Below are positions 1 through 64,000 of a DNA stretch of 64,000 nucleotides, piece by piece. This DNA is from Thauera sp. (GTDB lineage Bacteria; Pseudomonadota; Gammaproteobacteria; Burkholderiales; Rhodocyclaceae), in the NCBI GenBank assembly GCA_017302295.1, contig JAFLDS010000002.1, forward strand, positions 62,001 to 126,000, in the 5' to 3' direction. The notes under the pieces are model-generated. The model was given only the letters and a program-made list of their open reading frames with translations, was not told where the DNA came from and did no database searches. Both the position numbers and the translations under genes were made by a program. The stretch's first letter is position 1; each line of letters opens with the position of its first letter.

Positions 1-2133
1 GGGTGCCGCTGCATCACGCGTCTTCTGGAGCGAAGGCGCGCGCCGCACCAGCGGATCCGTGAAATAGATGGGCACGTCGGCCACGCGCTCCAGACCGGTG
101 CCGGCAGCCGTGCCCAACGCCACTTCAAGCCCTGCTACTCCGCCACCCAGCCTCGACGCGAGCTCACCGGAGAGCGCCTCGTCACGCACCGCTTCCGAAT
201 CTGCGTAGTCAAAGCCGGCTGCCTCCAGCAGATTCCCGAGGACCCGCAGCACCTTCCACCCCGGACGGGTCTCGCCGTACGGGCGCGCCACCGCGTTGAA
301 ACTCTGAGCACGGCCCTCGCAATTCACGAAGGTGCCCGATGTCTCGGTAAAAGGCGCGATCGGCAACAGAACATCGGCAACGTTCCGCAGCGAAGCGGAA
401 GCGAATGAAGTCAATCCGACGACCAGTTGCGCCGAACCGAGAGCGACCATGGTCACAACCGGGTCCGCAACATCGAGTTCGGGTTCGACACCAAGCAGCA
501 GGTAGGCCTTGCGCGGCTGCTCGGTCATCGTCCTGGCATTCAAGCCATCCGCGGCGGGCACAGCCTGCGCAAGGTATGCGCCAACGCTGTTCGCAGCGTC
601 CCCGATCACGCCCGAGGTTCCGCCGGTGAGCCGAGCGATTTCCTGCGCCAGCACCTCGAGTTCCGCCGCGCGTTCATGCTGCGTGGCAAGATTGCCCAGC
701 CAAACGGCAACCTTGGCGCCGGATGCCAGGCTGGCAGCGATCGCCCGTGCTTCGTCGGAAATCGCCTGCGGCAGCCTATCGCGCAGCGCCTCGCTCACCT
801 CGACGCCCTTTGCGCCAGCCAACGCCGCTACCACCTGCGCCAGCGTCGTCACCATTGCGGACGGCGCAACGAGCGCACGGCTGCGCACCGGAATCAACCA
901 GTTCTCCGCGTTCGGTCCAAGCGCGCACACCTGCAGGCCCCGCTTTGCCGCCTGCCGGACGCGTTGCGCAAGCAGAGGCGCATCCTTGCGAAGGAAACTT
1001 CCCACGACCAGCAGGCGGTCCAGTTCCCCTACACCTGCGATCGGCATGCCGAGCCATGGGGCACCGCTGCGCAGCCCGTCGGCACGGAAGTCAGCCTGGC
1101 GGAGTCGGGAGTCGACGTTGTCGGAGCCGATCGAACGCACCAGCCGTTGAAGCAGGTACAGCTCCTCGAGCGTCGAATGCGGCGAAGCCAAGGCGCCGAT
1201 GGATTCGGCACCGTAGTCCTTCGCGACACCGCGTAGTCCGTTAGCAACGAACTCGAGCGCGCTCTGCCAGTCGGTCGTCTTCCACTCGCTGCCCTGCTTG
1301 ATCATCGGTGCAGCGAGACGATCCTCGGCGTTCAGCCCTTCATACGAAAAGCGGTCCTTGTCCGACAGCCAGCATTCATTGACCGACTCATTCTCGAGCG
1401 GCAAAACGCGCTTCACGACATCGTGCTTCGTCTGTACGACCAAATTCGAGCCGAGCGAATCGTGCGGACTCACTGACTTGCGGCGGGACAGCTCCCACGT
1501 CCGCGCGGCGAAGCGGAAGGGCTTCGAAGTAAGCGCACCGACCGGGCACAGGTCGATTATGTTGCCGGAGAGCTCGGAATCGATCGTCTTCTCGATGAAA
1601 GGCATGATCTCCGCGTGCTCGCCGCGGAATGCCTGCCCGAGTTCCATCTCGCCGGCGATCTCGGCGGTGAACCTGACGCAGCGGGTGCAGTTGATGCAGC
1701 GCGTCATGTCGGTCGACACCAGCGAACCGAGGTTCTTGTTGAAGACGACCCGTTTCTCCTCCTGGTAGCGCGACGCACTCGCGCCGTAACCGACTGCGAG
1801 GTCCTGCAGCTGGCACTCGCCACCCTGGTCACAGATCGGGCAGTCGAGCGGGTGGTTGATGAGCAGAAACTCCATCACACCCTTCTGCGCTTTCACGGCC
1901 TGCTCGGAATGGGTCCACACCTTCATGCCGTTGGTGACCGGAGTTGCGCAAGCCGGCAGGGGCTTGGGCGCCTTTTCGACCTGGACCAGGCACATGCGGC
2001 AGTTTGCCGCGATGGAAAGTTTCTTGTGGTAGCAGAAATGCGGGATGTAGGACCCCGCAGCCGCGGCAGCATCCATCACCGTGCTGCCGTCCCGAACCTG
2101 AACCTGCTTACCGTCGATTTCAATCTCTAGCAT
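1..2133 (-). CDS. nuoG: NADH-quinone oxidoreductase subunit G (partial, C-terminus beyond window)
   Basis: This is the iron-sulfur-rich peripheral-arm subunit of respiratory complex I, which passes electrons from NuoF towards NuoB. The frame from the ATG at 2133 stays open to the window edge, giving 711 codons and no stop. The start [10 protein letters not shown] leads into the N-terminal ferredoxin-like [2Fe-2S] domain with C34, C45, C48 and C62. The H94/C98/C101/C107 set follows for the His-ligated [4Fe-4S] centre. C146, C149, C152 and C196 are the next [4Fe-4S] ligands. A molybdopterin-oxidoreductase-like region begins near residue 220. The start overlaps the nuoF stop by 7 bp, so translation is probably coupled. 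Identity is secure; only the missing C-terminus is unknown. Confidence 0.97.
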
Positions 2134-3446
2134 GAGGGGCTCACGTAGATTTGACTACCTGCGTACTGCACTTCCGGCGGCACGAGGCACTTCTTGTTTT
2201 CGATGTGATACTCGAACTCTGCGCCGAAATGCTTCACGAAACTCTGAACCGGCATGGATGCGGCATCGCCGAGCGCGCAGATGGTGCGGCCCATGATGTT
2301 CGCGGTCACCGAGTTCAGTAGCTCGAGATCGTCGGGACGTCCCAGCCCGTTCTCGATACGATGCACGACGCGATAAAGCCACCCGGTCCCTTCGCGGCAG
2401 GGGGTGCATTGACCGCAAGACTCTTCGAAATAGAAATACGAGAGCCGCTCGAGCGCCTTCACCATACAGGTCGTCTCATCCATGACGATGACGGCACCCG
2501 AACCGAGCATGGACCCCGCCTTGGAGATCGAGTCGTAGTCCATGGTGCAATCCATCATGACGCTACCTGGCACCACAGGTGCCGAGGAACCGCCAGGAAT
2601 CACGGCCTTGATCTTTCGCCCGCCGCGCATGCCGCCTGCCATCTCGAGAAGGTCGGCAAACGGCGTACCGAGCGGAATCTCGTAGTTCCCTGGTCGATTC
2701 ACATGCCCGGAAACGGAAAACAGCTTCATCCCGCCGTTGTTCGGTTTGCCGAGGTTGAGAAACGCCTCACCGCCCATGTTCATGATGAACGGGACGGACG
2801 CGAAGGTCTCTGTGTTGTTGATCGTCGTCGGCTTGCCGTAGAGGCCGTAACTTGCCGGGAAAGGCGGCTTGAATCTCGGCTGACCTTTCTTGCCCTCGAT
2901 CGACTCGAGGAGAGCAGTTTCCTCGCCACAGATGTAGGCGCCGTAACCGTGATGCGCGAACAGTTCGAAGGAGAAATCCGAACCGAGGATGTTTTGCCCG
3001 ATGAAGCCCGCGGCCCGCGCCTGGTCAAGTGCCTCCTCGAAGCGGCTATAGACGTCGAAGATCTCGCCGTGGATGTAGTTGTACCCGCGCGCAGCCCCCA
3101 TCGCGTAAGCGGCGATTGCCATGCCTTCGATGACCGAATGGGGGTTGTAACGCAGGATGTCGCGATCCTTGAAGGTGCCAGGTTCGCCTTCGTCCGAATT
3201 GCAGGCCAGGTACTTGTCGCCGGGGAATGCGCGAGGCATGAAGCTCCACTTCAGGCCGGTCGGAAAGCCCGCACCACCCCGCCCTCTCAGTACGGAGGTC
3301 TTGAGCTCCGCGATGATCGCGTCTTGAGAGACCTTCTCGGAAACGATCCGTCTGAGCGCCGAATAGCCACCCCGGGCCACGTAGTCCTGGAGACGCCAGC
3401 CGCGGTCGCCGTCACAGCCGGCGAGAATCATTCCTTTGGCACTCAT
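2127..3446 (-). CDS. nuoF: NADH-quinone oxidoreductase subunit F
   Basis: This is the FMN- and NADH-binding subunit of complex I, where NADH is oxidised on the cytoplasmic side. The product is 439 aa, the usual length. The glycine-rich NADH/FMN motif [10 protein letters not shown] lies at residues 55-64. The [4Fe-4S] N3 ligands are C344, C347 and C350 in ESCGQCTPC, plus C390. The ATG at 3446 was chosen over an in-frame start 19 codons upstream because the family begins just before this point and because it overlaps the nuoE stop as ATGA. It sits in the nuoABCDEFG operon. Confidence 0.97.
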
Positions 3447-3922
3447 TTCTTGTCCAGCTCGGCAAGCAGTTGATCGATCTTGTCGGTAGTCATCCAGCTG
3501 CACATCTGGTGATTGTTGACCAGCAGGACCGGCGCATCACCGCAAGCGCCCATGCACTCGCCTTCCTTGAGGGTAAAACGTCCGTCAGGCGTGGTCTGGT
3601 TGAAGTCGATACCGAGCTTCTTCTTTACGTAATCGGCCGCATGCACGCCGCCCGAGAGCGCGCAGGGCAGATTGGTGCACACCGTGATCTTGTGGCGGCC
3701 AACCGGCTCGAGATCGTACATGTTGTAGAAACTGGCTACCTCGTATGCCGCGATCGCGGGCATTCCCAGATAGCTGGCGACGAATTCGATCAGTTCCTTG
3801 CGCAGCCAACCCTTCTCGACCTGGGCAATTCGCAGGGCGGCCATCACGGCGGACTGTTTCTGGTCCGCAGGATACTTGGCGATCTCTCGATCGATTTGTT
3901 GCAGCGATTCCTGGCTCAGCAT
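3443..3922 (-). CDS. nuoE: NADH-quinone oxidoreductase subunit E
   Basis: This is the 24-kDa thioredoxin-like [2Fe-2S] subunit that partners NuoF in the NADH dehydrogenase module. From the chosen ATG the product is 159 aa. The cluster ligands are C82, C87, C123 and C127 (VCTNLPC and ECMGAC). The start at 3922 ([10 protein letters not shown]) matches the usual N-terminus and has a GGAAG about 11 bases upstream. In-frame ATGs at 3955 and 3961 would add 11 or 13 residues and cannot be excluded. The stop overlaps the nuoF start. Confidence 0.93.
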
Positions 3923-3978
3923 TTCGTTTTCGTCTTCCGGGTTGCCTGCCGACATTCTCATTACGTCATCGGCGCCGC

Positions 3979-5232
3979 TTAGCGGTCGATCTCGCCGAAC
4001 ACCACGTCCATTGTTCCGATGATGGCCACGACGTCGGCAATCATGTGACCACGCGCGATCTCGTCCATCGCGGCGAGATGCGCATAACCAGGCGCACGCA
4101 GCTTGAGTCGATAGGGCTTGTTCGCCCCATCGGAAACGGCATACACGCCAAACTCGCCTTTCGGATGCTCGACCGCCGCATACACTTCCCCCTTCGGGAC
4201 GTGCATGCCCTCGGTGAAGAGCTTGAAGTGATGGATCAGCTCTTCCATGTTCGACTTCATCTGCTCTCGGGACGGCGGCGCCACCTTGTGATTGTCGGTG
4301 ATCACAGGCCCCGGGTTCTTCCTGAGCCAGTCGATGCACTGCCTGATGATGCGGTTGGACTGACGCATCTCCTCCATGCGGCACAGGTAACGGTCGTAGC
4401 AGTCACCATTCTTGCCCACAGGAATATCGAAATCGACGCGATCGTAGACTTCATAGGGCTGCTTCTTGCGCAGGTCCCACGCCACGCCCGAACCGCGCAG
4501 CATCGCCCCGGAGAATCCCCAGGCAAGCGCCTGCTCGGGCGACACCACGCCGATACCCACCGTCCGCTGCTTCCAGATGCGGTTATCCGTCAGCAGTGTC
4601 TCGTACTCGTCACAGTAGGTCGGAAAGCGATTCGTGAAATCTTCCAGGAAATCCAGCAAGGAGCCCTGACGAGACGCATTCAGTTCGGACACCGTCTTCG
4701 CGTTGCGGAACTTATTGACCTCGTACTGCGGCATACGATCCGGCAGATCCCGATAGACCCCGCCAGGACGGTAATACGCCGCGTGCATCCGTGCGCCGGA
4801 GACGGCCTCGTACGCGTCCATCAAATCTTCGCGCTCGCGGAAGGTGTACAGCACCATGGTCATCGCGCCGATGTCGAGCGCATGCGTCCCGATATTCAGC
4901 AGATGATTCAGGACGCGGGTGATCTCGTCGAACATCACCCGGATGTACTGGGCACGCAGAGGCACTTCGACGCCAAGAAGACGCTCGATCGCCATGCAAT
5001 ATGCGTGCTCATTGCACATCATCGACACGTAATCGAGTCGATCCATGTAGGGCACCGACTGCACCCAGGTCCGCGTCTCGGCAAGCTTCTCGGTTCCCCG
5101 GTGCAGCAGACCGATGTGCGGATCGGCGCGCTCGACTACCTCGCCATCAAGCTCGAGGACGAGACGAAGAACACCGTGCGCAGAAGGGTGCTGCGGGCCG
5201 AAGTTGATCGTGTAATTGCGAATCTCAGCCAT
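3979..5232 (-). CDS. nuoD: NADH-quinone oxidoreductase subunit D
   Basis: This is the 49-kDa subunit of complex I, homologous to the large subunit of NiFe hydrogenases. Together with NuoB it forms the quinone-reaction chamber. The product is 417 aa, the standard length for a separate NuoD. The N-terminal motif [11 protein letters not shown] is typical, and the C-terminal region ends in [10 protein letters not shown] as in the family. The ATG at 5232 was preferred to one nine codons upstream because it starts [10 protein letters not shown]. It overlaps the nuoC stop by 8 bp. NuoC and NuoD are separate here, not fused as in Escherichia coli. Confidence 0.97.
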
Positions 5233-5830
5233 GGCCCACGTCCCCGTAATTCTCCTCACGCACGATGCGCGGCGTGTTCTCCCGCGGCTCGATCGTCACT
5301 GGCTGATAAACGACGCGCCCCTGCTCCGGGTCATAACGCATTTCCACATAACCGGAAACCGGAAAGTCCTTGCGGAAAGGATGACCAACAAAACCATAGT
5401 CGGTAAGAATGCGCCGCAGATCCGGATGCCCCGAGTACATGATCCCATATAGATCGAAAGACTCGCGCTCATGCCAGTTGGCACCAGGCCAAACATCGAC
5501 CACGGAATCCAGTACCGGAAAATCGTCGTCTTCCGCAAAGGCGCGCAGACGCAAACGCCAGTTGTGCCGAATGGAAAGGAGGTGAGCAGACGAGGCAAAA
5601 CGTTTTCCCACCCAGGCGCCATTGCCGTAGGCGGAAAAATCGAGCCCCGAGATATCCATCAGTTGCTCGAAATGCAGGTCGGCGTGTTCTCGCAAGGTAC
5701 GCGCGACGCGCAGATAATCCGACGCCCCGACTTCTACAGTAACTTCACCGCGATCCAAGGCAATGGACTGCAGCGAGTCTCCAAAAACGTCTTTCAGCGT
5801 TTGTCTCAGGCGTTCAAGCTTCGCACTCAT
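5225..5830 (-). CDS. nuoC: NADH-quinone oxidoreductase subunit C
   Basis: This is the 30-kDa peripheral-arm subunit that packs against NuoD. It is 201 aa from the ATG at 5830 ([10 protein letters not shown]). The family signature is [19 protein letters not shown] near the C-terminus. An AGGTG about 9 bases upstream supports this start. A GTG four codons earlier, at 5842, is possible but would begin within 4 bases of the nuoB stop. It lies between nuoB and nuoD, and its last codons overlap the nuoD start. Confidence 0.95.
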
Positions 5831-5845
5831 GTTCGGAGGCACCTG

Positions 5846-6322
5846 TCAGCGCGCAATCGTGTTCGTGCGCTTGATCTTGTTCTGCAATTGAATGATCCCG
5901 TAAAGCAGCGCCTCCGCCGTGGGCGGACAACCCGGCACATAAACATCTACAGGAACGATGCGATCGCAACCACGCACGACGGAGTACGAGTAATGGTAAT
6001 AACCACCACCGTTCGCGCACGAACCCATCGAGATGACCCATCGCGGCTCGGACATCTGGTCGTACACCTTGCGCAGCGCGGGAGCCATCTTGTTGCACAG
6101 CGTACCGGCCACGATCATGAGATCGGACTGGCGCGGACTGGGCCGAAACACGACACCAAAACGGTCGAGGTCGTACCGCGAACATCCCGCGTGAATCATC
6201 TCCACCGCGCAGCAAGCGAGACCGAAAGTCATCGGCCACAGCGAGCCAGTTCGCGTCCAGTTGATCACCGCATCAAGAGAGGTCGTAACAAACCCCTCGC
6301 GAAAGACGCCCTCAATGCTCAT
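5846..6322 (-). CDS. nuoB: NADH-quinone oxidoreductase subunit B
   Basis: NuoB carries the terminal N2 [4Fe-4S] cluster that reduces quinone in complex I. The product is 158 aa. The tandem cysteines C37-C38 (GLACCAVEM) together with C102 and C132 are the N2 ligands. The tail [11 protein letters not shown] is typical of proteobacterial NuoB. It follows nuoA after three bases and precedes nuoC in the operon. Confidence 0.97.
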
Positions 6323-6325
6323 GCC

Positions 6326-6700
6326 TTACTCCCAGTCGAGTGCGCCGTTCTTCCACTCGACGATGTAGCCGATAACGAGAATTGCGAGAAACACCATCAC
6401 TGAACCGAAAACGAACAGCGCCTGATCGCCGGCCGCGATGAATTCCTGAAACACCGTCGCCCACGGAAACAGGAATGCAATCTCAAGATCAAAAAGAATG
6501 AATAGGATCGCGATCAGGTAATAGCGAACGTCGAACTTCATCCGGGCATCTTCAAACGCCTCGAAACCACATTCGTACGGAGAGTTCTTTTCGCTGTCAG
6601 GCCGATACGGCGCAAGGACGCGCCCGAGAAGGATCGGCACAACTCCGACACCGAGACCAACGAGAATGAACATCAAAACGGGAAAATAATTTTCCAGCAT
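6326..6700 (-). CDS. nuoA: NADH-quinone oxidoreductase subunit A
   Basis: NuoA is a small membrane subunit of complex I at the junction of the membrane and peripheral arms. The product is 124 aa with three hydrophobic helices, at about residues 5-27, 63-83 and 93-113. The conserved loop carries YECGFE. It is the first gene of the nuo operon. Upstream lie an A/T-rich stretch and the tRNA-Leu gene on the same strand, so the operon promoter probably lies in the roughly 100 bases between them. Confidence 0.96.
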
Positions 6701-6765
6701 GACTCATTGACCCCCAAAGGCAAATGCGGGCAGAAGTGCCGCATCATTTTATTATTTTACCGCAA

Positions 6766-6788
6766 GGAAACGCCCGCTTTCGCGGGCG
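6766..6788 (-). terminator. Hairpin after tRNA-Leu, likely terminator
   Basis: CGCCCGC at 6771-6777 pairs with GCGGGCG at 6782-6788 around a 4-base loop. On the minus strand the stem is followed by a short run, TTTCCTT. It lies 18 bases beyond the 3' end of tRNA-Leu and before nuoA, so it should end the tRNA transcript. The T-run is weak and read-through into nuo is possible. Confidence 0.6.
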
Positions 6789-6806
6789 CAATCCATTGTG
6801 CACATC

Positions 6807-6891
6807 TGGTGCCGACGGTGAGACTCGAACTCACACGGCTTTCGCCACTACCCCCTCAAGATAGCGTGTCTACCAATTTCACCACGTCGGC
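6807..6891 (-). tRNA. tRNA-Leu (GAG)
   Basis: The 85-base gene folds as a class II tRNA with a long variable arm and an encoded CCA end. The acceptor GCCGACG pairs with CGTCGGC. The anticodon stem CTATC/GGTAG closes the loop TTGAGGG, which gives anticodon GAG. The T-arm holds GTTCGAGTC. A leucine tRNA between secG and nuoA is a familiar betaproteobacterial arrangement. Confidence 0.95.
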
Positions 6892-6916
6892 TTGCGTTCT
6901 TTTCTAAAGCGAACGA

Positions 6917-6944
6917 ATTATACGATGATTTGCGCAGTGCGCAA
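6917..6944 (-). promoter_or_regulatory. Sigma-70 promoter of tRNA-Leu
   Basis: On the minus strand a perfect TATAAT (6917-6922) lies 16 bases from TTGCGC (6939-6944). The -10 ends 25 bases before the tRNA 5' end. The -35 half overlaps a 17-base palindrome at 6929-6945 (TTTGCGCA-G-TGCGCAAA). Confidence 0.65.
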
Positions 6945-6962
6945 AGGCCCGTCCGCGACCGC

Positions 6963-7322
6963 TTACTTGGGGATCGACTGTGCTTTTGAGTCGTCGGCCG
7001 GCGTCGGTGCAGGGGCTGGCTCCGCGCCAGGCACGACCTGCGACTGGACCCCCTGCATGATGCTGGCGGGCGCGGACGGCTTGTTGCTGGCGATGTAACT
7101 CAGGCCAAGACTCGTGATGAAGAACACCGTCGCGAGCACCGCAGTCGTGCGGCTCAGAAAGTTCGCCGATCCCGACGACCCGAACAGGCTTCCAGACGCG
7201 CCACTGCCGAAGGCTGCCCCCATGTCAGCCCCCTTGCCATGCTGGACCAACACCAGACCAATCACTCCCAGTCCCACAAGAACGTGCACGGTAAGCACGA
7301 TCGAGAAAAGTAAATTTGTCAT
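6963..7322 (-). CDS. secG: Preprotein translocase subunit SecG
   Basis: SecG is the small auxiliary membrane subunit of the SecYEG channel. The product is 119 aa with two transmembrane helices, at about residues 3-24 and 53-75. Between them is the glycine/serine-rich cytoplasmic loop [20 protein letters not shown], characteristic of the family. The tail is Ala/Pro-rich. The ATG at 7322 has GAAGG six bases upstream, which is better than the TTG two codons earlier. It follows tpiA by 37 bases, the usual pairing. Confidence 0.94.
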
Positions 7323-7359
7323 TTCCAACCTTCAAGAACAAACAAGAAAAACTGCGTCA

Positions 7360-8094
7360 TCAGACCGGGGCTGCCGCTCGGCAGATTGCCGAAAAATCCC
7401 CCGCCACGAGCGACGCCCCGCCGACCAGGCCCCCACCGACGCACTCGGTGGCGAAAAGCTCCGGGGCGTTCTGCGGCTTCATGCTTCCACCATACAGAAT
7501 GCGAATCCGGCCCGCATCCACATGCCGCCCCAGCAGCCAGTCGCGGATAGATCGATGCACCTCGCCGGCCTGCGCTGCGGTCGCGGAACGGCCAGTACCG
7601 ATCGCCCATACCGGCTCATAAGCGATCGTGATGCGGCTCATTCCCTCGCGACCAAGGACGCCCAGAACGGCTTCCAGCTGCGCACCGATCACCTCGACCA
7701 CCAGGCCCGCATCACGCTGTGCGAGCGTCTCGCCCACGCAAACGATGGGCTCGATTCCGCCCTCGAGCGCCGCGACCGCCTTGCGCCCAACCGTTTCATC
7801 GCTTTCACCGAACAGGGCCCGCCGCTCGGAGTGCCCAACCAGGACGTAAGCACACCCGAAGTCACGCAGCATCGACACGCTGACCTCGCCGGTGTACGCG
7901 CCGTTGCGAAACTCGCTCACATCCTGGGCACCGAGCGCCACGCCAGGGTGCCGCTCCTGCGCTTGCGCGAGGTAAGGAAAAGGGACACAGACCAGGACAT
8001 CAACGCCGGCCACAGGATTGATCGCTGCAAGGAGCGCCCGGTTCGACACGAGCGATCCATTCATCTTCCAGTTGCCGGCGACAAGCTTGTTCAC
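7360..8094 (-). CDS. tpiA: Triosephosphate isomerase
   Basis: This cytoplasmic enzyme interconverts glyceraldehyde-3-phosphate and dihydroxyacetone phosphate in glycolysis and gluconeogenesis. The product is 244 aa. The start motif LVAGNWKMNG carries the catalytic Lys. VGHSERR carries the catalytic His, and AYEPVWAIGTG carries the catalytic Glu before the phosphate-gripping loop. The GTG at 8094 was chosen because the fold begins exactly there; TAGGG lies upstream. In-frame codons upstream look non-homologous. Confidence 0.95.
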   Translation of the reverse strand: MNKLVAGNWKMNGSLVSNRALLAAINPVAGVDVLVCVPFPYLAQAQERHPGVALGAQDVSEFRNGAYTGEVSVSMLRDFGCAYVLVGHSERRALFGESDETVGRKAVAALEGGIEPIVCVGETLAQRDAGLVVEVIGAQLEAVLGVLGREGMSRITIAYEPVWAIGTGRSATAAQAGEVHRSIRDWLLGRHVDAGRIRILYGGSMKPQNAPELFATECVGGGLVGGASLVAGDFSAICRAAAPV

Positions 8095-8221
8095 GAGAGA
8101 CCCTAGACCCAGCGAGCTAAACTTGTGAAGTATAGTGCCAGGGCGTATGTGTCGGCAAATCGCCCCACAGAGTGACCGAAGCGGGGAGGTGAAACGCTGG
8201 CGTCGCGACGAGCCCCTCGTC

Positions 8222-9574
8222 TCAGGCAACAGCCTCCTGCACGGCATCCGCAATCCGGCGTGCAAGTCGCTCAACGAGTTCGCCGTCACTGCCTTCAACC
8301 ATCACGCGCAGTAGCGGCTCTGTACCGGACGGGCGCAACAGCACCCGGCCCTGGTTACCGAGCACGGCGTCGGCTTCAGCCTGAGCTGCCGCAATCCCCT
8401 GATCTGCGCGCCAGTCGAAACCGGCAGGCAGCCGCACATTGATGAGTTTCTGCGGATAGAACACCAAGTCCGAGCACGCTTCGCTCAGGGTGCTGCCGCT
8501 CTGTTTCAATGCGGCGAGCACCTGCAGGGCCGACACGATCGCATCGCCGGTGGAATGGCGGTCCAGGCAGATAATATGCCCCGAATTCTCGCCGCCCAGT
8601 TTCCAGCCACGCTCGTGCAGCATCTCGAGCACGTAGCGATCGCCCACCTTCGCGCGCGCAAAGGGGACGCCAAGCCGACCGACCGCATGCTCGAACCCGA
8701 GGTTGCTCATCAACGTCCCGATCACGCCGTCAAGTCGGCCTTCGCGCTTGCGCGCCGCTGCGATCACATAGATCAGCTTGTCGCCGTCATAGACCTCGCC
8801 ATATCGATCGACCATGATCAAACGGTCGCCGTCGCCGTCTAGCGCGATGCCCAGATCGGCTCCGTTCGACAGCACCGCCTGGCGCAGGAACTCCGGTCGC
8901 GTCGCACCCACCCCGTCGTTGATGTTCAGGCCGTTGGGCTCGACGCCTACCGCCACGACGTCTGCGCCGAGTTCGTGAAACACGCTCGGCGCGATCTGAT
9001 ATCCCGCTCCATGAGCGCAGTCGAGGGCGATCCGCAGACCACGCAGATCCATCTCGTTGGGAAAGGTGCTTTTGCAGAACTCGATGTAGCGACCGGCCGC
9101 GTCATTGATGCGACGCGCGCGCCCCAACTGCGCTGAATCGACGCACCCCATCGGCTGATCGAGTCGCGCCTCGATTTCAGCCTCAACCGCATCGGGCAGT
9201 TTGGCCCCGCCGGCCGAAAAGAACTTGATGCCGTTATCGTAGAACGGATTGTGCGAGGCCGAGATGACGACGCCAGCCTGAAGGCGAAGCGCCCGGGTTA
9301 GGTAGGCGACCGCAGGGGTCGGAATCGGCCCTGCGAGCATCACGTCGACACCGGCCGCGGCAAAACCCGCCTCCAGCGCCGCCTCCAGCATGTAGCCAGA
9401 AATCCGCGTGTCCTTGCCGATCAGCACCGCCGGACGCTCGCCGGCGGGAAGCCGTTCACGCGCAACCAGTGTCACGCCGGCGGCATAGCCGAGCCGCATG
9501 ACGAACTCTGGCGTGATCGGCGTCTCGCCAACACGGCCTCGCACTCCATCGGTACCAAAATATTTGCGCCCCAT
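8222..9574 (-). CDS. glmM: Phosphoglucosamine mutase
   Basis: GlmM converts glucosamine-6-phosphate to glucosamine-1-phosphate for UDP-GlcNAc, and so for peptidoglycan and LPS. The product is 450 aa, the usual length. The phosphoserine loop ISASHNP has the catalytic Ser at residue 107, and the Mg-binding loop is ALDGDGDR. The C-terminal phosphate-binding motif is [14 protein letters not shown]. The ATG at 9574 is preceded by an in-frame GTG one codon earlier. It follows folP, as in many proteobacteria. Confidence 0.97.
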
Positions 9575-9605
9575 CACTCACTCGCTGCAATCGATAATTT
9601 TGCAA

Positions 9606-10427
9606 TTATGACACCGCTTCCCAGACCTTGAGCGCATCGAGCGTGTCACCCACATCGTGCACACGGACGATCCCAGCACCGCGCTGCACCGCGATCAAGG
9701 CCGCCGCCACACTGGCAACCATGCGCTGTCCGACCGGCCGACCCGTCACCGTACCGAGCATCGCCTTCCGCGACAGACCGGCCAGGACCGGGAGCCCCTC
9801 CCGACCGAAGCGCTCCAGGTCACGCAGCAGCGCGAAGTTGTGCTCGACCGTCTTGCCGAAGCCGAACCCAGGATCGAGTACGATGCGATTGCGTGCAACG
9901 CCCGCAGCCTCGAGCGCATGGACGCGCTCTGCAAGATACGCGGCAACGTCCTCGACCACATCGCCATAGACCGGATTCTTCTGCATCGTGCGGGGCTCGC
10001 CCTGCATGTGCATGACGCAAAGGCCCACCTTCCCGCACGCAACGGCCTCGATCGCTCCAGCGGCCAGAAACGCGTTGATGTCGTTGATCATGTCGGCACC
10101 GGCTTCGATCGCAGCCCGCATCACGGCAGGCTTGAGGGTGTCGATCGACAGCGGCACGTTCAGGCCGTGCAGCCGCTCCACGCATCGCACGACACGCTCG
10201 AGTTCCTGCGCCTCGGGCACTTGCTCCGCTCCCGGGCGCGACGACTCGGCACCAATGTCGAGCATGTCTGCCCCCTCTTCGAGCACCTGCTCGACACGCC
10301 GCATCGTGCTGTCGAGGTCTCCCCGGGAGCCGTCGCCGGTGAAGGAGTCATCGGTCAGGTTGATGATTGCCATCACCTTTGGGCGGGACAGATCGAGCTC
10401 GAAGCGTCCGCATTGAATGATCGTCAT
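9606..10427 (-). CDS. folP: Dihydropteroate synthase
   Basis: FolP condenses p-aminobenzoate with 6-hydroxymethyl-dihydropterin pyrophosphate in folate synthesis and is the sulfonamide target. The product is 273 aa with the signatures VMAIINLTDDSFTGDG (about residues 18-33) and DIGAESSRPGA. The ATG at 10427 has GGAAA upstream. It lies between ftsH and glmM, the conserved order in proteobacteria. A strong terminator separates it from ftsH, so it may have its own promoter in the short gap or depend on read-through. Confidence 0.96.
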   Translation of the reverse strand: MTIIQCGRFELDLSRPKVMAIINLTDDSFTGDGSRGDLDSTMRRVEQVLEEGADMLDIGAESSRPGAEQVPEAQELERVVRCVERLHGLNVPLSIDTLKPAVMRAAIEAGADMINDINAFLAAGAIEAVACGKVGLCVMHMQGEPRTMQKNPVYGDVVEDVAAYLAERVHALEAAGVARNRIVLDPGFGFGKTVEHNFALLRDLERFGREGLPVLAGLSRKAMLGTVTGRPVGQRMVASVAAALIAVQRGAGIVRVHDVGDTLDALKVWEAVS

Positions 10428-10440
10428 AGAAACATTTCCG

Positions 10441-10469
10441 CAAAAGAAAAGGGCCGGTCGAACCGGCCC
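10441..10469 (-). terminator. Intrinsic terminator after ftsH
   Basis: GGGCCGGT (10451-10458) pairs perfectly with ACCGGCCC (10462-10469) around a 3-base loop. On the minus strand the stem is followed by TTTTCTTTTG. It lies 29 bases past the ftsH stop and just before the folP start, so it should restrict ftsH transcription from entering folP. Confidence 0.88.
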
Positions 10470-10497
10470 ACAAAGTGAATGAGGAAATACGGTGCTG

Positions 10498-12390
<1,893 letters not shown>

Positions 12391-12505
12391 AGTCCTATAC
12401 CTCTGCGGCCGTGACTGGCCATACATTGATTCATTCTAGAGGCGAACGTTCCCGCGGGCAAACCAATGGTCCCGATTGAGCGAACGAATGAGAAGGGAAT
12501 GACCA

Positions 12506-13129
12506 TCAACGCGGTTTCAAGCCCTTGCCGAGGAGATAGACCTCGGCGCTCCGATCCCGCGACGCCTTGGGCTTACGCACCTGGACCGAGGTGAACACGG
12601 CCTCCATCGCCTTTCGGAACTCCATGAAACCCTCCCCCTGGAAAACCTTCACGACGAACTGGCCACCGGGCTTGAGATGATGCGACGCAAAATCGAGCGC
12701 CAGCTCGCAAAGGTGGATAGAGCGCGCCTGATCGACCGACGACACACCGGACAGGTTGGGCGCCATGTCCGACAGCACCGAGTCAAGCTTTGCGCCGTCG
12801 AGCCGCCGCTCGAGTTCGGCCAGAACCGCGTCCTCGGTGAAGTCGCCCTGAAGGAAATCGACGCCGGCAATTGCCTCCATCGGCAGGATGTCGAGCGCGA
12901 CCACCTTGCCCTTGGCGCCACAACGTTTCACCGCTACCTGACACCACGAACCCGGCGCAGCCCCCAGATCGACAATGATCGATCCCGGACGCAGCAGATG
13001 GTCCTTGTCATCGATCTCGGTCAGCTTGTAGGCAGCGCGCGCACGATAGCCATCGGCTTGGGCCCGCAGGACATAAGGATCGTTCAGGTGCTCGTGAAGC
13101 CACGCCTTGCTGGTCTTGTTTCGTTTCAT
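12506..13129 (-). CDS. rlmE: 23S rRNA 2'-O-ribose U2552 methyltransferase RlmE
   Basis: RlmE (RrmJ/FtsJ) methylates U2552 in the A-loop of 23S rRNA during late 50S assembly. The product is 207 aa. SAM motif I is [10 protein letters not shown]. The central region [12 protein letters not shown] holds the catalytic Asp, and a further catalytic Lys is in [10 protein letters not shown]. It lies upstream of ftsH on the same strand, the standard order, and is divergent from yhbY with a 57-base shared promoter region. Confidence 0.96.
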
Positions 13130-13186
13130 CACGCCAATCGGAGTAGAATCCGTGCCCCACGGAAGTCAAGAAGTAGAGAAAAATCA

Positions 13187-13651
13187 ATGATCGAGCTCAC
13201 GCCTGTCCAGCGCCGCGAACTGCGCGCCAAGGCACACCACCTCAATCCCGTCGTCACGATCGCTGGCAACGGACTCACGCCCTCTGTCGTTGCCGAAATC
13301 GATCGTTCCCTGCAGGCGCACGAACTCATCAAGGTCCGTGTCCAGGGTGCCGAGCGCGAACAGCGCGACGCGCTCATGGACGAGTTGTGCCGCTCACTGG
13401 GCGCAGCATCCGTGCAGCACATCGGCAACATCCTCGTCGTCTGGCGCCAGCGTCGCGAAGAGGAAAAGTCGGCAGCCGAGGAAACGCAGAAGCGCCCGGG
13501 CAAGGCAGCAACCGCGAAGTCGGCGGCGGCCTTCGCAGCGGCAGCACGCCGCGCAGCGCTGGCGAAGGCTTCTAGCGAATCGCGCCGCTCACCGGCGCGC
13601 GCCCCTGCGCCTCGCGGCCGCGGCACTGGTAGCGGCAGCCGCGGACGCTGA
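13187..13651 (+). CDS. yhbY: YhbY-family CRM-domain RNA-binding protein
   Basis: YhbY proteins bind pre-50S ribosomal particles through a CRM domain. The product is 154 aa. Residues 1-95 are the CRM domain, with the GxxG-type loop IAGNGLTPSV and the core IKVRVQG. Family members are often about 95-100 aa. Here a low-complexity Lys/Ala/Arg tail of about 60 residues follows, ending in Gly/Arg/Ser repeats, likely disordered and RNA-binding. It is divergent from rlmE, as in E. coli. Confidence 0.93.
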   Translation: MIELTPVQRRELRAKAHHLNPVVTIAGNGLTPSVVAEIDRSLQAHELIKVRVQGAEREQRDALMDELCRSLGAASVQHIGNILVVWRQRREEEKSAAEETQKRPGKAATAKSAAAFAAAARRAALAKASSESRRSPARAPAPRGRGTGSGSRGR

Positions 13652-13712
13652 AGCGCTGCAGGACAAGGGACGCCCACTCTGCGCATCAGGGCACGCGGAG
13701 TGGAGGCGCCGC

Positions 13713-14183
13713 TCATCCCTGCCTGAAGAGCCTGCGCAGCACGAAGATCAGCATCGCCCCCAGCAGGCTCTGAATCAGGTAAAGCACGCTGGAGACGCCG
13801 TGCCAGGTGGCGAAGCGGTCGCGCATCACACTGTTCATCACATCGCGCGGCCAGGCGCTGGCCTTCAGTTCCGCCATCAACGGCTGAATACCGAAGTGTC
13901 CTGCCGCCACCAAGGCGAGCAGCGTCAGCAGCAGCCAGAACACGCTGCTGCGGAGCACGCCCCAGCGCATCCTCACCGCAGAAAAAACGAGGAGGTAGGC
14001 CGCAGTCGCGATTCCGAACCAGCCGACGAAATCGAACAGGCGGCCCGCCACTCGGCCGGCTAGCATCCTGTCCGGCAACATGTCGAACAGGACTGGCGCG
14101 ACCAGATAGCCGACCGCCCACATCCCGCCCACCCACAGGGTGACGGTCACGAGCGCGAGATGTTCCGCAAGCCGGCCGAACAT
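13713..14183 (-). CDS. DUF4149 domain-containing membrane protein
   Basis: The product is 156 aa and predicted integral to the inner membrane with four hydrophobic helices, at about residues 7-30, 42-66, 75-97 and 130-151. It matches the DUF4149 pattern (WVGGMWAVGYLVAPVLF near the N-terminus, MRDRFATWHGVSSVLYL near the third loop). Its function is not established. It starts five bases beyond the greA stop, so it is probably the last gene of the carA-carB-greA transcript. Confidence 0.8.
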   Translation of the reverse strand: MFGRLAEHLALVTVTLWVGGMWAVGYLVAPVLFDMLPDRMLAGRVAGRLFDFVGWFGIATAAYLLVFSAVRMRWGVLRSSVFWLLLTLLALVAAGHFGIQPLMAELKASAWPRDVMNSVMRDRFATWHGVSSVLYLIQSLLGAMLIFVLRRLFRQG

Positions 14184-14187
14184 CGAC

Positions 14188-14664
14188 TCAGATGTAGCGG
14201 ACGTCGATGATCTCGTATTCGCGGATGCCGCCGGGCGCCTGGACTTCGGCGATATCACCCGCATATTTCCCGATCAGCGCGCGGGCGATCGGCGAACTGA
14301 TCGAGATCTTGTTCGCCTTGATGTTGGCCTCATCCTCGCCGACGATCTGGTACACGACGATCTGGCCCGAGTCCATATCCTCGAGTTCGACGGTTGCACC
14401 GAACACGCAGCGGCCATCGGCATCGAGCAACTTGGGGTCGATGATCTGAGCGTGCGACAGCTTGCCCTCGACCTCCATGATCCGGCCTTCGATAAAGCCC
14501 TGGCGCTCCTTGGCGGCGTCGTACTCGGCATTCTCGGAGAGGTCGCCGTGCGATCGCGCCTCGGCGATCGCCGCGATCACGCTCGGGCGGTCGACCGTCT
14601 TCAGACGATGCAGTTCTTCGCGCAATTGCTCTGCGCCATAAACGGTAAGCGGGGTCTTGTTCAT
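14188..14664 (-). CDS. greA: Transcription elongation factor GreA
   Basis: GreA rescues backtracked RNA polymerase by stimulating transcript cleavage in the secondary channel. The product is 158 aa. The N-terminal coiled coil carries the acidic tip [15 protein letters not shown] (about residues 41-55). The C-terminal FKBP-like domain holds [10 protein letters not shown]. The start overlaps the carB stop as ATGA. The carAB-greA order is typical of this lineage. Confidence 0.97.
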
Positions 14665-17600
14665 GCTGCCTGATTCAGTTCGGCGTGCAGCGACTGCACG
14701 GAATAAACCTCGATACCATCGGCAAGGCGCCGCATGCCCATGCAAGCCGCGCGCGCGCCCTCGATCGTGGTGAACACGGTCACCTTCGCAGCCAATGCGC
14801 TGGTGCGGATCGAGCGGGAGTCGGTAATCGCCTGGCGCTTTTCCTCGACGGTGTTGATCACGAGCGAGATTTCCTGGTTCTTGATCATGTCAACGATATG
14901 CGGACGACCTTCATTGACCTTGTTCACCACCGACACCGGAATGCCCGCGGCCTCGATGACCGACGCGGTGCCACGGGTGGCGACCAGCGCGAAACCGAGC
15001 TCGTGCAACTCCTTGGCCACCTCGATCGCGACCGGACGGTCACTTAGCTTGACGCTGATGAAGGCGGTGCCGCCGGTGGGCAGCTTTACGCCGGCGCCGA
15101 TCTGGCTCTTCACGAACGCTTCGGCGAAGCTGCGGCCCACGCCCATGACCTCGCCGGTCGACTTCATTTCGGGCCCGAGGATGGTGTCGACGCCCGGGAA
15201 CTTCACGAACGGGAATACCGCTTCCTTGACCGAGTAGTACGGCGGGACGATCTCGCCGGTCACGCCCTGACTCTCCAGGCTCTGGCCGGCCATGCAGCGC
15301 GCGGCGACCTTGGCCAGCGGCAGCGAACAGGCCTTGGACACGAAGGGCACGGTCCGCGAGGCACGCGGGTTCACTTCGAGCACGTACACCACTGCATTGT
15401 CGCCCTCGCCCTGGATGGCGAACTGCACGTTCATCAGGCCGACGACGTTCAGCGCACGAGCCATCGCCTCGGTCTGGCGGCGCAGTTCATCCTGCAGCCG
15501 GTCAGACAGCGTATAGGGCGGCAGCGAGCAGGCCGAGTCGCCCGAGTGCACGCCGGCCTGCTCGATGTGTTCCATGATGCCGCCGATGATGACCTGCTTG
15601 CCATCGGACAAAGCATCGACGTCGATCTCGGTCGCGTCATTCAGGAAGCGATCGAGCAGCACCGGCGACTCGTTCGAGACCTTGACCGCCTCGCGCATGT
15701 AGCGCTCGAGATCCTTCTGCTCATGCACGATTTCCATCGCGCGACCACCGAGCACGTAAGACGGACGCACCACCAGCGGGTAGCCGATCTCTGCCGCCAG
15801 GCGCACCGCTTCTTCCGGCGTGCGTGCGGTGCGGTTGGGGGGCTGCTTCAGGCCGAGGTCGGTCAGCAGCTTCTGAAAGCGCTCGCGGTCCTCGGCGGCG
15901 TCGATCATGTCGGGGCTGGTGCCGATGATCGGCACACCATTCTCCTCCAGCGCCTTCGCGCGCTTGAGCGGCGTCTGGCCACCGAACTGCACGATCACGC
16001 CCACGGGCTTCTCGATGTGCACGATCTCGAGGATGTCCTCCAGCGTGATCGGCTCGAAGTACAAGCGATCCGAGGTGTCGTAGTCGGTCGACACTGTCTC
16101 GGGGTTGCAGTTGACCATGATGGTCTCGTAACCGTCCTCGCGCAGCGCCAACGCGGCGTGCACGCAGCAGTAGTCGAACTCGATCCCCTGCCCGATGCGG
16201 TTCGGCCCGCCGCCCAGCACCATGATCTTCTTCTTGTCGGTCGGACGCGCCTCGCACTCCTCCTCGTAGGACGAATACATGTACGCGGTCGAGGTTGCGA
16301 ATTCGGCGGCGCAGGTGTCGACGCGCTTGAACACCGGACGCACACCGAGCGTATGGCGATGCAGTCGGACCGCGGTCTCATCCGCACCCAGCAGCTTGGC
16401 GATGCGGCGATCGGAGAAGCCCTTCCTCTTCAGCTCGCGCATCTGCACCGCCTGAATCGCCTTCAGCGAACGTCCGCCAAGCGCCTTCTCGGTCAGGATG
16501 ATGTCCTCGATCTGGGCGAGGAACCACGGGTCGATCTTGGTCAGGTTATGCACCTGCTCCAGACTCATGCCCTCGCGGAAGGCCTGTCCTACGTACCAGA
16601 TACGCTGCGGACCGGGGCTGGACAGCTCGCGCTCGAGATCTTCGCTGTCCGCCTCGATCTCATCCAGGCCATACACGCTCACCTCGAGACCGCGCAGCGC
16701 CTTCTGGAACGACTCCTGGAAGGTGCGCCCCATCGCCATGACTTCGCCGACCGATTTCATCTGGGTCGTCAGGCGATCGTTGGCCTGCGGGAACTTTTCG
16801 AAGGCGAAACGCGGGATCTTGGTGACGACGTAGTCAATCGACGGCTCGAAGGACGCCGGCGTGGCGCCGCCGGTAATGTCGTTCTTCAGCTCATCGAGTG
16901 TGTAGCCGACCGCCAGCTTGGCAGCGACCTTGGCGATCGGGAAACCCGTCGCTTTGGAGGCCAGCGCCGACGAGCGCGACACGCGCGGATTCATCTCGAT
17001 GACGATCATGCGACCGTCCTTCGGATTGATCGCGAACTGAACGTTGGAGCCACCCGTATCCACCCCGATCTCGCGCAGAACCGCGATCGAGGCATTGCGC
17101 ATGATCTGGTATTCCTTGTCGGTCAGCGTCTGGCTGGGCGCGACGGTGATCGAATCGCCGGTGTGCACGCCCATCGGATCGAGGTTCTCGATCGAGCACA
17201 CGATGATGCAATTGTCCGCCCGGTCGCGGACCACTTCCATCTCGTACTCCTTCCACCCCAGCAAGGACTCTTCGATCAGCAGCTCGTTGGTCGGGCTGGC
17301 CTCGAGGCCGCGTTTGCAGATCTCGTGGAACTCTTCCATGTTGTAGGCGATGCCGCCGCCCGTTCCGCCGAGCGTGAAGCTCGGGCGGATGATCACCGGG
17401 AAGCCGATGCCGCCCTGCACCTGCAGCGCCTCTTCCATGCTGTGGGCGATGCCCGAACGCGCCGAACCGAGACCGATCTTGGTCATCGCGTCCTTGAACT
17501 TCAGGCGGTCTTCTGCCTTGTCGATCGCCTGCTCGGACGCGCCGATGAGCTCAACGCCGTACTTCTCGAGTACGCCGTTGTGCGCCAGATCGAGCGCGCA

Positions 17601-17891
17601 GTTGAGCGCGGTCTGGCCGCCCATCGTCGGCAGCAGCGCGTCGGGGCGCTCCTTGGCGATGATGCGCTCGACCACCTGCCAGGTGATCGGCTCGATGTAG
17701 GTCACGTCGGCGGTACCCGGATCGGTCATGATCGTCGCCGGGTTCGAGTTGACCAGGATGACCTTGTAGCCTTCCTCGCGCAGCGCCTTGCAGGCCTGGG
17801 CGCCAGAGTAGTCGAATTCGCAGGCCTGGCCGATGATGATCGGGCCGGCGCCGATGATCAGGATGCTCTTTATGTCGGTACGTTTCGGCAT
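14661..17891 (-). CDS. carB: Carbamoyl-phosphate synthase large subunit
   Basis: CarB makes carbamoyl phosphate from bicarbonate, ammonia and two ATP for arginine and pyrimidine synthesis. The product is 1076 aa, full length, with two homologous ATP-grasp halves. The first half has [18 protein letters not shown] and the second [20 protein letters not shown]. The C-terminal regulatory MGS-like domain begins near residue 935. It is translated with greA and follows carA by 85 bases containing a strong hairpin. Confidence 0.98.
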
Positions 17892-17946
17892 TGTCTTGCC
17901 TCGGTGATTCTTGACCCGGCATCGTGCGCCGGCGTCGAACGGGAGG

Positions 17947-17966
17947 GACGGGCCCGCAGGCCCGTC
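17947..17966 (-). other. GC-rich hairpin in the carA-carB gap
   Basis: GACGGGCC (17947-17954) and GGCCCGTC (17959-17966) form a perfect 8-bp stem with loop CGCA. It starts 10 bases after the carA stop. No T-run follows on the minus strand (CCTCCCG), so it looks more like an mRNA-stability or partial-attenuation element than a full terminator. Confidence 0.5.
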
Positions 17967-17976
17967 GGGTGGCGTG

Positions 17977-19119
17977 TTACTTGGCCGCTTCCATCATCTT
18001 GATGAAGCGGTCGAACAGATAGGCCACGTCGTGCGGACCCGGACTGGCTTCAGGGTGCCCCTGGAACGAATACGCCGGCACATCGGTGCGCGCGATGCCC
18101 TGGTTGGTGCCATCGAACAAGGACACGTGCGTCACCCGCAGCTTGTCGGGCATCGTTGCCGGATCGACGGCGAAGCCGTGGTTCTGGCTGGTGATCAAGA
18201 CGCTGCCGGTATCGAGGTCCTTCACCGGATGGTTCGCACCATGGTGGCCAGTGACCATCTTCATGGTCCGCGCACCGGATGCCAGCGCGAGCAGTTGGTG
18301 TCCCAGGCAGATCCCGAAGGTCGGGATCTTCGTCTCGACGATTTCGCGGATCGCGTCGATGGCGTAGTCGCAGGGCTCGGGGTCACCAGGGCCGTTCGAC
18401 AGGAAGACGCCGTCCGGCTTCATCGCCAGCACATCCCTCGCCGGCGTCTGCGCAGGCACCACCGTGAGGCGACAGCCGCGCTCGGCCAGCATGCGCAGGA
18501 TGTTGAACTTGACGCCAAAGTCGTAGGCGACGACATGGAAACGAGGCTGCACCTGCTGCCCGTAACCCTTGCCGAGCACCCACTCGCTTTCGCTCCAGTC
18601 GTAGGCCTGCTCCGCGCTCACCACCTTGGCCAGGTCCATCCCGGCAAGGCCCGGAAAGCCGCGCGCACTTGCAATTGCAGCCTCGACATCGAGCGTCGCA
18701 CCCTCGGCGGCGGTGACGATGCAGCCCGCTTGGGCCCCCTTCTCACGCAGCACCCGCGTGAGCTTGCGCGTATCGAGACCGGCGATCGCAACGACGCCCT
18801 CGGCGCGCAAATAGGCATCGAGGCGCTGATCCATGCGGAAATTGGAAGGCAGGAGCGGCAGGTCGCGGATCACCAGGCCGGCCGCATGGACGCGGGTCGA
18901 CTCGACGTCTTCCCGGTTGATGCCGGTATTGCCAATGTGCGGATAGGTCAAGGTCACGATCTGGCGCGAGTAGCTCGGGTCGGTCAGGATTTCCTGATAA
19001 CCCGACATCGAGGTATTGAACACCACCTCGCCAACCGTGCTGCCGATCGCACCGATACCCTTGCCGTGAAAAACCGTCCCGTCGGCGAGCGCAAGAAGGG
19101 CGGGCAGGGAAGCAGTCAC
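17977..19119 (-). CDS. carA: Carbamoyl-phosphate synthase small subunit (glutaminase)
   Basis: CarA hydrolyses glutamine and channels ammonia to CarB. The product is 380 aa. The class I glutamine amidotransferase triad is Cys in [13 protein letters not shown] and His/Glu in [13 protein letters not shown]. The start is GTG at 19119 with CAGGAG eight bases upstream; no better ATG exists nearby. A strong terminator separates it from the kinase gene upstream, so its promoter should lie in 19120-19182. Confidence 0.97.
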
Positions 19120-19182
19120 GAGAAACTCCTGAATTCAACCTAAAATCAAGGGCTAACAGAACGTTTCGCCCTCGCAGCTTGC

Positions 19183-19217
19183 AAAAAAGCGGGACGAGCC
19201 CGAAGGCCGATCCCGCT
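19183..19217 (-). terminator. Intrinsic terminator after the histidine kinase gene
   Basis: On the minus strand AGCGGGA (from 19217) pairs with TCCCGCT (to 19188), and an inner GGCC-TTCG-GGCT extends the stem. TTTTTT follows immediately (19183-19188). It lies between the kinase stop and carA and insulates carA from upstream transcription. Confidence 0.9.
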
Positions 19218-19276
19218 GTGCACATTGCAGAATTCTACTTTTTCCGGCCATCGAAGGCAATCGGCCCCGCTCGCAA

Positions 19277-21796
19277 TCAGCGCGTCACGACGCTGCCCCG
19301 CAGCGCACCGGCGAGCCGATTCATCTCGACATCCAGGCGCTCGGCACCGATCCCGAACGCGGCCGGATTCGCATCGAGCGCGAGAACCTCGAGCCGCGCT
19401 GCCGCATCCGTCGCGCGCGCTGCACCGAACAGCCCGACCGACCCCTTGATCGAATGGGCGATCTGGCGCAGGCGTTCAAAATCGTGGCTGGTCGCCGCAT
19501 GCCGAAGCTCACCTCGCGTGCGCTCGAAATCGCGAAAGAAAACGCCGAGCAGTTGCTGCACGATCCCCTCGTCGCCATCGAACATCGCCCGCGCGTCGTC
19601 GAGGTTGGCAACCTGCCCGACCTCGTCGCTGCTGGGCTCGAGCAGGCTCGTATCGCCCTCGTCGCCCCACTCGGACTCGCCACCGGCGCCGGACACGCGC
19701 GCAATGGCGGCGAGCAGCTCATCCGCGCGAACTGGCTTAGACACATAGTCATCCATCCCTGCTGCAAGACAGCGCTCCCGGTCGCCCTGCATCGCATGCG
19801 CCGTCATGGCGATGATCGGCATCGGCCGCCACCCGCCCTGCACCACCCAGCTCCGGCGTGCCTCGCGCGCACGGATCGCCTGCGTCGCCTCGATCCCCCC
19901 CATCACCGGCATCTGCACGTCCATCAGGATGAGATCGAATGCGCCGGAATCGAAAGCCTCGATCGCCTCCTGACCATCGTTGGCCACCGTGACCCGATGG
20001 CCGGCATGCTCGAGCATGCGCGTCGCGACGAGCTGGTTGACTGGATTGTCCTCCACGACCAGGACGTTCAGTCCCTCCCGGCCCCTTGCCTCGACCTCCA
20101 GGGCCGCCGTCGGGGAAATCTGGGAATCGAATGCCGCAAGCGGCTCCGGCTCAGGCAGGGCGCCGCCAATCCGCGCCATCCTGAGCGCATCCAGCACGTC
20201 GTCGGAGGTGAAGGGCTTGGCGAGGCGGAACTGGATGCCAAGCTTGCGGCAGCGCTCGCTGTCGTCGCGCTGGGAATGACTCTGCAACATCATCACGATT
20301 CGATCGAGCCAGACACTGTCGCGCACAAAACGCTCGACCAGCGCAAAACCGGCCGGTTCATCGAGACAGGCATCCATGAGGAGGAAATCGAACGGATCTC
20401 GCCCACTTGCGGCGCCTGCCAGCGCCGCCACCACGGCGTCTCCCCCAACGGCCAGCTCCGGACGCAATCCGCATTCGCCCAGACGAACCTCAAGCGCGCG
20501 ACCAAACGCCTCGTTCGCGACGCCCAACAGAACGCGTGCGCCGGCAATGCCGCCGACGTCGGGCGCGATGGTGTCGGCGACGATGTGCAGCGGAAGCGTG
20601 AAGCTGAAGGTACTGCCCTTCCCCGCCTCGCTGACGACCCCCATCGTCCCGTGCATCAACTCGACCAAGTGACTCGAGATCGTCAGCCCGAGCCCGGTAC
20701 CGCCGTATTTTCTCGTCGTGGACGTATCGGCCTGCGAGAACGCAGCAAAGATCGTCCCGAGCTTGTCGGCGGGAATGCCGATGCCGGTATCGCGCACCTC
20801 GAGCCGTACCTCGACATCGTCGGCGCTGCGCCCGACCAACTCGGCTCGCACCTCGATCTCACCCCGTTGGGTGAACTTGATCGCATTGCCGATCAAGTTG
20901 GTAAGGACCTGCCGCAGCCGAAGCGGATCGCCGCGCAGCACCGACGGCATGTCTTTGGCAATGAAGAAGAAAAGCTCGATTCCCTTCTCGTGCGCCCGTA
21001 GCGCCAGGGTACGGCAGGTTTCGGATACCACCGTAGCGAGCGAGAAGTCGATCGTCTCGACCGTCAGCTTGCCCGCCTCGATGCGCGAAAAATCGAGAAT
21101 GTCGTTGATGATCGCGAGCAGGGAGTCGGACGATGAGCGCACCGTCTGCAGATACTCCCGCTGCTCCCTGGAGAGTTCAGTATCGAGCAGCAATTCCGCC
21201 ATGCCGATGATGCCGTTCATTGGCGTGCGGATCTCGTGGCTCATGTTGGCGAGAAAGTCGCCCTTCGCCCGACTGGCGGCCTCGGCAGCCTCCTTCGCCT
21301 CCAGAAGCTCCCGCTCACGCTGCTTGGCTTCGGTCACATCGCGATAAATCCCGGCGATACGCGTCCACCGCCCCCCGGCGCCCGCGTCGCGCGCGACGCC
21401 ACGAACATGAATCCAGCGCCACGCTCCAGCGGCCGAACGGATCTTGAACTCGGATTCGAAATGGGGTGTCTCGCGGCGCAGATGCGCCACCAGGCGGGCG
21501 TGCATGGCCAGCCTGTCGTCTTCATCGACCAGCGGCAGCCAATGCTCGAAGCGCGCCGACAATGCATCGGCAGGATAGCCGAGCGCCGAACGCCAGCGGC
21601 CGCCGATGGCGATCTCACCGCGCCGTAGGTCCCACTCCCACAACGCCGCGCCGGTGCTCGCAAGCACCATGCTGAGTCGCTCGCGCGTCGCCCGGAGCTC
21701 CCGCCTCAGACCATCGAGGTCCTCCGCAAGAGGATCGGCGACAGTGCCAGGCTCGCGCGGTGCGGAAGGAGTGGGTGCAGCCCCCGTCTCGATCAT
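19277..21796 (-). CDS. Hybrid sensor histidine kinase with PAS, two receiver-type domains and Hpt
   Basis: The product is 839 aa and has no clear transmembrane segment, so it is probably cytosolic. Order: coiled coil (24-42); PAS with PAC (43-155); HisKA with phospho-acceptor H187 in [12 protein letters not shown]; HATPase with N-box N304 and G1 box DTGIG (336-340). A receiver-like domain (about 420-540) follows, with D475 and K527 but no acidic pair at its start. A canonical receiver (about 576-700) has E582/D583, D626 and K687. A C-terminal Hpt domain has H781 in IAHSIKG. This is a BarA/ArcB-like phosphorelay layout. The signal and the partner regulator are unknown; no response regulator gene lies beside it. 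It starts eight bases after the dapB stop, so the two are probably co-transcribed. Confidence 0.9.
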
Positions 21797-21804
21797 TGCG
21801 GGCC

Positions 21805-22611
21805 TCAGCGGAGCCCGAGAATGTCCTGCATGTCGAACAACCCGGGGGCGCGTCCTGCCACGTATCGCGCCGCCCGCAGCGAGCCAAGCGCATACGGCAT
21901 GCGGCTACCGGACTTGTGGGTGATCTCGATGCGCTCGCCGATTCCGGCGAACAGCACGGTGTGGTCGCCAACGATGTCGCCACCGCGTATCGTGGAAAAA
22001 CCGATGGTGTCCGACCGGCGCTCCCCAGTCACGCCCTCCCGGCCGTAGATGGCACAGTCCTCGAGGCTCCGCCCGAGCTCGCGGGCGACGACCTCACCCA
22101 TGCGCAACGCCGTTCCGGACGGCGCGTCGACCTTGAAGCGATGGTGCGCCTCGATGACCTCGATGTCGTACCCCTCGTTCAGGATCCGCGCCGCAACTTC
22201 GAGCAGCTTGAACACCGCATTGACGCCGACCGCCATGTTCGGCGCAAAGACCACCGGGATTTCCTTCGCCGCGCCGGCAATCGCAGCCTTGCCGGCGGCG
22301 TCGAAACCGGTCGTGCCGATCACCATCGCCTTGCCAAGCTGGCGGGCGATCTCCAGGTGCTCGAGGGTCCCCTCGGGGCGGGTGAAATCGATCACACAAT
22401 CGGCCGCGGCTATGGCGACGCGGACGTCATCGGTAATCGACACGCCGCAGGGCGAGCCCAGTAGCTCTCCGGCGTCGCGGCCGATATAAGGCGTACCCGG
22501 ACGATCGAAAGCGGCGGCGACGGCGACGCCATCATCCTTCAGTGCAGCCTCGATGAGCATGCGCCCCATGCGGCCGGAGGCTCCGGCAATGGCCAAACGA
22601 ATAACGGACAT
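21805..22611 (-). CDS. dapB: 4-hydroxy-tetrahydrodipicolinate reductase
   Basis: DapB performs the NAD(P)H-dependent reduction in lysine and diaminopimelate synthesis. The product is 268 aa. The nucleotide-binding motif GASGRMGRM is near residue 10. The catalytic signature is [15 protein letters not shown]. An ATG one codon upstream (22614) is equally possible; AGGAAG serves either. It follows bamE by 63 bases on the same strand and precedes the hybrid kinase. Confidence 0.96.
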
Positions 22612-22674
22612 CATGAGCTTCCTGGAAAGCCGACGCACGCGAGAGACTAGCCCCCGACACGCGTCGGAGACTGA

Positions 22675-23088
22675 TTATTTTTTCTCGGTCGCCGGCACTT
22701 CCACCACGCGACTGCGGTCCCCACGTCCGGTCTCGGCGGCGGCTGCTGCGTCGCCCGCCTGAACGTCGCCCTCGACACTCACCAGCCTGTCATTCTCGAA
22801 ATAGACGGAAATGACGCGCTGGGTGGGCTCGCCGCGTCCGGGGCGGAAACGGTATACGTAGTCCCAGCGGTCATTGCGGAAGGCGTCGACGATCAGCGGC
22901 GTTCCAAGAACGAAGCGCACCTGCTCGCGGCTCATGCCCTTCTTGAGTTGAGCGACCATTTCCTGATCGACATAGTTGCCCTGCCGAATGTCGATCTTGT
23001 AAGGATTGACCTTGCTGACCAGCGTATCGAAGGAACAGCCGGCCACGAGGCTTGCAGCTAGGAGCGACGGAAACAGGAATGGACGCAT
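22675..23088 (-). CDS. bamE: Outer-membrane assembly lipoprotein BamE (OmlA/SmpA)
   Basis: BamE is a lipoprotein of the BAM complex that inserts beta-barrel proteins into the outer membrane. The product is 137 aa. The signal peptide ends in the lipobox LVAGC with C18. The SmpA/OmlA core is KGMSREQVRFVLGTP and later RWDYVYRF. The C-terminal tail is Ala/Glu-rich. It is divergent from fur with 158 bases between, an arrangement known from pseudomonads and relatives. No good Shine-Dalgarno is visible before the ATG. Confidence 0.95.
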   Translation of the reverse strand: MRPFLFPSLLAASLVAGCSFDTLVSKVNPYKIDIRQGNYVDQEMVAQLKKGMSREQVRFVLGTPLIVDAFRNDRWDYVYRFRPGRGEPTQRVISVYFENDRLVSVEGDVQAGDAAAAAETGRGDRSRVVEVPATEKK

Positions 23089-23246
23089 GGAGGAATTCAG
23101 GTCGAAGGCGCCCAGACGGGCGCGCCGGTTCTCAATAAGGGGTAAAAAATATAACATAGGGCGGCCTGGCCATCGGCGCGAAACACGCGCTCGCCCCCAT
23201 CGTGTCGCCACGGCAGTTCCCCAACAGCGTTTCACTGCAGGCAACC

Positions 23247-23684
23247 ATGTCCGACAATTCAAAGAGCCTGAAAAGCATCGGTCTGAAAGCGACGTATCCT
23301 CGCCTGAAGATCCTGGACCTGTTCCAGAGCTCCGATCAGCGCCACCTTACCGCCGAAGACGTCTATCGCCTTTTGATGGGCGAAGGAATGGATATCGGCC
23401 TTGCCACGGTATATCGCGTCCTGACGCAATTCGAACAGGCGGGGCTGCTCGAGCGTCATTACTTCGAATCGGGCAAGGCGGTTTTCGAACTCAATCAGGG
23501 TAATCACCACGACCACCTCGTCTGCCTGCAATGCGGCAAGGTGGAAGAGTTCTACGACGCCGAGATCGAACAGCGGCAGAAGCGCATCGCCGAAGAGCGC
23601 GGCTTTTCAATCAAGGAACATGCGCTCTACCTGTACGCCGACTGCCTGAGGAAGGACTGCCCGAACCGCGGCGGCGAGAGCTGA
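23247..23684 (+). CDS. fur: Ferric uptake regulator Fur
   Basis: Fur is an Fe(II)-dependent repressor of iron-acquisition genes. The product is 145 aa. A winged helix (1-83) includes [17 protein letters not shown]. The metal-binding dimerisation domain has [17 protein letters not shown] and the C-terminal pair CLRKDC. The ATG at 23247 begins [10 protein letters not shown], the usual start. An A/T-rich patch at 23139-23158 in the divergent region probably holds promoters for fur and bamE. Confidence 0.97.
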
Positions 23685-23791
23685 ACCAGGCATCGAGGCA
23701 TCTCTCGCCACGTCCGGCCGGATAGCGCTCGAGGCATCCCTCACACAGTCGCGCGCCGGCGCCCGTATGGCGGACAAACGAGGTCCACGAC

Positions 23792-25447
23792 TCAGCGCGC
23801 GCCCAGCATCTCCGCAGCGTGATCCCTCGTCGTGGCAGTGATGTTCACGCCACCGAGCATGCGGGCGATCTCCTCGATGCGCTCCTCGCCCCGGAGGGGC
23901 TTCACCTCGCTGAGGGTCTGCCCGTCCCGCTCGGTCTTCGCGATCCTCCACTGCCAGTCGGCGCAGGCGGCCACCTGCGGAAGGTGGGTGACGCACAGCA
24001 CCTGACGCTCGCGGCCCAATTGCGCCAGCAGCTTGCCCACGATCTCGGCCACACGTCCGCCAATTCCGACATCCACCTCGTCGAAGATCAGGGTCGGCGT
24101 TGCCGCGTCGCGGCTGGTCATGACCTGGATCGCAAGCCCGATGCGCGACAGCTCGCCACCGGATGCGACCTTGCTCAGGCTGCGCAGCGTCTGTCCCGGA
24201 TTGGCCGCCACCCTGAATTCCACCGCCTCCGCACCGTGCGCGCCAGGCGCGCACGGTTCCAGCGCGACCTCGAACCGCCCGCCCGCCATGGCGAGCGTCT
24301 GCATGGCCTCGGTGATCTCGCGCGACAAGGAATCCGCGGCGGGCCGGCGCAGCGCCGACAACTTCGCCGCGGCGGCGTCCAGTCGCTGGCGCGCTTCGGC
24401 CTCGGCCAGCGCGAGCCTCAACGGATCCGAACGCGCATCGAGCGCAACCAGACGGTCGCGCCATTGCTCCGCGAGTTCGGGCAAATCCTCGGGGCTCGTG
24501 CGGTACTTTCGGGCCACATCCAACACCGACGAGATCCGCCGCTCAATTTCGGCAAGCCGCTGCGGATCGAGATCAAGCCGGTCACGGTAACGGCGCAAGG
24601 CGTGCAGCGCCTCGTCCGCCTGAATCGCGGCGCTCGACAGCAGCTCGCGGACGTCGGCCAGCCCGCCGTCGATGTCGGCCAGCTCGGCGATGCGAGCATC
24701 CAGATGGCGCAAGATCGAGCACACCGCACCGTCACCCTCGCTCAACTCGGCGAGCGTGGCGTCCGCCCCGTCCATCAGCGCGGCGGCATGGCCCAGCCTG
24801 CTGTGCTCGGCGTTGAGCTCCGTCCATTCGTCGGCATCGAACGCCAGTTCGTCGAGTTCCTTGAGTTGCCAGGCAAGCAGTTCGCGCTCGCGCGCCGAGT
24901 TCGCGGAGTCGGCCTCCGCCTCGCGGCGCAAGGTCACGAGTGCCTGCCAGTCGCGATGCGACTGCGCCACCTCGTCCAGCACTGCCAAGGCGCCCGCATG
25001 GGTATCGAGCAGGTCGCGTTGGGCATCGGCCCGCAGCAAGGCGTGGTGTGCATGCTGGCCGTGGATGTCGGCGAGCCAGTCGCCCGCTGCCCGCAGTTGC
25101 GCCAGGGTGACTGCGACGCCGTTAATCCACGCGCGGCTTCGGCCGGCTGCGTCGACGACCCGTCGGAGGATCACGCAATCGCCTTCGGATTCGAGCGCTT
25201 GCTCCGCCAGCCACGCCGACAAGGCATCGTTCGCCGGCAGGTCGAACTCGGCAACGATGTCGGCGCGCTCCTGGCCGACACGCACAACGCCGGCCTCGCC
25301 ACGCCCGCCGAGCGCAAGGCCAAGCGCATCGAGCAGGATCGATTTACCCGCCCCGGTCTCGCCGGTGAGCGCACCGAACCCAGCGGCAAAATCGAGCTCA
25401 AGGCGGTCCACGATGACAAAGTCGCGAATGGTCAGACGTCGCAGCAT
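23792..25447 (-). CDS. recN: DNA repair protein RecN
   Basis: RecN is an SMC-like ATPase acting early in double-strand-break repair. The product is 551 aa. Walker A GETGAGKS lies at residues 29-36. Long coiled-coil arms occupy about 150-370. The C-terminal half has the ABC signature KVASGGELSRIGLA and Walker B TPTLIFDEVDVG. It follows nadK by 53 bases on the same strand; nadK-recN is a conserved pair. No LexA-type box was recognised in the short gap. Confidence 0.97.
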   Translation of the reverse strand: MLRRLTIRDFVIVDRLELDFAAGFGALTGETGAGKSILLDALGLALGGRGEAGVVRVGQERADIVAEFDLPANDALSAWLAEQALESEGDCVILRRVVDAAGRSRAWINGVAVTLAQLRAAGDWLADIHGQHAHHALLRADAQRDLLDTHAGALAVLDEVAQSHRDWQALVTLRREAEADSANSARERELLAWQLKELDELAFDADEWTELNAEHSRLGHAAALMDGADATLAELSEGDGAVCSILRHLDARIAELADIDGGLADVRELLSSAAIQADEALHALRRYRDRLDLDPQRLAEIERRISSVLDVARKYRTSPEDLPELAEQWRDRLVALDARSDPLRLALAEAEARQRLDAAAAKLSALRRPAADSLSREITEAMQTLAMAGGRFEVALEPCAPGAHGAEAVEFRVAANPGQTLRSLSKVASGGELSRIGLAIQVMTSRDAATPTLIFDEVDVGIGGRVAEIVGKLLAQLGRERQVLCVTHLPQVAACADWQWRIAKTERDGQTLSEVKPLRGEERIEEIARMLGGVNITATTRDHAAEMLGAR

Positions 25448-25500
25448 GGTTGTTCAAGTGAGTGAAGTGGCGCCGCCAGCGCGGCCGCGCGAAAGATCGG

Positions 25501-26385
25501 TCAATTGTGGCGTGGAGCAGCGCTCCAATGCAGCTTTTCACGCAGCATCGCGTAATAGCTGTAGCCCACGGGGTGCAGCAGCCGCAGGGCCAGGGGCGAA
25601 CGGTTGATGCGCACGCAATCGCCCGCGCGCAGGTCGTACCGCGCCTGGCCGTCGAAATGCACCCGCGCATCGTGCGGCAGCAGCAAGGAAATCTCGATCA
25701 GGCTCGTGTCGGGCAAGGTCACCGGGCGGGCGGTGAGTGCATGCGGACACAGCGGCACGAGCGCGATGCCACCTACGCAAGGATGCAAGATGGGGCCGTT
25801 CGCCGACAACGCATACGCCGTCGAACCGGTGGGCGTCGACACGATCATCCCATCCGAGCGCTGCGTATAGACGTACTCGCCGTCGATGACGAGGTCGAAC
25901 TCGATCATCCTTCCCAAGTCGCCCTTGTTTACCACGACGTCGTTGAGGGCCAGGGTCGAGAACACGCGCTCGCCACCGCGCAGAACCTCGGCGTCGAGCA
26001 TGAAGCGAGACTCTTCGTGAAAGCGGCCCTCGATGATTTCCGCAAGCCTGGCCAGCGCGTTCGTACGCGAGATGTCGGTCAGGAACCCCAGCCGCCCTAG
26101 ATTCACGCCGACCAGCGGCACCGCATGTTCAGCCAGACGCCGGGCGGTGTTGAGCATCGTGCCATCGCCGCCCACCACGACCGCGAGATCGGCTTCCGAT
26201 CCGATCTGCTCGTAAGCTGCGACCGGATAGTCGGCGCTGCCGCCGATGGAACTCGCCGTGCCCTGCTCGATCAACACTTTGCGCCCCTGCCCGCGCAAGA
26301 AGCGTGCGATGTCGAGAACCGACTCCGCCACGTCCGGACTCTGGTACTTTCCTACCAGTGCGATGTTCTTGAAATGCGTGTTCAT
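25501..26385 (-). CDS. nadK: NAD kinase
   Basis: NadK phosphorylates NAD to NADP in the cytosol. The product is 294 aa. The GGDGT motif is at residues 72-76. LNDVVVNKGD carries the conserved NE/ND pair, and the glycine-rich TPTGSTAYALSANGP follows. It is divergent from hrcA with 123 bases between and heads a nadK-recN unit. Confidence 0.97.
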   Translation of the reverse strand: MNTHFKNIALVGKYQSPDVAESVLDIARFLRGQGRKVLIEQGTASSIGGSADYPVAAYEQIGSEADLAVVVGGDGTMLNTARRLAEHAVPLVGVNLGRLGFLTDISRTNALARLAEIIEGRFHEESRFMLDAEVLRGGERVFSTLALNDVVVNKGDLGRMIEFDLVIDGEYVYTQRSDGMIVSTPTGSTAYALSANGPILHPCVGGIALVPLCPHALTARPVTLPDTSLIEISLLLPHDARVHFDGQARYDLRAGDCVRINRSPLALRLLHPVGYSYYAMLREKLHWSAAPRHN

Positions 26386-26455
26386 ATCCCGCGATTAAAC
26401 CACAGACGGGTAAGCTAACCGACGCAATCGGGCATGATGCTAGCGAGTGAACCGC

Positions 26456-26484
26456 TTACCACCACCGCCACACTTTCGTAGAAT
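26456..26484 (+). promoter_or_regulatory. Candidate sigma-70 promoter of hrcA
   Basis: TTACCA (26456-26461) and TAGAAT (26479-26484) are separated by 17 bases. The -10 lies 24 bases before the hrcA ATG, so the leader would be short. No CIRCE element was found in the nadK-hrcA gap. Confidence 0.4.
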
Positions 26485-26508
26485 CTCGACTCAGACCGTT
26501 CCGCCCAA

Positions 26509-27537
26509 ATGAATCCTCTCGACACACGCTCACAGATCCTGCTCAAGACGCTGATCGAACGGTACATCGCCGAGGGTCAGCCGGTGGGGTCACGCGCGCT
26601 GTCGCGGTATTCGGGCCTGGAGCTGTCGCCGGCCACGGTGCGCAACGTGATGAGCGACCTCGAGGAGGCGGGATTCATCGCCAGTCCGCACACGTCGGCC
26701 GGACGCGTACCCACTGCACTCGGGTATCGCTTCTTCGTCGATGCGCTGCTCACCGTTCAGCCCATTGAGCACAAACGCTTGCGCGAGCTCAAGGGCCACC
26801 TTCAGCCGGACCAGCCGCAAAGACTGCTCAACTCGGCGTCGCAGATGCTGTCCGAACTGACGCAGTTCGCCGGCGTCGTCGTCGCGCCGCGCAAGGATGC
26901 GGTGCGAATCCGCCAGTTCGAGTTCATCAGCTTGTCTGAGACTCGCATCCTGCTGATCATCGTCACCACGGCAGGCGACGTCCAGAACCGGATCCTGCTC
27001 ACGCGACGCGGCTACAAGGCGAGCGAACTCAGCAGCGCTGCCACGTACCTGAACGAGCACTTCACCGGTCTCTCTTTCGACGAGATCCGGCAACGCCTGC
27101 GCGTGGAATTGCAGCAACTGCGCAGCGACATGTCCGAACTGATGACAGCGACGGTCGACGCCGGTTCCGAGGCCGCGGAGGAGACCGCGACGAATTACGT
27201 CATCTCCGGCGAGACGAATCTGCTCGAGGTCGAGGACCTGTCGTCCAACATGACCCGCCTGCGCGAGCTGTTCAAGCTCTTCGATCAGAAGACGGGGCTG
27301 ATGCAGTTGCTGGACCTGTCGAACCGCGCCGAAGGCGTGCAGATATTCATCGGTGGCGAATCCGGACTCGCCCCGCTCGATGGTTGCAGCGTGATCACCG
27401 CCCCGTACGAGGTCGACGGCCAGGTTGTGGGCTCGGTGGGGGTCATCGGCCCCACGCGCATGGCCTACGACCGTGTCATCCCCATCGTGGACATCACCGC
27501 GCGCCTGCTGTCGAACGCACTGTCGTCCAATCACTGA
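26509..27537 (+). CDS. hrcA: Heat-inducible transcription repressor HrcA
   Basis: HrcA represses chaperone genes by binding CIRCE inverted repeats. The product is 342 aa. An N-terminal winged helix (about 1-75) contains [23 protein letters not shown]-like domain follows and ends in [20 protein letters not shown]. It precedes hemH by 58 bases. The heat-shock genes it would control, such as groESL or dnaK, are not in this window. Confidence 0.97.
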
Positions 27538-27595
27538 GTCATCGGCGGACGCCCCGTCGGGTCACGCGCCGGCAACAATCCACCCAAGGAATCCC

Positions 27596-28693
27596 ATGGC
27601 CCGATTCTGGACCGAACCGCCGCACACGCACGGCAGCATCGCACGCATCGGGGTGATGCTGGTCAATCTCGGCACGCCCGAAGCACCCACCGCGCGCGCA
27701 TTGCGCCCCTATCTCAAGCAGTTCCTGTCGGATCCCCGCGTGGTCGAAATCCCCCGGCTGGTCTGGTGGCCCATCCTCAACGGCATCATCCTCAATACGC
27801 GCCCCGCCAAGTCGGCCGCCAAGTATGCGAGCGTCTGGATGCCCGAAGGCTCGCCGCTCAAGGTGCACACCGAGCGGCAGGCGAAGTTGCTCGCCGAGGC
27901 CCTCATCGGCGCAGGACATCCGGACATCGAGGTAACCTGGGCGATGCGCTACGGCGCGCCGTCGATACCGGACACCCTGAACCGGCTGCGCGCGCGTGGC
28001 TGTGATCGCATCCTGGTGCTTCCCGCCTATCCGCAGTATTCGTCGAGCACCACCGGCAGTGTCATGGACGAAGTCGCGCACGGCCTGCGCCACTGGCGCA
28101 ACCTGCCCGAGATCCGCTATGTGCGCAGCTTCCAGGACGACCCGGGATACATCGGCGCGCTGGCGCAGAGCGTACGCGAGCACTGGGCCGAACACGGCGA
28201 GCCCGACAAGCTCGTGCTCAGCTTCCACGGCGTTCCGCGGCGCACGCTCGAATTGGGCGACCCATACCATTGCGAATGCCTCAAGACCGGACGTCTGGTT
28301 GCGCGGGCGCTCGATCTGGCGCCCGAGCGCGCGCTCGTCACGTTCCAGTCGCGTTTCGGCAAGGCGGAGTGGCTGCAGCCCTACACCCAGCCGACACTGG
28401 AGTCGCTGGCGAAAGCGGGGGTGCGCAAGGTCGACGTGATCTGTCCCGGGTTCGTATCCGACTGCCTGGAGACGCTGGAGGAAATCGCCATGGAGTGCAG
28501 GGACGCGTTCCTCGCGAATGGCGGCGAAAGCTTCCGCTACATTCCCTGCCTCAACGAGCGAAACGACTGGATCACTGCGCTGACCGATCTGACCTGTCGT
28601 CACCTCGGACATTGGCTGCAGCAGCGCGCGCCCTCAGTCGAGGAGGCGGAGGCAACACGACAGCTCGCCCTCGCCGCAGGTGCCGTGCGCTAG
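27596..28693 (+). CDS. hemH: Ferrochelatase
   Basis: HemH inserts Fe(II) into protoporphyrin IX, the last step of heme synthesis. The product is 365 aa. The catalytic His is in LVLSFHGVPRRT, and the acidic metal path is near CLETLEEIAME. The ATG at 27596 has AAGGA five bases upstream. It lies just after hrcA, probably co-transcribed, and converges on the kinase gene downstream. Confidence 0.97.
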   Translation: MARFWTEPPHTHGSIARIGVMLVNLGTPEAPTARALRPYLKQFLSDPRVVEIPRLVWWPILNGIILNTRPAKSAAKYASVWMPEGSPLKVHTERQAKLLAEALIGAGHPDIEVTWAMRYGAPSIPDTLNRLRARGCDRILVLPAYPQYSSSTTGSVMDEVAHGLRHWRNLPEIRYVRSFQDDPGYIGALAQSVREHWAEHGEPDKLVLSFHGVPRRTLELGDPYHCECLKTGRLVARALDLAPERALVTFQSRFGKAEWLQPYTQPTLESLAKAGVRKVDVICPGFVSDCLETLEEIAMECRDAFLANGGESFRYIPCLNERNDWITALTDLTCRHLGHWLQQRAPSVEEAEATRQLALAAGAVR

Positions 28694-28728
28694 TCTGCGG
28701 CCGGCAGGCGTTCGAGCCGGGACTTGGC

Positions 28729-30093
28729 TCAGTCGTCCAGCAACTTCAGATCCAGGCCGCTGGTTGCCGTGTAATCGCCCGCGACTGCGGCGCCCGCATG
28801 CTGCGCCGCGATCCTCGCGATATCAGCGAGTCGGCGCACCACCACGGTGGCCACCTGCGCCCTGAAGCGCTCGACCACTTCGTCACTCGCGAGGGTAAGC
28901 GCCGCAGGATTGATCTCGAGATAGGTGAGCGGCGTGAGTGACACCACCGACAGCATGTGGCGGTGTTCGATACGATCGAGCCAGGCCTGCTCGCCGAACA
29001 CCTCGCCCTTGCCAAGTTCCAACACTTTTCGGCCACCGAGCGACAGTTCCACCTTGCCATCGAGCACGATCGCAAACCGCTGATCCGCCTCCCCTTCGCG
29101 CATCAGGGTGACCCGCGCGTCGACCTTGCGCCAGGAACAGATGCGCAGGACCTCCCAGAGTTCGACGTCTTCGAACTCGGTGAAGAAGGCCAGCTTGCGC
29201 AGGAGGGAGAACCGCTCGGTGTCAGGCGGTACGTACTTGTCGTCGAGGATCTTGTAGCGCACCGCCGACAGATCCTTGGCAAAATCGGCACCATTCTTGT
29301 AGCGCGAATACAGATCCTTCTCGAGCGCACGTCGGATAACCGCGTCCATCTGATCCGGCACATCCGGATTCAACTGAGACACCGAAGGCGTGTCGGCGTT
29401 GATGATCTTGTAGATCAGCTGTGCCGGGTTGGCGCCGCGGAAAGGAAGGCGCCCGGTCAGCAGGTGGAACAGGACCACGCCAAGCGAGTAGAGATCCGTC
29501 TTCTGATTGAGCGGATAGCCCTTGATCTGCTCGGGACTCATGTAGGCGGGAGACCCCACCCCCATGATGAAGGTCGAGTCGGTCTCGATCTTCTTGTTGA
29601 CGTTGAGCGCGAGACCAAAGTCGGTGATCTTCACGTTGTCGTCGTCATCGACGAGGATGTTGGCCGGTTTGATGTCCCGGTGCACGATCCCCTGCCGATA
29701 GGCATGGTCGAGAGCCATGCAGCACTTGAAGACAATGCCTATCGTGCGATGGATCGGAAGCAGGCGCTCGAAGGAGCAATGACGCTCAAGCGACTCGCCC
29801 GGAAAGTACTCCATAACCACGTAGGCCTGCTTCGGCTCGATGCATGCATCGTAGATCTTGATGATGTTCGGATGATCGAGACGGCTGGCAACCGCCCTTT
29901 CCGCCTTCAGCAGCTTGATCAGCCTGCGGTTCCACTTGGCCTCATCCTTGACCTTGTCGTCGAAGCGCACGTGCTTGAGCGCGACTGGCTCATCGCGATC
30001 GGGGCTCTCGGCCAGGTAGACGATCGCGGTCGCCCCGCGTCCGATTTCGCGCAGGAGTCGGTATTTGCCGATCGTTTCCGGAATTTCGCTCAT
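28729..30093 (-). CDS. Serine/threonine protein kinase with C-terminal cyclic-nucleotide-binding domain
   Basis: The product is 454 aa. A complete eukaryotic-type kinase domain (about 11-275) carries the ATP-anchoring K40, the catalytic loop HRD (D140) and DFG (D158-G160), so it should be active. A CRP-type cyclic-nucleotide-binding fold (about 297-410) follows, with the phosphate-binding-cassette-like GKGEVFGEQAWLD. No transmembrane helix is apparent, unlike PASTA-type kinases. The layout suggests a cytosolic kinase gated by cAMP or c-di-GMP, or by an intradomain signal; substrate and ligand are unknown. It stands alone between hemH and the mtaD-like gene, with no phosphatase partner nearby. 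Confidence 0.88.
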   Translation of the reverse strand: MSEIPETIGKYRLLREIGRGATAIVYLAESPDRDEPVALKHVRFDDKVKDEAKWNRRLIKLLKAERAVASRLDHPNIIKIYDACIEPKQAYVVMEYFPGESLERHCSFERLLPIHRTIGIVFKCCMALDHAYRQGIVHRDIKPANILVDDDDNVKITDFGLALNVNKKIETDSTFIMGVGSPAYMSPEQIKGYPLNQKTDLYSLGVVLFHLLTGRLPFRGANPAQLIYKIINADTPSVSQLNPDVPDQMDAVIRRALEKDLYSRYKNGADFAKDLSAVRYKILDDKYVPPDTERFSLLRKLAFFTEFEDVELWEVLRICSWRKVDARVTLMREGEADQRFAIVLDGKVELSLGGRKVLELGKGEVFGEQAWLDRIEHRHMLSVVSLTPLTYLEINPAALTLASDEVVERFRAQVATVVVRRLADIARIAAQHAGAAVAGDYTATSGLDLKLLDD

Positions 30094-30304
30094 AGCGCCC
30101 GTCTGCAAGGCCGCAACACGCCGCCCATCAACTCTTCACCGCCGAATTCTGGCACGAACCGGATCGGCCGGGTCAATCCAGCAGGAAAAGGCGACGCCGG
30201 GAGCACGTCGATCTCGGCGCTGAACCGAGCGGCGCGCCGGCTGTTCGCCCGCAGATCGCCGTGCTTAAATCGAGGCTCCATGCCTTACGTGCGGAGAACA
30301 GCCC

Positions 30305-31624
30305 TTGAGCACGCCAGCCGACCTTGTCGTCCACGCCCGGTGGATCATCCCGATCGAGCCCGAGGAGGCGGTGCTGCACCATCACGCCGTCGCGATCAGG
30401 AACGGCAAGATCGTCTCGGTGCTGCCGAGCGAGCTGGCGCGCAGGGCCATCGACGCGACGCAGGTCATGGACTTGCCGGATCACGTGCTGCTGCCGGGCC
30501 TCGTCAACCTCCACGTGCATTCCGCGATGACGCTGATGAGGGGCATCGCCGACGACCTGCCGCTCATGCGCTGGCTCAACGAGGCGATCTGGCCCGCCGA
30601 AAGCGCGCATGTCGCACCGGCCTTCGTCCGCGATGGGACCCTGCTTGCCGCGGCGGAAATGCTGCGCGGCGGCATCACGACCTGCAACGAGATGTACTTC
30701 CATCCGGACGCCGCCGCCGAGGCCTTCGACATCGTCGGCATGCGCGCCGTGGTGGGCGCGGTCGTGATCGATTTCCCGACGCCCTACGCCTCGGACGCCG
30801 CCGACTACCTGCGCAAGGGCCTCGCGGCACGCGACCGCTGGCGCGGGCACGAGCGCATCCGGTTCTCGATCGCGCCCCACGCCCCTTACACCGTCTCGGA
30901 CGAGAGCCTGCTGCGCGCGCGCATGCTCGCGAACGAACTCGGCCTCCCACTGCACATGCATGTTCACGAATCCGCCGACGAAGTTCGCGAATCCATCGCG
31001 ACGCACGGCAGGCGGCCGCTCGAAAGGCTTGCTGCGCTGGGCATGCTCGGCAACGACTTCATCGGCGTGCACATGGTGCATGTGGACGATCGCGATCTCG
31101 GCCTGCTGGAGCACCACGGCGTCTGCGTCGCGCACTGCCCGTCATCGAACATGAAGCTTGCCAGCGGTATTGCGCCGGTTGCGCGCTTCGATGCTGCCAG
31201 CCTGTGCGTTGGCCTCGGCACCGACGGTGCCGCAAGCAACAACCGGCTCGACCTTTTCCAGGAAATGCGCCACGCCGCCCTGCTTGCTAAAGTCAGCACC
31301 GGAGACGCGAGCGCCCTTCCCGCCCACGCGGTGCTGCGGATGGCGACGCTCGCCGGTGCACAGTCACTTGGCCTGGAAGCCGAAATCGGCTCGATCGTCG
31401 CGGGCAAGCGCGCAGATCTGTGCGCGGTCGATCTTAGCGGCAGCCTCATGCGCCCCTGCTACGATCCAGCTTCGCATCTCATCTACGTTGCGGGCCGCGA
31501 ACAGGTCTCGCACGTCTGGATAGACGGTGAACTCCGCGTAAACAAAGGCGTTGCGCTGTTGCAAATTAGCGACAAAGAATTGCTCAGTGTCGCTACGCTG
31601 TGGCAAACTAAGCTCGCTAATTGA
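30305..31624 (+). CDS. mtaD: TRZ/ATZ-family amidohydrolase, probable 5-methylthioadenosine/S-adenosylhomocysteine deaminase
   Basis: Members deaminate methylthioadenosine, S-adenosylhomocysteine or related amines and are cytosolic metal enzymes. The product is 439 aa. The metal-binding HxH is in LVNLHVHSAMT. Further ligands are in LPLHMHVHE, and the conserved Asp is in GLGTDGAASNN. The start is TTG at 30305 with GGAGA eight bases upstream; no in-frame ATG fits better. Clearing S-adenosylhomocysteine would suit the SAM-dependent methyltransferases encoded downstream. Exact substrate is inferred. Confidence 0.85.
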   Translation: MSTPADLVVHARWIIPIEPEEAVLHHHAVAIRNGKIVSVLPSELARRAIDATQVMDLPDHVLLPGLVNLHVHSAMTLMRGIADDLPLMRWLNEAIWPAESAHVAPAFVRDGTLLAAAEMLRGGITTCNEMYFHPDAAAEAFDIVGMRAVVGAVVIDFPTPYASDAADYLRKGLAARDRWRGHERIRFSIAPHAPYTVSDESLLRARMLANELGLPLHMHVHESADEVRESIATHGRRPLERLAALGMLGNDFIGVHMVHVDDRDLGLLEHHGVCVAHCPSSNMKLASGIAPVARFDAASLCVGLGTDGAASNNRLDLFQEMRHAALLAKVSTGDASALPAHAVLRMATLAGAQSLGLEAEIGSIVAGKRADLCAVDLSGSLMRPCYDPASHLIYVAGREQVSHVWIDGELRVNKGVALLQISDKELLSVATLWQTKLAN

Positions 31625-31727
31625 ACTGGATAAACAAGTTCGACCTGACGTGAGAACGGCGGTTCGTTGCTGTTTTCCTTCTCCAATGCAGTGGCAATTC
31701 CGGCGATTCGCCTTCAAAGAGGAAACC

Positions 31728-32438
31728 ATGATCAAACAATCGAAGAAACAGATGCTCATGCTGGCCGCCATCGCCTCGATCGGCCTTACTGCTCCCGCTG
31801 CCCATGCGCAGCAGGTCAAGGATGTGGTCGTTGACGGCAAGGGCGAAATCCCCTACGTCATCGACGCCCGCAACGTCGTTGCCCGCAGCGGTACCGGCCT
31901 GTGCTGGCGCACCGGCTACTGGAGCCCGGCTGCCGCCTCCACCGCGATGGCCGGCCAGTTCCCGGCGGGTTGCGAGTGCGACGGCGACATCGTGCCGAAG
32001 GACAAGTGCGTTGCGCCGACGGCTGCTGCCGCGCCCGCCGCTGCCGGACCGAAGCCCACCGCCGACAAGATCAAGCTGTCCGCCGATGCGCTGTTCGACT
32101 TCGACAAGGCTGTCCTGAAGCCGGAAGGCCGTGCCAAGCTGGATGACCTCGCCGCCAAGTCGAAGCAGGTCAAGCTGGAAGTGATCCTGGCTGTCGGCCA
32201 TACCGACCGTCTGGGTTCGGACGGTTACAACCAGAAGCTGTCCGAGCGTCGCGCCGCCGCCGTGAAGACCTACCTGGTGTCGAAGGGCGTCGAAGCCAAC
32301 CGTGTTTACACCGAAGGCAAGGGCGAGAAGCAGCCCGTCACCGGTTCCAAGTGCAATACCGTCAAGAACCGCAAGGCTCTGATCGAGTGCCTGCAGCCGG
32401 ATCGTCGCGTGGAAGTGGAAGTCATCGGCTCGAAGTAA
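31728..32438 (+). CDS. OmpA-family outer-membrane/peptidoglycan-binding protein
   Basis: The product is 236 aa. A signal peptide of about 27 residues ends in PAAHA. A short N-terminal region holds GTGLCWRTGYW and two further cysteines. An Ala/Pro linker (about 103-112) leads to an OmpA-type peptidoglycan-binding domain (about 118-234), with FDFDKAVLKPEGRAKLD and VGHTDRLGSDGYNQKLSERRA. There is no beta-barrel, so it probably tethers the envelope from the periplasm. It has a strong AGAGGAAA ribosome-binding site and its own terminator, and codon use suggests high expression. Confidence 0.92.
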   Translation: MIKQSKKQMLMLAAIASIGLTAPAAHAQQVKDVVVDGKGEIPYVIDARNVVARSGTGLCWRTGYWSPAAASTAMAGQFPAGCECDGDIVPKDKCVAPTAAAAPAAAGPKPTADKIKLSADALFDFDKAVLKPEGRAKLDDLAAKSKQVKLEVILAVGHTDRLGSDGYNQKLSERRAAAVKTYLVSKGVEANRVYTEGKGEKQPVTGSKCNTVKNRKALIECLQPDRRVEVEVIGSK

Positions 32439-32459
32439 TTCGCGTCCCGATACTCGAAA

Positions 32460-32484
32460 AGCCCTGCTTCGGCGGGGCTTTTTG
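32460..32484 (+). terminator. Intrinsic terminator after the ompA-like gene
   Basis: AGCCCTGC (32460-32467) pairs with GCGGGGCT (32472-32479), one G-T pair included, around a TTCG tetraloop. TTTTTGCTTTTT follows. It is 21 bases past the stop. Confidence 0.92.
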
Positions 32485-32558
32485 CTTTTTGCTGCCGCCG
32501 GTGAAACCCCCGGTCGGCCCGCCAGTCAGATGGCTCTCTCATTCCAGTTCAGCACGTC

Positions 32559-33263
32559 ATGAATACACTCAATGCCGACCCGGCCGAAGTGCAGAAATTC
32601 AGCGATCTCGCCCATCGCTGGTGGGATCCCGAGTCCGAGTTCAAACCGCTGCACGAAATCAATCCGCTGCGCCTGGACTGGATCGACAGCCGCGCCGCTC
32701 TCGCCGGCAAGACGGTGCTGGACGTGGGTTGCGGCGGCGGCATCCTGTCCGAGAGCATGGCCGCCCGCGGCGCCAGCGTGACCGGCATCGACCTGTCCGA
32801 GAAGGCGCTCGGCGTCGCACGGCTGCACCTTTATGAAAGCGGCCACGAGGTCGACTACCAGCACACCAGCGCGGAGGCGTTTGCCGCGCAGCACCCGGGC
32901 CGCTTCGATGTCGTCACCTGCATGGAAATGCTGGAACACGTTCCCGACCCGGCGAGCACGATTGCCGCTTGTGCCCGGCTGGCCAAACCCGATGGCCACG
33001 TGTTCTTCTCGACGATCAACCGCAACCTCAAGGCCTACGTATTCGCCATCATCGGCGCCGAGTACGTTCTCAACCTGCTCCCTCGCGGCACGCACGAATA
33101 CGGCAAGTTTCTGAAGCCATCGGAGCTGTCGCGTCATTGCCGCAATGCCGGCCTCGACATGCAGGGGATCAGCGGCATGACGTACAACCCGCTCACCAAG
33201 GTCTATGCGCTCGGGCCGGACACCTCGGTGAACTACATGATCCATACGCGACGCCCGCGCTGA
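32559..33263 (+). CDS. ubiG: Ubiquinone biosynthesis O-methyltransferase UbiG
   Basis: UbiG performs both O-methylations in ubiquinone synthesis. The product is 234 aa. SAM motif I is [13 protein letters not shown], with the acidic residue in GIDLSEKAL. The C-terminal part holds [14 protein letters not shown], typical of UbiG. It follows the ompA-like gene after a terminator. Confidence 0.97.
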
Positions 33264-33284
33264 CAGGCGCCGCGACCAAGCACG

Positions 33285-34151
33285 ATGACCTCACAGTCGC
33301 CAGAGATCCGCCCCGACCAGTCGCTCGAACTGCTCAAGCAGTTGCACATCCTCACCCGCGACGGCAAGCTCAATCAGGACAGCCGGCGCAAGCTCAAGCA
33401 GGTTTACCACCTGTACCACTTCATCGAGCCCCTGCTGGCTGAGGCGCTCGCCGAGCGTCCCGACATCCAGCTTGTGGATCATGGCGCGGGCAAGTCCTAT
33501 CTGGGCTTCATCCTCTACGACCTGTTCTTCAAGTCGCAGGCGCCCGAGGGGCGCATCCATGGCATCGAGACCCGCGACGAACTGGTCATGAGTTCGCGCC
33601 GCCTGGCCGACAAGCTGGGTTTTCGCGGAATGCGTTTCCAGAACCTGACGGTGGCCGAGTCGATCACCTCAGACCGGCTCCCCGAGCGCATCGACGTCGT
33701 CACCGCGCTGCATGCCTGCAACACGGCGACCGACGACGCGATCCGCTTTGCGCTGCAGAAGCGCGCGCGCTTCATCGTGCTGGTGCCCTGCTGCCAGGCG
33801 GAAGTCGCAACCGTGCTGCGCAAGAACAAGCAGCAGGCGCTCAAGAGCAGCCTCACCGAGCTGTGGCGCCATCCCATACACACGCGCGAATTCGGCAGCC
33901 ACGTCACCAACGTGCTGCGCTGCCTGCAACTCGAGTCGCACGGCTATCAGGTCAGCGTGACCGAACTGGTGGGCTGGGAGCATTCGATGAAGAACGAGCT
34001 GATCATCGCCAGCTACAAGGATCTGCCGCGCCGCCGGCCGTCCGAGCGGCTGTCCGAGTTGCTGCACAGCCTCGGACTCGATGAACTCGGCGATCGCTTT
34101 TTCGCCGGGGCGCCCAGCACCGGGCAAGATCGCGCCGACGCTACCGCCTGA
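33285..34151 (+). CDS. SAM-dependent methyltransferase-like protein
   Basis: The product is 288 aa. A Rossmann-type methyltransferase core starts near residue 60 with LVDHGAGKSYLGF as motif I; the usual GxGxG is GAGKS. DVVTALHACNTATDDA and LVPCCQAEV resemble the Methyltransf_32 group, whose members act on RNA or remain uncharacterised. It begins 21 bases after ubiG and is probably co-transcribed. Function is not established; a role in quinone synthesis is not indicated by sequence. Confidence 0.7.
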   Translation: MTSQSPEIRPDQSLELLKQLHILTRDGKLNQDSRRKLKQVYHLYHFIEPLLAEALAERPDIQLVDHGAGKSYLGFILYDLFFKSQAPEGRIHGIETRDELVMSSRRLADKLGFRGMRFQNLTVAESITSDRLPERIDVVTALHACNTATDDAIRFALQKRARFIVLVPCCQAEVATVLRKNKQQALKSSLTELWRHPIHTREFGSHVTNVLRCLQLESHGYQVSVTELVGWEHSMKNELIIASYKDLPRRRPSERLSELLHSLGLDELGDRFFAGAPSTGQDRADATA

Positions 34152-34220
34152 CCGGTCGCTCCCCGACAGCTGCGCCAATCACGTCGCTCAAGGGTCGCGG
34201 CCGGGGCGCTGCCGCTCCGC

Positions 34221-35477
34221 TCAGCGTTGCTCCCGCAGTGCGTGCAGCGTCTTCTGTCCCGCGCGGCCGTCCGGTTTCAGACCGATCTGGCGCTGCACGG
34301 TCTGCAGCGCCTCGCGGGTCCGCGCACCGATCATGCCGTCCGGCTCGCCGATGTCGAAACCCCGCGCGATGAGCAACTGTTGCAGCTCGCGCCGTTCCGC
34401 GCGCGAGAGGCCGGCATCGTCGGTCGGCCACGGCGTCGCGAAAGCGCCGCCACCGCGCAGCCGATCCGACAGATGAGCGATCGCGAGCGCATAGCTCTCA
34501 GCCGCATTGTAGGAATACAGCGCGTCGAAATTGCGCGTGACGAGGAATGCCGGCCCCTGTGCGCCTGCCGGCAACAGCAGCCCGGCGGACATCGCGCCCG
34601 CCGGAAGGGGCGAACCATCGACGCGACTGATGCCGCGCGCGGCCCAGTCCGACATCGGCTGCTTGTTGCGCCGCCCCGCCGACGAGGCATCGAATCCGGG
34701 CGGCAGTCGCACCTCGAAACCCCAGGGATCGCCGCTGCGCCAGCCAGCGCGCTTGAGGAAATTCGCGGTGGAGGCCAACGCATCGGGCACGCTGTCGACC
34801 AGGTCGCGCCGGCCATCCCCGTCAAAATCCACCGCCAGGCGCATGAAGGTCGACGGCATGAACTGGGTGTGACCGAAAGCGCCCGCCCAGGATCCGGTCA
34901 GTCGCTCGGGTGCGACATGGCCTTCCTGGATGATTTTCAGCGTCGTGAAGAACTCACCGCGGAAATAGGCCTGGCGGCGTCCATAGCAGGACAGGGTCGA
35001 TAGTGAAGTCAGCAGCGGACGGGCGCCGAAATTGCGGCCGAAATTGCTCTCCACGCCCCACACTGCAACGACGGTCGCACGATCTACGCCATAGGCGGCC
35101 TCCACCCGGGTGAGCACTTCATCCCAGCGCGCGAGCATGTCGCGGCCGTCGGCGACGCGCTCATCATCGACCAGCGCGGCAAGATAATCCCAGATCGGCG
35201 TCACGAACTCGGGCTGCGCGTCGAGAAAACCGATCACTGCCATGTCCGGCACGAGCGTCGCCGTCTGCGCATCAAAGGTCGCCGCCGAAACCCCCTTGGC
35301 GATCGCCTCCGGCCGCAACTGGGACAGACACGAGGCGAAGCCCGCATCTTCGGCGGCGCGCGCCGATGAACAGATCAGTGCAAGCGGAACCGCCAGCGCA
35401 GCCAGCGAGCGGCGCAAACGGTGGAAAGGAACAGTGGTTACCGGCTGCGTCGAACCGAATCGGGTACGAATCTTCAT
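34221..35477 (-). CDS. Lytic murein transglycosylase, MltB family with peptidoglycan-binding domain
   Basis: The enzyme cleaves peptidoglycan glycan strands with formation of 1,6-anhydro-muramic acid. The product is 418 aa. A Sec-type signal peptide ends near residue 41 (SSARAAEDA). The SLT_2 catalytic domain (about 45-340) has the catalytic E143 in VVAVWGVESNFG. A C-terminal PG_binding_1 repeat (about 355-415) contains IGEPDGMIGARTREAL. No lipobox Cys is evident, so it is predicted periplasmic and soluble, closer to the MltB-like proteins with this tail than to E. coli MltB. Confidence 0.92.
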   Translation of the reverse strand: MKIRTRFGSTQPVTTVPFHRLRRSLAALAVPLALICSSARAAEDAGFASCLSQLRPEAIAKGVSAATFDAQTATLVPDMAVIGFLDAQPEFVTPIWDYLAALVDDERVADGRDMLARWDEVLTRVEAAYGVDRATVVAVWGVESNFGRNFGARPLLTSLSTLSCYGRRQAYFRGEFFTTLKIIQEGHVAPERLTGSWAGAFGHTQFMPSTFMRLAVDFDGDGRRDLVDSVPDALASTANFLKRAGWRSGDPWGFEVRLPPGFDASSAGRRNKQPMSDWAARGISRVDGSPLPAGAMSAGLLLPAGAQGPAFLVTRNFDALYSYNAAESYALAIAHLSDRLRGGGAFATPWPTDDAGLSRAERRELQQLLIARGFDIGEPDGMIGARTREALQTVQRQIGLKPDGRAGQKTLHALREQR

Positions 35478-35574
35478 GCCCGAATTCTACGCGAGTCAGC
35501 CGTGCACAAGGCGACAGGCGATCTGCAGGCGACCGTCACCGCAGCGTAACGCCGCGCTGTCAGGCTTGTACCTC

Positions 35575-36771
35575 ATGAAACGCGTACTGATGGTTTCCGA
35601 CGTTTACTTTCCGCGCGTCAATGGCGTCTCGACGTCGATCGCGACCTTTCGACATGCACTGCGCGAACAGGGCATCGATGTCAGCCTCGTCGTGCCGCGC
35701 TACGGCGATGAAGTCGACGAAGAGGGCGGAATCATCCGCGTGCCCGGACGAACGGTGCCGCGCGACCCTGAGGACAGGCTCGCCGCCAGGCGACAGATGC
35801 GCGCGGCGGCACTGCGCGAGGCAGCCACATGCGATCTGGTGCACATCCAGACCCCCTTCGTCGCTCACTACGCGGGCCTGAACGCGGCGCGGAAGACGAA
35901 GCTGCCGCTGCTCCTCACCTATCACACCTTCTTCGAAGAGTACCTGCACCACTACGCCCCCTTCCTGCCCGCGGCGCTGCTGCGCGCAACGGCACGGCGC
36001 GTATCGCGCTCGCAATGCAATGCGGTCGACGGTGTCGTCGTGCCCTCGACCGCAATGCGCGACCGCCTGACGGACTACGGCGTATCCGCGCCGCTGCACG
36101 TGCTGCCGACCGGCATTCCAGTTGCCGCATTCGGTTCGGGCAGGCGTGAGCACTTCCGTCGCCGCCATGGCATCGACGAAAGCGCCCCGCTGGCGCTCTT
36201 CATCGGCCGTGTGGCGCACGAGAAGAACATCAGCTTTCTGCTCGAGGTGGCAGCCCGCGCAGCCAGCACGATGCCCGGCTTCATGCTGCTGATTGCCGGC
36301 GAAGGCCCGGCGATGGCCGAGCTCCAGCGCGACGCCGCACGACGAGGCCTGGCGCGGACGGTGCGCTTTGTCGGCTATCTCGAGCGCAACGCCGAACTGC
36401 ACGATTGCTACGCCGCAGCCGATGCTTTCGTTTTCGCATCACGCACCGAGACCCAGGGACTGGTGCTGCTCGAAGCCATGGCCTCCGGCCTGCCGGTCGT
36501 CGCGCTGGCGGCCATGGGGACCATCGACATCCTGGCACCGCGTCGCGGTGCAATCATTGCCGACGACGAGCCCGGCGCTTTCGCTGAAGCCCTGATCAGG
36601 CTCCTGTCCTCGCCCGCGCTGCGCCGCCGGCTCTCGGCCGAAGCGCTGGAGTACAGCCGCCAATGGAACGATACGGTGATGGCGAGTCGGCTTGCCGACC
36701 TTTACCGCAGCCTGGCAGTGGGCGATACGCGCCGGGAAAGACCGCTGCTGCACCGCCCGACCCAGGCCTGA
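35575..36771 (+). CDS. Glycosyltransferase family 4 protein
   Basis: The product is 398 aa with a GT-B fold. The N-terminal domain begins MVSDVYFPRVNGVSTSI, similar to bacterial alpha-mannosyl/glucosyl lipid transferases. The C-terminal nucleotide-sugar site has LFIGRVAHEKNISFLLE and the EX7E motif ETQGLVLLEAMASGLPVV. No transmembrane segment is seen, so it likely acts at the inner face of the membrane on a lipid acceptor. Donor and acceptor cannot be told from sequence. It stands alone and is divergent from the transglycosylase. Confidence 0.85.
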   Translation: MKRVLMVSDVYFPRVNGVSTSIATFRHALREQGIDVSLVVPRYGDEVDEEGGIIRVPGRTVPRDPEDRLAARRQMRAAALREAATCDLVHIQTPFVAHYAGLNAARKTKLPLLLTYHTFFEEYLHHYAPFLPAALLRATARRVSRSQCNAVDGVVVPSTAMRDRLTDYGVSAPLHVLPTGIPVAAFGSGRREHFRRRHGIDESAPLALFIGRVAHEKNISFLLEVAARAASTMPGFMLLIAGEGPAMAELQRDAARRGLARTVRFVGYLERNAELHDCYAAADAFVFASRTETQGLVLLEAMASGLPVVALAAMGTIDILAPRRGAIIADDEPGAFAEALIRLLSSPALRRRLSAEALEYSRQWNDTVMASRLADLYRSLAVGDTRRERPLLHRPTQA

Positions 36772-36796
36772 GGGAACGCGCTGTGCAGTTGAGACG

Positions 36797-36837
36797 CAAA
36801 AAACGAAGGGCGGTCAGTTTTCACTGACCGCCCTTCG
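36797..36837 (-). terminator. Strong terminator after tRNA-fMet
   Basis: A perfect 15-bp stem (36804-36818 with 36823-36837) has loop TTTC. On the minus strand it is followed by TTTTTTGCG (36797-36803). It ends the tRNA-fMet transcript. On the plus strand no T-run follows, but the stem may still slow transcription from the glycosyltransferase gene. Confidence 0.93.
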
Positions 36838-36845
36838 CCTGAATC

Positions 36846-36922
<77 letters not shown>

Positions 36923-36935
36923 TCGGAGAAGTAAG

Positions 36936-36964
36936 ACTATATGCGAGCAAGGCCAAAAGATCAA
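36936..36964 (-). promoter_or_regulatory. Sigma-70 promoter of tRNA-fMet
   Basis: On the minus strand TTGATC (36959-36964) and TATAGT (36936-36941) are 17 bases apart. The -10 lies 13 bases before the mature tRNA, so the leader is only a few bases. Confidence 0.65.
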
Positions 36965-36991
36965 GTTTTTTAATTGAAAAAACCAATCACC

Positions 36992-37492
36992 TCAGTCAGC
37001 CCGGTGCTCGACTGCGACGGTTCCGGAACGTTGAACCGGGCGAAAAACCCATTCAGCGTGACTCGCGGCGCGCTCGGCGCCGCTTCCGAGCTCGGGCGGC
37101 AGGTCGTGGATGCGTATCGGGCGGGCGGACGACCGGCTGTGAAGGCCGACGATTCCACCGTTTGCCCAGAGTAGAACCCAGTCCGGCTCGCCGGTGAATG
37201 GGTCGTGCCAGACCCGGCGCAGATGACGAACCGGCATCGGAAAACGCCTGTCCTCGAGCAGATCGTCCAGGCTTTGAGGCCAGGCCGGGCTGCCGGCCGG
37301 CGATTTCACATGGTAGCTGCCGATCGCGCGCGCGATGTCGCTACCTCGCCGGAGGAGCTCAATCTCGCGCTCGCGCTGCGCCGCCTGCTGCCACACCACG
37401 CCCGTCTGCGCCGCACCGAGGCCCAGCGCAGCGATCGCGAAGAGAACCACCAGGTAGGTGTAGCCTCCCTGCTTCGCCCTACCACTGCGCAT
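36992..37492 (-). CDS. Minor pseudopilin-like protein (last gene of the secretion operon)
   Basis: The product is 166 aa. The N-terminus has a short basic leader ending in G10 (RAKQGG), followed by YTYLVVLFAIAALGL, a type IV pilin-like cleavage site and helix. Position +5 is Val, not the usual Glu, a trait of tip-type minor pseudopilins such as GspK. A coiled region with QREREIELLRRG follows, then a small globular domain with RRVWHDPFTGEPDWVLL. It overlaps the preceding pseudopilin gene by 14 bases. The family beyond pilin-like is not recognised. Confidence 0.75.
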   Translation of the reverse strand: MRSGRAKQGGYTYLVVLFAIAALGLGAAQTGVVWQQAAQREREIELLRRGSDIARAIGSYHVKSPAGSPAWPQSLDDLLEDRRFPMPVRHLRRVWHDPFTGEPDWVLLWANGGIVGLHSRSSARPIRIHDLPPELGSGAERAASHAEWVFRPVQRSGTVAVEHRAD

Positions 37493-37916
37493 ACGGAGAA
37501 CCGTCCCGTCCAGCGCCTTCCGCCCCGCTCCGCACGTCACGAATGCCGCCACCTTCGGCCGCGCTCGCTTCCATCTGCTCTGAAACGACGCCCCACGTGT
37601 CGACGCGATCGGTGATCGGATCCATCGGGATGCTGCGCAGGTAACGGCGGGCCACGAGTTCGTCCAGCTCGCGCGGGAACTGCCCGGTGTCGGCCTTGAA
37701 CTTGTCCAGCGCATCGCGCATCACCGCAAGCGACTGTCGCAGCGCCGTCTCACGGCTGCGGTCGAGATGATCGAAATAGCGCGGGGCAGCGATCGACAAC
37801 AGCGTCGCAACGATGGCCATCACCACCAGCAGCTCGATCAGCGTGAAGCCAGCGGGTCGAGCGACGCCGCCTGTACGCTGCCTCCGGCTCGGCGCCGCCT
37901 TCTTTTCCTCCGTCAT
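37479..37916 (-). CDS. Type II secretion pseudopilin (GspG/GspH-like)
   Basis: The product is 145 aa. A 23-residue leader ends in PAG, then FTLIELLVVMAIVATLLSIA with Glu at +5 (E28), the classic prepilin-peptidase signature. The C-terminal half reads ELVARRYLRSIPMDPITDRVDTW, like GspG-type major pseudopilins, but lacks the full calcium loop. Its ATG shares one base with the upstream stop (TGATG), so translation is coupled to the neighbouring pseudopilin. Confidence 0.85.
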   Translation of the reverse strand: MTEEKKAAPSRRQRTGGVARPAGFTLIELLVVMAIVATLLSIAAPRYFDHLDRSRETALRQSLAVMRDALDKFKADTGQFPRELDELVARRYLRSIPMDPITDRVDTWGVVSEQMEASAAEGGGIRDVRSGAEGAGRDGSPYAQW

Positions 37917-38413
37917 CACCACTCCCGATAGGGCACGCCGTCCAGCCCGGCGCCCGGGGCCAGCGAATGGACGTCGAACACGTCGGCTCCCGCCGCGGGC
38001 GCATCGGGCGGACTCGCGTAACTGCGCTTGCCCCAGCCTGCCGACGCCGGCAGTTCGGCGGGCTGGGCAAAGGGATCGCGCGGCACCCGGCGCAGGAAGT
38101 AGATGCGTGCGCCCTCCGGCGAGCGAAGGTCGCGCGCGCCCTCCACCAGCGCATCAAGGCTGGGTGGATAGCCGCTGCTCCCCTCAGGCCGCGCGATCTG
38201 CCCAGTGTCGGCGGCCGCCTTGTAGGCGTCGATCGCACCGCGAATCTGCCGCAATGCGATACGCAATTCGGCCTCCTTGGCACGCCGGGCACCCAGTTCC
38301 AGCAAGGGCACGGCCCCGGCCGCCAGCACGCCGACAATCGCCACCGTGACGACCAGTTCGATCAGCGTGAAGCCACCGCTGACGCGAGGCCGAAAAGCGC
38401 CCCTCCTGGACAT
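37916..38413 (-). CDS. Type II secretion pseudopilin
   Basis: The product is 165 aa. The leader ends in G14 (RVSGG), then FTLIELVVTVAIVGVLAAGA with Glu at +5 (E19). The later segment IYFLRRVPRDPFAQPAELP resembles the RRxPxDPF loop shared with its neighbours, so the three downstream pilin genes look like diverged duplicates. It starts seven bases after the secretin stop. Confidence 0.85.
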   Translation of the reverse strand: MSRRGAFRPRVSGGFTLIELVVTVAIVGVLAAGAVPLLELGARRAKEAELRIALRQIRGAIDAYKAAADTGQIARPEGSSGYPPSLDALVEGARDLRSPEGARIYFLRRVPRDPFAQPAELPASAGWGKRSYASPPDAPAAGADVFDVHSLAPGAGLDGVPYREW

Positions 38414-38420
38414 CGCCGTC

Positions 38421-40490
38421 TCAGCGATCAGGCGGCGCCGGCGCATCGCCTGCGGCTTCCTGTTGCGCTTCCGCGGCTGCATCATCCCCACCCGGACGGA
38501 CGGCCGCTGCCTGTCCTGCCGGCAGCGCCGACCTTGCGGGCGATGCCGCAGCATCGCCTCCTGCCAACTGCTCGGCAGGCACGGGCGCGGTGCGTGCAAG
38601 CGCCCCACCCGCCGCCGGCCGGCCGCCCCCGCCCTGCAAACCCAGGCTCCCGGGTGCGGTGGGCTGCAGGCGCAGCTGGCGCGCCCCGATCGAGCCTTCC
38701 GTGCCGGCAGGTTGGTCGGCGCGGGCAAGCGCCGGTGCGACGACGTTCCGTACGATGCGCGGCGTGATCAGCAGCACCACCTCGGTCTTCACCCGGCTGT
38801 CGCGCTCGGCCGAGAACAGCCGGCCCAGCGTCGGAATATCGCCCAGTCCGGGCAAGCGGCGCGCGCTCGAGCGCTCCTCGTCGTTGATGAGGCCGGCGAG
38901 CACCTGGGTCTCGCTGTTGGCCAGGCGCAAGGTGGTGGCCGCGCTGCGGGTGCCGACCTGATAGGCGAGCGAACTCGACGGGCCCGGCACCTCCTTGACG
39001 ATGCTGCTGACCTCCAGCGCGACCCTGATCACCACTTCGTCCTCGAGGGTGACGCTCGGCTCGACGTCGAGCTTGAGACCGACATCGAGGTAGTTCACCG
39101 AGGCCGACACGCCGACGTTCGCTGTCGACGTGGTGGTGAATACCGGCAGCTTCTCGCCGATGTGGATGCGCGCCTTCTCGCGGTTCTTCACCCGGATGCG
39201 CGGATTGGCGAGCAGGCTGGTGTCGCCGTCCTCGTTGCGCAGGTTCAGGATGGCGGCGGGGTTGGACACATACGGCACCATCGCGCCGGTATTGCGCAGG
39301 TTCACCAACCCGGCTGCCAGCGCGCCGCCGGGCGAAGTCGTGGTCTGGGTGACGCCGTTGACGATGGTGGTGGTGCTGAGGCCCGGCTGGATCAGGCCGT
39401 AGCCAATCTCGGTCGGAAACTCGACGCCGAGGTCGGTGAGCTTGTTGCGGCTGATCTCCAGCACCTCGACCTCGAGCATCACCTCCGGCTCGGCGATGTC
39501 GAGCGAGGCCAGCACACGCTCGGCCAGGCGCACCGCCTCGGGGGTGTCCTTGATCGCCAGCATGTTCAGCTTCTCGTCGATGAAGACGTCCTTGCTCTTC
39601 ACCAGCTGGCGCACCATCGCCATCGCCTGCTTGGCGTCGGCGTTGGCGAGGTAGAAGCTGCGCGTGACGAGTTCGACGTATTCCTTCTGCTTCGCCGCGG
39701 TCGCGGGATAGATCAGCACCGAGTTCGCGTTGAGCATCTTGCGCTCGAGCTGCTGGGTGGCGGTGATGAGCTTGATCACCTCGTCCACCGAGCTGTTGCG
39801 CACGAACAGGGTCACCTTGGAGTCGGCGCGCACGTCGCGGTCGAACACGAAGTTGAGCCCGCTGGCGCGCGACAGTGCCTCGAACACGATGCGCAGCGGC
39901 GCTTCGCGGAACTCCAGCGTCACCGGGCGCGCCATGCCCGCACTCAGCGCCTCGGCCACCGGCGCGGCCTTCGCCTCGGCGCGCTCGTCCAGCATGCGCA
40001 ACAGCTGCCGTGCGCGGGCGTTGCCCGGCTGCTCGGCGAGCACCGCCCGCACCGCGCGTTCGGCGGCGGCATCATCCTTGCCGAGCGCGGCCTGGGCTTC
40101 GTCGAGGCGTGCGCTACGACGCCGGTCGGCGGCCAGCTCGTCGGCACCGATGCGGGCACGCGGATGGTCAGGGTCGATCTGCAGGGTCTCCGCGTACAGC
40201 CGCCCGGCCTCGTCCGTGCGGCCCGCTGCGCGCGCGCGATCGGCCGCCGACAGGCGCTCGGTGGTCAGCAACTCGCGCTGGCGCAGGTAGTAGGCGCGCA
40301 GCTCGTGGTTCCGCGGATCCTTCGCCACGTCCTCCTTCAGCGCCAGGAAAGCCGCCATGCGGTCGCCACTGGCGAAAGCCTCGCGGCTGCGCTCCAGCGC
40401 CGGATTGCTTGCGCACCCCGTCAGGGTGGCGAACAGGGCGGACAGCAGGAGCCGGCGAGAAAGCGGACGGAAGCGAGGATTCAGGGTCAT
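38421..40490 (-). CDS. Secretin (GspD/PilQ/MshL-like) with lipoprotein signal and TPR-like N-terminus
   Basis: The product is 689 aa and should form the outer-membrane ring of the machine. The signal peptide ends in the lipobox LTGC (C26). A helical, TPR-like region covers about 30-185. A short STN/N0-like segment (RPVTLEFREAPLRIVFEAL) and one N1-type ring domain follow. The secretin core (about 420-610) includes VLAGLINDEERSSARRLPGLGDIPTLG and VVLLITPRIVRN. The tail of about 90 residues is Ala/Gly/Pro-rich. Typical GspD has several N domains and no lipid anchor; this layout is nearer to MshL/PilQ-type secretins. Self-lipidation could replace a pilotin, which is not encoded nearby. Confidence 0.88.
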   Translation of the reverse strand: MTLNPRFRPLSRRLLLSALFATLTGCASNPALERSREAFASGDRMAAFLALKEDVAKDPRNHELRAYYLRQRELLTTERLSAADRARAAGRTDEAGRLYAETLQIDPDHPRARIGADELAADRRRSARLDEAQAALGKDDAAAERAVRAVLAEQPGNARARQLLRMLDERAEAKAAPVAEALSAGMARPVTLEFREAPLRIVFEALSRASGLNFVFDRDVRADSKVTLFVRNSSVDEVIKLITATQQLERKMLNANSVLIYPATAAKQKEYVELVTRSFYLANADAKQAMAMVRQLVKSKDVFIDEKLNMLAIKDTPEAVRLAERVLASLDIAEPEVMLEVEVLEISRNKLTDLGVEFPTEIGYGLIQPGLSTTTIVNGVTQTTTSPGGALAAGLVNLRNTGAMVPYVSNPAAILNLRNEDGDTSLLANPRIRVKNREKARIHIGEKLPVFTTTSTANVGVSASVNYLDVGLKLDVEPSVTLEDEVVIRVALEVSSIVKEVPGPSSSLAYQVGTRSAATTLRLANSETQVLAGLINDEERSSARRLPGLGDIPTLGRLFSAERDSRVKTEVVLLITPRIVRNVVAPALARADQPAGTEGSIGARQLRLQPTAPGSLGLQGGGGRPAAGGALARTAPVPAEQLAGGDAAASPARSALPAGQAAAVRPGGDDAAAEAQQEAAGDAPAPPDR

Positions 40491-41008
40491 GAACGGGACA
40501 AGGAGAGTGACTGTCGCTGCTGCAGCGGAAGGTAAAGAAAGTCGATGCCGGCCTCGCCGATGCGCTCGACGCGATAGCGGCCATCGATCTCATCGCCCCT
40601 GCCAAGGATATGAAGGTGTTCCCCCTGCATGATCAGCGCCCGGCGCTGCCCGGTCTCATCGATCGCGCCGACGTAGCGGAACGGCAGCGGCGGCGCCGTC
40701 GGCCGCGGCGAAGCGGAAGGCGGCGGGGGTGGCCGAAAGCTGAGTGGCGCAGCGAAGCCGGCGCCTTCGGCCGCCAGCGGCGCACGCCTTGCAGCCACGG
40801 GCAGTTCGGGCAAACGTTGCATCGCTGCGGCCGACCCGGTCTGGGCGGTCGCAGGCCGTGGGGGCGCAGCGGAGTTGGGGGTGGCACGGACGCGGGGCTC
40901 GGCAGCGGCTCGAGCGGGCGAGTCGTCGACGTCCTGCATCGCGGCCCACATGCTTGCGCCCAAGGTCAATGCAAGCGCGCCCGCGAGGCGCCACTGGCGG
41001 GGCTTCAT
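40487..41008 (-). CDS. PilP/GspC-like periplasmic linker protein
   Basis: The product is 173 aa. A single N-terminal membrane anchor (about 7-23) leads to a Pro/Ala-rich linker of about 85 residues and then a small beta domain (about 108-165), with FRYVGAIDETGQRRALIMQGEHLHIL. This is the layout of PilP or of the HR domain of GspC, which bridge the inner-membrane platform to the secretin. It overlaps the secretin start as ATGA. Assignment rests on layout and position, with weak motif support. Confidence 0.65.
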   Translation of the reverse strand: MKPRQWRLAGALALTLGASMWAAMQDVDDSPARAAAEPRVRATPNSAAPPRPATAQTGSAAAMQRLPELPVAARRAPLAAEGAGFAAPLSFRPPPPPSASPRPTAPPLPFRYVGAIDETGQRRALIMQGEHLHILGRGDEIDGRYRVERIGEAGIDFLYLPLQQRQSLSLSRS

Positions 41009-41571
41009 CGACCCTCCTCGACGAAGAGCACGAGGCGCAGCTCCGCCTCGATGCGGCGAGCTTCGCTGCCGGTGCGCTTGATCGACAGCCCCTCGAGGGC
41101 GAGCTCGGGCAGTGCGACCAGCACCTCACTCAGCCACGCATGGATGCGTAGAAACTCCCCCTGCACGGGTAGCGCCAACGCAACCCGCCGCAGCGGTGTT
41201 CCCGGCTCCGCCGCGATGCGGTAGTCCGCGCGCGTAAAGTCGAGGCCGTGCGCCTGTGCAGCGGCATACAGCCGTCCGAGGCGCGCGCCCAGTTCGGACG
41301 CTGCTGGAAAACGGCTCGCGTAGTAGCTGTCGACGCGGGAGCGGTCGCTCTCCGCCGGGGCGGTCGCCTCGACCCAACTTGCGCGCATCAGGCGCGCCCG
41401 TTCCTGGGCCAGTTCTCCGCGCACCGATTCGGCGTAGCGATCGCCCCATGTGCCACCCACAAGGGCCACCACGATCAAGACTGCGCCGAGCCCACCCGCC
41501 CAGCCGCATTGGCGCACCAGCGCGCGCAACGCGTTCGCACACCGCATTTGCATCGCCCCCGGGTTCGGCAT
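41005..41571 (-). CDS. PilO/GspM-like inner-membrane protein
   Basis: The product is 188 aa. One transmembrane helix (about 23-42) is followed by a helical region and a ferredoxin-like C-terminal domain, the usual PilO/GspM topology. The segment VALALPVQGEFLRIHAWLSE matches the PilO-type pattern for the small alpha/beta domain. It overlaps the PilN-like gene as TGATG and the next gene as ATGA. Confidence 0.7.
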   Translation of the reverse strand: MPNPGAMQMRCANALRALVRQCGWAGGLGAVLIVVALVGGTWGDRYAESVRGELAQERARLMRASWVEATAPAESDRSRVDSYYASRFPAASELGARLGRLYAAAQAHGLDFTRADYRIAAEPGTPLRRVALALPVQGEFLRIHAWLSEVLVALPELALEGLSIKRTGSEARRIEAELRLVLFVEEGR

Positions 41572-42146
41572 CAGTTTGCCCCCTGGTTACGTGTGGCGAC
41601 GACGAAACGCACGAAGGCAACCCCATTGCTCGTCGCTGCCTCATGGCTGACCAGTTCGATCCCCGACAAGGCAGGCTCGCGACGCATGCGGTCGATGACC
41701 TCGAGCACCGCGCCCAGCGTGCGCGCTTCACCAGCGAGGCGCAGACCACGCTGCGCATCGCGCGCTTCGGTCAGATCCACCTCCACCCACGCGAGGTCCG
41801 CCCCACGCACTCGCGACAGCGCCGCGAAAACCTCGCTCCAGTCGGTACCGAGGCGCGCCGACACCCGCTGCACGCCAGCCAGTTCCTGCGCGGTGAGCGG
41901 CATGGCCACCGGTGCGCGGGCCACCGCAGGGAGTTGGCGATCCTTCAGCGCCCCGACGATCGCGATCCGCTCGGCAAGATCCGCGCGCGCGTCGACAAGG
42001 CCCTGCACTTCGGCAAGGGCGCAGAGCGCCCCGACGGCAAGCAATGCCCAGCCGGGCCAGCCCGGCGCCCGTCGGATCGGCACGAAATCGAGCTCGACCG
42101 GGGCGGGCGGCTGCGAGTTGCGCCGCGCGAACTTGAGGGCGCTCAT
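41571..42146 (-). CDS. PilN/GspL-C-like inner-membrane protein
   Basis: The product is 191 aa. A short basic cytoplasmic N-terminus carries ELDFVPIRRAP, resembling the PilN peptide that docks on PilM. A transmembrane helix lies at about 30-48, then a coiled helix and a ferredoxin-like domain with WVEVDLTEARDAQRGLRLAGEA. The ATG at 42146 overlaps the PilM-like stop as ATGA. Confidence 0.7.
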   Translation of the reverse strand: MSALKFARRNSQPPAPVELDFVPIRRAPGWPGWALLAVGALCALAEVQGLVDARADLAERIAIVGALKDRQLPAVARAPVAMPLTAQELAGVQRVSARLGTDWSEVFAALSRVRGADLAWVEVDLTEARDAQRGLRLAGEARTLGAVLEVIDRMRREPALSGIELVSHEAATSNGVAFVRFVVATRNQGAN

Positions 42147-42916
42147 GCAATCTCTCCACACGCCTGTGCGCGCCAGCCCTCAGGGAGCGTGCCCATCAGC
42201 CGTTCCACATCGACGCCCTGCACGAGCACCTTCCCCGCGCCACCGGGCTGCCCGGGCTCGGCCGTGACCGCCGGCAGCCAGCCGGCGAGCGTGCGAACCA
42301 GCAGCGGCGCGGCATCACCGTCGGCCACTCGAAGGCTGCGTACCCGGCACCATTGCCCGCCGGCCCACATCCCCAGCGTCAGGCGTCCGTCGCGACACAG
42401 CCCGAAGGCGCCCAGGTCAGCGCACAGGTCGGCGTCCAGGACAACGTACGAGCCCGTGCGCAGGCGGTTGTAGCCCGCCACGAAACGGCCTTGCAGGGAA
42501 GTCAGGCGCATGCGCCGCTCACCGGCGAAGCGTGTCACCGCATCGATCAACGCGCGTGGCGCGGCGCTGGTGAGTGCCGCCGTGCCCTGCGCCGCACGAT
42601 CGACACCCAGCACCCACTCGGCCGCATCGACCCCATGCACCGCCCGGAAACGCTCGGACACCCAGGCCGCCCGCTCGGCGCCGCCCCTCAAACCAAGCGG
42701 CCACTCGATCACCAGATAGCGCAGCCAGGCATCTGCGATCTCCACCGCCAGCCGTCCCTTGCGCACCGGCGTCCGATCGCCCAACGTGGCCAATGCGTCC
42801 AGCGCGCCCGCCGGATCATCGCCGACCGGCACGACCACGCTCGCATCCGCGCCAGCCAGATGCCAGGCGTCCGGCGCCAGCGTCAGCCGCCAGGACTCAG
42901 CCGAGAAGCGTGACAC
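42143..42916 (-). CDS. PilM/GspL-N-like cytoplasmic platform protein
   Basis: The product is 257 aa with no transmembrane segment. The pattern of an Asp-rich actin-like fold is visible: GRLAVEIADAWLRYLVIEWP early, ALIDAVTRFAGERRMRLTSLQ in the middle and YVVLDADLCADLGAF later. This fits the cytoplasmic half of GspL or PilM, split from its membrane partner as in type IV pilus systems. It starts with GTG inside the end of gspE (20-base overlap). ATP-binding residues cannot be confirmed. Confidence 0.65.
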   Translation of the reverse strand: MSRFSAESWRLTLAPDAWHLAGADASVVVPVGDDPAGALDALATLGDRTPVRKGRLAVEIADAWLRYLVIEWPLGLRGGAERAAWVSERFRAVHGVDAAEWVLGVDRAAQGTAALTSAAPRALIDAVTRFAGERRMRLTSLQGRFVAGYNRLRTGSYVVLDADLCADLGAFGLCRDGRLTLGMWAGGQWCRVRSLRVADGDAAPLLVRTLAGWLPAVTAEPGQPGGAGKVLVQGVDVERLMGTLPEGWRAQACGEIA

Positions 42917-44585
42917 GATTCAGTTCCTGCAAGGTGGTGTCGCCCGCGGCCACGATGTCGGTGACCGCCTGGCGCAGGCTGCGGAAACCGCGCCGCCGCG
43001 CGGCCTCCTTCAGCGCACGGATCGGCGCGCGGGACAGGATCAATTCGCGGATTTCGTCGTCGAGCAGCAGCACCTCGGCCACCGCGCGCCGCCCCTTGTA
43101 GCCCGAGCCGCGACAGTGGCCACAGCCGTGCCCGGCGCGGAAGCGGAACGCGGACACGTCGCCGAGCGCCGATTCGGCGATCAGCGCGGCGTCGGGCGCG
43201 ATGTCGTCGCTGCAGTGCGGACAATTCACCCGCACCAGGCGCTGCGCCACCACGCCATTGAGCGCGGCGACGAGGTTGTACGGATCGATGCCCATGTGCA
43301 TGAAGCGGCCGATCACATCGAACACGTTGTTCGCGTGCACCGTGGTGAACACCAGGTGGCCGGTCAGCGCCGCCTGCACCGCGATCTCGGCGGTCTCTCC
43401 ATCGCGGATCTCGCCCACCATGATCTTGTCCGGGTCGTGGCGCAGGATGGAGCGCAGGCCGCGCGCGAAGCTCAGGCCCTTCTTTTCGTTAACCGGAATC
43501 TGCAGCACACCGGCCAATTGATACTCGACCGGGTCCTCGATGGTGACGATCTTGTCGAGGCCGTGGTTGGTCTCGCCCAGCGTCGCATACAACGTGGTGG
43601 TCTTGCCGCTGCCGGTGGGGCCGGTGACCAGCAGCATGCCGTAGGGCTCGCTCGCCAGGCGGCGCAGCACAGCCCGAGTGTCGGCGGCGAAGCCGAGCGA
43701 CTCCAGTGACAGACCGCTCATCTCGGCACTCAGATGCTCCTTGTCGAGCACGCGCAGCACCGCGTCCTCGCCGTGGATGCTGGGCATGATGGAGACGCGG
43801 AAGTCGATGTCGCGCCCGCCTGCCTGCGCCTTGAAACGGCCATCCTGCGGCACGCGGCGCTCGGCGATGTCGAGCTCGGCCATCACCTTCAGGCGCGAGA
43901 TCACCTGCTCGGCCAGTTCCGCCCCCGCCGCGCCGCCGACGCGCGACAGCACGCCATCGATGCGGTAACGGATCACCAGGCCGGCCGGCACCGTCTCGAG
44001 GTGGATGTCGCTCGCGCCTTGCTTCAGCGCGTCGTACAGCGTGGAATTGACCAGCTTTACCACCGGGCTGGCGTCGGCGCTGATGCGCTTGAGCGACAGC
44101 TCCTCGACCGCCTCGCCGCCCTGCTCGTCCTCGCGCGCCATGTGCAGGCCGGCCGCGCGCCGCACCTCGTCCTCGTGGCGAGCCAGGCAGGCGGCGATGT
44201 CGTCGCGGTCGCCGAGCGCGAGCGCAAAGGACTCCGTCAGACGCGCGCCAAGGCCGTCGAGCAGGTCGGAATCGAAGGGGTCGGCGAGCACCACCACCAA
44301 CGCGCCTCGCTCGTCGCGCAAGGCCACGCATTCGCCTCGCAGCGCGGACTCGAAGCCGATCGCGGCAAAGTCCGGCGCGAGCGTCATCAGCCGCGCATGG
44401 CCGATCGCGGGCAATGCGCAGGTTGCAGCCAGGCGGCCCAGACGCAGCTCGGCCTCCGGCTCGATGGCGGCAAGCCCGTCCGCCACACGCGGCGCCGCGG
44501 CGCGCGCCCTCGCGAGCTCGGCCGCGGTAAAGGGCGCTGCCTGCAGCGGGTCCAGTCTCAGCGCAAGCTCGTGCGGCGCGTTCAT
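42897..44585 (-). CDS. gspE: Type II secretion/pilus assembly ATPase GspE
   Basis: This cytoplasmic hexameric ATPase drives pseudopilus assembly. The product is 562 aa. An N-terminal MshEN/GspE-N-like domain covers about 1-150. Walker A GPTGSGKT is at 322-329. The Asp box ASDIHLE (191-197), the Walker B/His region IMVGEIRDGETAE (388-400) and a tetracysteine zinc site (C455, C458, C488, C491) are all present. The start at 44585 overlaps gspF as ATGA. It is complete and should be active. Motor type is assembly, not retraction, because the zinc motif is present. Confidence 0.93.
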   Translation of the reverse strand: MNAPHELALRLDPLQAAPFTAAELARARAAAPRVADGLAAIEPEAELRLGRLAATCALPAIGHARLMTLAPDFAAIGFESALRGECVALRDERGALVVVLADPFDSDLLDGLGARLTESFALALGDRDDIAACLARHEDEVRRAAGLHMAREDEQGGEAVEELSLKRISADASPVVKLVNSTLYDALKQGASDIHLETVPAGLVIRYRIDGVLSRVGGAAGAELAEQVISRLKVMAELDIAERRVPQDGRFKAQAGGRDIDFRVSIMPSIHGEDAVLRVLDKEHLSAEMSGLSLESLGFAADTRAVLRRLASEPYGMLLVTGPTGSGKTTTLYATLGETNHGLDKIVTIEDPVEYQLAGVLQIPVNEKKGLSFARGLRSILRHDPDKIMVGEIRDGETAEIAVQAALTGHLVFTTVHANNVFDVIGRFMHMGIDPYNLVAALNGVVAQRLVRVNCPHCSDDIAPDAALIAESALGDVSAFRFRAGHGCGHCRGSGYKGRRAVAEVLLLDDEIRELILSRAPIRALKEAARRRGFRSLRQAVTDIVAAGDTTLQELNRVTLLG

Positions 44586-45766
44586 CCGATGCTCTCCGCA
44601 AGCTGGAAGATGGGCAGGTACATCAGCACCACGATGAGTCCGATCGCCCCACCAATGAACAACATCAGCAGCGGCCCGAACAGCCGCGTCAGCCACTCGA
44701 CCTGACGGGCGGTGTCGTCCTCGTGGAATTCCGCGGCGCGCGTCAGCATCTCGCCCAGATTGCCGGCACGCTCGCCGACCTCGAGCATGCGCATCGCCAT
44801 CGGCGTGGTCAGCCCACTGCTGGACAGCGTGGCGGCAAAGCCCTGGCCTTCGCGGATGCGCGCGATCGCCGCATCCAGCCTGCCCCGCAGCGTGTGGGTG
44901 AGCAGGCCCGACACCATGCCGAGCGCGGCCACCACCGGAATGCCGCCCGAAAGCAGCATGCCGAGCGTGCGGTAGAAGCGCGCGAGCTGGAACACCCGGA
45001 GCCGTTCGCCGACCATAGGCATGCGCCACAGGCCGCGTCCGAGCGCAGCGCGGAAAGCGGGGTGGCGCGACAGCGCAACCAAACCACCGACGATCAGCGC
45101 CAGAGCCAGCGCGCCGCTCAAAGCGTTGGCCTCGATGAACTGCCCCCACTCCAGCAAGAGGCGCGACATCAGCGGCAACTCGCCGCCGACGTCCTCGTAG
45201 ATATGCGAAAAGCGCGGCACCACGTAGCCGAGGAGAAAGAGCACCACCAGACCGCCCACCCCAAGGAGCAGCACCGGATAGATCGCCGCACTGACGAGCT
45301 TGCCGCGCAGGCTGTCGAGCTGTTGCTGGTAGGCGATGAAGCGCTCGACCGCCTGGTCGAGGTCGCTGGTGCGCTCGGCGGCACGGATCATCGCCACATA
45401 AAGATCGGGAAAGACGCTGCCCCCGCCACTCGCGGCCTCGAGCGCGCTCGACAGCGTGCGCCCCTCGCGTAGCGCGTTCAGCATGCCCTGAAGCGTGGCG
45501 CGTACCGCTGGACGCCCCTCCTTCTCCGCCAGCGCCGCGATTGCCTCGGCGAGCGGGATGCCGGCGCGCAGCAGCGCGAGCAGCTCCTGATTGAACAGCA
45601 GCAACGGAAAACGCTGGGCACGGCCACGCGACGCCTGGCTGCTGAGCGTCAGCACCATCAACCCGCGCGCCGCGGCCACGCTGCGCAGCTCGGCCTCGGA
45701 GCCGGCCTCGATCTCGGTATCGACGACCGCCCGGCCGGGCCCGATCGCCCTTACCCGGTAGCGCAT
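44582..45766 (-). CDS. gspF: Type II secretion inner-membrane protein GspF
   Basis: GspF is the polytopic platform protein that couples the ATPase to pseudopilin insertion. The product is 394 aa, with two T2SSF repeats (about 60-185 and 260-385). Three hydrophobic helices lie near 160-183, 210-230 and 365-388. The N-terminus MRYRVRAIGPGR and ALNALREGRTLSSAL-type segments match GspF. It lies between gspG and gspE, spaced five bases from gspG. Confidence 0.92.
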   Translation of the reverse strand: MRYRVRAIGPGRAVVDTEIEAGSEAELRSVAAARGLMVLTLSSQASRGRAQRFPLLLFNQELLALLRAGIPLAEAIAALAEKEGRPAVRATLQGMLNALREGRTLSSALEAASGGGSVFPDLYVAMIRAAERTSDLDQAVERFIAYQQQLDSLRGKLVSAAIYPVLLLGVGGLVVLFLLGYVVPRFSHIYEDVGGELPLMSRLLLEWGQFIEANALSGALALALIVGGLVALSRHPAFRAALGRGLWRMPMVGERLRVFQLARFYRTLGMLLSGGIPVVAALGMVSGLLTHTLRGRLDAAIARIREGQGFAATLSSSGLTTPMAMRMLEVGERAGNLGEMLTRAAEFHEDDTARQVEWLTRLFGPLLMLFIGGAIGLIVVLMYLPIFQLAESIG

Positions 45767-45771
45767 GCCGA

Positions 45772-46230
45772 CTACCAGTTGGTCACGTCGGCCGCTTCGC
45801 CCTCGCCGCCGGGCTGGCCATCGGTGCCAAAGGAAAACAGGTCGATCTCGCCATGCTCGCCCGGGTGGCGGTACTGATAGGGCTTGCCCCAGGGATCGAG
45901 CGGCACCGCCTTCTTCAGGTAGGGCCCGCCCCAGCGCGCCACATCGGCCGGCGGCGCCACCAGCGCCTGCAGGCCCTGCTCGGTGGCCGGGTAACGACCG
46001 ACATCGAGCCGGTACTGGTCGAGCCCCTTCTCGAGCGCATCGATCTGCGCCCGCGCCGTCTTCACCTCGGACTTGCCGATCTGCGCGAAGAAGCGCGGAC
46101 CGACATAGCCCGCGAGCAGGCCGATGATGACCATCACGACGAGAAGCTCGAGCAGGGTGAATCCGGAAGTGCGTCTGACACTGAGGTAGGGCTTGGCTGC
46201 GATTGACTGCATGCGGATCGGGCGATTCAT
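45772..46230 (-). CDS. gspG: Type II secretion major pseudopilin GspG
   Basis: GspG polymerises into the periplasmic pseudopilus. The product is 152 aa from the ATG at 46230; an ATG six codons on (46212) is an alternative. The leader ends in G23 (RRTSG), then FTLLELLVVMVIIGLLAGYV with Glu at +5 (E28). PATEQGLQALV and the C-terminal calcium loop DLFSFGTDGQPGGEGEAADV are canonical. It is the first gene of the 11-gene secretion operon. A prepilin peptidase must be supplied from elsewhere. Confidence 0.93.
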   Translation of the reverse strand: MNRPIRMQSIAAKPYLSVRRTSGFTLLELLVVMVIIGLLAGYVGPRFFAQIGKSEVKTARAQIDALEKGLDQYRLDVGRYPATEQGLQALVAPPADVARWGGPYLKKAVPLDPWGKPYQYRHPGEHGEIDLFSFGTDGQPGGEGEAADVTNW

Positions 46231-46276
46231 GGCTGACCGGAGACCGCGAAGGCTAGGCGCGGAATGTTTCAGTCCG

Positions 46277-46294
46277 GTTAATGCAACATGACAA
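46277..46294 (-). promoter_or_regulatory. Weak Pho-box-like site before gspG
   Basis: On the minus strand TTGTCAT-GTTG-CATTAAC matches 10 of 14 positions of the Pho-box direct repeat (CTGTCAT, 4-base gap, CTGTCAC). It lies 47 bases before gspG. No clear -10 follows at the expected distance. This is a candidate only. Confidence 0.2.
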
Positions 46295-46300
46295 TCACGC

Positions 46301-46328
46301 GCGGGCGACCCACACTGGGATCGCCCGC
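46301..46328 (-). terminator. GC-rich hairpin after the GDPD gene
   Basis: GCGGGCGACCCA (46301-46312) pairs with TGGG-a-TCGCCCGC (46316-46328) around loop CAC, one bulged base. It lies 23 bases past the GDPD stop. No T-run follows on the minus strand, so it may be partial or stabilise the mRNA end. Confidence 0.5.
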
Positions 46329-46350
46329 CTCCTTTCATCTTTGCCGCTGC

Positions 46351-47631
<1,281 letters not shown>

Positions 47632-47731
47632 GGCAAAATCCTTTGTATTGATCCTGAACGGTTTCGGAGATGAGCAGCAAGCGCAGGAAACGCTCGTCAT
47701 ACGCGTCCCACGCCCACGCTAAAGGCCGGCT

Positions 47732-47749
47732 GTTGCACCCAGGTGACAT
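47732..47749 (-). promoter_or_regulatory. Weak Pho-box-like site upstream of the GDPD gene
   Basis: On the minus strand ATGTCAC-CTGG-GTGCAAC matches 10 of 14 positions of the Pho-box repeat. It lies about 100 bases before the GTG start. Chance matches of this quality are common in a region of this size, so it is listed as a candidate. Confidence 0.2.
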
Positions 47750-47794
47750 CAGGATCGGTGCTTGCCGGCGAAACCCTGCGGCTGGAAACAGACG

Positions 47795-47829
47795 AAAAAA
47801 AGCCCACCGGCACCTCTGCACCGATGGGC
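47795..47829 (-). terminator. Intrinsic terminator after the first PhoX-family gene
   Basis: GCCCACCGG (47802-47810) pairs with CCGATGGGC (47821-47829), one mismatch, around a 10-base loop. On the minus strand TTTTTTT follows (47795-47801). It lies 47 bases beyond the PhoX stop. Confidence 0.88.
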
Positions 47830-47876
47830 AAGTCCTGCGAGGAGAGCAGGTTCTGGACGTCGTTTGGACTCAGCGA

Positions 47877-49223
47877 TCAGTCTTCACGCTTGTCCTTGCG
47901 CACCTTGGTAATCGCCATCGTCTTGTCGTTGCCGGTGCCCGAGTGCTGGATGTTCACGAACAGCGTGTGCGGATCCTTGCCGAAATAGATTCCGGTGCCT
48001 TCAGCCGGCTTGTCCTTGAGCGACGCGAACAGGGAGACGCCGTCCCGGTAGCCGTCGCCGTTGGCGTCCTTCGAGCGGGGGTCGTACACCCAGATGTCGC
48101 TCCAGTCGTTGTCCTCGACAATCCACAACTTGCCGTCCGGACCGCTGGCGAGATTGTCCGGACTCTTGAAGCCGGTAACGCCCGGCGTGGAGGCGGTCGG
48201 CTTGACCTCCTTCGGCACGTTCTTACCCGGTGCCACGACGTAGGTCACGACAGGCTTCTCCCCCAACTCGACGGCCATCACCGCGCCCGGACCACTGGTA
48301 TTGGCGGGATTGTCGACGTCTTCACAGGTCAGCGCGACGTACAGGGTGCTTGCCAGACGCTCGAGATCTTCCGGACGGCAGAAGCTGGTCGCACCCATCG
48401 CTTTCGCCGCCACGCGCGCGCTGATCTGCACCTGCTGCATGTCGAGGGCGACCCATTCGGCCGCACCGGTCTTAGCACCGCCGGCCACCTTCAGCGCGTA
48501 GAGTTGACCGCTCGACAGATCGCCATAATTTTGCGGCACGAACTTGTAGATGGCGCCGGTCCGCTCCTCGTCGATCACATAGACGTTGCCTTCGGCGTCG
48601 ACCTCGATGCCCTCGTGCGACAGCGCGCCCAGCAGCGGGCGCACGGTGACACTCTCGGCCTTAGTCGGGTCCTGCGGATCGAGCTTGAGTTCGTAGAGCA
48701 GGCCACTCTTTGCCTGCGGCGCATCCGGATCAGGACGGGCGCTATCGATCACCTCTTCCGCGAACAGGATGGTCTGCCACGGCGTCCAAAGAATGCCATC
48801 GAGTGCTTCCCAGTCAGTGCGCGCAACCACTTCCTTCGCTTCGCCCGTCTTCAAGTCGACGACCGACACCGAGCCGCCGCTACCACCATCGTTGCGTCGC
48901 GAGTTGCCGTCGTTGCCGATCACGCCGCCACGCACCTCGTGCGTGCGGTAGAGGTAACGGCCCGCGTGCTTACCGGTCTCGTTGACCGTGTTCATGTCGT
49001 TCCAGTCGGTGCCGACATAGATGTCCAGATTCTTCTCATCCGACACGATGGTCTGAACGAAGCCTTCGGGAATCAGATACGGCGCGGTGGCGATGTCGGC
49101 ATCGTTCTCCATGCCGTAGGCAGAGCCAACCAGCGGCTTGAACGCCATCGGACCATTCACGTCGGCGTGTACTTGAGTTGTGAATGCGGCAACCAGGGAA
49201 AGGGCCAGCAAGGACTTCTTCAT
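47877..49223 (-). CDS. PhoX-family (DUF839) exported phosphatase-like protein, Sec type
   Basis: The product is 448 aa with a Sec signal peptide (MKKSLLALSLVAAF, cleavage after QVHA, residue 21). The mature region reads as a beta-propeller of the PhoX/DUF839 type: HEVRGGVIGNDGNSRR, ALDGILWTPWQTILFAEE, LLGALSHEGIEVDAEGNVYVIDEE and GIYFGKDPHTLFVNIQHSG. PhoX enzymes are Ca/Fe-dependent phosphomonoesterases, usually Tat-exported; the Sec signal is unusual. A good AGGAGA precedes the ATG. It may hydrolyse phosphomonoesters outside the cytosol; the substrate is unverified. Confidence 0.85.
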   Translation of the reverse strand: MKKSLLALSLVAAFTTQVHADVNGPMAFKPLVGSAYGMENDADIATAPYLIPEGFVQTIVSDEKNLDIYVGTDWNDMNTVNETGKHAGRYLYRTHEVRGGVIGNDGNSRRNDGGSGGSVSVVDLKTGEAKEVVARTDWEALDGILWTPWQTILFAEEVIDSARPDPDAPQAKSGLLYELKLDPQDPTKAESVTVRPLLGALSHEGIEVDAEGNVYVIDEERTGAIYKFVPQNYGDLSSGQLYALKVAGGAKTGAAEWVALDMQQVQISARVAAKAMGATSFCRPEDLERLASTLYVALTCEDVDNPANTSGPGAVMAVELGEKPVVTYVVAPGKNVPKEVKPTASTPGVTGFKSPDNLASGPDGKLWIVEDNDWSDIWVYDPRSKDANGDGYRDGVSLFASLKDKPAEGTGIYFGKDPHTLFVNIQHSGTGNDKTMAITKVRKDKRED

Positions 49224-49479
49224 CAAGACTTCTCCTGAACTTTAGTTTTGGTGCGTCCGGACGAGACACGCGATGTCCGCCCGCGTCGCATTGTTGGAAG
49301 CCCACGTTGCCGCAGCATTACGCTTTTCTTATAAATGACCTGTAGAAATCCGTGCTTGCGCAGTAGATCCGCCGCCGAGAACGCAGTCCGCAACAGGCCT
49401 GTCACTCAGACAGCCTAAAATCCCGCCTCCGTACATCGAGCCGCGGCGAACGCGTCACTCAACCCACAGAAGGTTTCGC

Positions 49480-50097
49480 ATGCGCCTGTTGGTCTTGCCG
49501 CTGGCAGTCCTGATCACTCCGCTGCCAAGCGCCGCAAACAGCCTGTTCGGCTTCATCGATGAAACGGGTGTCGCGCATTTCAGCGACTTCGCCGCTGATC
49601 GCCGTTACAAGCGGCTGTCAGGCCCCGCGCCCGCAGCCAAGCCGCTCGACCGCCAAGCGCGCAAGAAGGATGCCGGTTCGCCGATCACCGACGGCTTGCG
49701 CGCTCAGGTCGCGCGCATTGCCGACGAGCATGGGCTCGACCCCGCGCTCGCACTTGCCGTTGTCCACATCGAAAGCGCCGGGCGCAGCGACGCGCGCTCA
49801 CCCAAGGGTGCCCTCGGGCTGATGCAGTTGATGCCCGCAACGGCGCAGCGTTACGGCGTGGCCGACGCGTTCGACGCCGACGCCAATCTGCGCGGAGGCA
49901 TCCGCTACCTTCGCGATCTGGTGCAGCAGTTCGGAAGCGTCGAGTTGGCGCTTGCAGCGTACAACGCCGGCGAAGGAGCAGTCCTGCGGCATGGACGACG
50001 CATTCCACCGTATGCAGAGACCCAGGCCTATGTGCCCAAGGTACTCGCGCGCTATGCAGCACTGCAGCGTGAAAACATGCCACGACGGCTCGACTGA
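49480..50097 (+). CDS. Soluble lytic transglycosylase (DUF4124 plus SLT domain)
   Basis: The product is 205 aa. A signal peptide of about 19 residues ends in PSAA. A short DUF4124-like segment (FGFIDETGVAHFSDFAADRRY) follows. The Slt-type catalytic domain (about 74-195) has E98 in VVHIESAGRSDARSPKGALGLMQLMP and ALAAYNAGEGAV. Such small enzymes often open the peptidoglycan for secretion or pilus machines. Its place next to the secretion operon and its hydrolases suggests, but does not prove, that job. AGAAGG lies upstream of the ATG. Confidence 0.9.
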   Translation: MRLLVLPLAVLITPLPSAANSLFGFIDETGVAHFSDFAADRRYKRLSGPAPAAKPLDRQARKKDAGSPITDGLRAQVARIADEHGLDPALALAVVHIESAGRSDARSPKGALGLMQLMPATAQRYGVADAFDADANLRGGIRYLRDLVQQFGSVELALAAYNAGEGAVLRHGRRIPPYAETQAYVPKVLARYAALQRENMPRRLD

Positions 50098-50175
50098 GCG
50101 GCGATGTTCAGAACCGTTATGACCCGCCACCGGACCGATAAAGGTTTTGCAACATTGGGCTTCTAGATTGGGGGG

Positions 50176-50216
50176 CTTCCGCGAAAGCACCGGCCTCGCC
50201 TCGCCGGACGCGGAAG
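50176..50216 (+). other. Long stem-loop in the leader of the second PhoX-family gene
   Basis: CTTCCGCG (50176-50183) pairs with CGCGGAAG (50209-50216); inside, CCGGC pairs with GCCGG. The structure sits 45 bases before the ATG and could affect translation or mRNA stability. No T-run follows, so it is not a simple terminator. The rest of 50098-50260 shows no convincing promoter or Pho box. Confidence 0.45.
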
Positions 50217-50260
50217 TCGCTGCGCCGCAGCCGTTTTCCCCACTTCAGAGGAAGCACCCC

Positions 50261-51775
50261 ATGACCGATCCCCGTTTCCACGCATCCCGCCGCAACATGC
50301 TGAAAGGTACCGCCTCGCTGGCTGCGGCGCCTTTCGTCACAACCTTCGGCCTGATGGCGCGCAATGCCGAGGCTGCGACCTGTGAGCGCTTCACCGAGAT
50401 GACCGTCAGCCCCTTCGGTCCGCTGGCGCCGATGAAGGACGAGACGACCGGTCTCGAACTGCTGCAGCTGCCGGAAGGCTTCTCGTATCGCACTATCGGC
50501 TGGCAGGACGACATCATGAGCGACGGCATCACCTGTCCGGCCCGCTTCGACGGCATGGCGGTGGTGTCGCAGCGCCGTGAGGGCCGCAGCACCGAGCTGA
50601 TACTGGTCCGCAACCACGAAGTCGGCAACTTCCCGCGCACGACCGGCGTGGCGCCCACTTACGACAGCGCGGCCAACTCTTCCGGCAACTACGCCGGCGG
50701 CGGCACCACCACCATCGTGTTGCGCGACGGCGTCGTCGTCGATGTACGCGCCAGCCTCGCCGGCACCATGACCAACTGCGCCGGCGGCCCCACGCCCTGG
50801 GGCACTTGGCTGAGCTGCGAGGAAAACACCGACGACCGCAGCGCCTTTGGCGGCAAGAAGCACGGCTACGTCTTCGAAGTCGATCCGGACCCCGCCCAGA
50901 CCACCGCCGAACCGCTGGTCGCCATGGGGCGCTTCCGTCACGAAGCCGTCGCCATCGATCCCACCAACAACTTCTGCTACCAGACCGAGGACCAGAGCCC
51001 CGTTTCGGCCCTGTACCGGTTCGAGCCCAACAACGCGGGCGGCTACACCGGCGCCTATGCCGACGGCGGCCGCCTGACTGCGGCGCGCATCCAGCGCATC
51101 GAGCGTGCGGGCACGACTTCGCTGGCCGATGCCAATGCCCTCGCCTTCGCTTCACCCTGCCTGGGTGACGAATACCTGCTCGAATGGGTCGAGCTCGACA
51201 ATCCGGACGCGGCACCCACAACCCGTAACGTCAACGGCACCAACCGCAGCGTATCGGGCACCTTCGCCCAGGCCTGGGACGCCGGATGCGCGCGCATGGC
51301 GCGCGGCGAGGGTATCTGGCAGCACGGCGGCCGCATCTACATCGTCGACACCGCCGCGGGCGGCGAAGGCTGCCTGTGGGAACTCAACCCCGCTTCGGGC
51401 CGGATCAAGTGCATCTACGTCAGCAGCAATCAGCTCGCCGGCAACAACCTCGACAACATCACGATCAGCCCGCGCGGCGGAATCGTCTGCTGTGAGGACG
51501 GCGGCACCAGCACCGACGAGTTCGGTCGCGGGAGCCGGCTGTTCGGCATCAACAATCAGGGCCAGCCCTTCATGCTGGCGAAGAACAACCTGAACTTCAG
51601 CGCCGAGCAATACGCAGCGGTCGGCAAGAACCTGACTGCGGGTCTGGGCGATCAGCGCGGTTCGGAGTTCTGCGGTGCCTGCTTCGACCCGCTGGGCCGC
51701 ACGCTCTTCGTCAACATCCAGACGCCGGGCATCACTTTCGCCATCACTGGCCCGTGGGCAAAGGGCAACCTGTAA
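50261..51775 (+). CDS. PhoX-family phosphatase (DUF839), Tat type
   Basis: The product is 504 aa. The N-terminus carries a twin-arginine signal, SRRNMLK at residues 9-15, cleaved near NAEAA. The PhoX core shows LILVRNHEVGNF, GGPTPWGTWLSCEENTDD, GYVFEVDPD and GRFRHEAVAIDP. ISPRGGIVCCEDGG and RTLFVNIQTPG lie near the C-terminus. The Glu-rich CEEN motif is part of the Fe/Ca site in characterised PhoX. Likely a secreted or periplasmic phosphomonoesterase. AGAGGAAG precedes the ATG. It converges on the 5'-nucleotidase gene. Confidence 0.9.
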   Translation: MTDPRFHASRRNMLKGTASLAAAPFVTTFGLMARNAEAATCERFTEMTVSPFGPLAPMKDETTGLELLQLPEGFSYRTIGWQDDIMSDGITCPARFDGMAVVSQRREGRSTELILVRNHEVGNFPRTTGVAPTYDSAANSSGNYAGGGTTTIVLRDGVVVDVRASLAGTMTNCAGGPTPWGTWLSCEENTDDRSAFGGKKHGYVFEVDPDPAQTTAEPLVAMGRFRHEAVAIDPTNNFCYQTEDQSPVSALYRFEPNNAGGYTGAYADGGRLTAARIQRIERAGTTSLADANALAFASPCLGDEYLLEWVELDNPDAAPTTRNVNGTNRSVSGTFAQAWDAGCARMARGEGIWQHGGRIYIVDTAAGGEGCLWELNPASGRIKCIYVSSNQLAGNNLDNITISPRGGIVCCEDGGTSTDEFGRGSRLFGINNQGQPFMLAKNNLNFSAEQYAAVGKNLTAGLGDQRGSEFCGACFDPLGRTLFVNIQTPGITFAITGPWAKGNL

Positions 51776-51798
51776 TCCAGCCCTCTCGGCTTCGGCCC

Positions 51799-51823
51799 GC
51801 GGCCCGCTGCGGCGGCGGGCCGC
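51799..51823. terminator. Hairpin between convergent PhoX and 5'-nucleotidase genes
   Basis: GCGGCCCGC (51799-51807) pairs perfectly with GCGGGCCGC (51815-51823). It lies midway in the 56-base gap between two converging stops, so it may serve both directions. There is no T-run on either strand. Confidence 0.5.
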
Positions 51824-51831
51824 GCTCCACG

Positions 51832-53895
51832 TCAGTCGCAGTTGATGACAAACTGGATACGGTCCTGCGCCCCCGGGCTCACGGGCGAGTTCGCCTTCAG
51901 GTAGGCCTCGAACGCATCCACATCGACCTCCCCGCCCAGCTGCGCGGTCCCCAGGTTGAACACGCTGAAGCCGTCGCCGCCGGTCGCCAGGAAGGAATTC
52001 ATCGTCACCCGGTAGGCCTGCGCCTTGTCGATCGGCACGCCGTTGAGCGTCACCGAACCGTCGCACACGTAGTTGCCGCCGCGCGGGCTGACGTTGGGCA
52101 CGAAGCGGTGGCGGTAGGTGAAGCCTTGCGACACCTGCAGGATGCGGCCGCTTGGCTGTTGCGCGGTCGACCATTGCTGCTCGAGCAGGTCTTGGATCTG
52201 CTGGCCGGTCAGCGTCTTCACCGCCAGGCTGTTGCCGAAAGGCTGCACGGTGAAGGCTTCGCCGTAGGTGACGTTGCCGTCGCCCTCACCGAAGCTGCTG
52301 CCGGTGTAGGCGAGATCGGCGCGGATGCCGCCCGGGTTCATGAAGGCGACCACCGCGCCGCCCTTGTCCGCCGCCTGCGTGGCGCGAAGCTGGGCGTCGG
52401 CGATGACGTCGCCCAGCGCCGATTCGCCCGCCGCATTGATCGTGCGCGTGATGGTGGCGCTGATCGCGCCGATCACGCGGTTGGCGATCGGCCCGGTGAG
52501 CGCGTTGTAGCCGGCGACGATGGCGGCAATCTGCGCATCCGGTGCGATGGCCTGGGCAGCGCTGAGGAAGTTGTTGCGATCGACCAGGCGGTTCTCGGCT
52601 ATCGCCGCGATCACGTCGCGGCTTTTCGGGTCGATGCTGAAGTCGATGCGGGTGATCAGGCGGCCGAAGGCGCCGGCACTCGTCACCGGAATCGGGCGCC
52701 CGGCGGCATTGGGCAGCCGGCAGTTGTAGGCCTGATGCGTATGCCCGGACACCACCGCGTCCACCGCCTCATCAAGGCGGGCGACGATATCCACCACCGG
52801 ACCGGAGGCGCCGCTGCAACCGTTGATGCTGCCCGGCGCGAATCCGCCCTCATGCACCAGCACCACCACAGACTCGACGCCCTGCTCACGCAACTGGCCG
52901 ATCAGGGCATTCACCGTGTCGGCCTCATCGAGGAAGCTCAGGCCGGAAATCCCCGAGGGCGTGACGATCGACGGCGTATTCTCCAGCGTCATGCCGATGA
53001 CGGCGACGCGCACCCCACCCACTTCCCTGATGCCATAGGCCGGGAACACCGTGCGCCCGGTATTGCCGTCCACCACGTTGGCGGCGAGGAAGTTGAAGGC
53101 AGCCCCCTCGAAAGGCGTCGGCGTCCCCACCTTGGCGCCCTGGCAGGAGTTCGGATCGGTCGGATGGCAGCCGCCGTGCTGCATGCGCAACAGTTCGTCC
53201 TTGCCGTCGTCGAATTCGTGGTTGCCCACCGCGTTGAAGTCGAGGCCGAGGCGGTTCATCGTCTCGATCGTCGGCTCGTCGCGGAACAGCGCGGAGTTGA
53301 GCGGGCTGGCACCGATGAGGTCGCCGGCCGACACCACCACGCTGCTCGGCACCTCGGCGCGCAACTGGCGCACCAGGCCGGCCATGTAATCGACGCCGCC
53401 GGCCGGCACGCCCGCACCGCTGGGCAGATGGATGCCGTCGACCTCGCTGCGCAGGTTCAGCGCCGCGCCATCGATGTTGCCGTGGAAGTCGTTGAAGGCG
53501 ATCACCCGCAGCGACAGCGTGTTGCCGACGTTCGAGCGCGCCGCGGCGCTGACCAGCGCCCCCGCTTCTCGCCCGCTGATGACGCCGGCCGCGCGCCATG
53601 CGCGCGCAAACCGTGACACCTCGGCGACGAACGCGCCATGGCTGGCGTAACGCGCGCCTTCACCCAGCGTGTCGATGATGAGGCGATTGAGACAGCTTCC
53701 GCCCACGGCACGGTCGGCGACATCGCTGGCCACGCGCGCAGCACCGTCGCCGAAGGTAACCGGTCCGACGCACTCGACACCGGTCTCAGCCGCAGGATAG
53801 GCTTCCGCCCCCTGCTGCGCGGCAGCGCATGCCGCGCCGAACCCGGCCAGCGCGACCGACACGAACCGTTTTCCCAGATCCCGCCTTGTCATCAT
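51832..53895 (-). CDS. 5'-nucleotidase/2',3'-cyclic phosphodiesterase (UshA family), Tat type
   Basis: The enzyme removes phosphate from nucleotides outside the cytosol. The product is 687 aa. A Tat-like signal, TRRDLGKRF at about residues 3-11, precedes a hydrophobic stretch ending near ACAAA. An unusual region of about 100 residues comes next, rich in Ala and Arg and of no recognised family. The metallophosphatase domain starts near 130 with D136 and H138 in FNDFHGN, then GNHEFDDG and SGHTHQAYN. The C-terminal 5'-nucleotidase domain includes MNPGGIRADL and FNLGTAQLGG. It is divergent from the nuclease gene (238 bases between). An ATG one codon on (53892) is an alternative start. Confidence 0.92.
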   Translation of the reverse strand: MMTRRDLGKRFVSVALAGFGAACAAAQQGAEAYPAAETGVECVGPVTFGDGAARVASDVADRAVGGSCLNRLIIDTLGEGARYASHGAFVAEVSRFARAWRAAGVISGREAGALVSAAARSNVGNTLSLRVIAFNDFHGNIDGAALNLRSEVDGIHLPSGAGVPAGGVDYMAGLVRQLRAEVPSSVVVSAGDLIGASPLNSALFRDEPTIETMNRLGLDFNAVGNHEFDDGKDELLRMQHGGCHPTDPNSCQGAKVGTPTPFEGAAFNFLAANVVDGNTGRTVFPAYGIREVGGVRVAVIGMTLENTPSIVTPSGISGLSFLDEADTVNALIGQLREQGVESVVVLVHEGGFAPGSINGCSGASGPVVDIVARLDEAVDAVVSGHTHQAYNCRLPNAAGRPIPVTSAGAFGRLITRIDFSIDPKSRDVIAAIAENRLVDRNNFLSAAQAIAPDAQIAAIVAGYNALTGPIANRVIGAISATITRTINAAGESALGDVIADAQLRATQAADKGGAVVAFMNPGGIRADLAYTGSSFGEGDGNVTYGEAFTVQPFGNSLAVKTLTGQQIQDLLEQQWSTAQQPSGRILQVSQGFTYRHRFVPNVSPRGGNYVCDGSVTLNGVPIDKAQAYRVTMNSFLATGGDGFSVFNLGTAQLGGEVDVDAFEAYLKANSPVSPGAQDRIQFVINCD

Positions 53896-54133
53896 CCTCA
53901 CCTCGTCGCTCACGCCCGTCCGGCGAACGGTTGCTCGTGTCGTTCGCGACGATGATCGACAGCGAAGATGTCAATCGTTCGGCGCTCCATCAGCCGACGA
54001 CGCGCGCTGGCACCCCATGTCCGCAGCCACATTCAATGTACGAGCCAAAACATCGCTGTCATTCTGCGCCTTTAGCCTCTCGGCTCCGCGCTTGGCCACA
54101 ACGTCCGGCGCCTTCGAGCATGAGGAACGGCAG

Positions 54134-56080
54134 ATGAACGCATCACAAAAGTTTCCGACGCGAGGGCTTGCCGGATCGCTGGCCGCAACGAGCCTGCTGG
54201 CGGCCATTCCGCTCGCCGCGCAGGCCGCCGACCCCGCATGCGGCCAGAGCTACACCTCGGCGCCAGCGATCCAGGGCAGCGGCCAGACGAGCCCGATGGC
54301 CAATCGCACGGTGACGACCGAAGGCGTCGTCGTCGGCGACTACGAGGGGCGCTCACCCGCCCTGCGCGGCTTCTACCTGCAGGACCGCAACGGCGACGGC
54401 GACCCTGCGACGTCCGACGCGGTGTTCGTGTTCAACGGCGACCGCGACAGCGTCAAGCCGGGCGACGTCGTGCGCGTGAATGGCCGCGTTTCCGAGTTCC
54501 AGGGGCAGACCCAGATCAGTGCCAGCACGGTGTTGATCTGCGGCAGCGCCACCGTTGAGCCGACCGTTGTGCACCTGCCCATGACCGACCCGCAGGCCTT
54601 CGAACGTTTCGAGGGCATGCTCGTCACGCTGCCGCAGACGCTGCACCTCACCGAGCACTTCCAGCTCGGCCGCTTCGGCCAAGTGGTGGTGTCGGCGCAC
54701 GGCCGCCAGCGGCAACCTACCGCGGTAGCGCTGCCCGGCGAGCCGGCGCTGGCCCTGCAGGCGCAGAACGCGCTCAACCGCCTCATCATCGACGACGGCG
54801 ACAACGCACAGAACGCCGACCCCATCGTGTTCGGCCGCCAAGGCCAGCCACTGTCGGCATCGAACACCTTGCGCGGCGGCGACACCGTGACCGGCGTCAC
54901 CGGCGTTCTGACGTGGACCTGGGCCGGCAACTCGGCCAGCGGCAACGCCTGGCGCGTGCGCCCGGTCGGCGCGCTCGGCGGCAGCGCGCGCTTCGAGGCG
55001 GTCAACCTGCGCCCCGAACTGCCCCCGAACGTCGGCGGCGAACTGCGCGTCGCCAGCCTCAACGTGCTGAACCACTTCAACACCTACGACGATCGCGATG
55101 CCGCCACGCCTGGCTGCTTCCCGAGCGGCAGCGACGCGGACTGCCGCGGCGCCGAATCCGCCGAGGAGTTCGAGCGCCAGGCGGCGAAGACAGTGGCCAC
55201 GCTGCGCGGCCTGGACGCCGACGTGGTCGCCCTGGTGGAGATCGAGAACGACGGCTACGGCACCGCCAGTGCGCTGAACGACCTCGTCGCCCGCCTGAAC
55301 GCCGCCACCGCGCCCCGCACCTACGCCTACCTCGATGTCGACGCACGCACCGGGCGCAGCCATGCCCTCGGCAGCGATGCGATCAAGGTCGCGCTGCTCT
55401 ACAAGCCGGGCAAGCTGCGCCCGGTCGGCGACACCGCGGTGCTGGCCACGCCCCCCTTCGTCACTGGCGGCGACGCCGAGGCGCGCAACCGCCCGGCGCT
55501 TGCGCAAGCCTTCCTCGCGCCCAACGGCGGACGCTTCGTCACCGTGGTGAATCACCTCAAGAGCAAGGGCAGCCCCTGCGACACGCCCGCGGTGGCGGAC
55601 GGCCAGGGCGAATGCAACGCGGTGCGCAGCGCCGCCGTCGAGCGTCTGCTCGCCTGGCTGCAGACCGACCCGACCGGCACCCACGAAGCCGACGTGCTGC
55701 TGATGGGCGACCTCAACGCCTACACCATGGAAGACCCGGTGCACCGCCTCACCGCCGCCGGCTACACCGATCTGCTGCGCAAGTACGCCGGCGACGATGC
55801 CTACACTTACGCCTTCGACGGCCAGTGGGGCACGCTCGACCACGCGCTGGCCTCGCCTTCGCTCGCTGCGCAGGTGAGCGGCGCCGGGGTCTGGCATGTC
55901 AGCGCCGACGAGCCGGCCGTGCTCGACTACAACCTCAACTTCAAGTCGCAGCGCCAGCATGCATCGCTGTACGCAGCCGACGCGCATCGCAACTCGGATC
56001 ACGATCCAGTGCTGGTCGGGCTGACGCTGCAGGCGCCGGGGCGCAGTGGGTCGGCCCCGGCCGGCAACACCCGGGACTGA
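54134..56080 (+). CDS. ExeM/NucH-family extracellular endonuclease
   Basis: The product is 648 aa. A Sec-type signal peptide ends near AAQAA (about residue 33). An OB-fold-like domain (about 50-165) contains VTTEGVVVGDYEG. The endonuclease/exonuclease/phosphatase domain (about 305-640) starts LRVASLNVLNHFNTYDD. It carries LVEIENDGYG (metal Glu), LMGDLNAYTMEDP and HRNSDHDPVLVGL (catalytic His/Asp). ExeM/NucH-type enzymes degrade extracellular DNA. GAGGAA lies upstream of the ATG. A single perfect CTGTCAT at 54057-54063 lies about 70 bases upstream but lacks a good second half-site. With the 5'-nucleotidase next door it would complete a DNA-to-phosphate route. Confidence 0.92.
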   Translation: MNASQKFPTRGLAGSLAATSLLAAIPLAAQAADPACGQSYTSAPAIQGSGQTSPMANRTVTTEGVVVGDYEGRSPALRGFYLQDRNGDGDPATSDAVFVFNGDRDSVKPGDVVRVNGRVSEFQGQTQISASTVLICGSATVEPTVVHLPMTDPQAFERFEGMLVTLPQTLHLTEHFQLGRFGQVVVSAHGRQRQPTAVALPGEPALALQAQNALNRLIIDDGDNAQNADPIVFGRQGQPLSASNTLRGGDTVTGVTGVLTWTWAGNSASGNAWRVRPVGALGGSARFEAVNLRPELPPNVGGELRVASLNVLNHFNTYDDRDAATPGCFPSGSDADCRGAESAEEFERQAAKTVATLRGLDADVVALVEIENDGYGTASALNDLVARLNAATAPRTYAYLDVDARTGRSHALGSDAIKVALLYKPGKLRPVGDTAVLATPPFVTGGDAEARNRPALAQAFLAPNGGRFVTVVNHLKSKGSPCDTPAVADGQGECNAVRSAAVERLLAWLQTDPTGTHEADVLLMGDLNAYTMEDPVHRLTAAGYTDLLRKYAGDDAYTYAFDGQWGTLDHALASPSLAAQVSGAGVWHVSADEPAVLDYNLNFKSQRQHASLYAADAHRNSDHDPVLVGLTLQAPGRSGSAPAGNTRD

Positions 56081-56085
56081 TTGCA

Positions 56086-56113
56086 GGCGCTGACGTAGAG
56101 GCGCCGACGTAAA
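56086..56113 (+). repeat. Tandem 14-base direct repeat upstream of phoX
   Basis: GGCGCTGACGTAGA (56086-56099) is followed at once by GGCGCCGACGTAAA (56100-56113), 12 of 14 bases identical. It lies between the nuclease stop and the terminator before phoX. It could be a regulator site for phoX; the 14-base period does not fit the 11-base Pho box. Confidence 0.45.
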
Positions 56114-56153
56114 CAAAACCGCAAACTTCTCCCGGTAGAACGTCTGTTCACGC

Positions 56154-56180
56154 GCAGCGGCTGCAGCCGCTGCTTTTTTT
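56154..56180 (+). terminator. Intrinsic terminator just before phoX
   Basis: GCAGCGG (56154-56160) pairs with CCGCTGC (56167-56173), and the palindromic CTGCAG loop extends the stem to a full 20-base palindrome. TTTTTTT follows (56174-56180). The phoX ribosome-binding site begins about nine bases later, so no promoter fits between them. It either ends the nuclease transcript with phoX read-through, or acts as an attenuator for phoX. Confidence 0.85.
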
Positions 56181-56198
56181 CGTTCCCCAGGAGAAAGC

Positions 56199-58241
56199 AT
56201 GAGCAGCCCGTTCCACCCCGACAACGATGCGACGATCAATCCTTCCTCCAACCCCTCGATCAACGCCTTGATCGAACAGCGCAAGCTGTCGCGCCGCGGC
56301 TTCCTGAAGGGCTCCTTCGGCGCCACCGCCATCGCCGCGTTTGGCGGCTCGACCGTCGCCGACAGCCTGACGAACCTCGCGCAGGCCGCACCGTCGCCGA
56401 TCGGCGGCATCGGTTTCAGCCCGGTCGCGGCCAACATCGCGCCGATGACCGATGCGATTACCGTTCCGCCGGGTTACACCGCCCGCGTGCTGATCGCCTG
56501 GGGCGACTCGCTGACGCAGGCCGCCAACTGGGACCCGGCCACGCCGATGACCGAGGCCGTGCAACTGCACACCTACGGCGCCCACACCGACGGCATGCAC
56601 TACTTCCCCTTCCCCGCCTCCGGTGCAGGCCCGCTCGGCAATTCGCGCGGTCTGCTGGTGGCGAACCATGAATACGTCGACCCGGGCCTGGTCCACAGCA
56701 CGACGACCTACGGCAGCGACGCGATCACTGCCGATCACGTCAACACCCAGCTCGCCGCGCACGGTGTCAGCGTAGTCGAGGTGCAGGAGCGCAACGGCGG
56801 CTTCGAAGTGCGCCGTGGTTCCGGCTTCAACCGCCGCATCACCGGCAAGACGCCCTGCGAGGTCAGTGGCCCGGCCGCCGGCCACCCGCTGCTGCGCACC
56901 GCGGCCGACCCGAGCGGCATGCGGGTGCTGGGCACGCTCAACAACTGCGCGAACGGCTACACGCCGTGGGGCACCTATCTGGCCTGCGAGGAGAACTTCA
57001 ACGGTTACTTCGGCGCCAGGGCCGACGCGCTCGCCGCCCAGCCGCTGACCGCCCACGAACGCCGCTACGGCATGGCTGCCGGCGGCTTCGGCTATCGCTG
57101 GCACGAGGCCGACCCGCGCTTCGACATCCGCGCTACCCCGAACGAACCCAACCGCTTCGGCTGGGTGGTCGAGATCGACCCCTGGAACAAGAACAGCACC
57201 CCGGTGAAGCGCACCGCGCTGGGCCGCTTCAAGCATGAAAGCGCAGGCGTCGTCGTCGGTGCCGACAACAAGGTTGCGGTGTACATGGGCGACGACGAGC
57301 GCAACGAGTACGTCTACAAGTTCGTGTCGGCGCAGCGCTTCGACCCGCGCAACCGCAACAAGAACCGCGACATCCTGGAAAACGGCACGCTGTACGTGGC
57401 CCGCTTCGACGCCAACGGCACCGGCACCTGGCTGCCGCTGGTGTGGGGCCAGAACGGTCTGACTGCGGAAAATGGCTTCGCCGACCAGGGCGAAGTGCTG
57501 GTGAAGGCGCGCCAGGCCGCCGACCGCCTGGGCGCGACGATGATGGACCGCCCGGAATGGGTGGCGGTGCATCCGACCACGCGCGAGGTCTACCTGACGC
57601 TGACCAACAACAACCGCCGCGGCACCAACCCGGCTTCCAGCAACAAGGCCGACGGCACCACGACCGCGGCCAGCGCGCGTCCGCCGGTCGATGCCGCCAA
57701 CCCGCGCGCCGACAACCGCTATGGGCACATCATCCGCTGGCGTGAGACCGGCGGCGACGTGGCGGCGACCACCTTCGCCTGGGACATCTTTGCCGAGTGC
57801 GGCGACCGCCTGTCGACCAAGGCCAACCTGCAGGGCAACATCAACGGCGACGACTACGGCGCGCCCGACGGCCTGTGGTTCGACCAGGATGGCCGCCTGT
57901 GGATCCAGACCGACCAGGCCGGCGACGCGCAGGGCGACTGGGCCAACATCGGCGGCAACGTGATGATGTGCGCCGACCCGGCAAGCGGCGAGACGCGCCG
58001 TTTCCTGACCTCGCCGCGCCACTGCGAGGTGACCGGCGTCACCGCGACGCCGGACGGGCGCACCATGTTCGTCGGCATCCAGCACCCGGGCGAGGACTGG
58101 AGCGGCAGCTTCACCGCCAACTCCACCTGGCCCGACAGCGGGGTCAACGGCCCGACCACCGCGAGCGCCGCGGGTGCCGCCAAGCCGCGCTCGGCGGTGG
58201 TCGTCATCACCAAGGATGACGGCGGCGTGATCGGCACCTGA
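56199..58241 (+). CDS. phoX: Alkaline phosphatase PhoX, Tat type
   Basis: The product is 680 aa, close to the size of characterised PhoX enzymes. The Tat motif SRRGFLK is at residues 31-37, after a longer polar N-region than usual. The PhoX core is clear: LLVANHEYVDPGL, YTPWGTYLACEENFNGYFG, GWVVEIDPWN, ALGRFKHESAGVVV, YMGDDERNEYVYKFV and APDGLWFDQDGRLWIQTDQ. PhoX hydrolyses phosphomonoesters with Fe and Ca cofactors. AGGAG lies upstream of the ATG. It is the largest of three PhoX-family proteins here and the most canonical. Confidence 0.95.
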   Translation: MSSPFHPDNDATINPSSNPSINALIEQRKLSRRGFLKGSFGATAIAAFGGSTVADSLTNLAQAAPSPIGGIGFSPVAANIAPMTDAITVPPGYTARVLIAWGDSLTQAANWDPATPMTEAVQLHTYGAHTDGMHYFPFPASGAGPLGNSRGLLVANHEYVDPGLVHSTTTYGSDAITADHVNTQLAAHGVSVVEVQERNGGFEVRRGSGFNRRITGKTPCEVSGPAAGHPLLRTAADPSGMRVLGTLNNCANGYTPWGTYLACEENFNGYFGARADALAAQPLTAHERRYGMAAGGFGYRWHEADPRFDIRATPNEPNRFGWVVEIDPWNKNSTPVKRTALGRFKHESAGVVVGADNKVAVYMGDDERNEYVYKFVSAQRFDPRNRNKNRDILENGTLYVARFDANGTGTWLPLVWGQNGLTAENGFADQGEVLVKARQAADRLGATMMDRPEWVAVHPTTREVYLTLTNNNRRGTNPASSNKADGTTTAASARPPVDAANPRADNRYGHIIRWRETGGDVAATTFAWDIFAECGDRLSTKANLQGNINGDDYGAPDGLWFDQDGRLWIQTDQAGDAQGDWANIGGNVMMCADPASGETRRFLTSPRHCEVTGVTATPDGRTMFVGIQHPGEDWSGSFTANSTWPDSGVNGPTTASAAGAAKPRSAVVVITKDDGGVIGT

Positions 58242-58250
58242 TCGCTGCCA

Positions 58251-58276
58251 GCGGGCGGCGCGCTCGCGCCGCCCGC
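58251..58276 (+). terminator. Very stable hairpin after phoX
   Basis: GCGGGCGGCGCG (58251-58262) and CGCGCCGCCCGC (58265-58276) form a perfect 12-bp inverted repeat with two bases between. It starts 10 bases past the phoX stop. No T-run follows; it may be a factor-assisted terminator or a 3'-end stabiliser. Confidence 0.55.
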
Positions 58277-58399
58277 GTCCGCATGCGCCGGAAGGCCTGT
58301 TCCGGCAACCGCGGACGACTCGCCGCTTGTGGTGGAGAAAGTCCCGGGACCTGGGTTATATTGCAATGCAACAAACTCAGGCGAAAGGATCTTTCCCCC

Positions 58400-58947
58400 A
58401 TGGCTCGCACCTCCCCCTCCCTGGTCCGCCGTATCGGACTCGCCTTTTCCGTTCTCTTCAACGCCGACCTCGCCGCGCGCTTGCAAGGTCTTCAGCATGA
58501 AGGCGCACAGCCGCCGGCCCCCGCTGCCCCGGTCCCTGCGGCCACAGCGCAGCCCGTCATCGTGCGCGAAACCACGCCGGAGGCCGCCCTGCAACTGCTC
58601 GGCCTGCTGCAGCGCGACGCCCGCTTCGTCGATTTCGTCCAGGAAGACGTCGCCGCCTACGCTGACGCCGACATCGGCGCCGCCGCACGCGTGGTGCACG
58701 AGGGCTGTCGCAAGGTGCTGCACGAGCACTTCAGCATTGAGCCGGTGCGCACCGAATCCGAGGGCAGCCGCATCACGCTGGCCGAAGGCTTCGATGCTTC
58801 CGCCGTGCGCCTGACGGGGAAGGTCGTCGGCAATGCCCCCTTCACCGGCAGCCTGAGCCATCGCGGCTGGCGCGTCACCGAGACCCGCCTGCCGAAGCTG
58901 GCCGACAGCCACGACGCCCGCATCGTCGCTCAGGCGGAGGTCGAGCT

Positions 58948-58951
<4 letters not shown>
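58400..58951 (+). CDS. DUF2760 domain-containing protein
   Basis: The product is 183 aa. A basic N-terminus (RTSPSLVRRIGLAFSVLF) with a mildly hydrophobic stretch is followed by an Ala/Pro linker (about 34-55). The conserved domain (about 58-183) contains LLGLLQRDARFVDFVQEDV, VVHEGCRKVLHEHF and GWRVTETRLPKL, as in DUF2760. Function is unknown. Its TGA overlaps the GTG of the next gene, so it is translated with the two Hsp70-like proteins; this linkage suggests a cochaperone or client-adaptor role (inference). AAAGGA lies about 10 bases upstream of the ATG. Confidence 0.85.
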
Positions 58952-60808
<1,857 letters not shown>

Positions 60809-60828
<20 letters not shown>

Positions 60829-63622
60829 GGCTTCCACAGCCGTGGCGCGCTACACCGCAGGCATCGACCTCGGCACCAGCAACACCGTCGTCGCCTTCGC
60901 CGCCGAGGGCGATGACCACATCCAGCTGCTGGAGATCGATCAACTCGTCGGCCGCGGCGAGGTCGCTCCACGGCCACTGCTGCCCTCGGTACGCTACCAC
61001 CCCGCCGGGGGCGAACTGGACGACGCCGATCTTCAGCTGCCCTGGGCCGCTCCCGGGTTCGACAACCGGACGGCGGTGATCGGCCGTTTCGCCTGCGAAC
61101 TCGGCGCGCAGGTGCCCGGGCGCTGCGTAGCCAGCGCCAAGAGCTGGCTATCGCACGCAGGCGTCGACCGCAACGCGGCGATCCTGCCCTGGGGCGCGGG
61201 CGACGACGTTCCCAAGGTGTCGCCCGTGGTCGCCAGCGCGAGCTACCTCGCACACGTGCGCAGCGCGTGGAACGCGCGCTACCCCGACGCGCCGCTCGAA
61301 CAGCAGGACATCGTGCTCACCGTGCCGGCGTCCTTCGACGAGGGCGCGCGCGCCCTCACCGTCGAGGCCGCACGCCTCGCCGGCCTGCCCCGGCTGCGGC
61401 TGCTAGAGGAACCCCAGGCCGCCTTCCACGACTGGCTGTTCCGCCATCGCGGCAGCCTCGCCGCGGAACTCGCGCAGTCGCGCCTGGTGCTGGTTTGCGA
61501 CGTCGGCGGCGGCACCACCGACCTCACGCTGATCCAGGTCGAGCCGTCTGCGGACGGCAGCGGCCCACCGCGCCTCACCCGCATCGGCGTCGGCGACCAC
61601 CTGATGCTGGGGGGCGACAACATGGACCTGGCGCTCGCCCATCTGGTCGAACGGCGCCTCGGCGCCGCCGGCGAGCGCCTGTCCGCCGCACGCCTGTCGC
61701 AGCTGGTGCAGCGCTGCCGCGTCGCCAAGGAACAGTTGCTGGCGGACGAAGCGCCCGAACGCGTCACCGTCACCTTGCTCGGCGCCGGAGCGAAACTCGT
61801 CGGCGGCGCGCGCTCGGTCGAGCTGAGCCGCGAGGAGGCGATGCAGCTCCTGGTCGAGGGCTTCCTGCCGCTTGGCAGCCCCGACGAACTCCCGCAGCGC
61901 CGGCGCGCCGCCATCGTGGAGTTTGGCCTGCCGTATCCGGCAGACCCGGCCATCACCCGCCATGTGGCGGCCTTTCTGCAGCGCCACTCCCAAGTCTCGC
62001 GCTCCGCGCTGGGCCTGGCCACGCCCGCAGACGACCGGCCGCCCGTGCCCGACACCTTGCTGCTCAACGGCGGCGTGTTCCGCGCAGGCGCCCTGTCCGC
62101 GCGGCTTGAAGCCATCCTCGCGTCCTGGCGCGGCACCGCTCCTCGGGTGCTGCACAACGACAATCCGGATGTCGCCGTCGCCCGCGGCGCGGTGGCCTTC
62201 GCCCTTGTGCGGTCCAGGCGAGCCGGCCTCGGACCCGGCATCGGCGGCGGCTCGGCACGCAGCTACTTCCTCGTGCTCGAAGACGCGAGCGAGACGTCCC
62301 GCGCAATCTGCGTGCTGCCGCGCGGCACCGAGTCCGGTATCGAGGTGGCCCTGCCCGAACGCCGCTTCGCGCTGCGTCTCGGCCAGCCGGTGCGCTTCCA
62401 TCTTGTGTCCTCGACCGGCGACACACGCTGGAAGGCGGGTGAGTTCGTCGACCTGTCAGCAGACGACTTCGTCCGCCTGCCGCCGCTTGCAACCCGCCTG
62501 CCGGCCACAAGCGAAGGCCGCCGCGAGAACGTCGTCGTCGGCCTGGTGGCGAGCCTCACCGAAGTGGGAACGCTCGAGCTGCAGTGCGTCAGCGTCGACG
62601 ACGCTACGCAGCGCTGGCAGCTCGCCTTCCAGGTGCGCGCAGGGTCCGACGCCGGCCCGGAGACCAACGCCCCTGCCTGCGCACACCCTCGGCTGGCGCA
62701 GGCGCTGGACCTGATCGAGCAGAGTTTCGGCACGCAGGCCCGCCTGGTCGAGGCCGCAGACGTGCGCCAGTTGCGCGTCCGGCTGGAGCGCCTGCTCGGC
62801 CGCCGCGAGGACTGGGACATGCCGCTGCTGCGCGCGCTGTTCGACGCCCTGCTCGAGCGCGCCCGTCGCCGCCGGCGCTCGGCCGAGCACGAGCGCGTGT
62901 GGCTCAATCTCGCCGGCTACTGCCTGCGCCCCGGACTTGGCGCCGCACTCGACGACTGGCGCATGGACCAGTTGTGGGCGCTGTTCCCACAGGGCATCCA
63001 GTATGTGAAGGAGCGCCACAACTGGAGCGAATGGTGGACGCTGTGGCGCCGCACCGCAGGCGGCCTCGACGAAACCCGGCAGCTGCACATCCTGGAGGCG
63101 CTGGCCGGTCACCTCGAGGACGCGGATGTTCCCCGGCGCAAGGCCGATCCGGTACAGGACAGCTACGATGACATGGTGCGGCTGGCCGCCTCGCTCGAGC
63201 GCGTGCCGGTCATGCACCGCATCGAAGTGGGCAACTGGCTGCTCGAGCGCCTGCGCCGCCCTGCCGAGAAGTCGCACACCTGGTGGGCGCTCGGCCGCGT
63301 CGGCGCGCGCGAATCGCTGTATGGCAGCGCACACAACGTAGTCGGGCCTGAAATCGCCGCCGAATGGCTCACCGCCCTGCTTGCGCTCGACTGGAAGACC
63401 GTCGAGCCCGCCGCCTTCGCCGCCGCCCAGATCGCCCGTCGCACCGGCGACCGCGCGCGCGATGTCGCTCCCGAACTGCGCGACGAAGTCGTCGGCCGCC
63501 TGACGGCAGCCCGCGCGCCGTCGAGCTGGATTACCATGGTGCGAGAGACGGTCAGCCTGGACGCAGCCGATCAGCGACGCAGTTTCGGCGAAGCCCTGCC
63601 ACCCGGCCTGAAGCTCATCTGA
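60809..63622 (+). CDS. Hsp70-family ATPase-like protein 2 with long C-terminal extension (DUF3731-like)
   Basis: The product is 937 aa from the ATG at 60809, inside the end of the preceding gene. The N-terminal ATPase domain has GIDLGTSNTVVAF (18-30), LEEPQAAFHDW (199-209) and DVGGGTTDLTL (231-241). A short beta region matches its neighbour (QPVRFHLVSS, LTEVGTLELQC). About 300 further residues are mostly helical and Arg/Trp-rich, with LEEADV-type surfaces and WMDQLWALFPQGIQYVKE-like segments, consistent with DUF3731. The two proteins look like a tandem duplication, the second having gained a C-terminal module. Function is unknown. Confidence 0.82.
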
Positions 63623-63641
63623 CAACCCGGAGGAGACGGAC

Positions 63642-63899
63642 GTGAGCCCACAGCAAACTGAAGCGAACACCCTGACCCTGCTCGAGGCCGCGCGACAGAT
63701 GGCTTCCGCCACACTATCCGAACACGACGCCGAGGTTGCGCTCGCGCTGGCCATCCAGCGCGGCGAACTTCACGCCGACATCATGCGCTGGGCCACTGAG
63801 CAGTGGGAAGGCAAGCAGCTGCCCGGCAACATCAACCGCCTGGAGACGCGCATCGAGCGTGCGGACTTCGAAGCGTGGCGGGCGCGCAGCAAGGGGTGA
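63642..63899 (+). CDS. Small uncharacterised protein downstream of the Hsp70 pair
   Basis: The product is 85 aa, starting with GTG at 63642; AGGAGA lies six bases upstream. It starts 19 bases after the Hsp70-2 stop and is probably in the same transcript. It is predicted mostly helical and soluble (LTLLEAARQMASATLSEHDA, RWATEQWEGKQLPGNINR), with no signal peptide or membrane helix. I do not recognise a family. Confidence 0.7.
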   Translation: MSPQQTEANTLTLLEAARQMASATLSEHDAEVALALAIQRGELHADIMRWATEQWEGKQLPGNINRLETRIERADFEAWRARSKG

Positions 63900-63933
63900 C
63901 GGACGGCGCGCCACGTGGGGATTTCAGGCAGGG

Positions 63934-63962
63934 AAAAGGGCCCGGAGATCATCCGAGCCCTT
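63934..63962 (-). terminator. Terminator after the tRNA at the right edge
   Basis: On the minus strand AAGGGC-TCGG pairs with CCGG-GCCCTT (one mismatch) between 63962 and 63936, followed by TTCCC. It lies five bases past the tRNA 3' end. Confidence 0.7.
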
Positions 63963-63967
63963 GGTAT

Positions 63968-64000
63968 TGGTGCCGGCAAGAGGAGTCGAACCCCCGACCT
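63968..64000 (-). tRNA. tRNA gene, 3' part only, probably tRNA-Thr
   Basis: The minus strand gives the T-arm with GGTTCGACTCC, an acceptor strand TGCCGGC, discriminator A and encoded CCA. The anticodon is outside the window. The pattern AGGTCG...GGTTCGACTCCT...CGGCACCA resembles bacterial tRNA-Thr, but the identity is an inference. Confidence 0.7.

Follow-up and report, generated by a model that had tools for sequence, protein, structure and literature searches.

Several type II-like systems that depart from the canonical plan have been described. In the accessible text of PMC5080846 and PMC6428702, the "unorthodox T2SS" of Ralstonia solanacearum has its seven core genes within about 9-10 kb; the account mentions four hypothetical genes lying between gspE and gspD, whether for every strain or for one, and places one cluster beside rhsB. 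The accessible part of PMC5095457 uses the label "secretion system X", also mentioned in the original prediction, for an operon of Paraburkholderia nodosa said to resemble that of Ralstonia; the name "secretons of unknown function" has also been used, in a list that includes Dechloromonas aromatica (RCB). We found no function for this kind of system in the published literature; it is not unreported, yet hardly studied. Of the better defined machines, the T2SS includes GspC as a mandatory component in the final model of PMC6668835, and the portion of that paper available to us lists mshA, E, G, L and M as mandatory for the MSHA pilus.

Here we describe an operon in a 64,000-nucleotide stretch of DNA from Thauera sp. 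(the window). Set alongside the published accounts, the three systems named above seem to be of the same kind. The operon has four genes between the ATPase gene (E) and the secretin gene (D), a layout that resembles the one described for all or one of the Ralstonia strains, and some related loci likewise adjoin RHS genes. No Ralstonia record was present among the plasmid matches for D or E.

Gene content of the operon

Eleven intact reading frames in the order G-F-E-M-N-O-P-D-p1-p2-p3 fill positions 36992-46230 of the minus strand (Table 1). Eight of the ten junctions overlap, by 1-20 bases, and the remaining two are gaps of 5 bases (G/F) and 7 bases (D/p1), which bears out the predicted overlapping operon. 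This gene set, with order and strand unchanged, is found at 53 of 98 loci (the window counted; duplicates L070, L072 and L076 removed). Together with the motifs of E (Walker A GPTGSGKT and two CxxC pairs) and the GspG equivalog match, this indicates that the gene set is no chance product. The term "hybrid", used in the original prediction, is misleading: the eleven genes are a coherent conserved family and not a local mixture.

Table 1. Genes of the operon and neighbouring candidates (positions in the window).
Gene	Position	Strand	Assignment	Basis
G	45772..46230	-	Major pseudopilin GspG	Prepilin motif GFTLLE; TIGR01710 and Pfam T2SSG
F	44582..45766	-	Inner-membrane platform protein	TIGR02120 GspF, 273 bits, under cut-off 424
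E	42897..44585	-	Assembly ATPase, MshEN domain	Pfam T2SSE and MshEN
M	42143..42916	-	PilM / cytoplasmic-GspL position	No NCBIfam or Pfam family
N	41571..42146	-	PilN-like	hhalign and LDF motif
O	41005..41571	-	PilO/GspM-like	hhalign
P	40487..41008	-	PilP/GspC-like, HR-type C-terminal part	hhalign, PDB sequences
D	38421..40490	-	Secretin, predicted lipoprotein (LTGC), TPR-like N-terminus	Pfam Secretin, Secretin_N, STN
p1	37916..38413	-	GspG-like minor pseudopilin, Glu5 present	TIGR01710, E 3.7e-10, under cut-off
p2	37479..37916	-	GspG-like minor pseudopilin, Glu5 present	TIGR01710, E 6.7e-14, under cut-off
p3	36992..37492	-	Minor pseudopilin without Glu5	No Pfam or NCBIfam family
GDPD	46351..47700	-	Candidate cargo: glycerophosphodiester phosphodiesterase, directly upstream of G	Pfam GDPD
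PhoX-like	47877..49223	-	Candidate cargo: phosphatase, signal-peptide-like N-terminus	Pfam PhoX
SLT	49480..50097	+	Candidate partner: lytic transglycosylase	Pfam SLT

Of the NCBIfam models that represent named components of such machines, GspG alone was passed: G, which starts at 46230 or 46212, scored 179 bits against TIGR01710 (cut-off 89). E, F and D fell under every cut-off, with E at 496 bits for GspE (cut-off 630) and 463 bits for PilB (cut-off 676), and D at 114 bits for MshL (cut-off 250). The GspH, I, J and K models were passed by none of the operon proteins. NCBIfam and Pfam models revealed no PilT-type ATPase among the eleven genes, nor any AAA-type gene other than E, in agreement with the predicted lack of a retraction ATPase. 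The operon is also devoid of a prepilin peptidase, as predicted, and one was found in the genome near pilB. In the secretin, Cys26 is invariant in 13/13 rows of the alignment. A strict lipobox pattern matched 66 of 101 secretins, but an LxGC-type motif can be seen in several of the 35 sequences that were missed, which failed through stop-to-stop frame reading; the 13-row alignment is the better evidence.

The four genes between E and D had been predicted to follow a PilM, PilN, PilO and PilP-like layout, and three of them do so in profile comparisons with hhalign. N matches PilN (89.8%) and the C-terminal part of MshI (92.1%), and has a conserved LDF motif close to its N-terminus. O matches PilO (89.0%) and MshJ (73.8%), as well as an XpsM-type GspM model at E 2.3e-5, under the cut-off. 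For P the match to PilP is 57.7%, and PilP is also the top hit among PDB sequences (E 0.15); in the P family (55 members), three proteins match Pfam T2SSC weakly and one matches PilP. By contrast, M is PilM-like by position alone. It gave no meaningful hhalign match to PilM (11 members), MshI (7) or GspL and none to PDB sequences, and a Pfam search with 71 members returned ten families, one member each, at E 0.009 or worse. The assignment of M as a recognisable PilM or GspL was thus dropped. Negatives against GspL, GspM and GspC are weak, because each was represented in the profile comparison by a single E. coli sequence.

A search with the Pfam T2SSC model detected no GspC in this genome, consistent with the predicted absence of this component. 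However, the PilP-like P probably occupies the place of GspC, so that "no GspC" would describe a difference in sequence and not a missing part.

The minor pseudopilin p1 shares 51-72% identity across 17/17 relatives. Glu5 is kept in 71/74 sequences of G, 91/93 of p1 and 93/93 of p2, whereas it is absent from p3 in all 70 sequences with a called site; the mature start was called by a rough pattern that left 14 of the 84 sequences (duplicates included) without a call. E. coli GspK similarly has no Glu5, and p3 may play a GspK-like role at the tip.

Phylogenetic position and distribution

In a tree of E and F combined, the rows of this system come together as one clade (100/100), and the canonical Gsp, MSHA and T4aP groups all lie apart from it. 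The secretin tree likewise gives one clade (100/100), outside GspD, MshL and PilQ. In the E, E+F and secretin trees, no row of this system is nested within the GspE or GspD groups. GspE and the secretin are thus both outside the canonical Gsp and MSHA clades, a placement within which, combined with discovery of the missing parts elsewhere in the genome, the original prediction had named as fatal to its proposal. Row L003, the window's own E, was dropped. The E+F tree omits long branches (L002, L004, L005, L234, L178) and the five GspE rows that lack an F partner (L170, L177, L179, L181, L183), and the remainder was thinned from 70 to 51 rows. For the secretin tree, 22 of the 100 rows of this system were taken, and the program warned of long branches meeting between this system and PilQ.

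The nearest relative differs between analyses. The unrooted E+F tree groups the system with GspE/F at 97/90, a quick tree of E only places it nearest MshE (SH-aLRT 86), and AU tests reject neither the system with MshE (p 0.08) nor the system with PilB (p 0.16). Of the predicted "distinct T2SS lineage", "distinct" is therefore supported, while "T2SS" is likely but not proven.

The canonical T2SS, as in the gsp genes of E. coli K-12, shares with this system the GspG major pseudopilin, the ATPase, the platform protein, the secretin and a pseudopilin without Glu5. It differs in having a single GspL protein, against the two genes M and N, and five pseudopilins (G-K) where there are four here, p1, p2 and p3 standing in place of H-I-J-K. 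Further differences are the PilP-like P instead of GspC, the lipoprotein secretin with its TPR-like N-terminus, and the separate position of E and D in the trees. The split scaffold is that of type IVa pili (PilN/PilO/PilP) and has counterparts in MSHA (MshI/MshJ). Nevertheless, E lies outside the MshE group and is the sole AAA-type gene, the MshL model is missed, and neither PilB/PilQ kinship, a PilM profile match nor a retraction ATPase in the operon is seen; the GspG-type major subunit also sets the system apart from both pili.

Carrier loci are mostly from Betaproteobacteria, judging by the taxon names of the records. The survey covered 77 distinct named loci plus further and plasmid ones. 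In a wider scan, 571 of 594 stretches encode some relative of the secretin, perhaps not all of this family. Annotation of the genes is scattered, under labels such as GspE/PulE, cohesin-domain protein or hypothetical protein. In an alphaproteobacterial version, an A24 peptidase gene immediately precedes gspF. Among 29 genomes of the genus Thauera, 14 have the system, 9 have GspC and 1 has both (Fisher p 0.014, a test that, like the others here, ignores the relatedness of genomes and loci).

Neighbouring genes and candidate cargo

A GDPD gene adjoins gspG in Aquabacterium olei as well as in the window. The PhoX-like gene, two genes upstream of the operon, is present in this one of the 29 genomes of the genus and was not found in the other 28. 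Copies 78% identical to it lie 139-203 bases from the operon at two further loci (L136 and L137), but these are 93% identical in DNA and represent one lineage; thus, the PhoX-like link amounts to two cases in total. Exoenzyme genes at other loci include an M4 metallopeptidase gene ahead of gspF in J. lividum and, at L065 and L066, a nuclease gene of ExeM/NucH type some 200 bases away from gspG.

For comparison of the neighbours, five genomes other than those of the named loci supplied 40 control stretches of 20 kb, the system loci (the same three duplicates removed) averaging 17.7 kb with the operon included. An SLT gene is found at 21 of 103 system loci against 1 of 40 controls (p 0.008), and the gene block of Dechloromonas hortensis (L092) contains a lytic transglycosylase. 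Taken as a class, PhoX genes show no enrichment (PhoXb and PhoXc each 1/40 in controls), the excess of nuclease and PhoB genes is not significant (p 0.06 and p 0.44), and there is no cargo gene common to most loci. Many loci adjoin genes for surface proteins, namely an EpsA regulator, PEP-CTERM proteins and TpsB/TpsA.

A terminator-like site separates the PhoX-like and GDPD genes (6 such sites were observed, against 5.9 in shuffles), and between the GDPD gene and gspG there is a hairpin that lacks a T run; the PhoX-like, GDPD and gspG transcripts may therefore be separate. By the E. coli consensus, there is no Pho box at the operon, and the whole window has 2 Pho-box-like sites of at least 11/14 letters where 2.3 are expected. 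Regulation by Pho was accordingly dropped. In the part of PMC8222739 that was available, the Herbaspirillum phosphate response was matched in the reference list only.

Proposed function and alternatives

We consider that the eleven genes probably encode a protein exporter that is type II-like but forms a lineage apart, and the machine most likely moves enzymes out of the cell. This is favoured by the GspG match, the absence of Glu5 from p3, the lack of a PilT-type gene in the operon, the near-exclusivity with GspC in the genus, the exoenzyme genes at the operon, the excess of SLT genes and the A24 peptidase of the alphaproteobacterial version. It is weakened by the absence of a widely common cargo gene, by the surface-protein neighbours and by M, which has no detectable kin. 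Cargo enzymes would reach the periplasm via Sec or Tat. Trimming of G, p1, p2 and p3 would fall to the PilD of the type IV pilus, and E, acting via F, would stack G into a short periplasmic filament tipped by the other three. N, O and P would form a scaffold from the inner membrane to the secretin, and M would dock from the cytoplasmic side onto the LDF motif of N. P would deliver cargo to the lipidated secretin, the growing filament would expel it, and a passage in the wall may be made by the lytic transglycosylase. The likeliest cargo here would be the phosphatases, phosphodiesterase and nuclease encoded nearby, with phosphoesterases as the best candidates.

A filament that leaves the cell for adhesion or biofilm formation, as in an MSHA-like or other surface pilus, is unlikely. 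The split scaffold, the E-only tree, the AU test that leaves a grouping with MshE unrejected, and the EpsA, PEP-CTERM and TpsA genes common near the loci speak for it, but G is a GspG-type major subunit, D misses the MshL model, the operon encodes no PilT-type ATPase, p3 shares the lack of Glu5 with GspK and E+F group with GspE/F. That same grouping and the GspG equivalog match would suit a T2SS of the ordinary kind in which rapid evolution has made some parts unrecognisable. We think this improbable, given the absence of any row inside the GspE or GspD groups, the presence of two genes, M and N, where E. coli has the single GspL, the four pseudopilins instead of five and the silence of the GspC model in this genome.

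It also seems rather improbable, slightly more so than a surface pilus, that the machine is an outer-membrane route for PEP-CTERM (exosortase-sorted) proteins. MYXO-CTERM proteins of myxobacteria are surface-displayed through the T2SS, according to the available text of PMC11980579, and flanking genes encode PEP-CTERM-like C-termini at 31 of 101 loci (duplicates included) and an EpsA-type regulator at 30. However, exosortase is no commoner with the system (9/14 genomes of the genus) than without it (13/15), which leaves such a link unsupported, and the ten scanned neighbours of the operon in the window gave no PEP-CTERM match. The accessible text of PMC9850573, on PEP-CTERM proteins in flocs, mentions a type II system solely as a way into the periplasm. 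Short filaments that pass through a secretin are made by competence systems too. A role in DNA uptake is nonetheless very improbable here, as this genome also carries type IVa pilus genes (pilM is on contig C10, the prepilin peptidase and a PilB-type ATPase on C19) and no competence gene was detected among the scanned flank representatives.

Within the exporter reading, a bolder scenario can be put forward tentatively, although we doubt it as a whole. Secretion would have arisen separately in the type IV filament superfamily, from neither T2SS nor MSHA; M would be non-homologous to PilM/GspL and dock on a new LDF motif in N; the secretin would pilot itself by its lipid anchor; cargo (phosphoesterases, nucleases, proteases, RHS giants) would be specific to each locus; and the system would replace the canonical T2SS in some betaproteobacteria, such as part of Thauera.

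The operon represents a complete and phylogenetically distinct machine, found again and again in Betaproteobacteria from soil, sludge and water. If phosphatases and nucleases are exported, it would account for feeding on organic phosphate in species without detected GspC, as here. It would also serve to test how often secretion evolved from pili, a question raised in the accessible text of PMC6668835.

Composition of the eleven-gene system

Reading-frame analysis bears out the original prediction of eleven overlapping genes in one operon. The system, referred to here as X, lies on the minus strand in the order G-F-E-M-N-O-P-D-p1-p2-p3: GspG pseudopilin, platform, ATPase, a protein (M) in the position of PilM or the cytoplasmic part of GspL, a PilN/PilO/PilP-like scaffold, secretin and three minor pseudopilins. 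The neighbouring tRNA-Met is a possible insertion site.

Features at the X locus of the window
Feature	Position	Strand	Remarks
X operon	36992-46230	-	11 intact, tightly packed genes (reading-frame analysis)
tRNA-Met	36846-36922	-	Strand of operon; directly downstream, ~70 bases past operon end
Dense phosphate-scavenging enzyme cluster	46351-58241		Upstream of operon, within ~12 kb; GDPD (glycerophosphodiester phosphodiesterase), three PhoX-type phosphatases, 5'-nucleotidase, endonuclease/phosphatase

Among the eleven proteins, GspG alone exceeded the cut-off of an NCBIfam model for a named machine part; E, F and D stayed under those for GspE, PilB, GspF, GspD, PilQ and MshL. General Pfam domains above threshold in the ten proteins other than F were T2SSE, MshEN, Secretin, Secretin_N, STN, N_methyl and T2SSG. 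The Pfam search assigned no family to M, P or p3, and N and O gave sub-threshold matches alone, to PilN and GspM, respectively.

The scaffold had been predicted to resemble PilM, PilN, PilO and PilP. When profiles of 82-92 relatives per protein were compared with scaffold profiles of type IV pili (T4P), MSHA and T2SS, this held for N (89.8% with PilN, 92.1% with the PilN-like end of MshI), O (89.0% with PilO, 73.8% with MshJ) and P (57.7% with PilP), all remaining partners scoring 12.8% at most; it did not hold for M, which matched none of these profiles (best 0.3%). The best PDB sequences for P were PilP (E 0.15). Ahead of its presumed membrane helix, N has an LDF motif that is conserved across 86 rows (73, 81 and 86% by residue); five PilN rows have INLLP there. 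INLLP of PilN docks on PilM; by analogy, M may dock on the LDF motif.

In D, the lipobox cysteine is invariant (13/13 rows) and TPR-like repeats are present, which suggests that this secretin may pilot itself, in parallel with HxcQ. Its C-terminal extension past the secretin domain is 110 residues in the window and at least 150 in 65 of 96 relatives; in Janthinobacterium and Eleftheria it is annotated as a cohesin domain. Glu5 is retained in G, p1 and p2 and absent from p3 in all 70 sequences with the site called (84 in total), as it is from E. coli GspK.

A single A24 prepilin peptidase was found in the genome, on contig C19, 1.7 kb from a PilB-type ATPase; given this location and its being the sole one found, PilD most likely also serves X. 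The genome has one match to the MshL model. Contig C2 holds another type IV filament cluster of non-canonical make-up, with a secretin, an ATPase, a platform protein, several pilin-like genes and, at the position of PilM/MshI, a protein of 482 residues. On C51, genes resembling a Tad pilus cluster lie next to a protein of 1627 residues with an RHS-like appearance.

Phylogenetic position

The unrooted E+F tree (51 rows, 851 columns) recovers four single clades: X, MshE and PilB, each at 100/100, and GspE at 92/76. The secretin tree (58 rows, 246 columns) gives one clade apiece for X, GspD, MshL and PilQ, at 99/98 or more; the order of the four is without firm support (58/15, with a long-branch warning). 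X thus falls outside the GspE/GspD, MshE/MshL and PilB/PilQ clades in both trees and is a fourth lineage beside the T2SS, MSHA and PilB/PilQ lineages, as the prediction of a distinct lineage anticipated. Its description as a T2SS lineage fares less clearly. Since MshE and PilB group at 97/90, X sides with GspE in the E+F tree; a quick E-only tree places X next to MshE (support 86), and both X+MshE (p 0.08) and X+PilB (p 0.16) survive AU tests. X is perhaps sister to T2SS.

Distribution and conservation

Searching 41 related genomes for the secretin yielded matches in 29 at E 1e-20, 18 at 228 bits or more and the remainder at 95 bits or less. Flanks of up to 15 kb were taken around 17 of the 18; gene order is conserved at these 17 loci, two of which end early at contig ends and one of which (L050) is without p3. 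In named genomes, at least 594 stretches matched. Some secretin relative (E 1e-3) is encoded in at least 571 of them, of which the best 80 among the matches listed (45-78% identical) were retained. With the window, the 17 related-genome loci and three plasmid loci, minus three duplicates, these make up 98 loci. All eleven genes lie on a single strand in 56, in the window's order in 53 and with D-p1-p2-p3 placed first in three. Of the remaining 42 loci, 20 are near contig ends by a rough rule. Real departures include those with G undetected (L061-L064), with p1-p3 absent from the operon strand (L088, L089, L094, L095, L104) or with D-p1-p2-p3 alone (L091, L096, L099, L100, L103). X is a real, conserved and distinct machine.

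In an even sample of 369 genomes from the class, 11 gave a p1 match, 8 of them from outside the order. Large plasmids and chromids, alphaproteobacterial ones among them, also carry X (25 records each for D and E), and in the alphaproteobacterial versions an A24 peptidase gene immediately precedes gspF. Two loci (L105, L114) are X operons in metagenome bins titled Bordetella parapertussis, names that look wrong.

The GspC model had no match in the Thauera genome. Among 29 genomes of the genus, X occurs in 14, GspC in 9 and both in one (G288; two-sided Fisher p 0.014, ignoring relatedness); G015 was scored as an X carrier from a fragment at a contig end. The 21 good assemblies comprise one with both, 8 with X only, 8 with GspC only and 4 with neither (p 0.024, ignoring relatedness). 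Because the two seldom co-occur within the genus, the pattern suggests that either system is able to do the job; at the level of the order, they occur together in two genomes (G028, G038).

In the open-access literature, as far as searched and partly in excerpt, apparently X-like systems are mentioned for Ralstonia, Paraburkholderia and Dechloromonas, and no experiment on X was found there. Within that scope, X is known from scattered annotation mentions and is uncharacterised. A 2004 paper by Genin and Boucher is the reference given for the Ralstonia clusters.

Neighbouring genes and predicted function

Among the genes flanking 101 loci (the window and duplicates counted), related-gene clusters comprise an EpsA regulator (30), PEP-CTERM (24), PstS-like (21), TpsB (21), SLT lytic transglycosylase (20), TpsA (17), ankyrin (13), ExeM/NucH nuclease (10), 5'-nucleotidase (8) and PhoB (8). 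In 14 cases the SLT gene is upstream of the operon at a distance of at most 1.5 kb (12 on the opposite strand), and in four it is inside the operon. A cassette of EpsA regulator, PEP-CTERM protein, PstS-like protein and the two-partner secretion pair TpsB/TpsA is complete in 15 loci (L068, L074, L075, L078, L080, L081, L082, L085, L086, L100, L116, L121, L125, L128, L134).

As controls, 40 stretches, each 20 kb long and drawn from five genomes in all, were compared with 103 X loci at 100 bits or more. Controls versus loci, the counts were 1/40 vs 21/103 for SLT (p 0.008), 0/40 vs 22/103 for TpsB (p 0.0005), 0/40 vs 21/103 for EpsA, 0/40 vs 9/103 for ExeM (p 0.06), 0/40 vs 4/103 for the window's 5'-nucleotidase and 1/40 vs 7/103 for PhoB (p 0.44); PhoXb gave 1/40 vs 1/103 and PhoXc 1/40 vs 0/103.

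Several facts count against a link between X and cargo encoded nearby. Candidate cargo genes vary between loci, the window's two nearest upstream genes, GDPD and PhoX-like, may be on transcripts separate from the operon, and no Pho box was found at the operon with the E. coli consensus. The most telling single case for such a link is the window's PhoX-like gene. Present in one of 29 genomes of the genus (E 1e-40), it has copies, 78% identical, at the operon's other end, 139 bases away in L137 and 203 in L136, loci that count as one case because they are 93% identical to each other. Elsewhere, an M4 metallopeptidase gene immediately precedes gspF in J. lividum, a GDPD gene (28% identical to that of the window) adjoins gspG in A. 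olei, and RHS genes recur at plasmid X loci; an RHS gene also adjoins one Ralstonia unorthodox T2SS cluster (PMC6428702). X is most likely a protein exporter.
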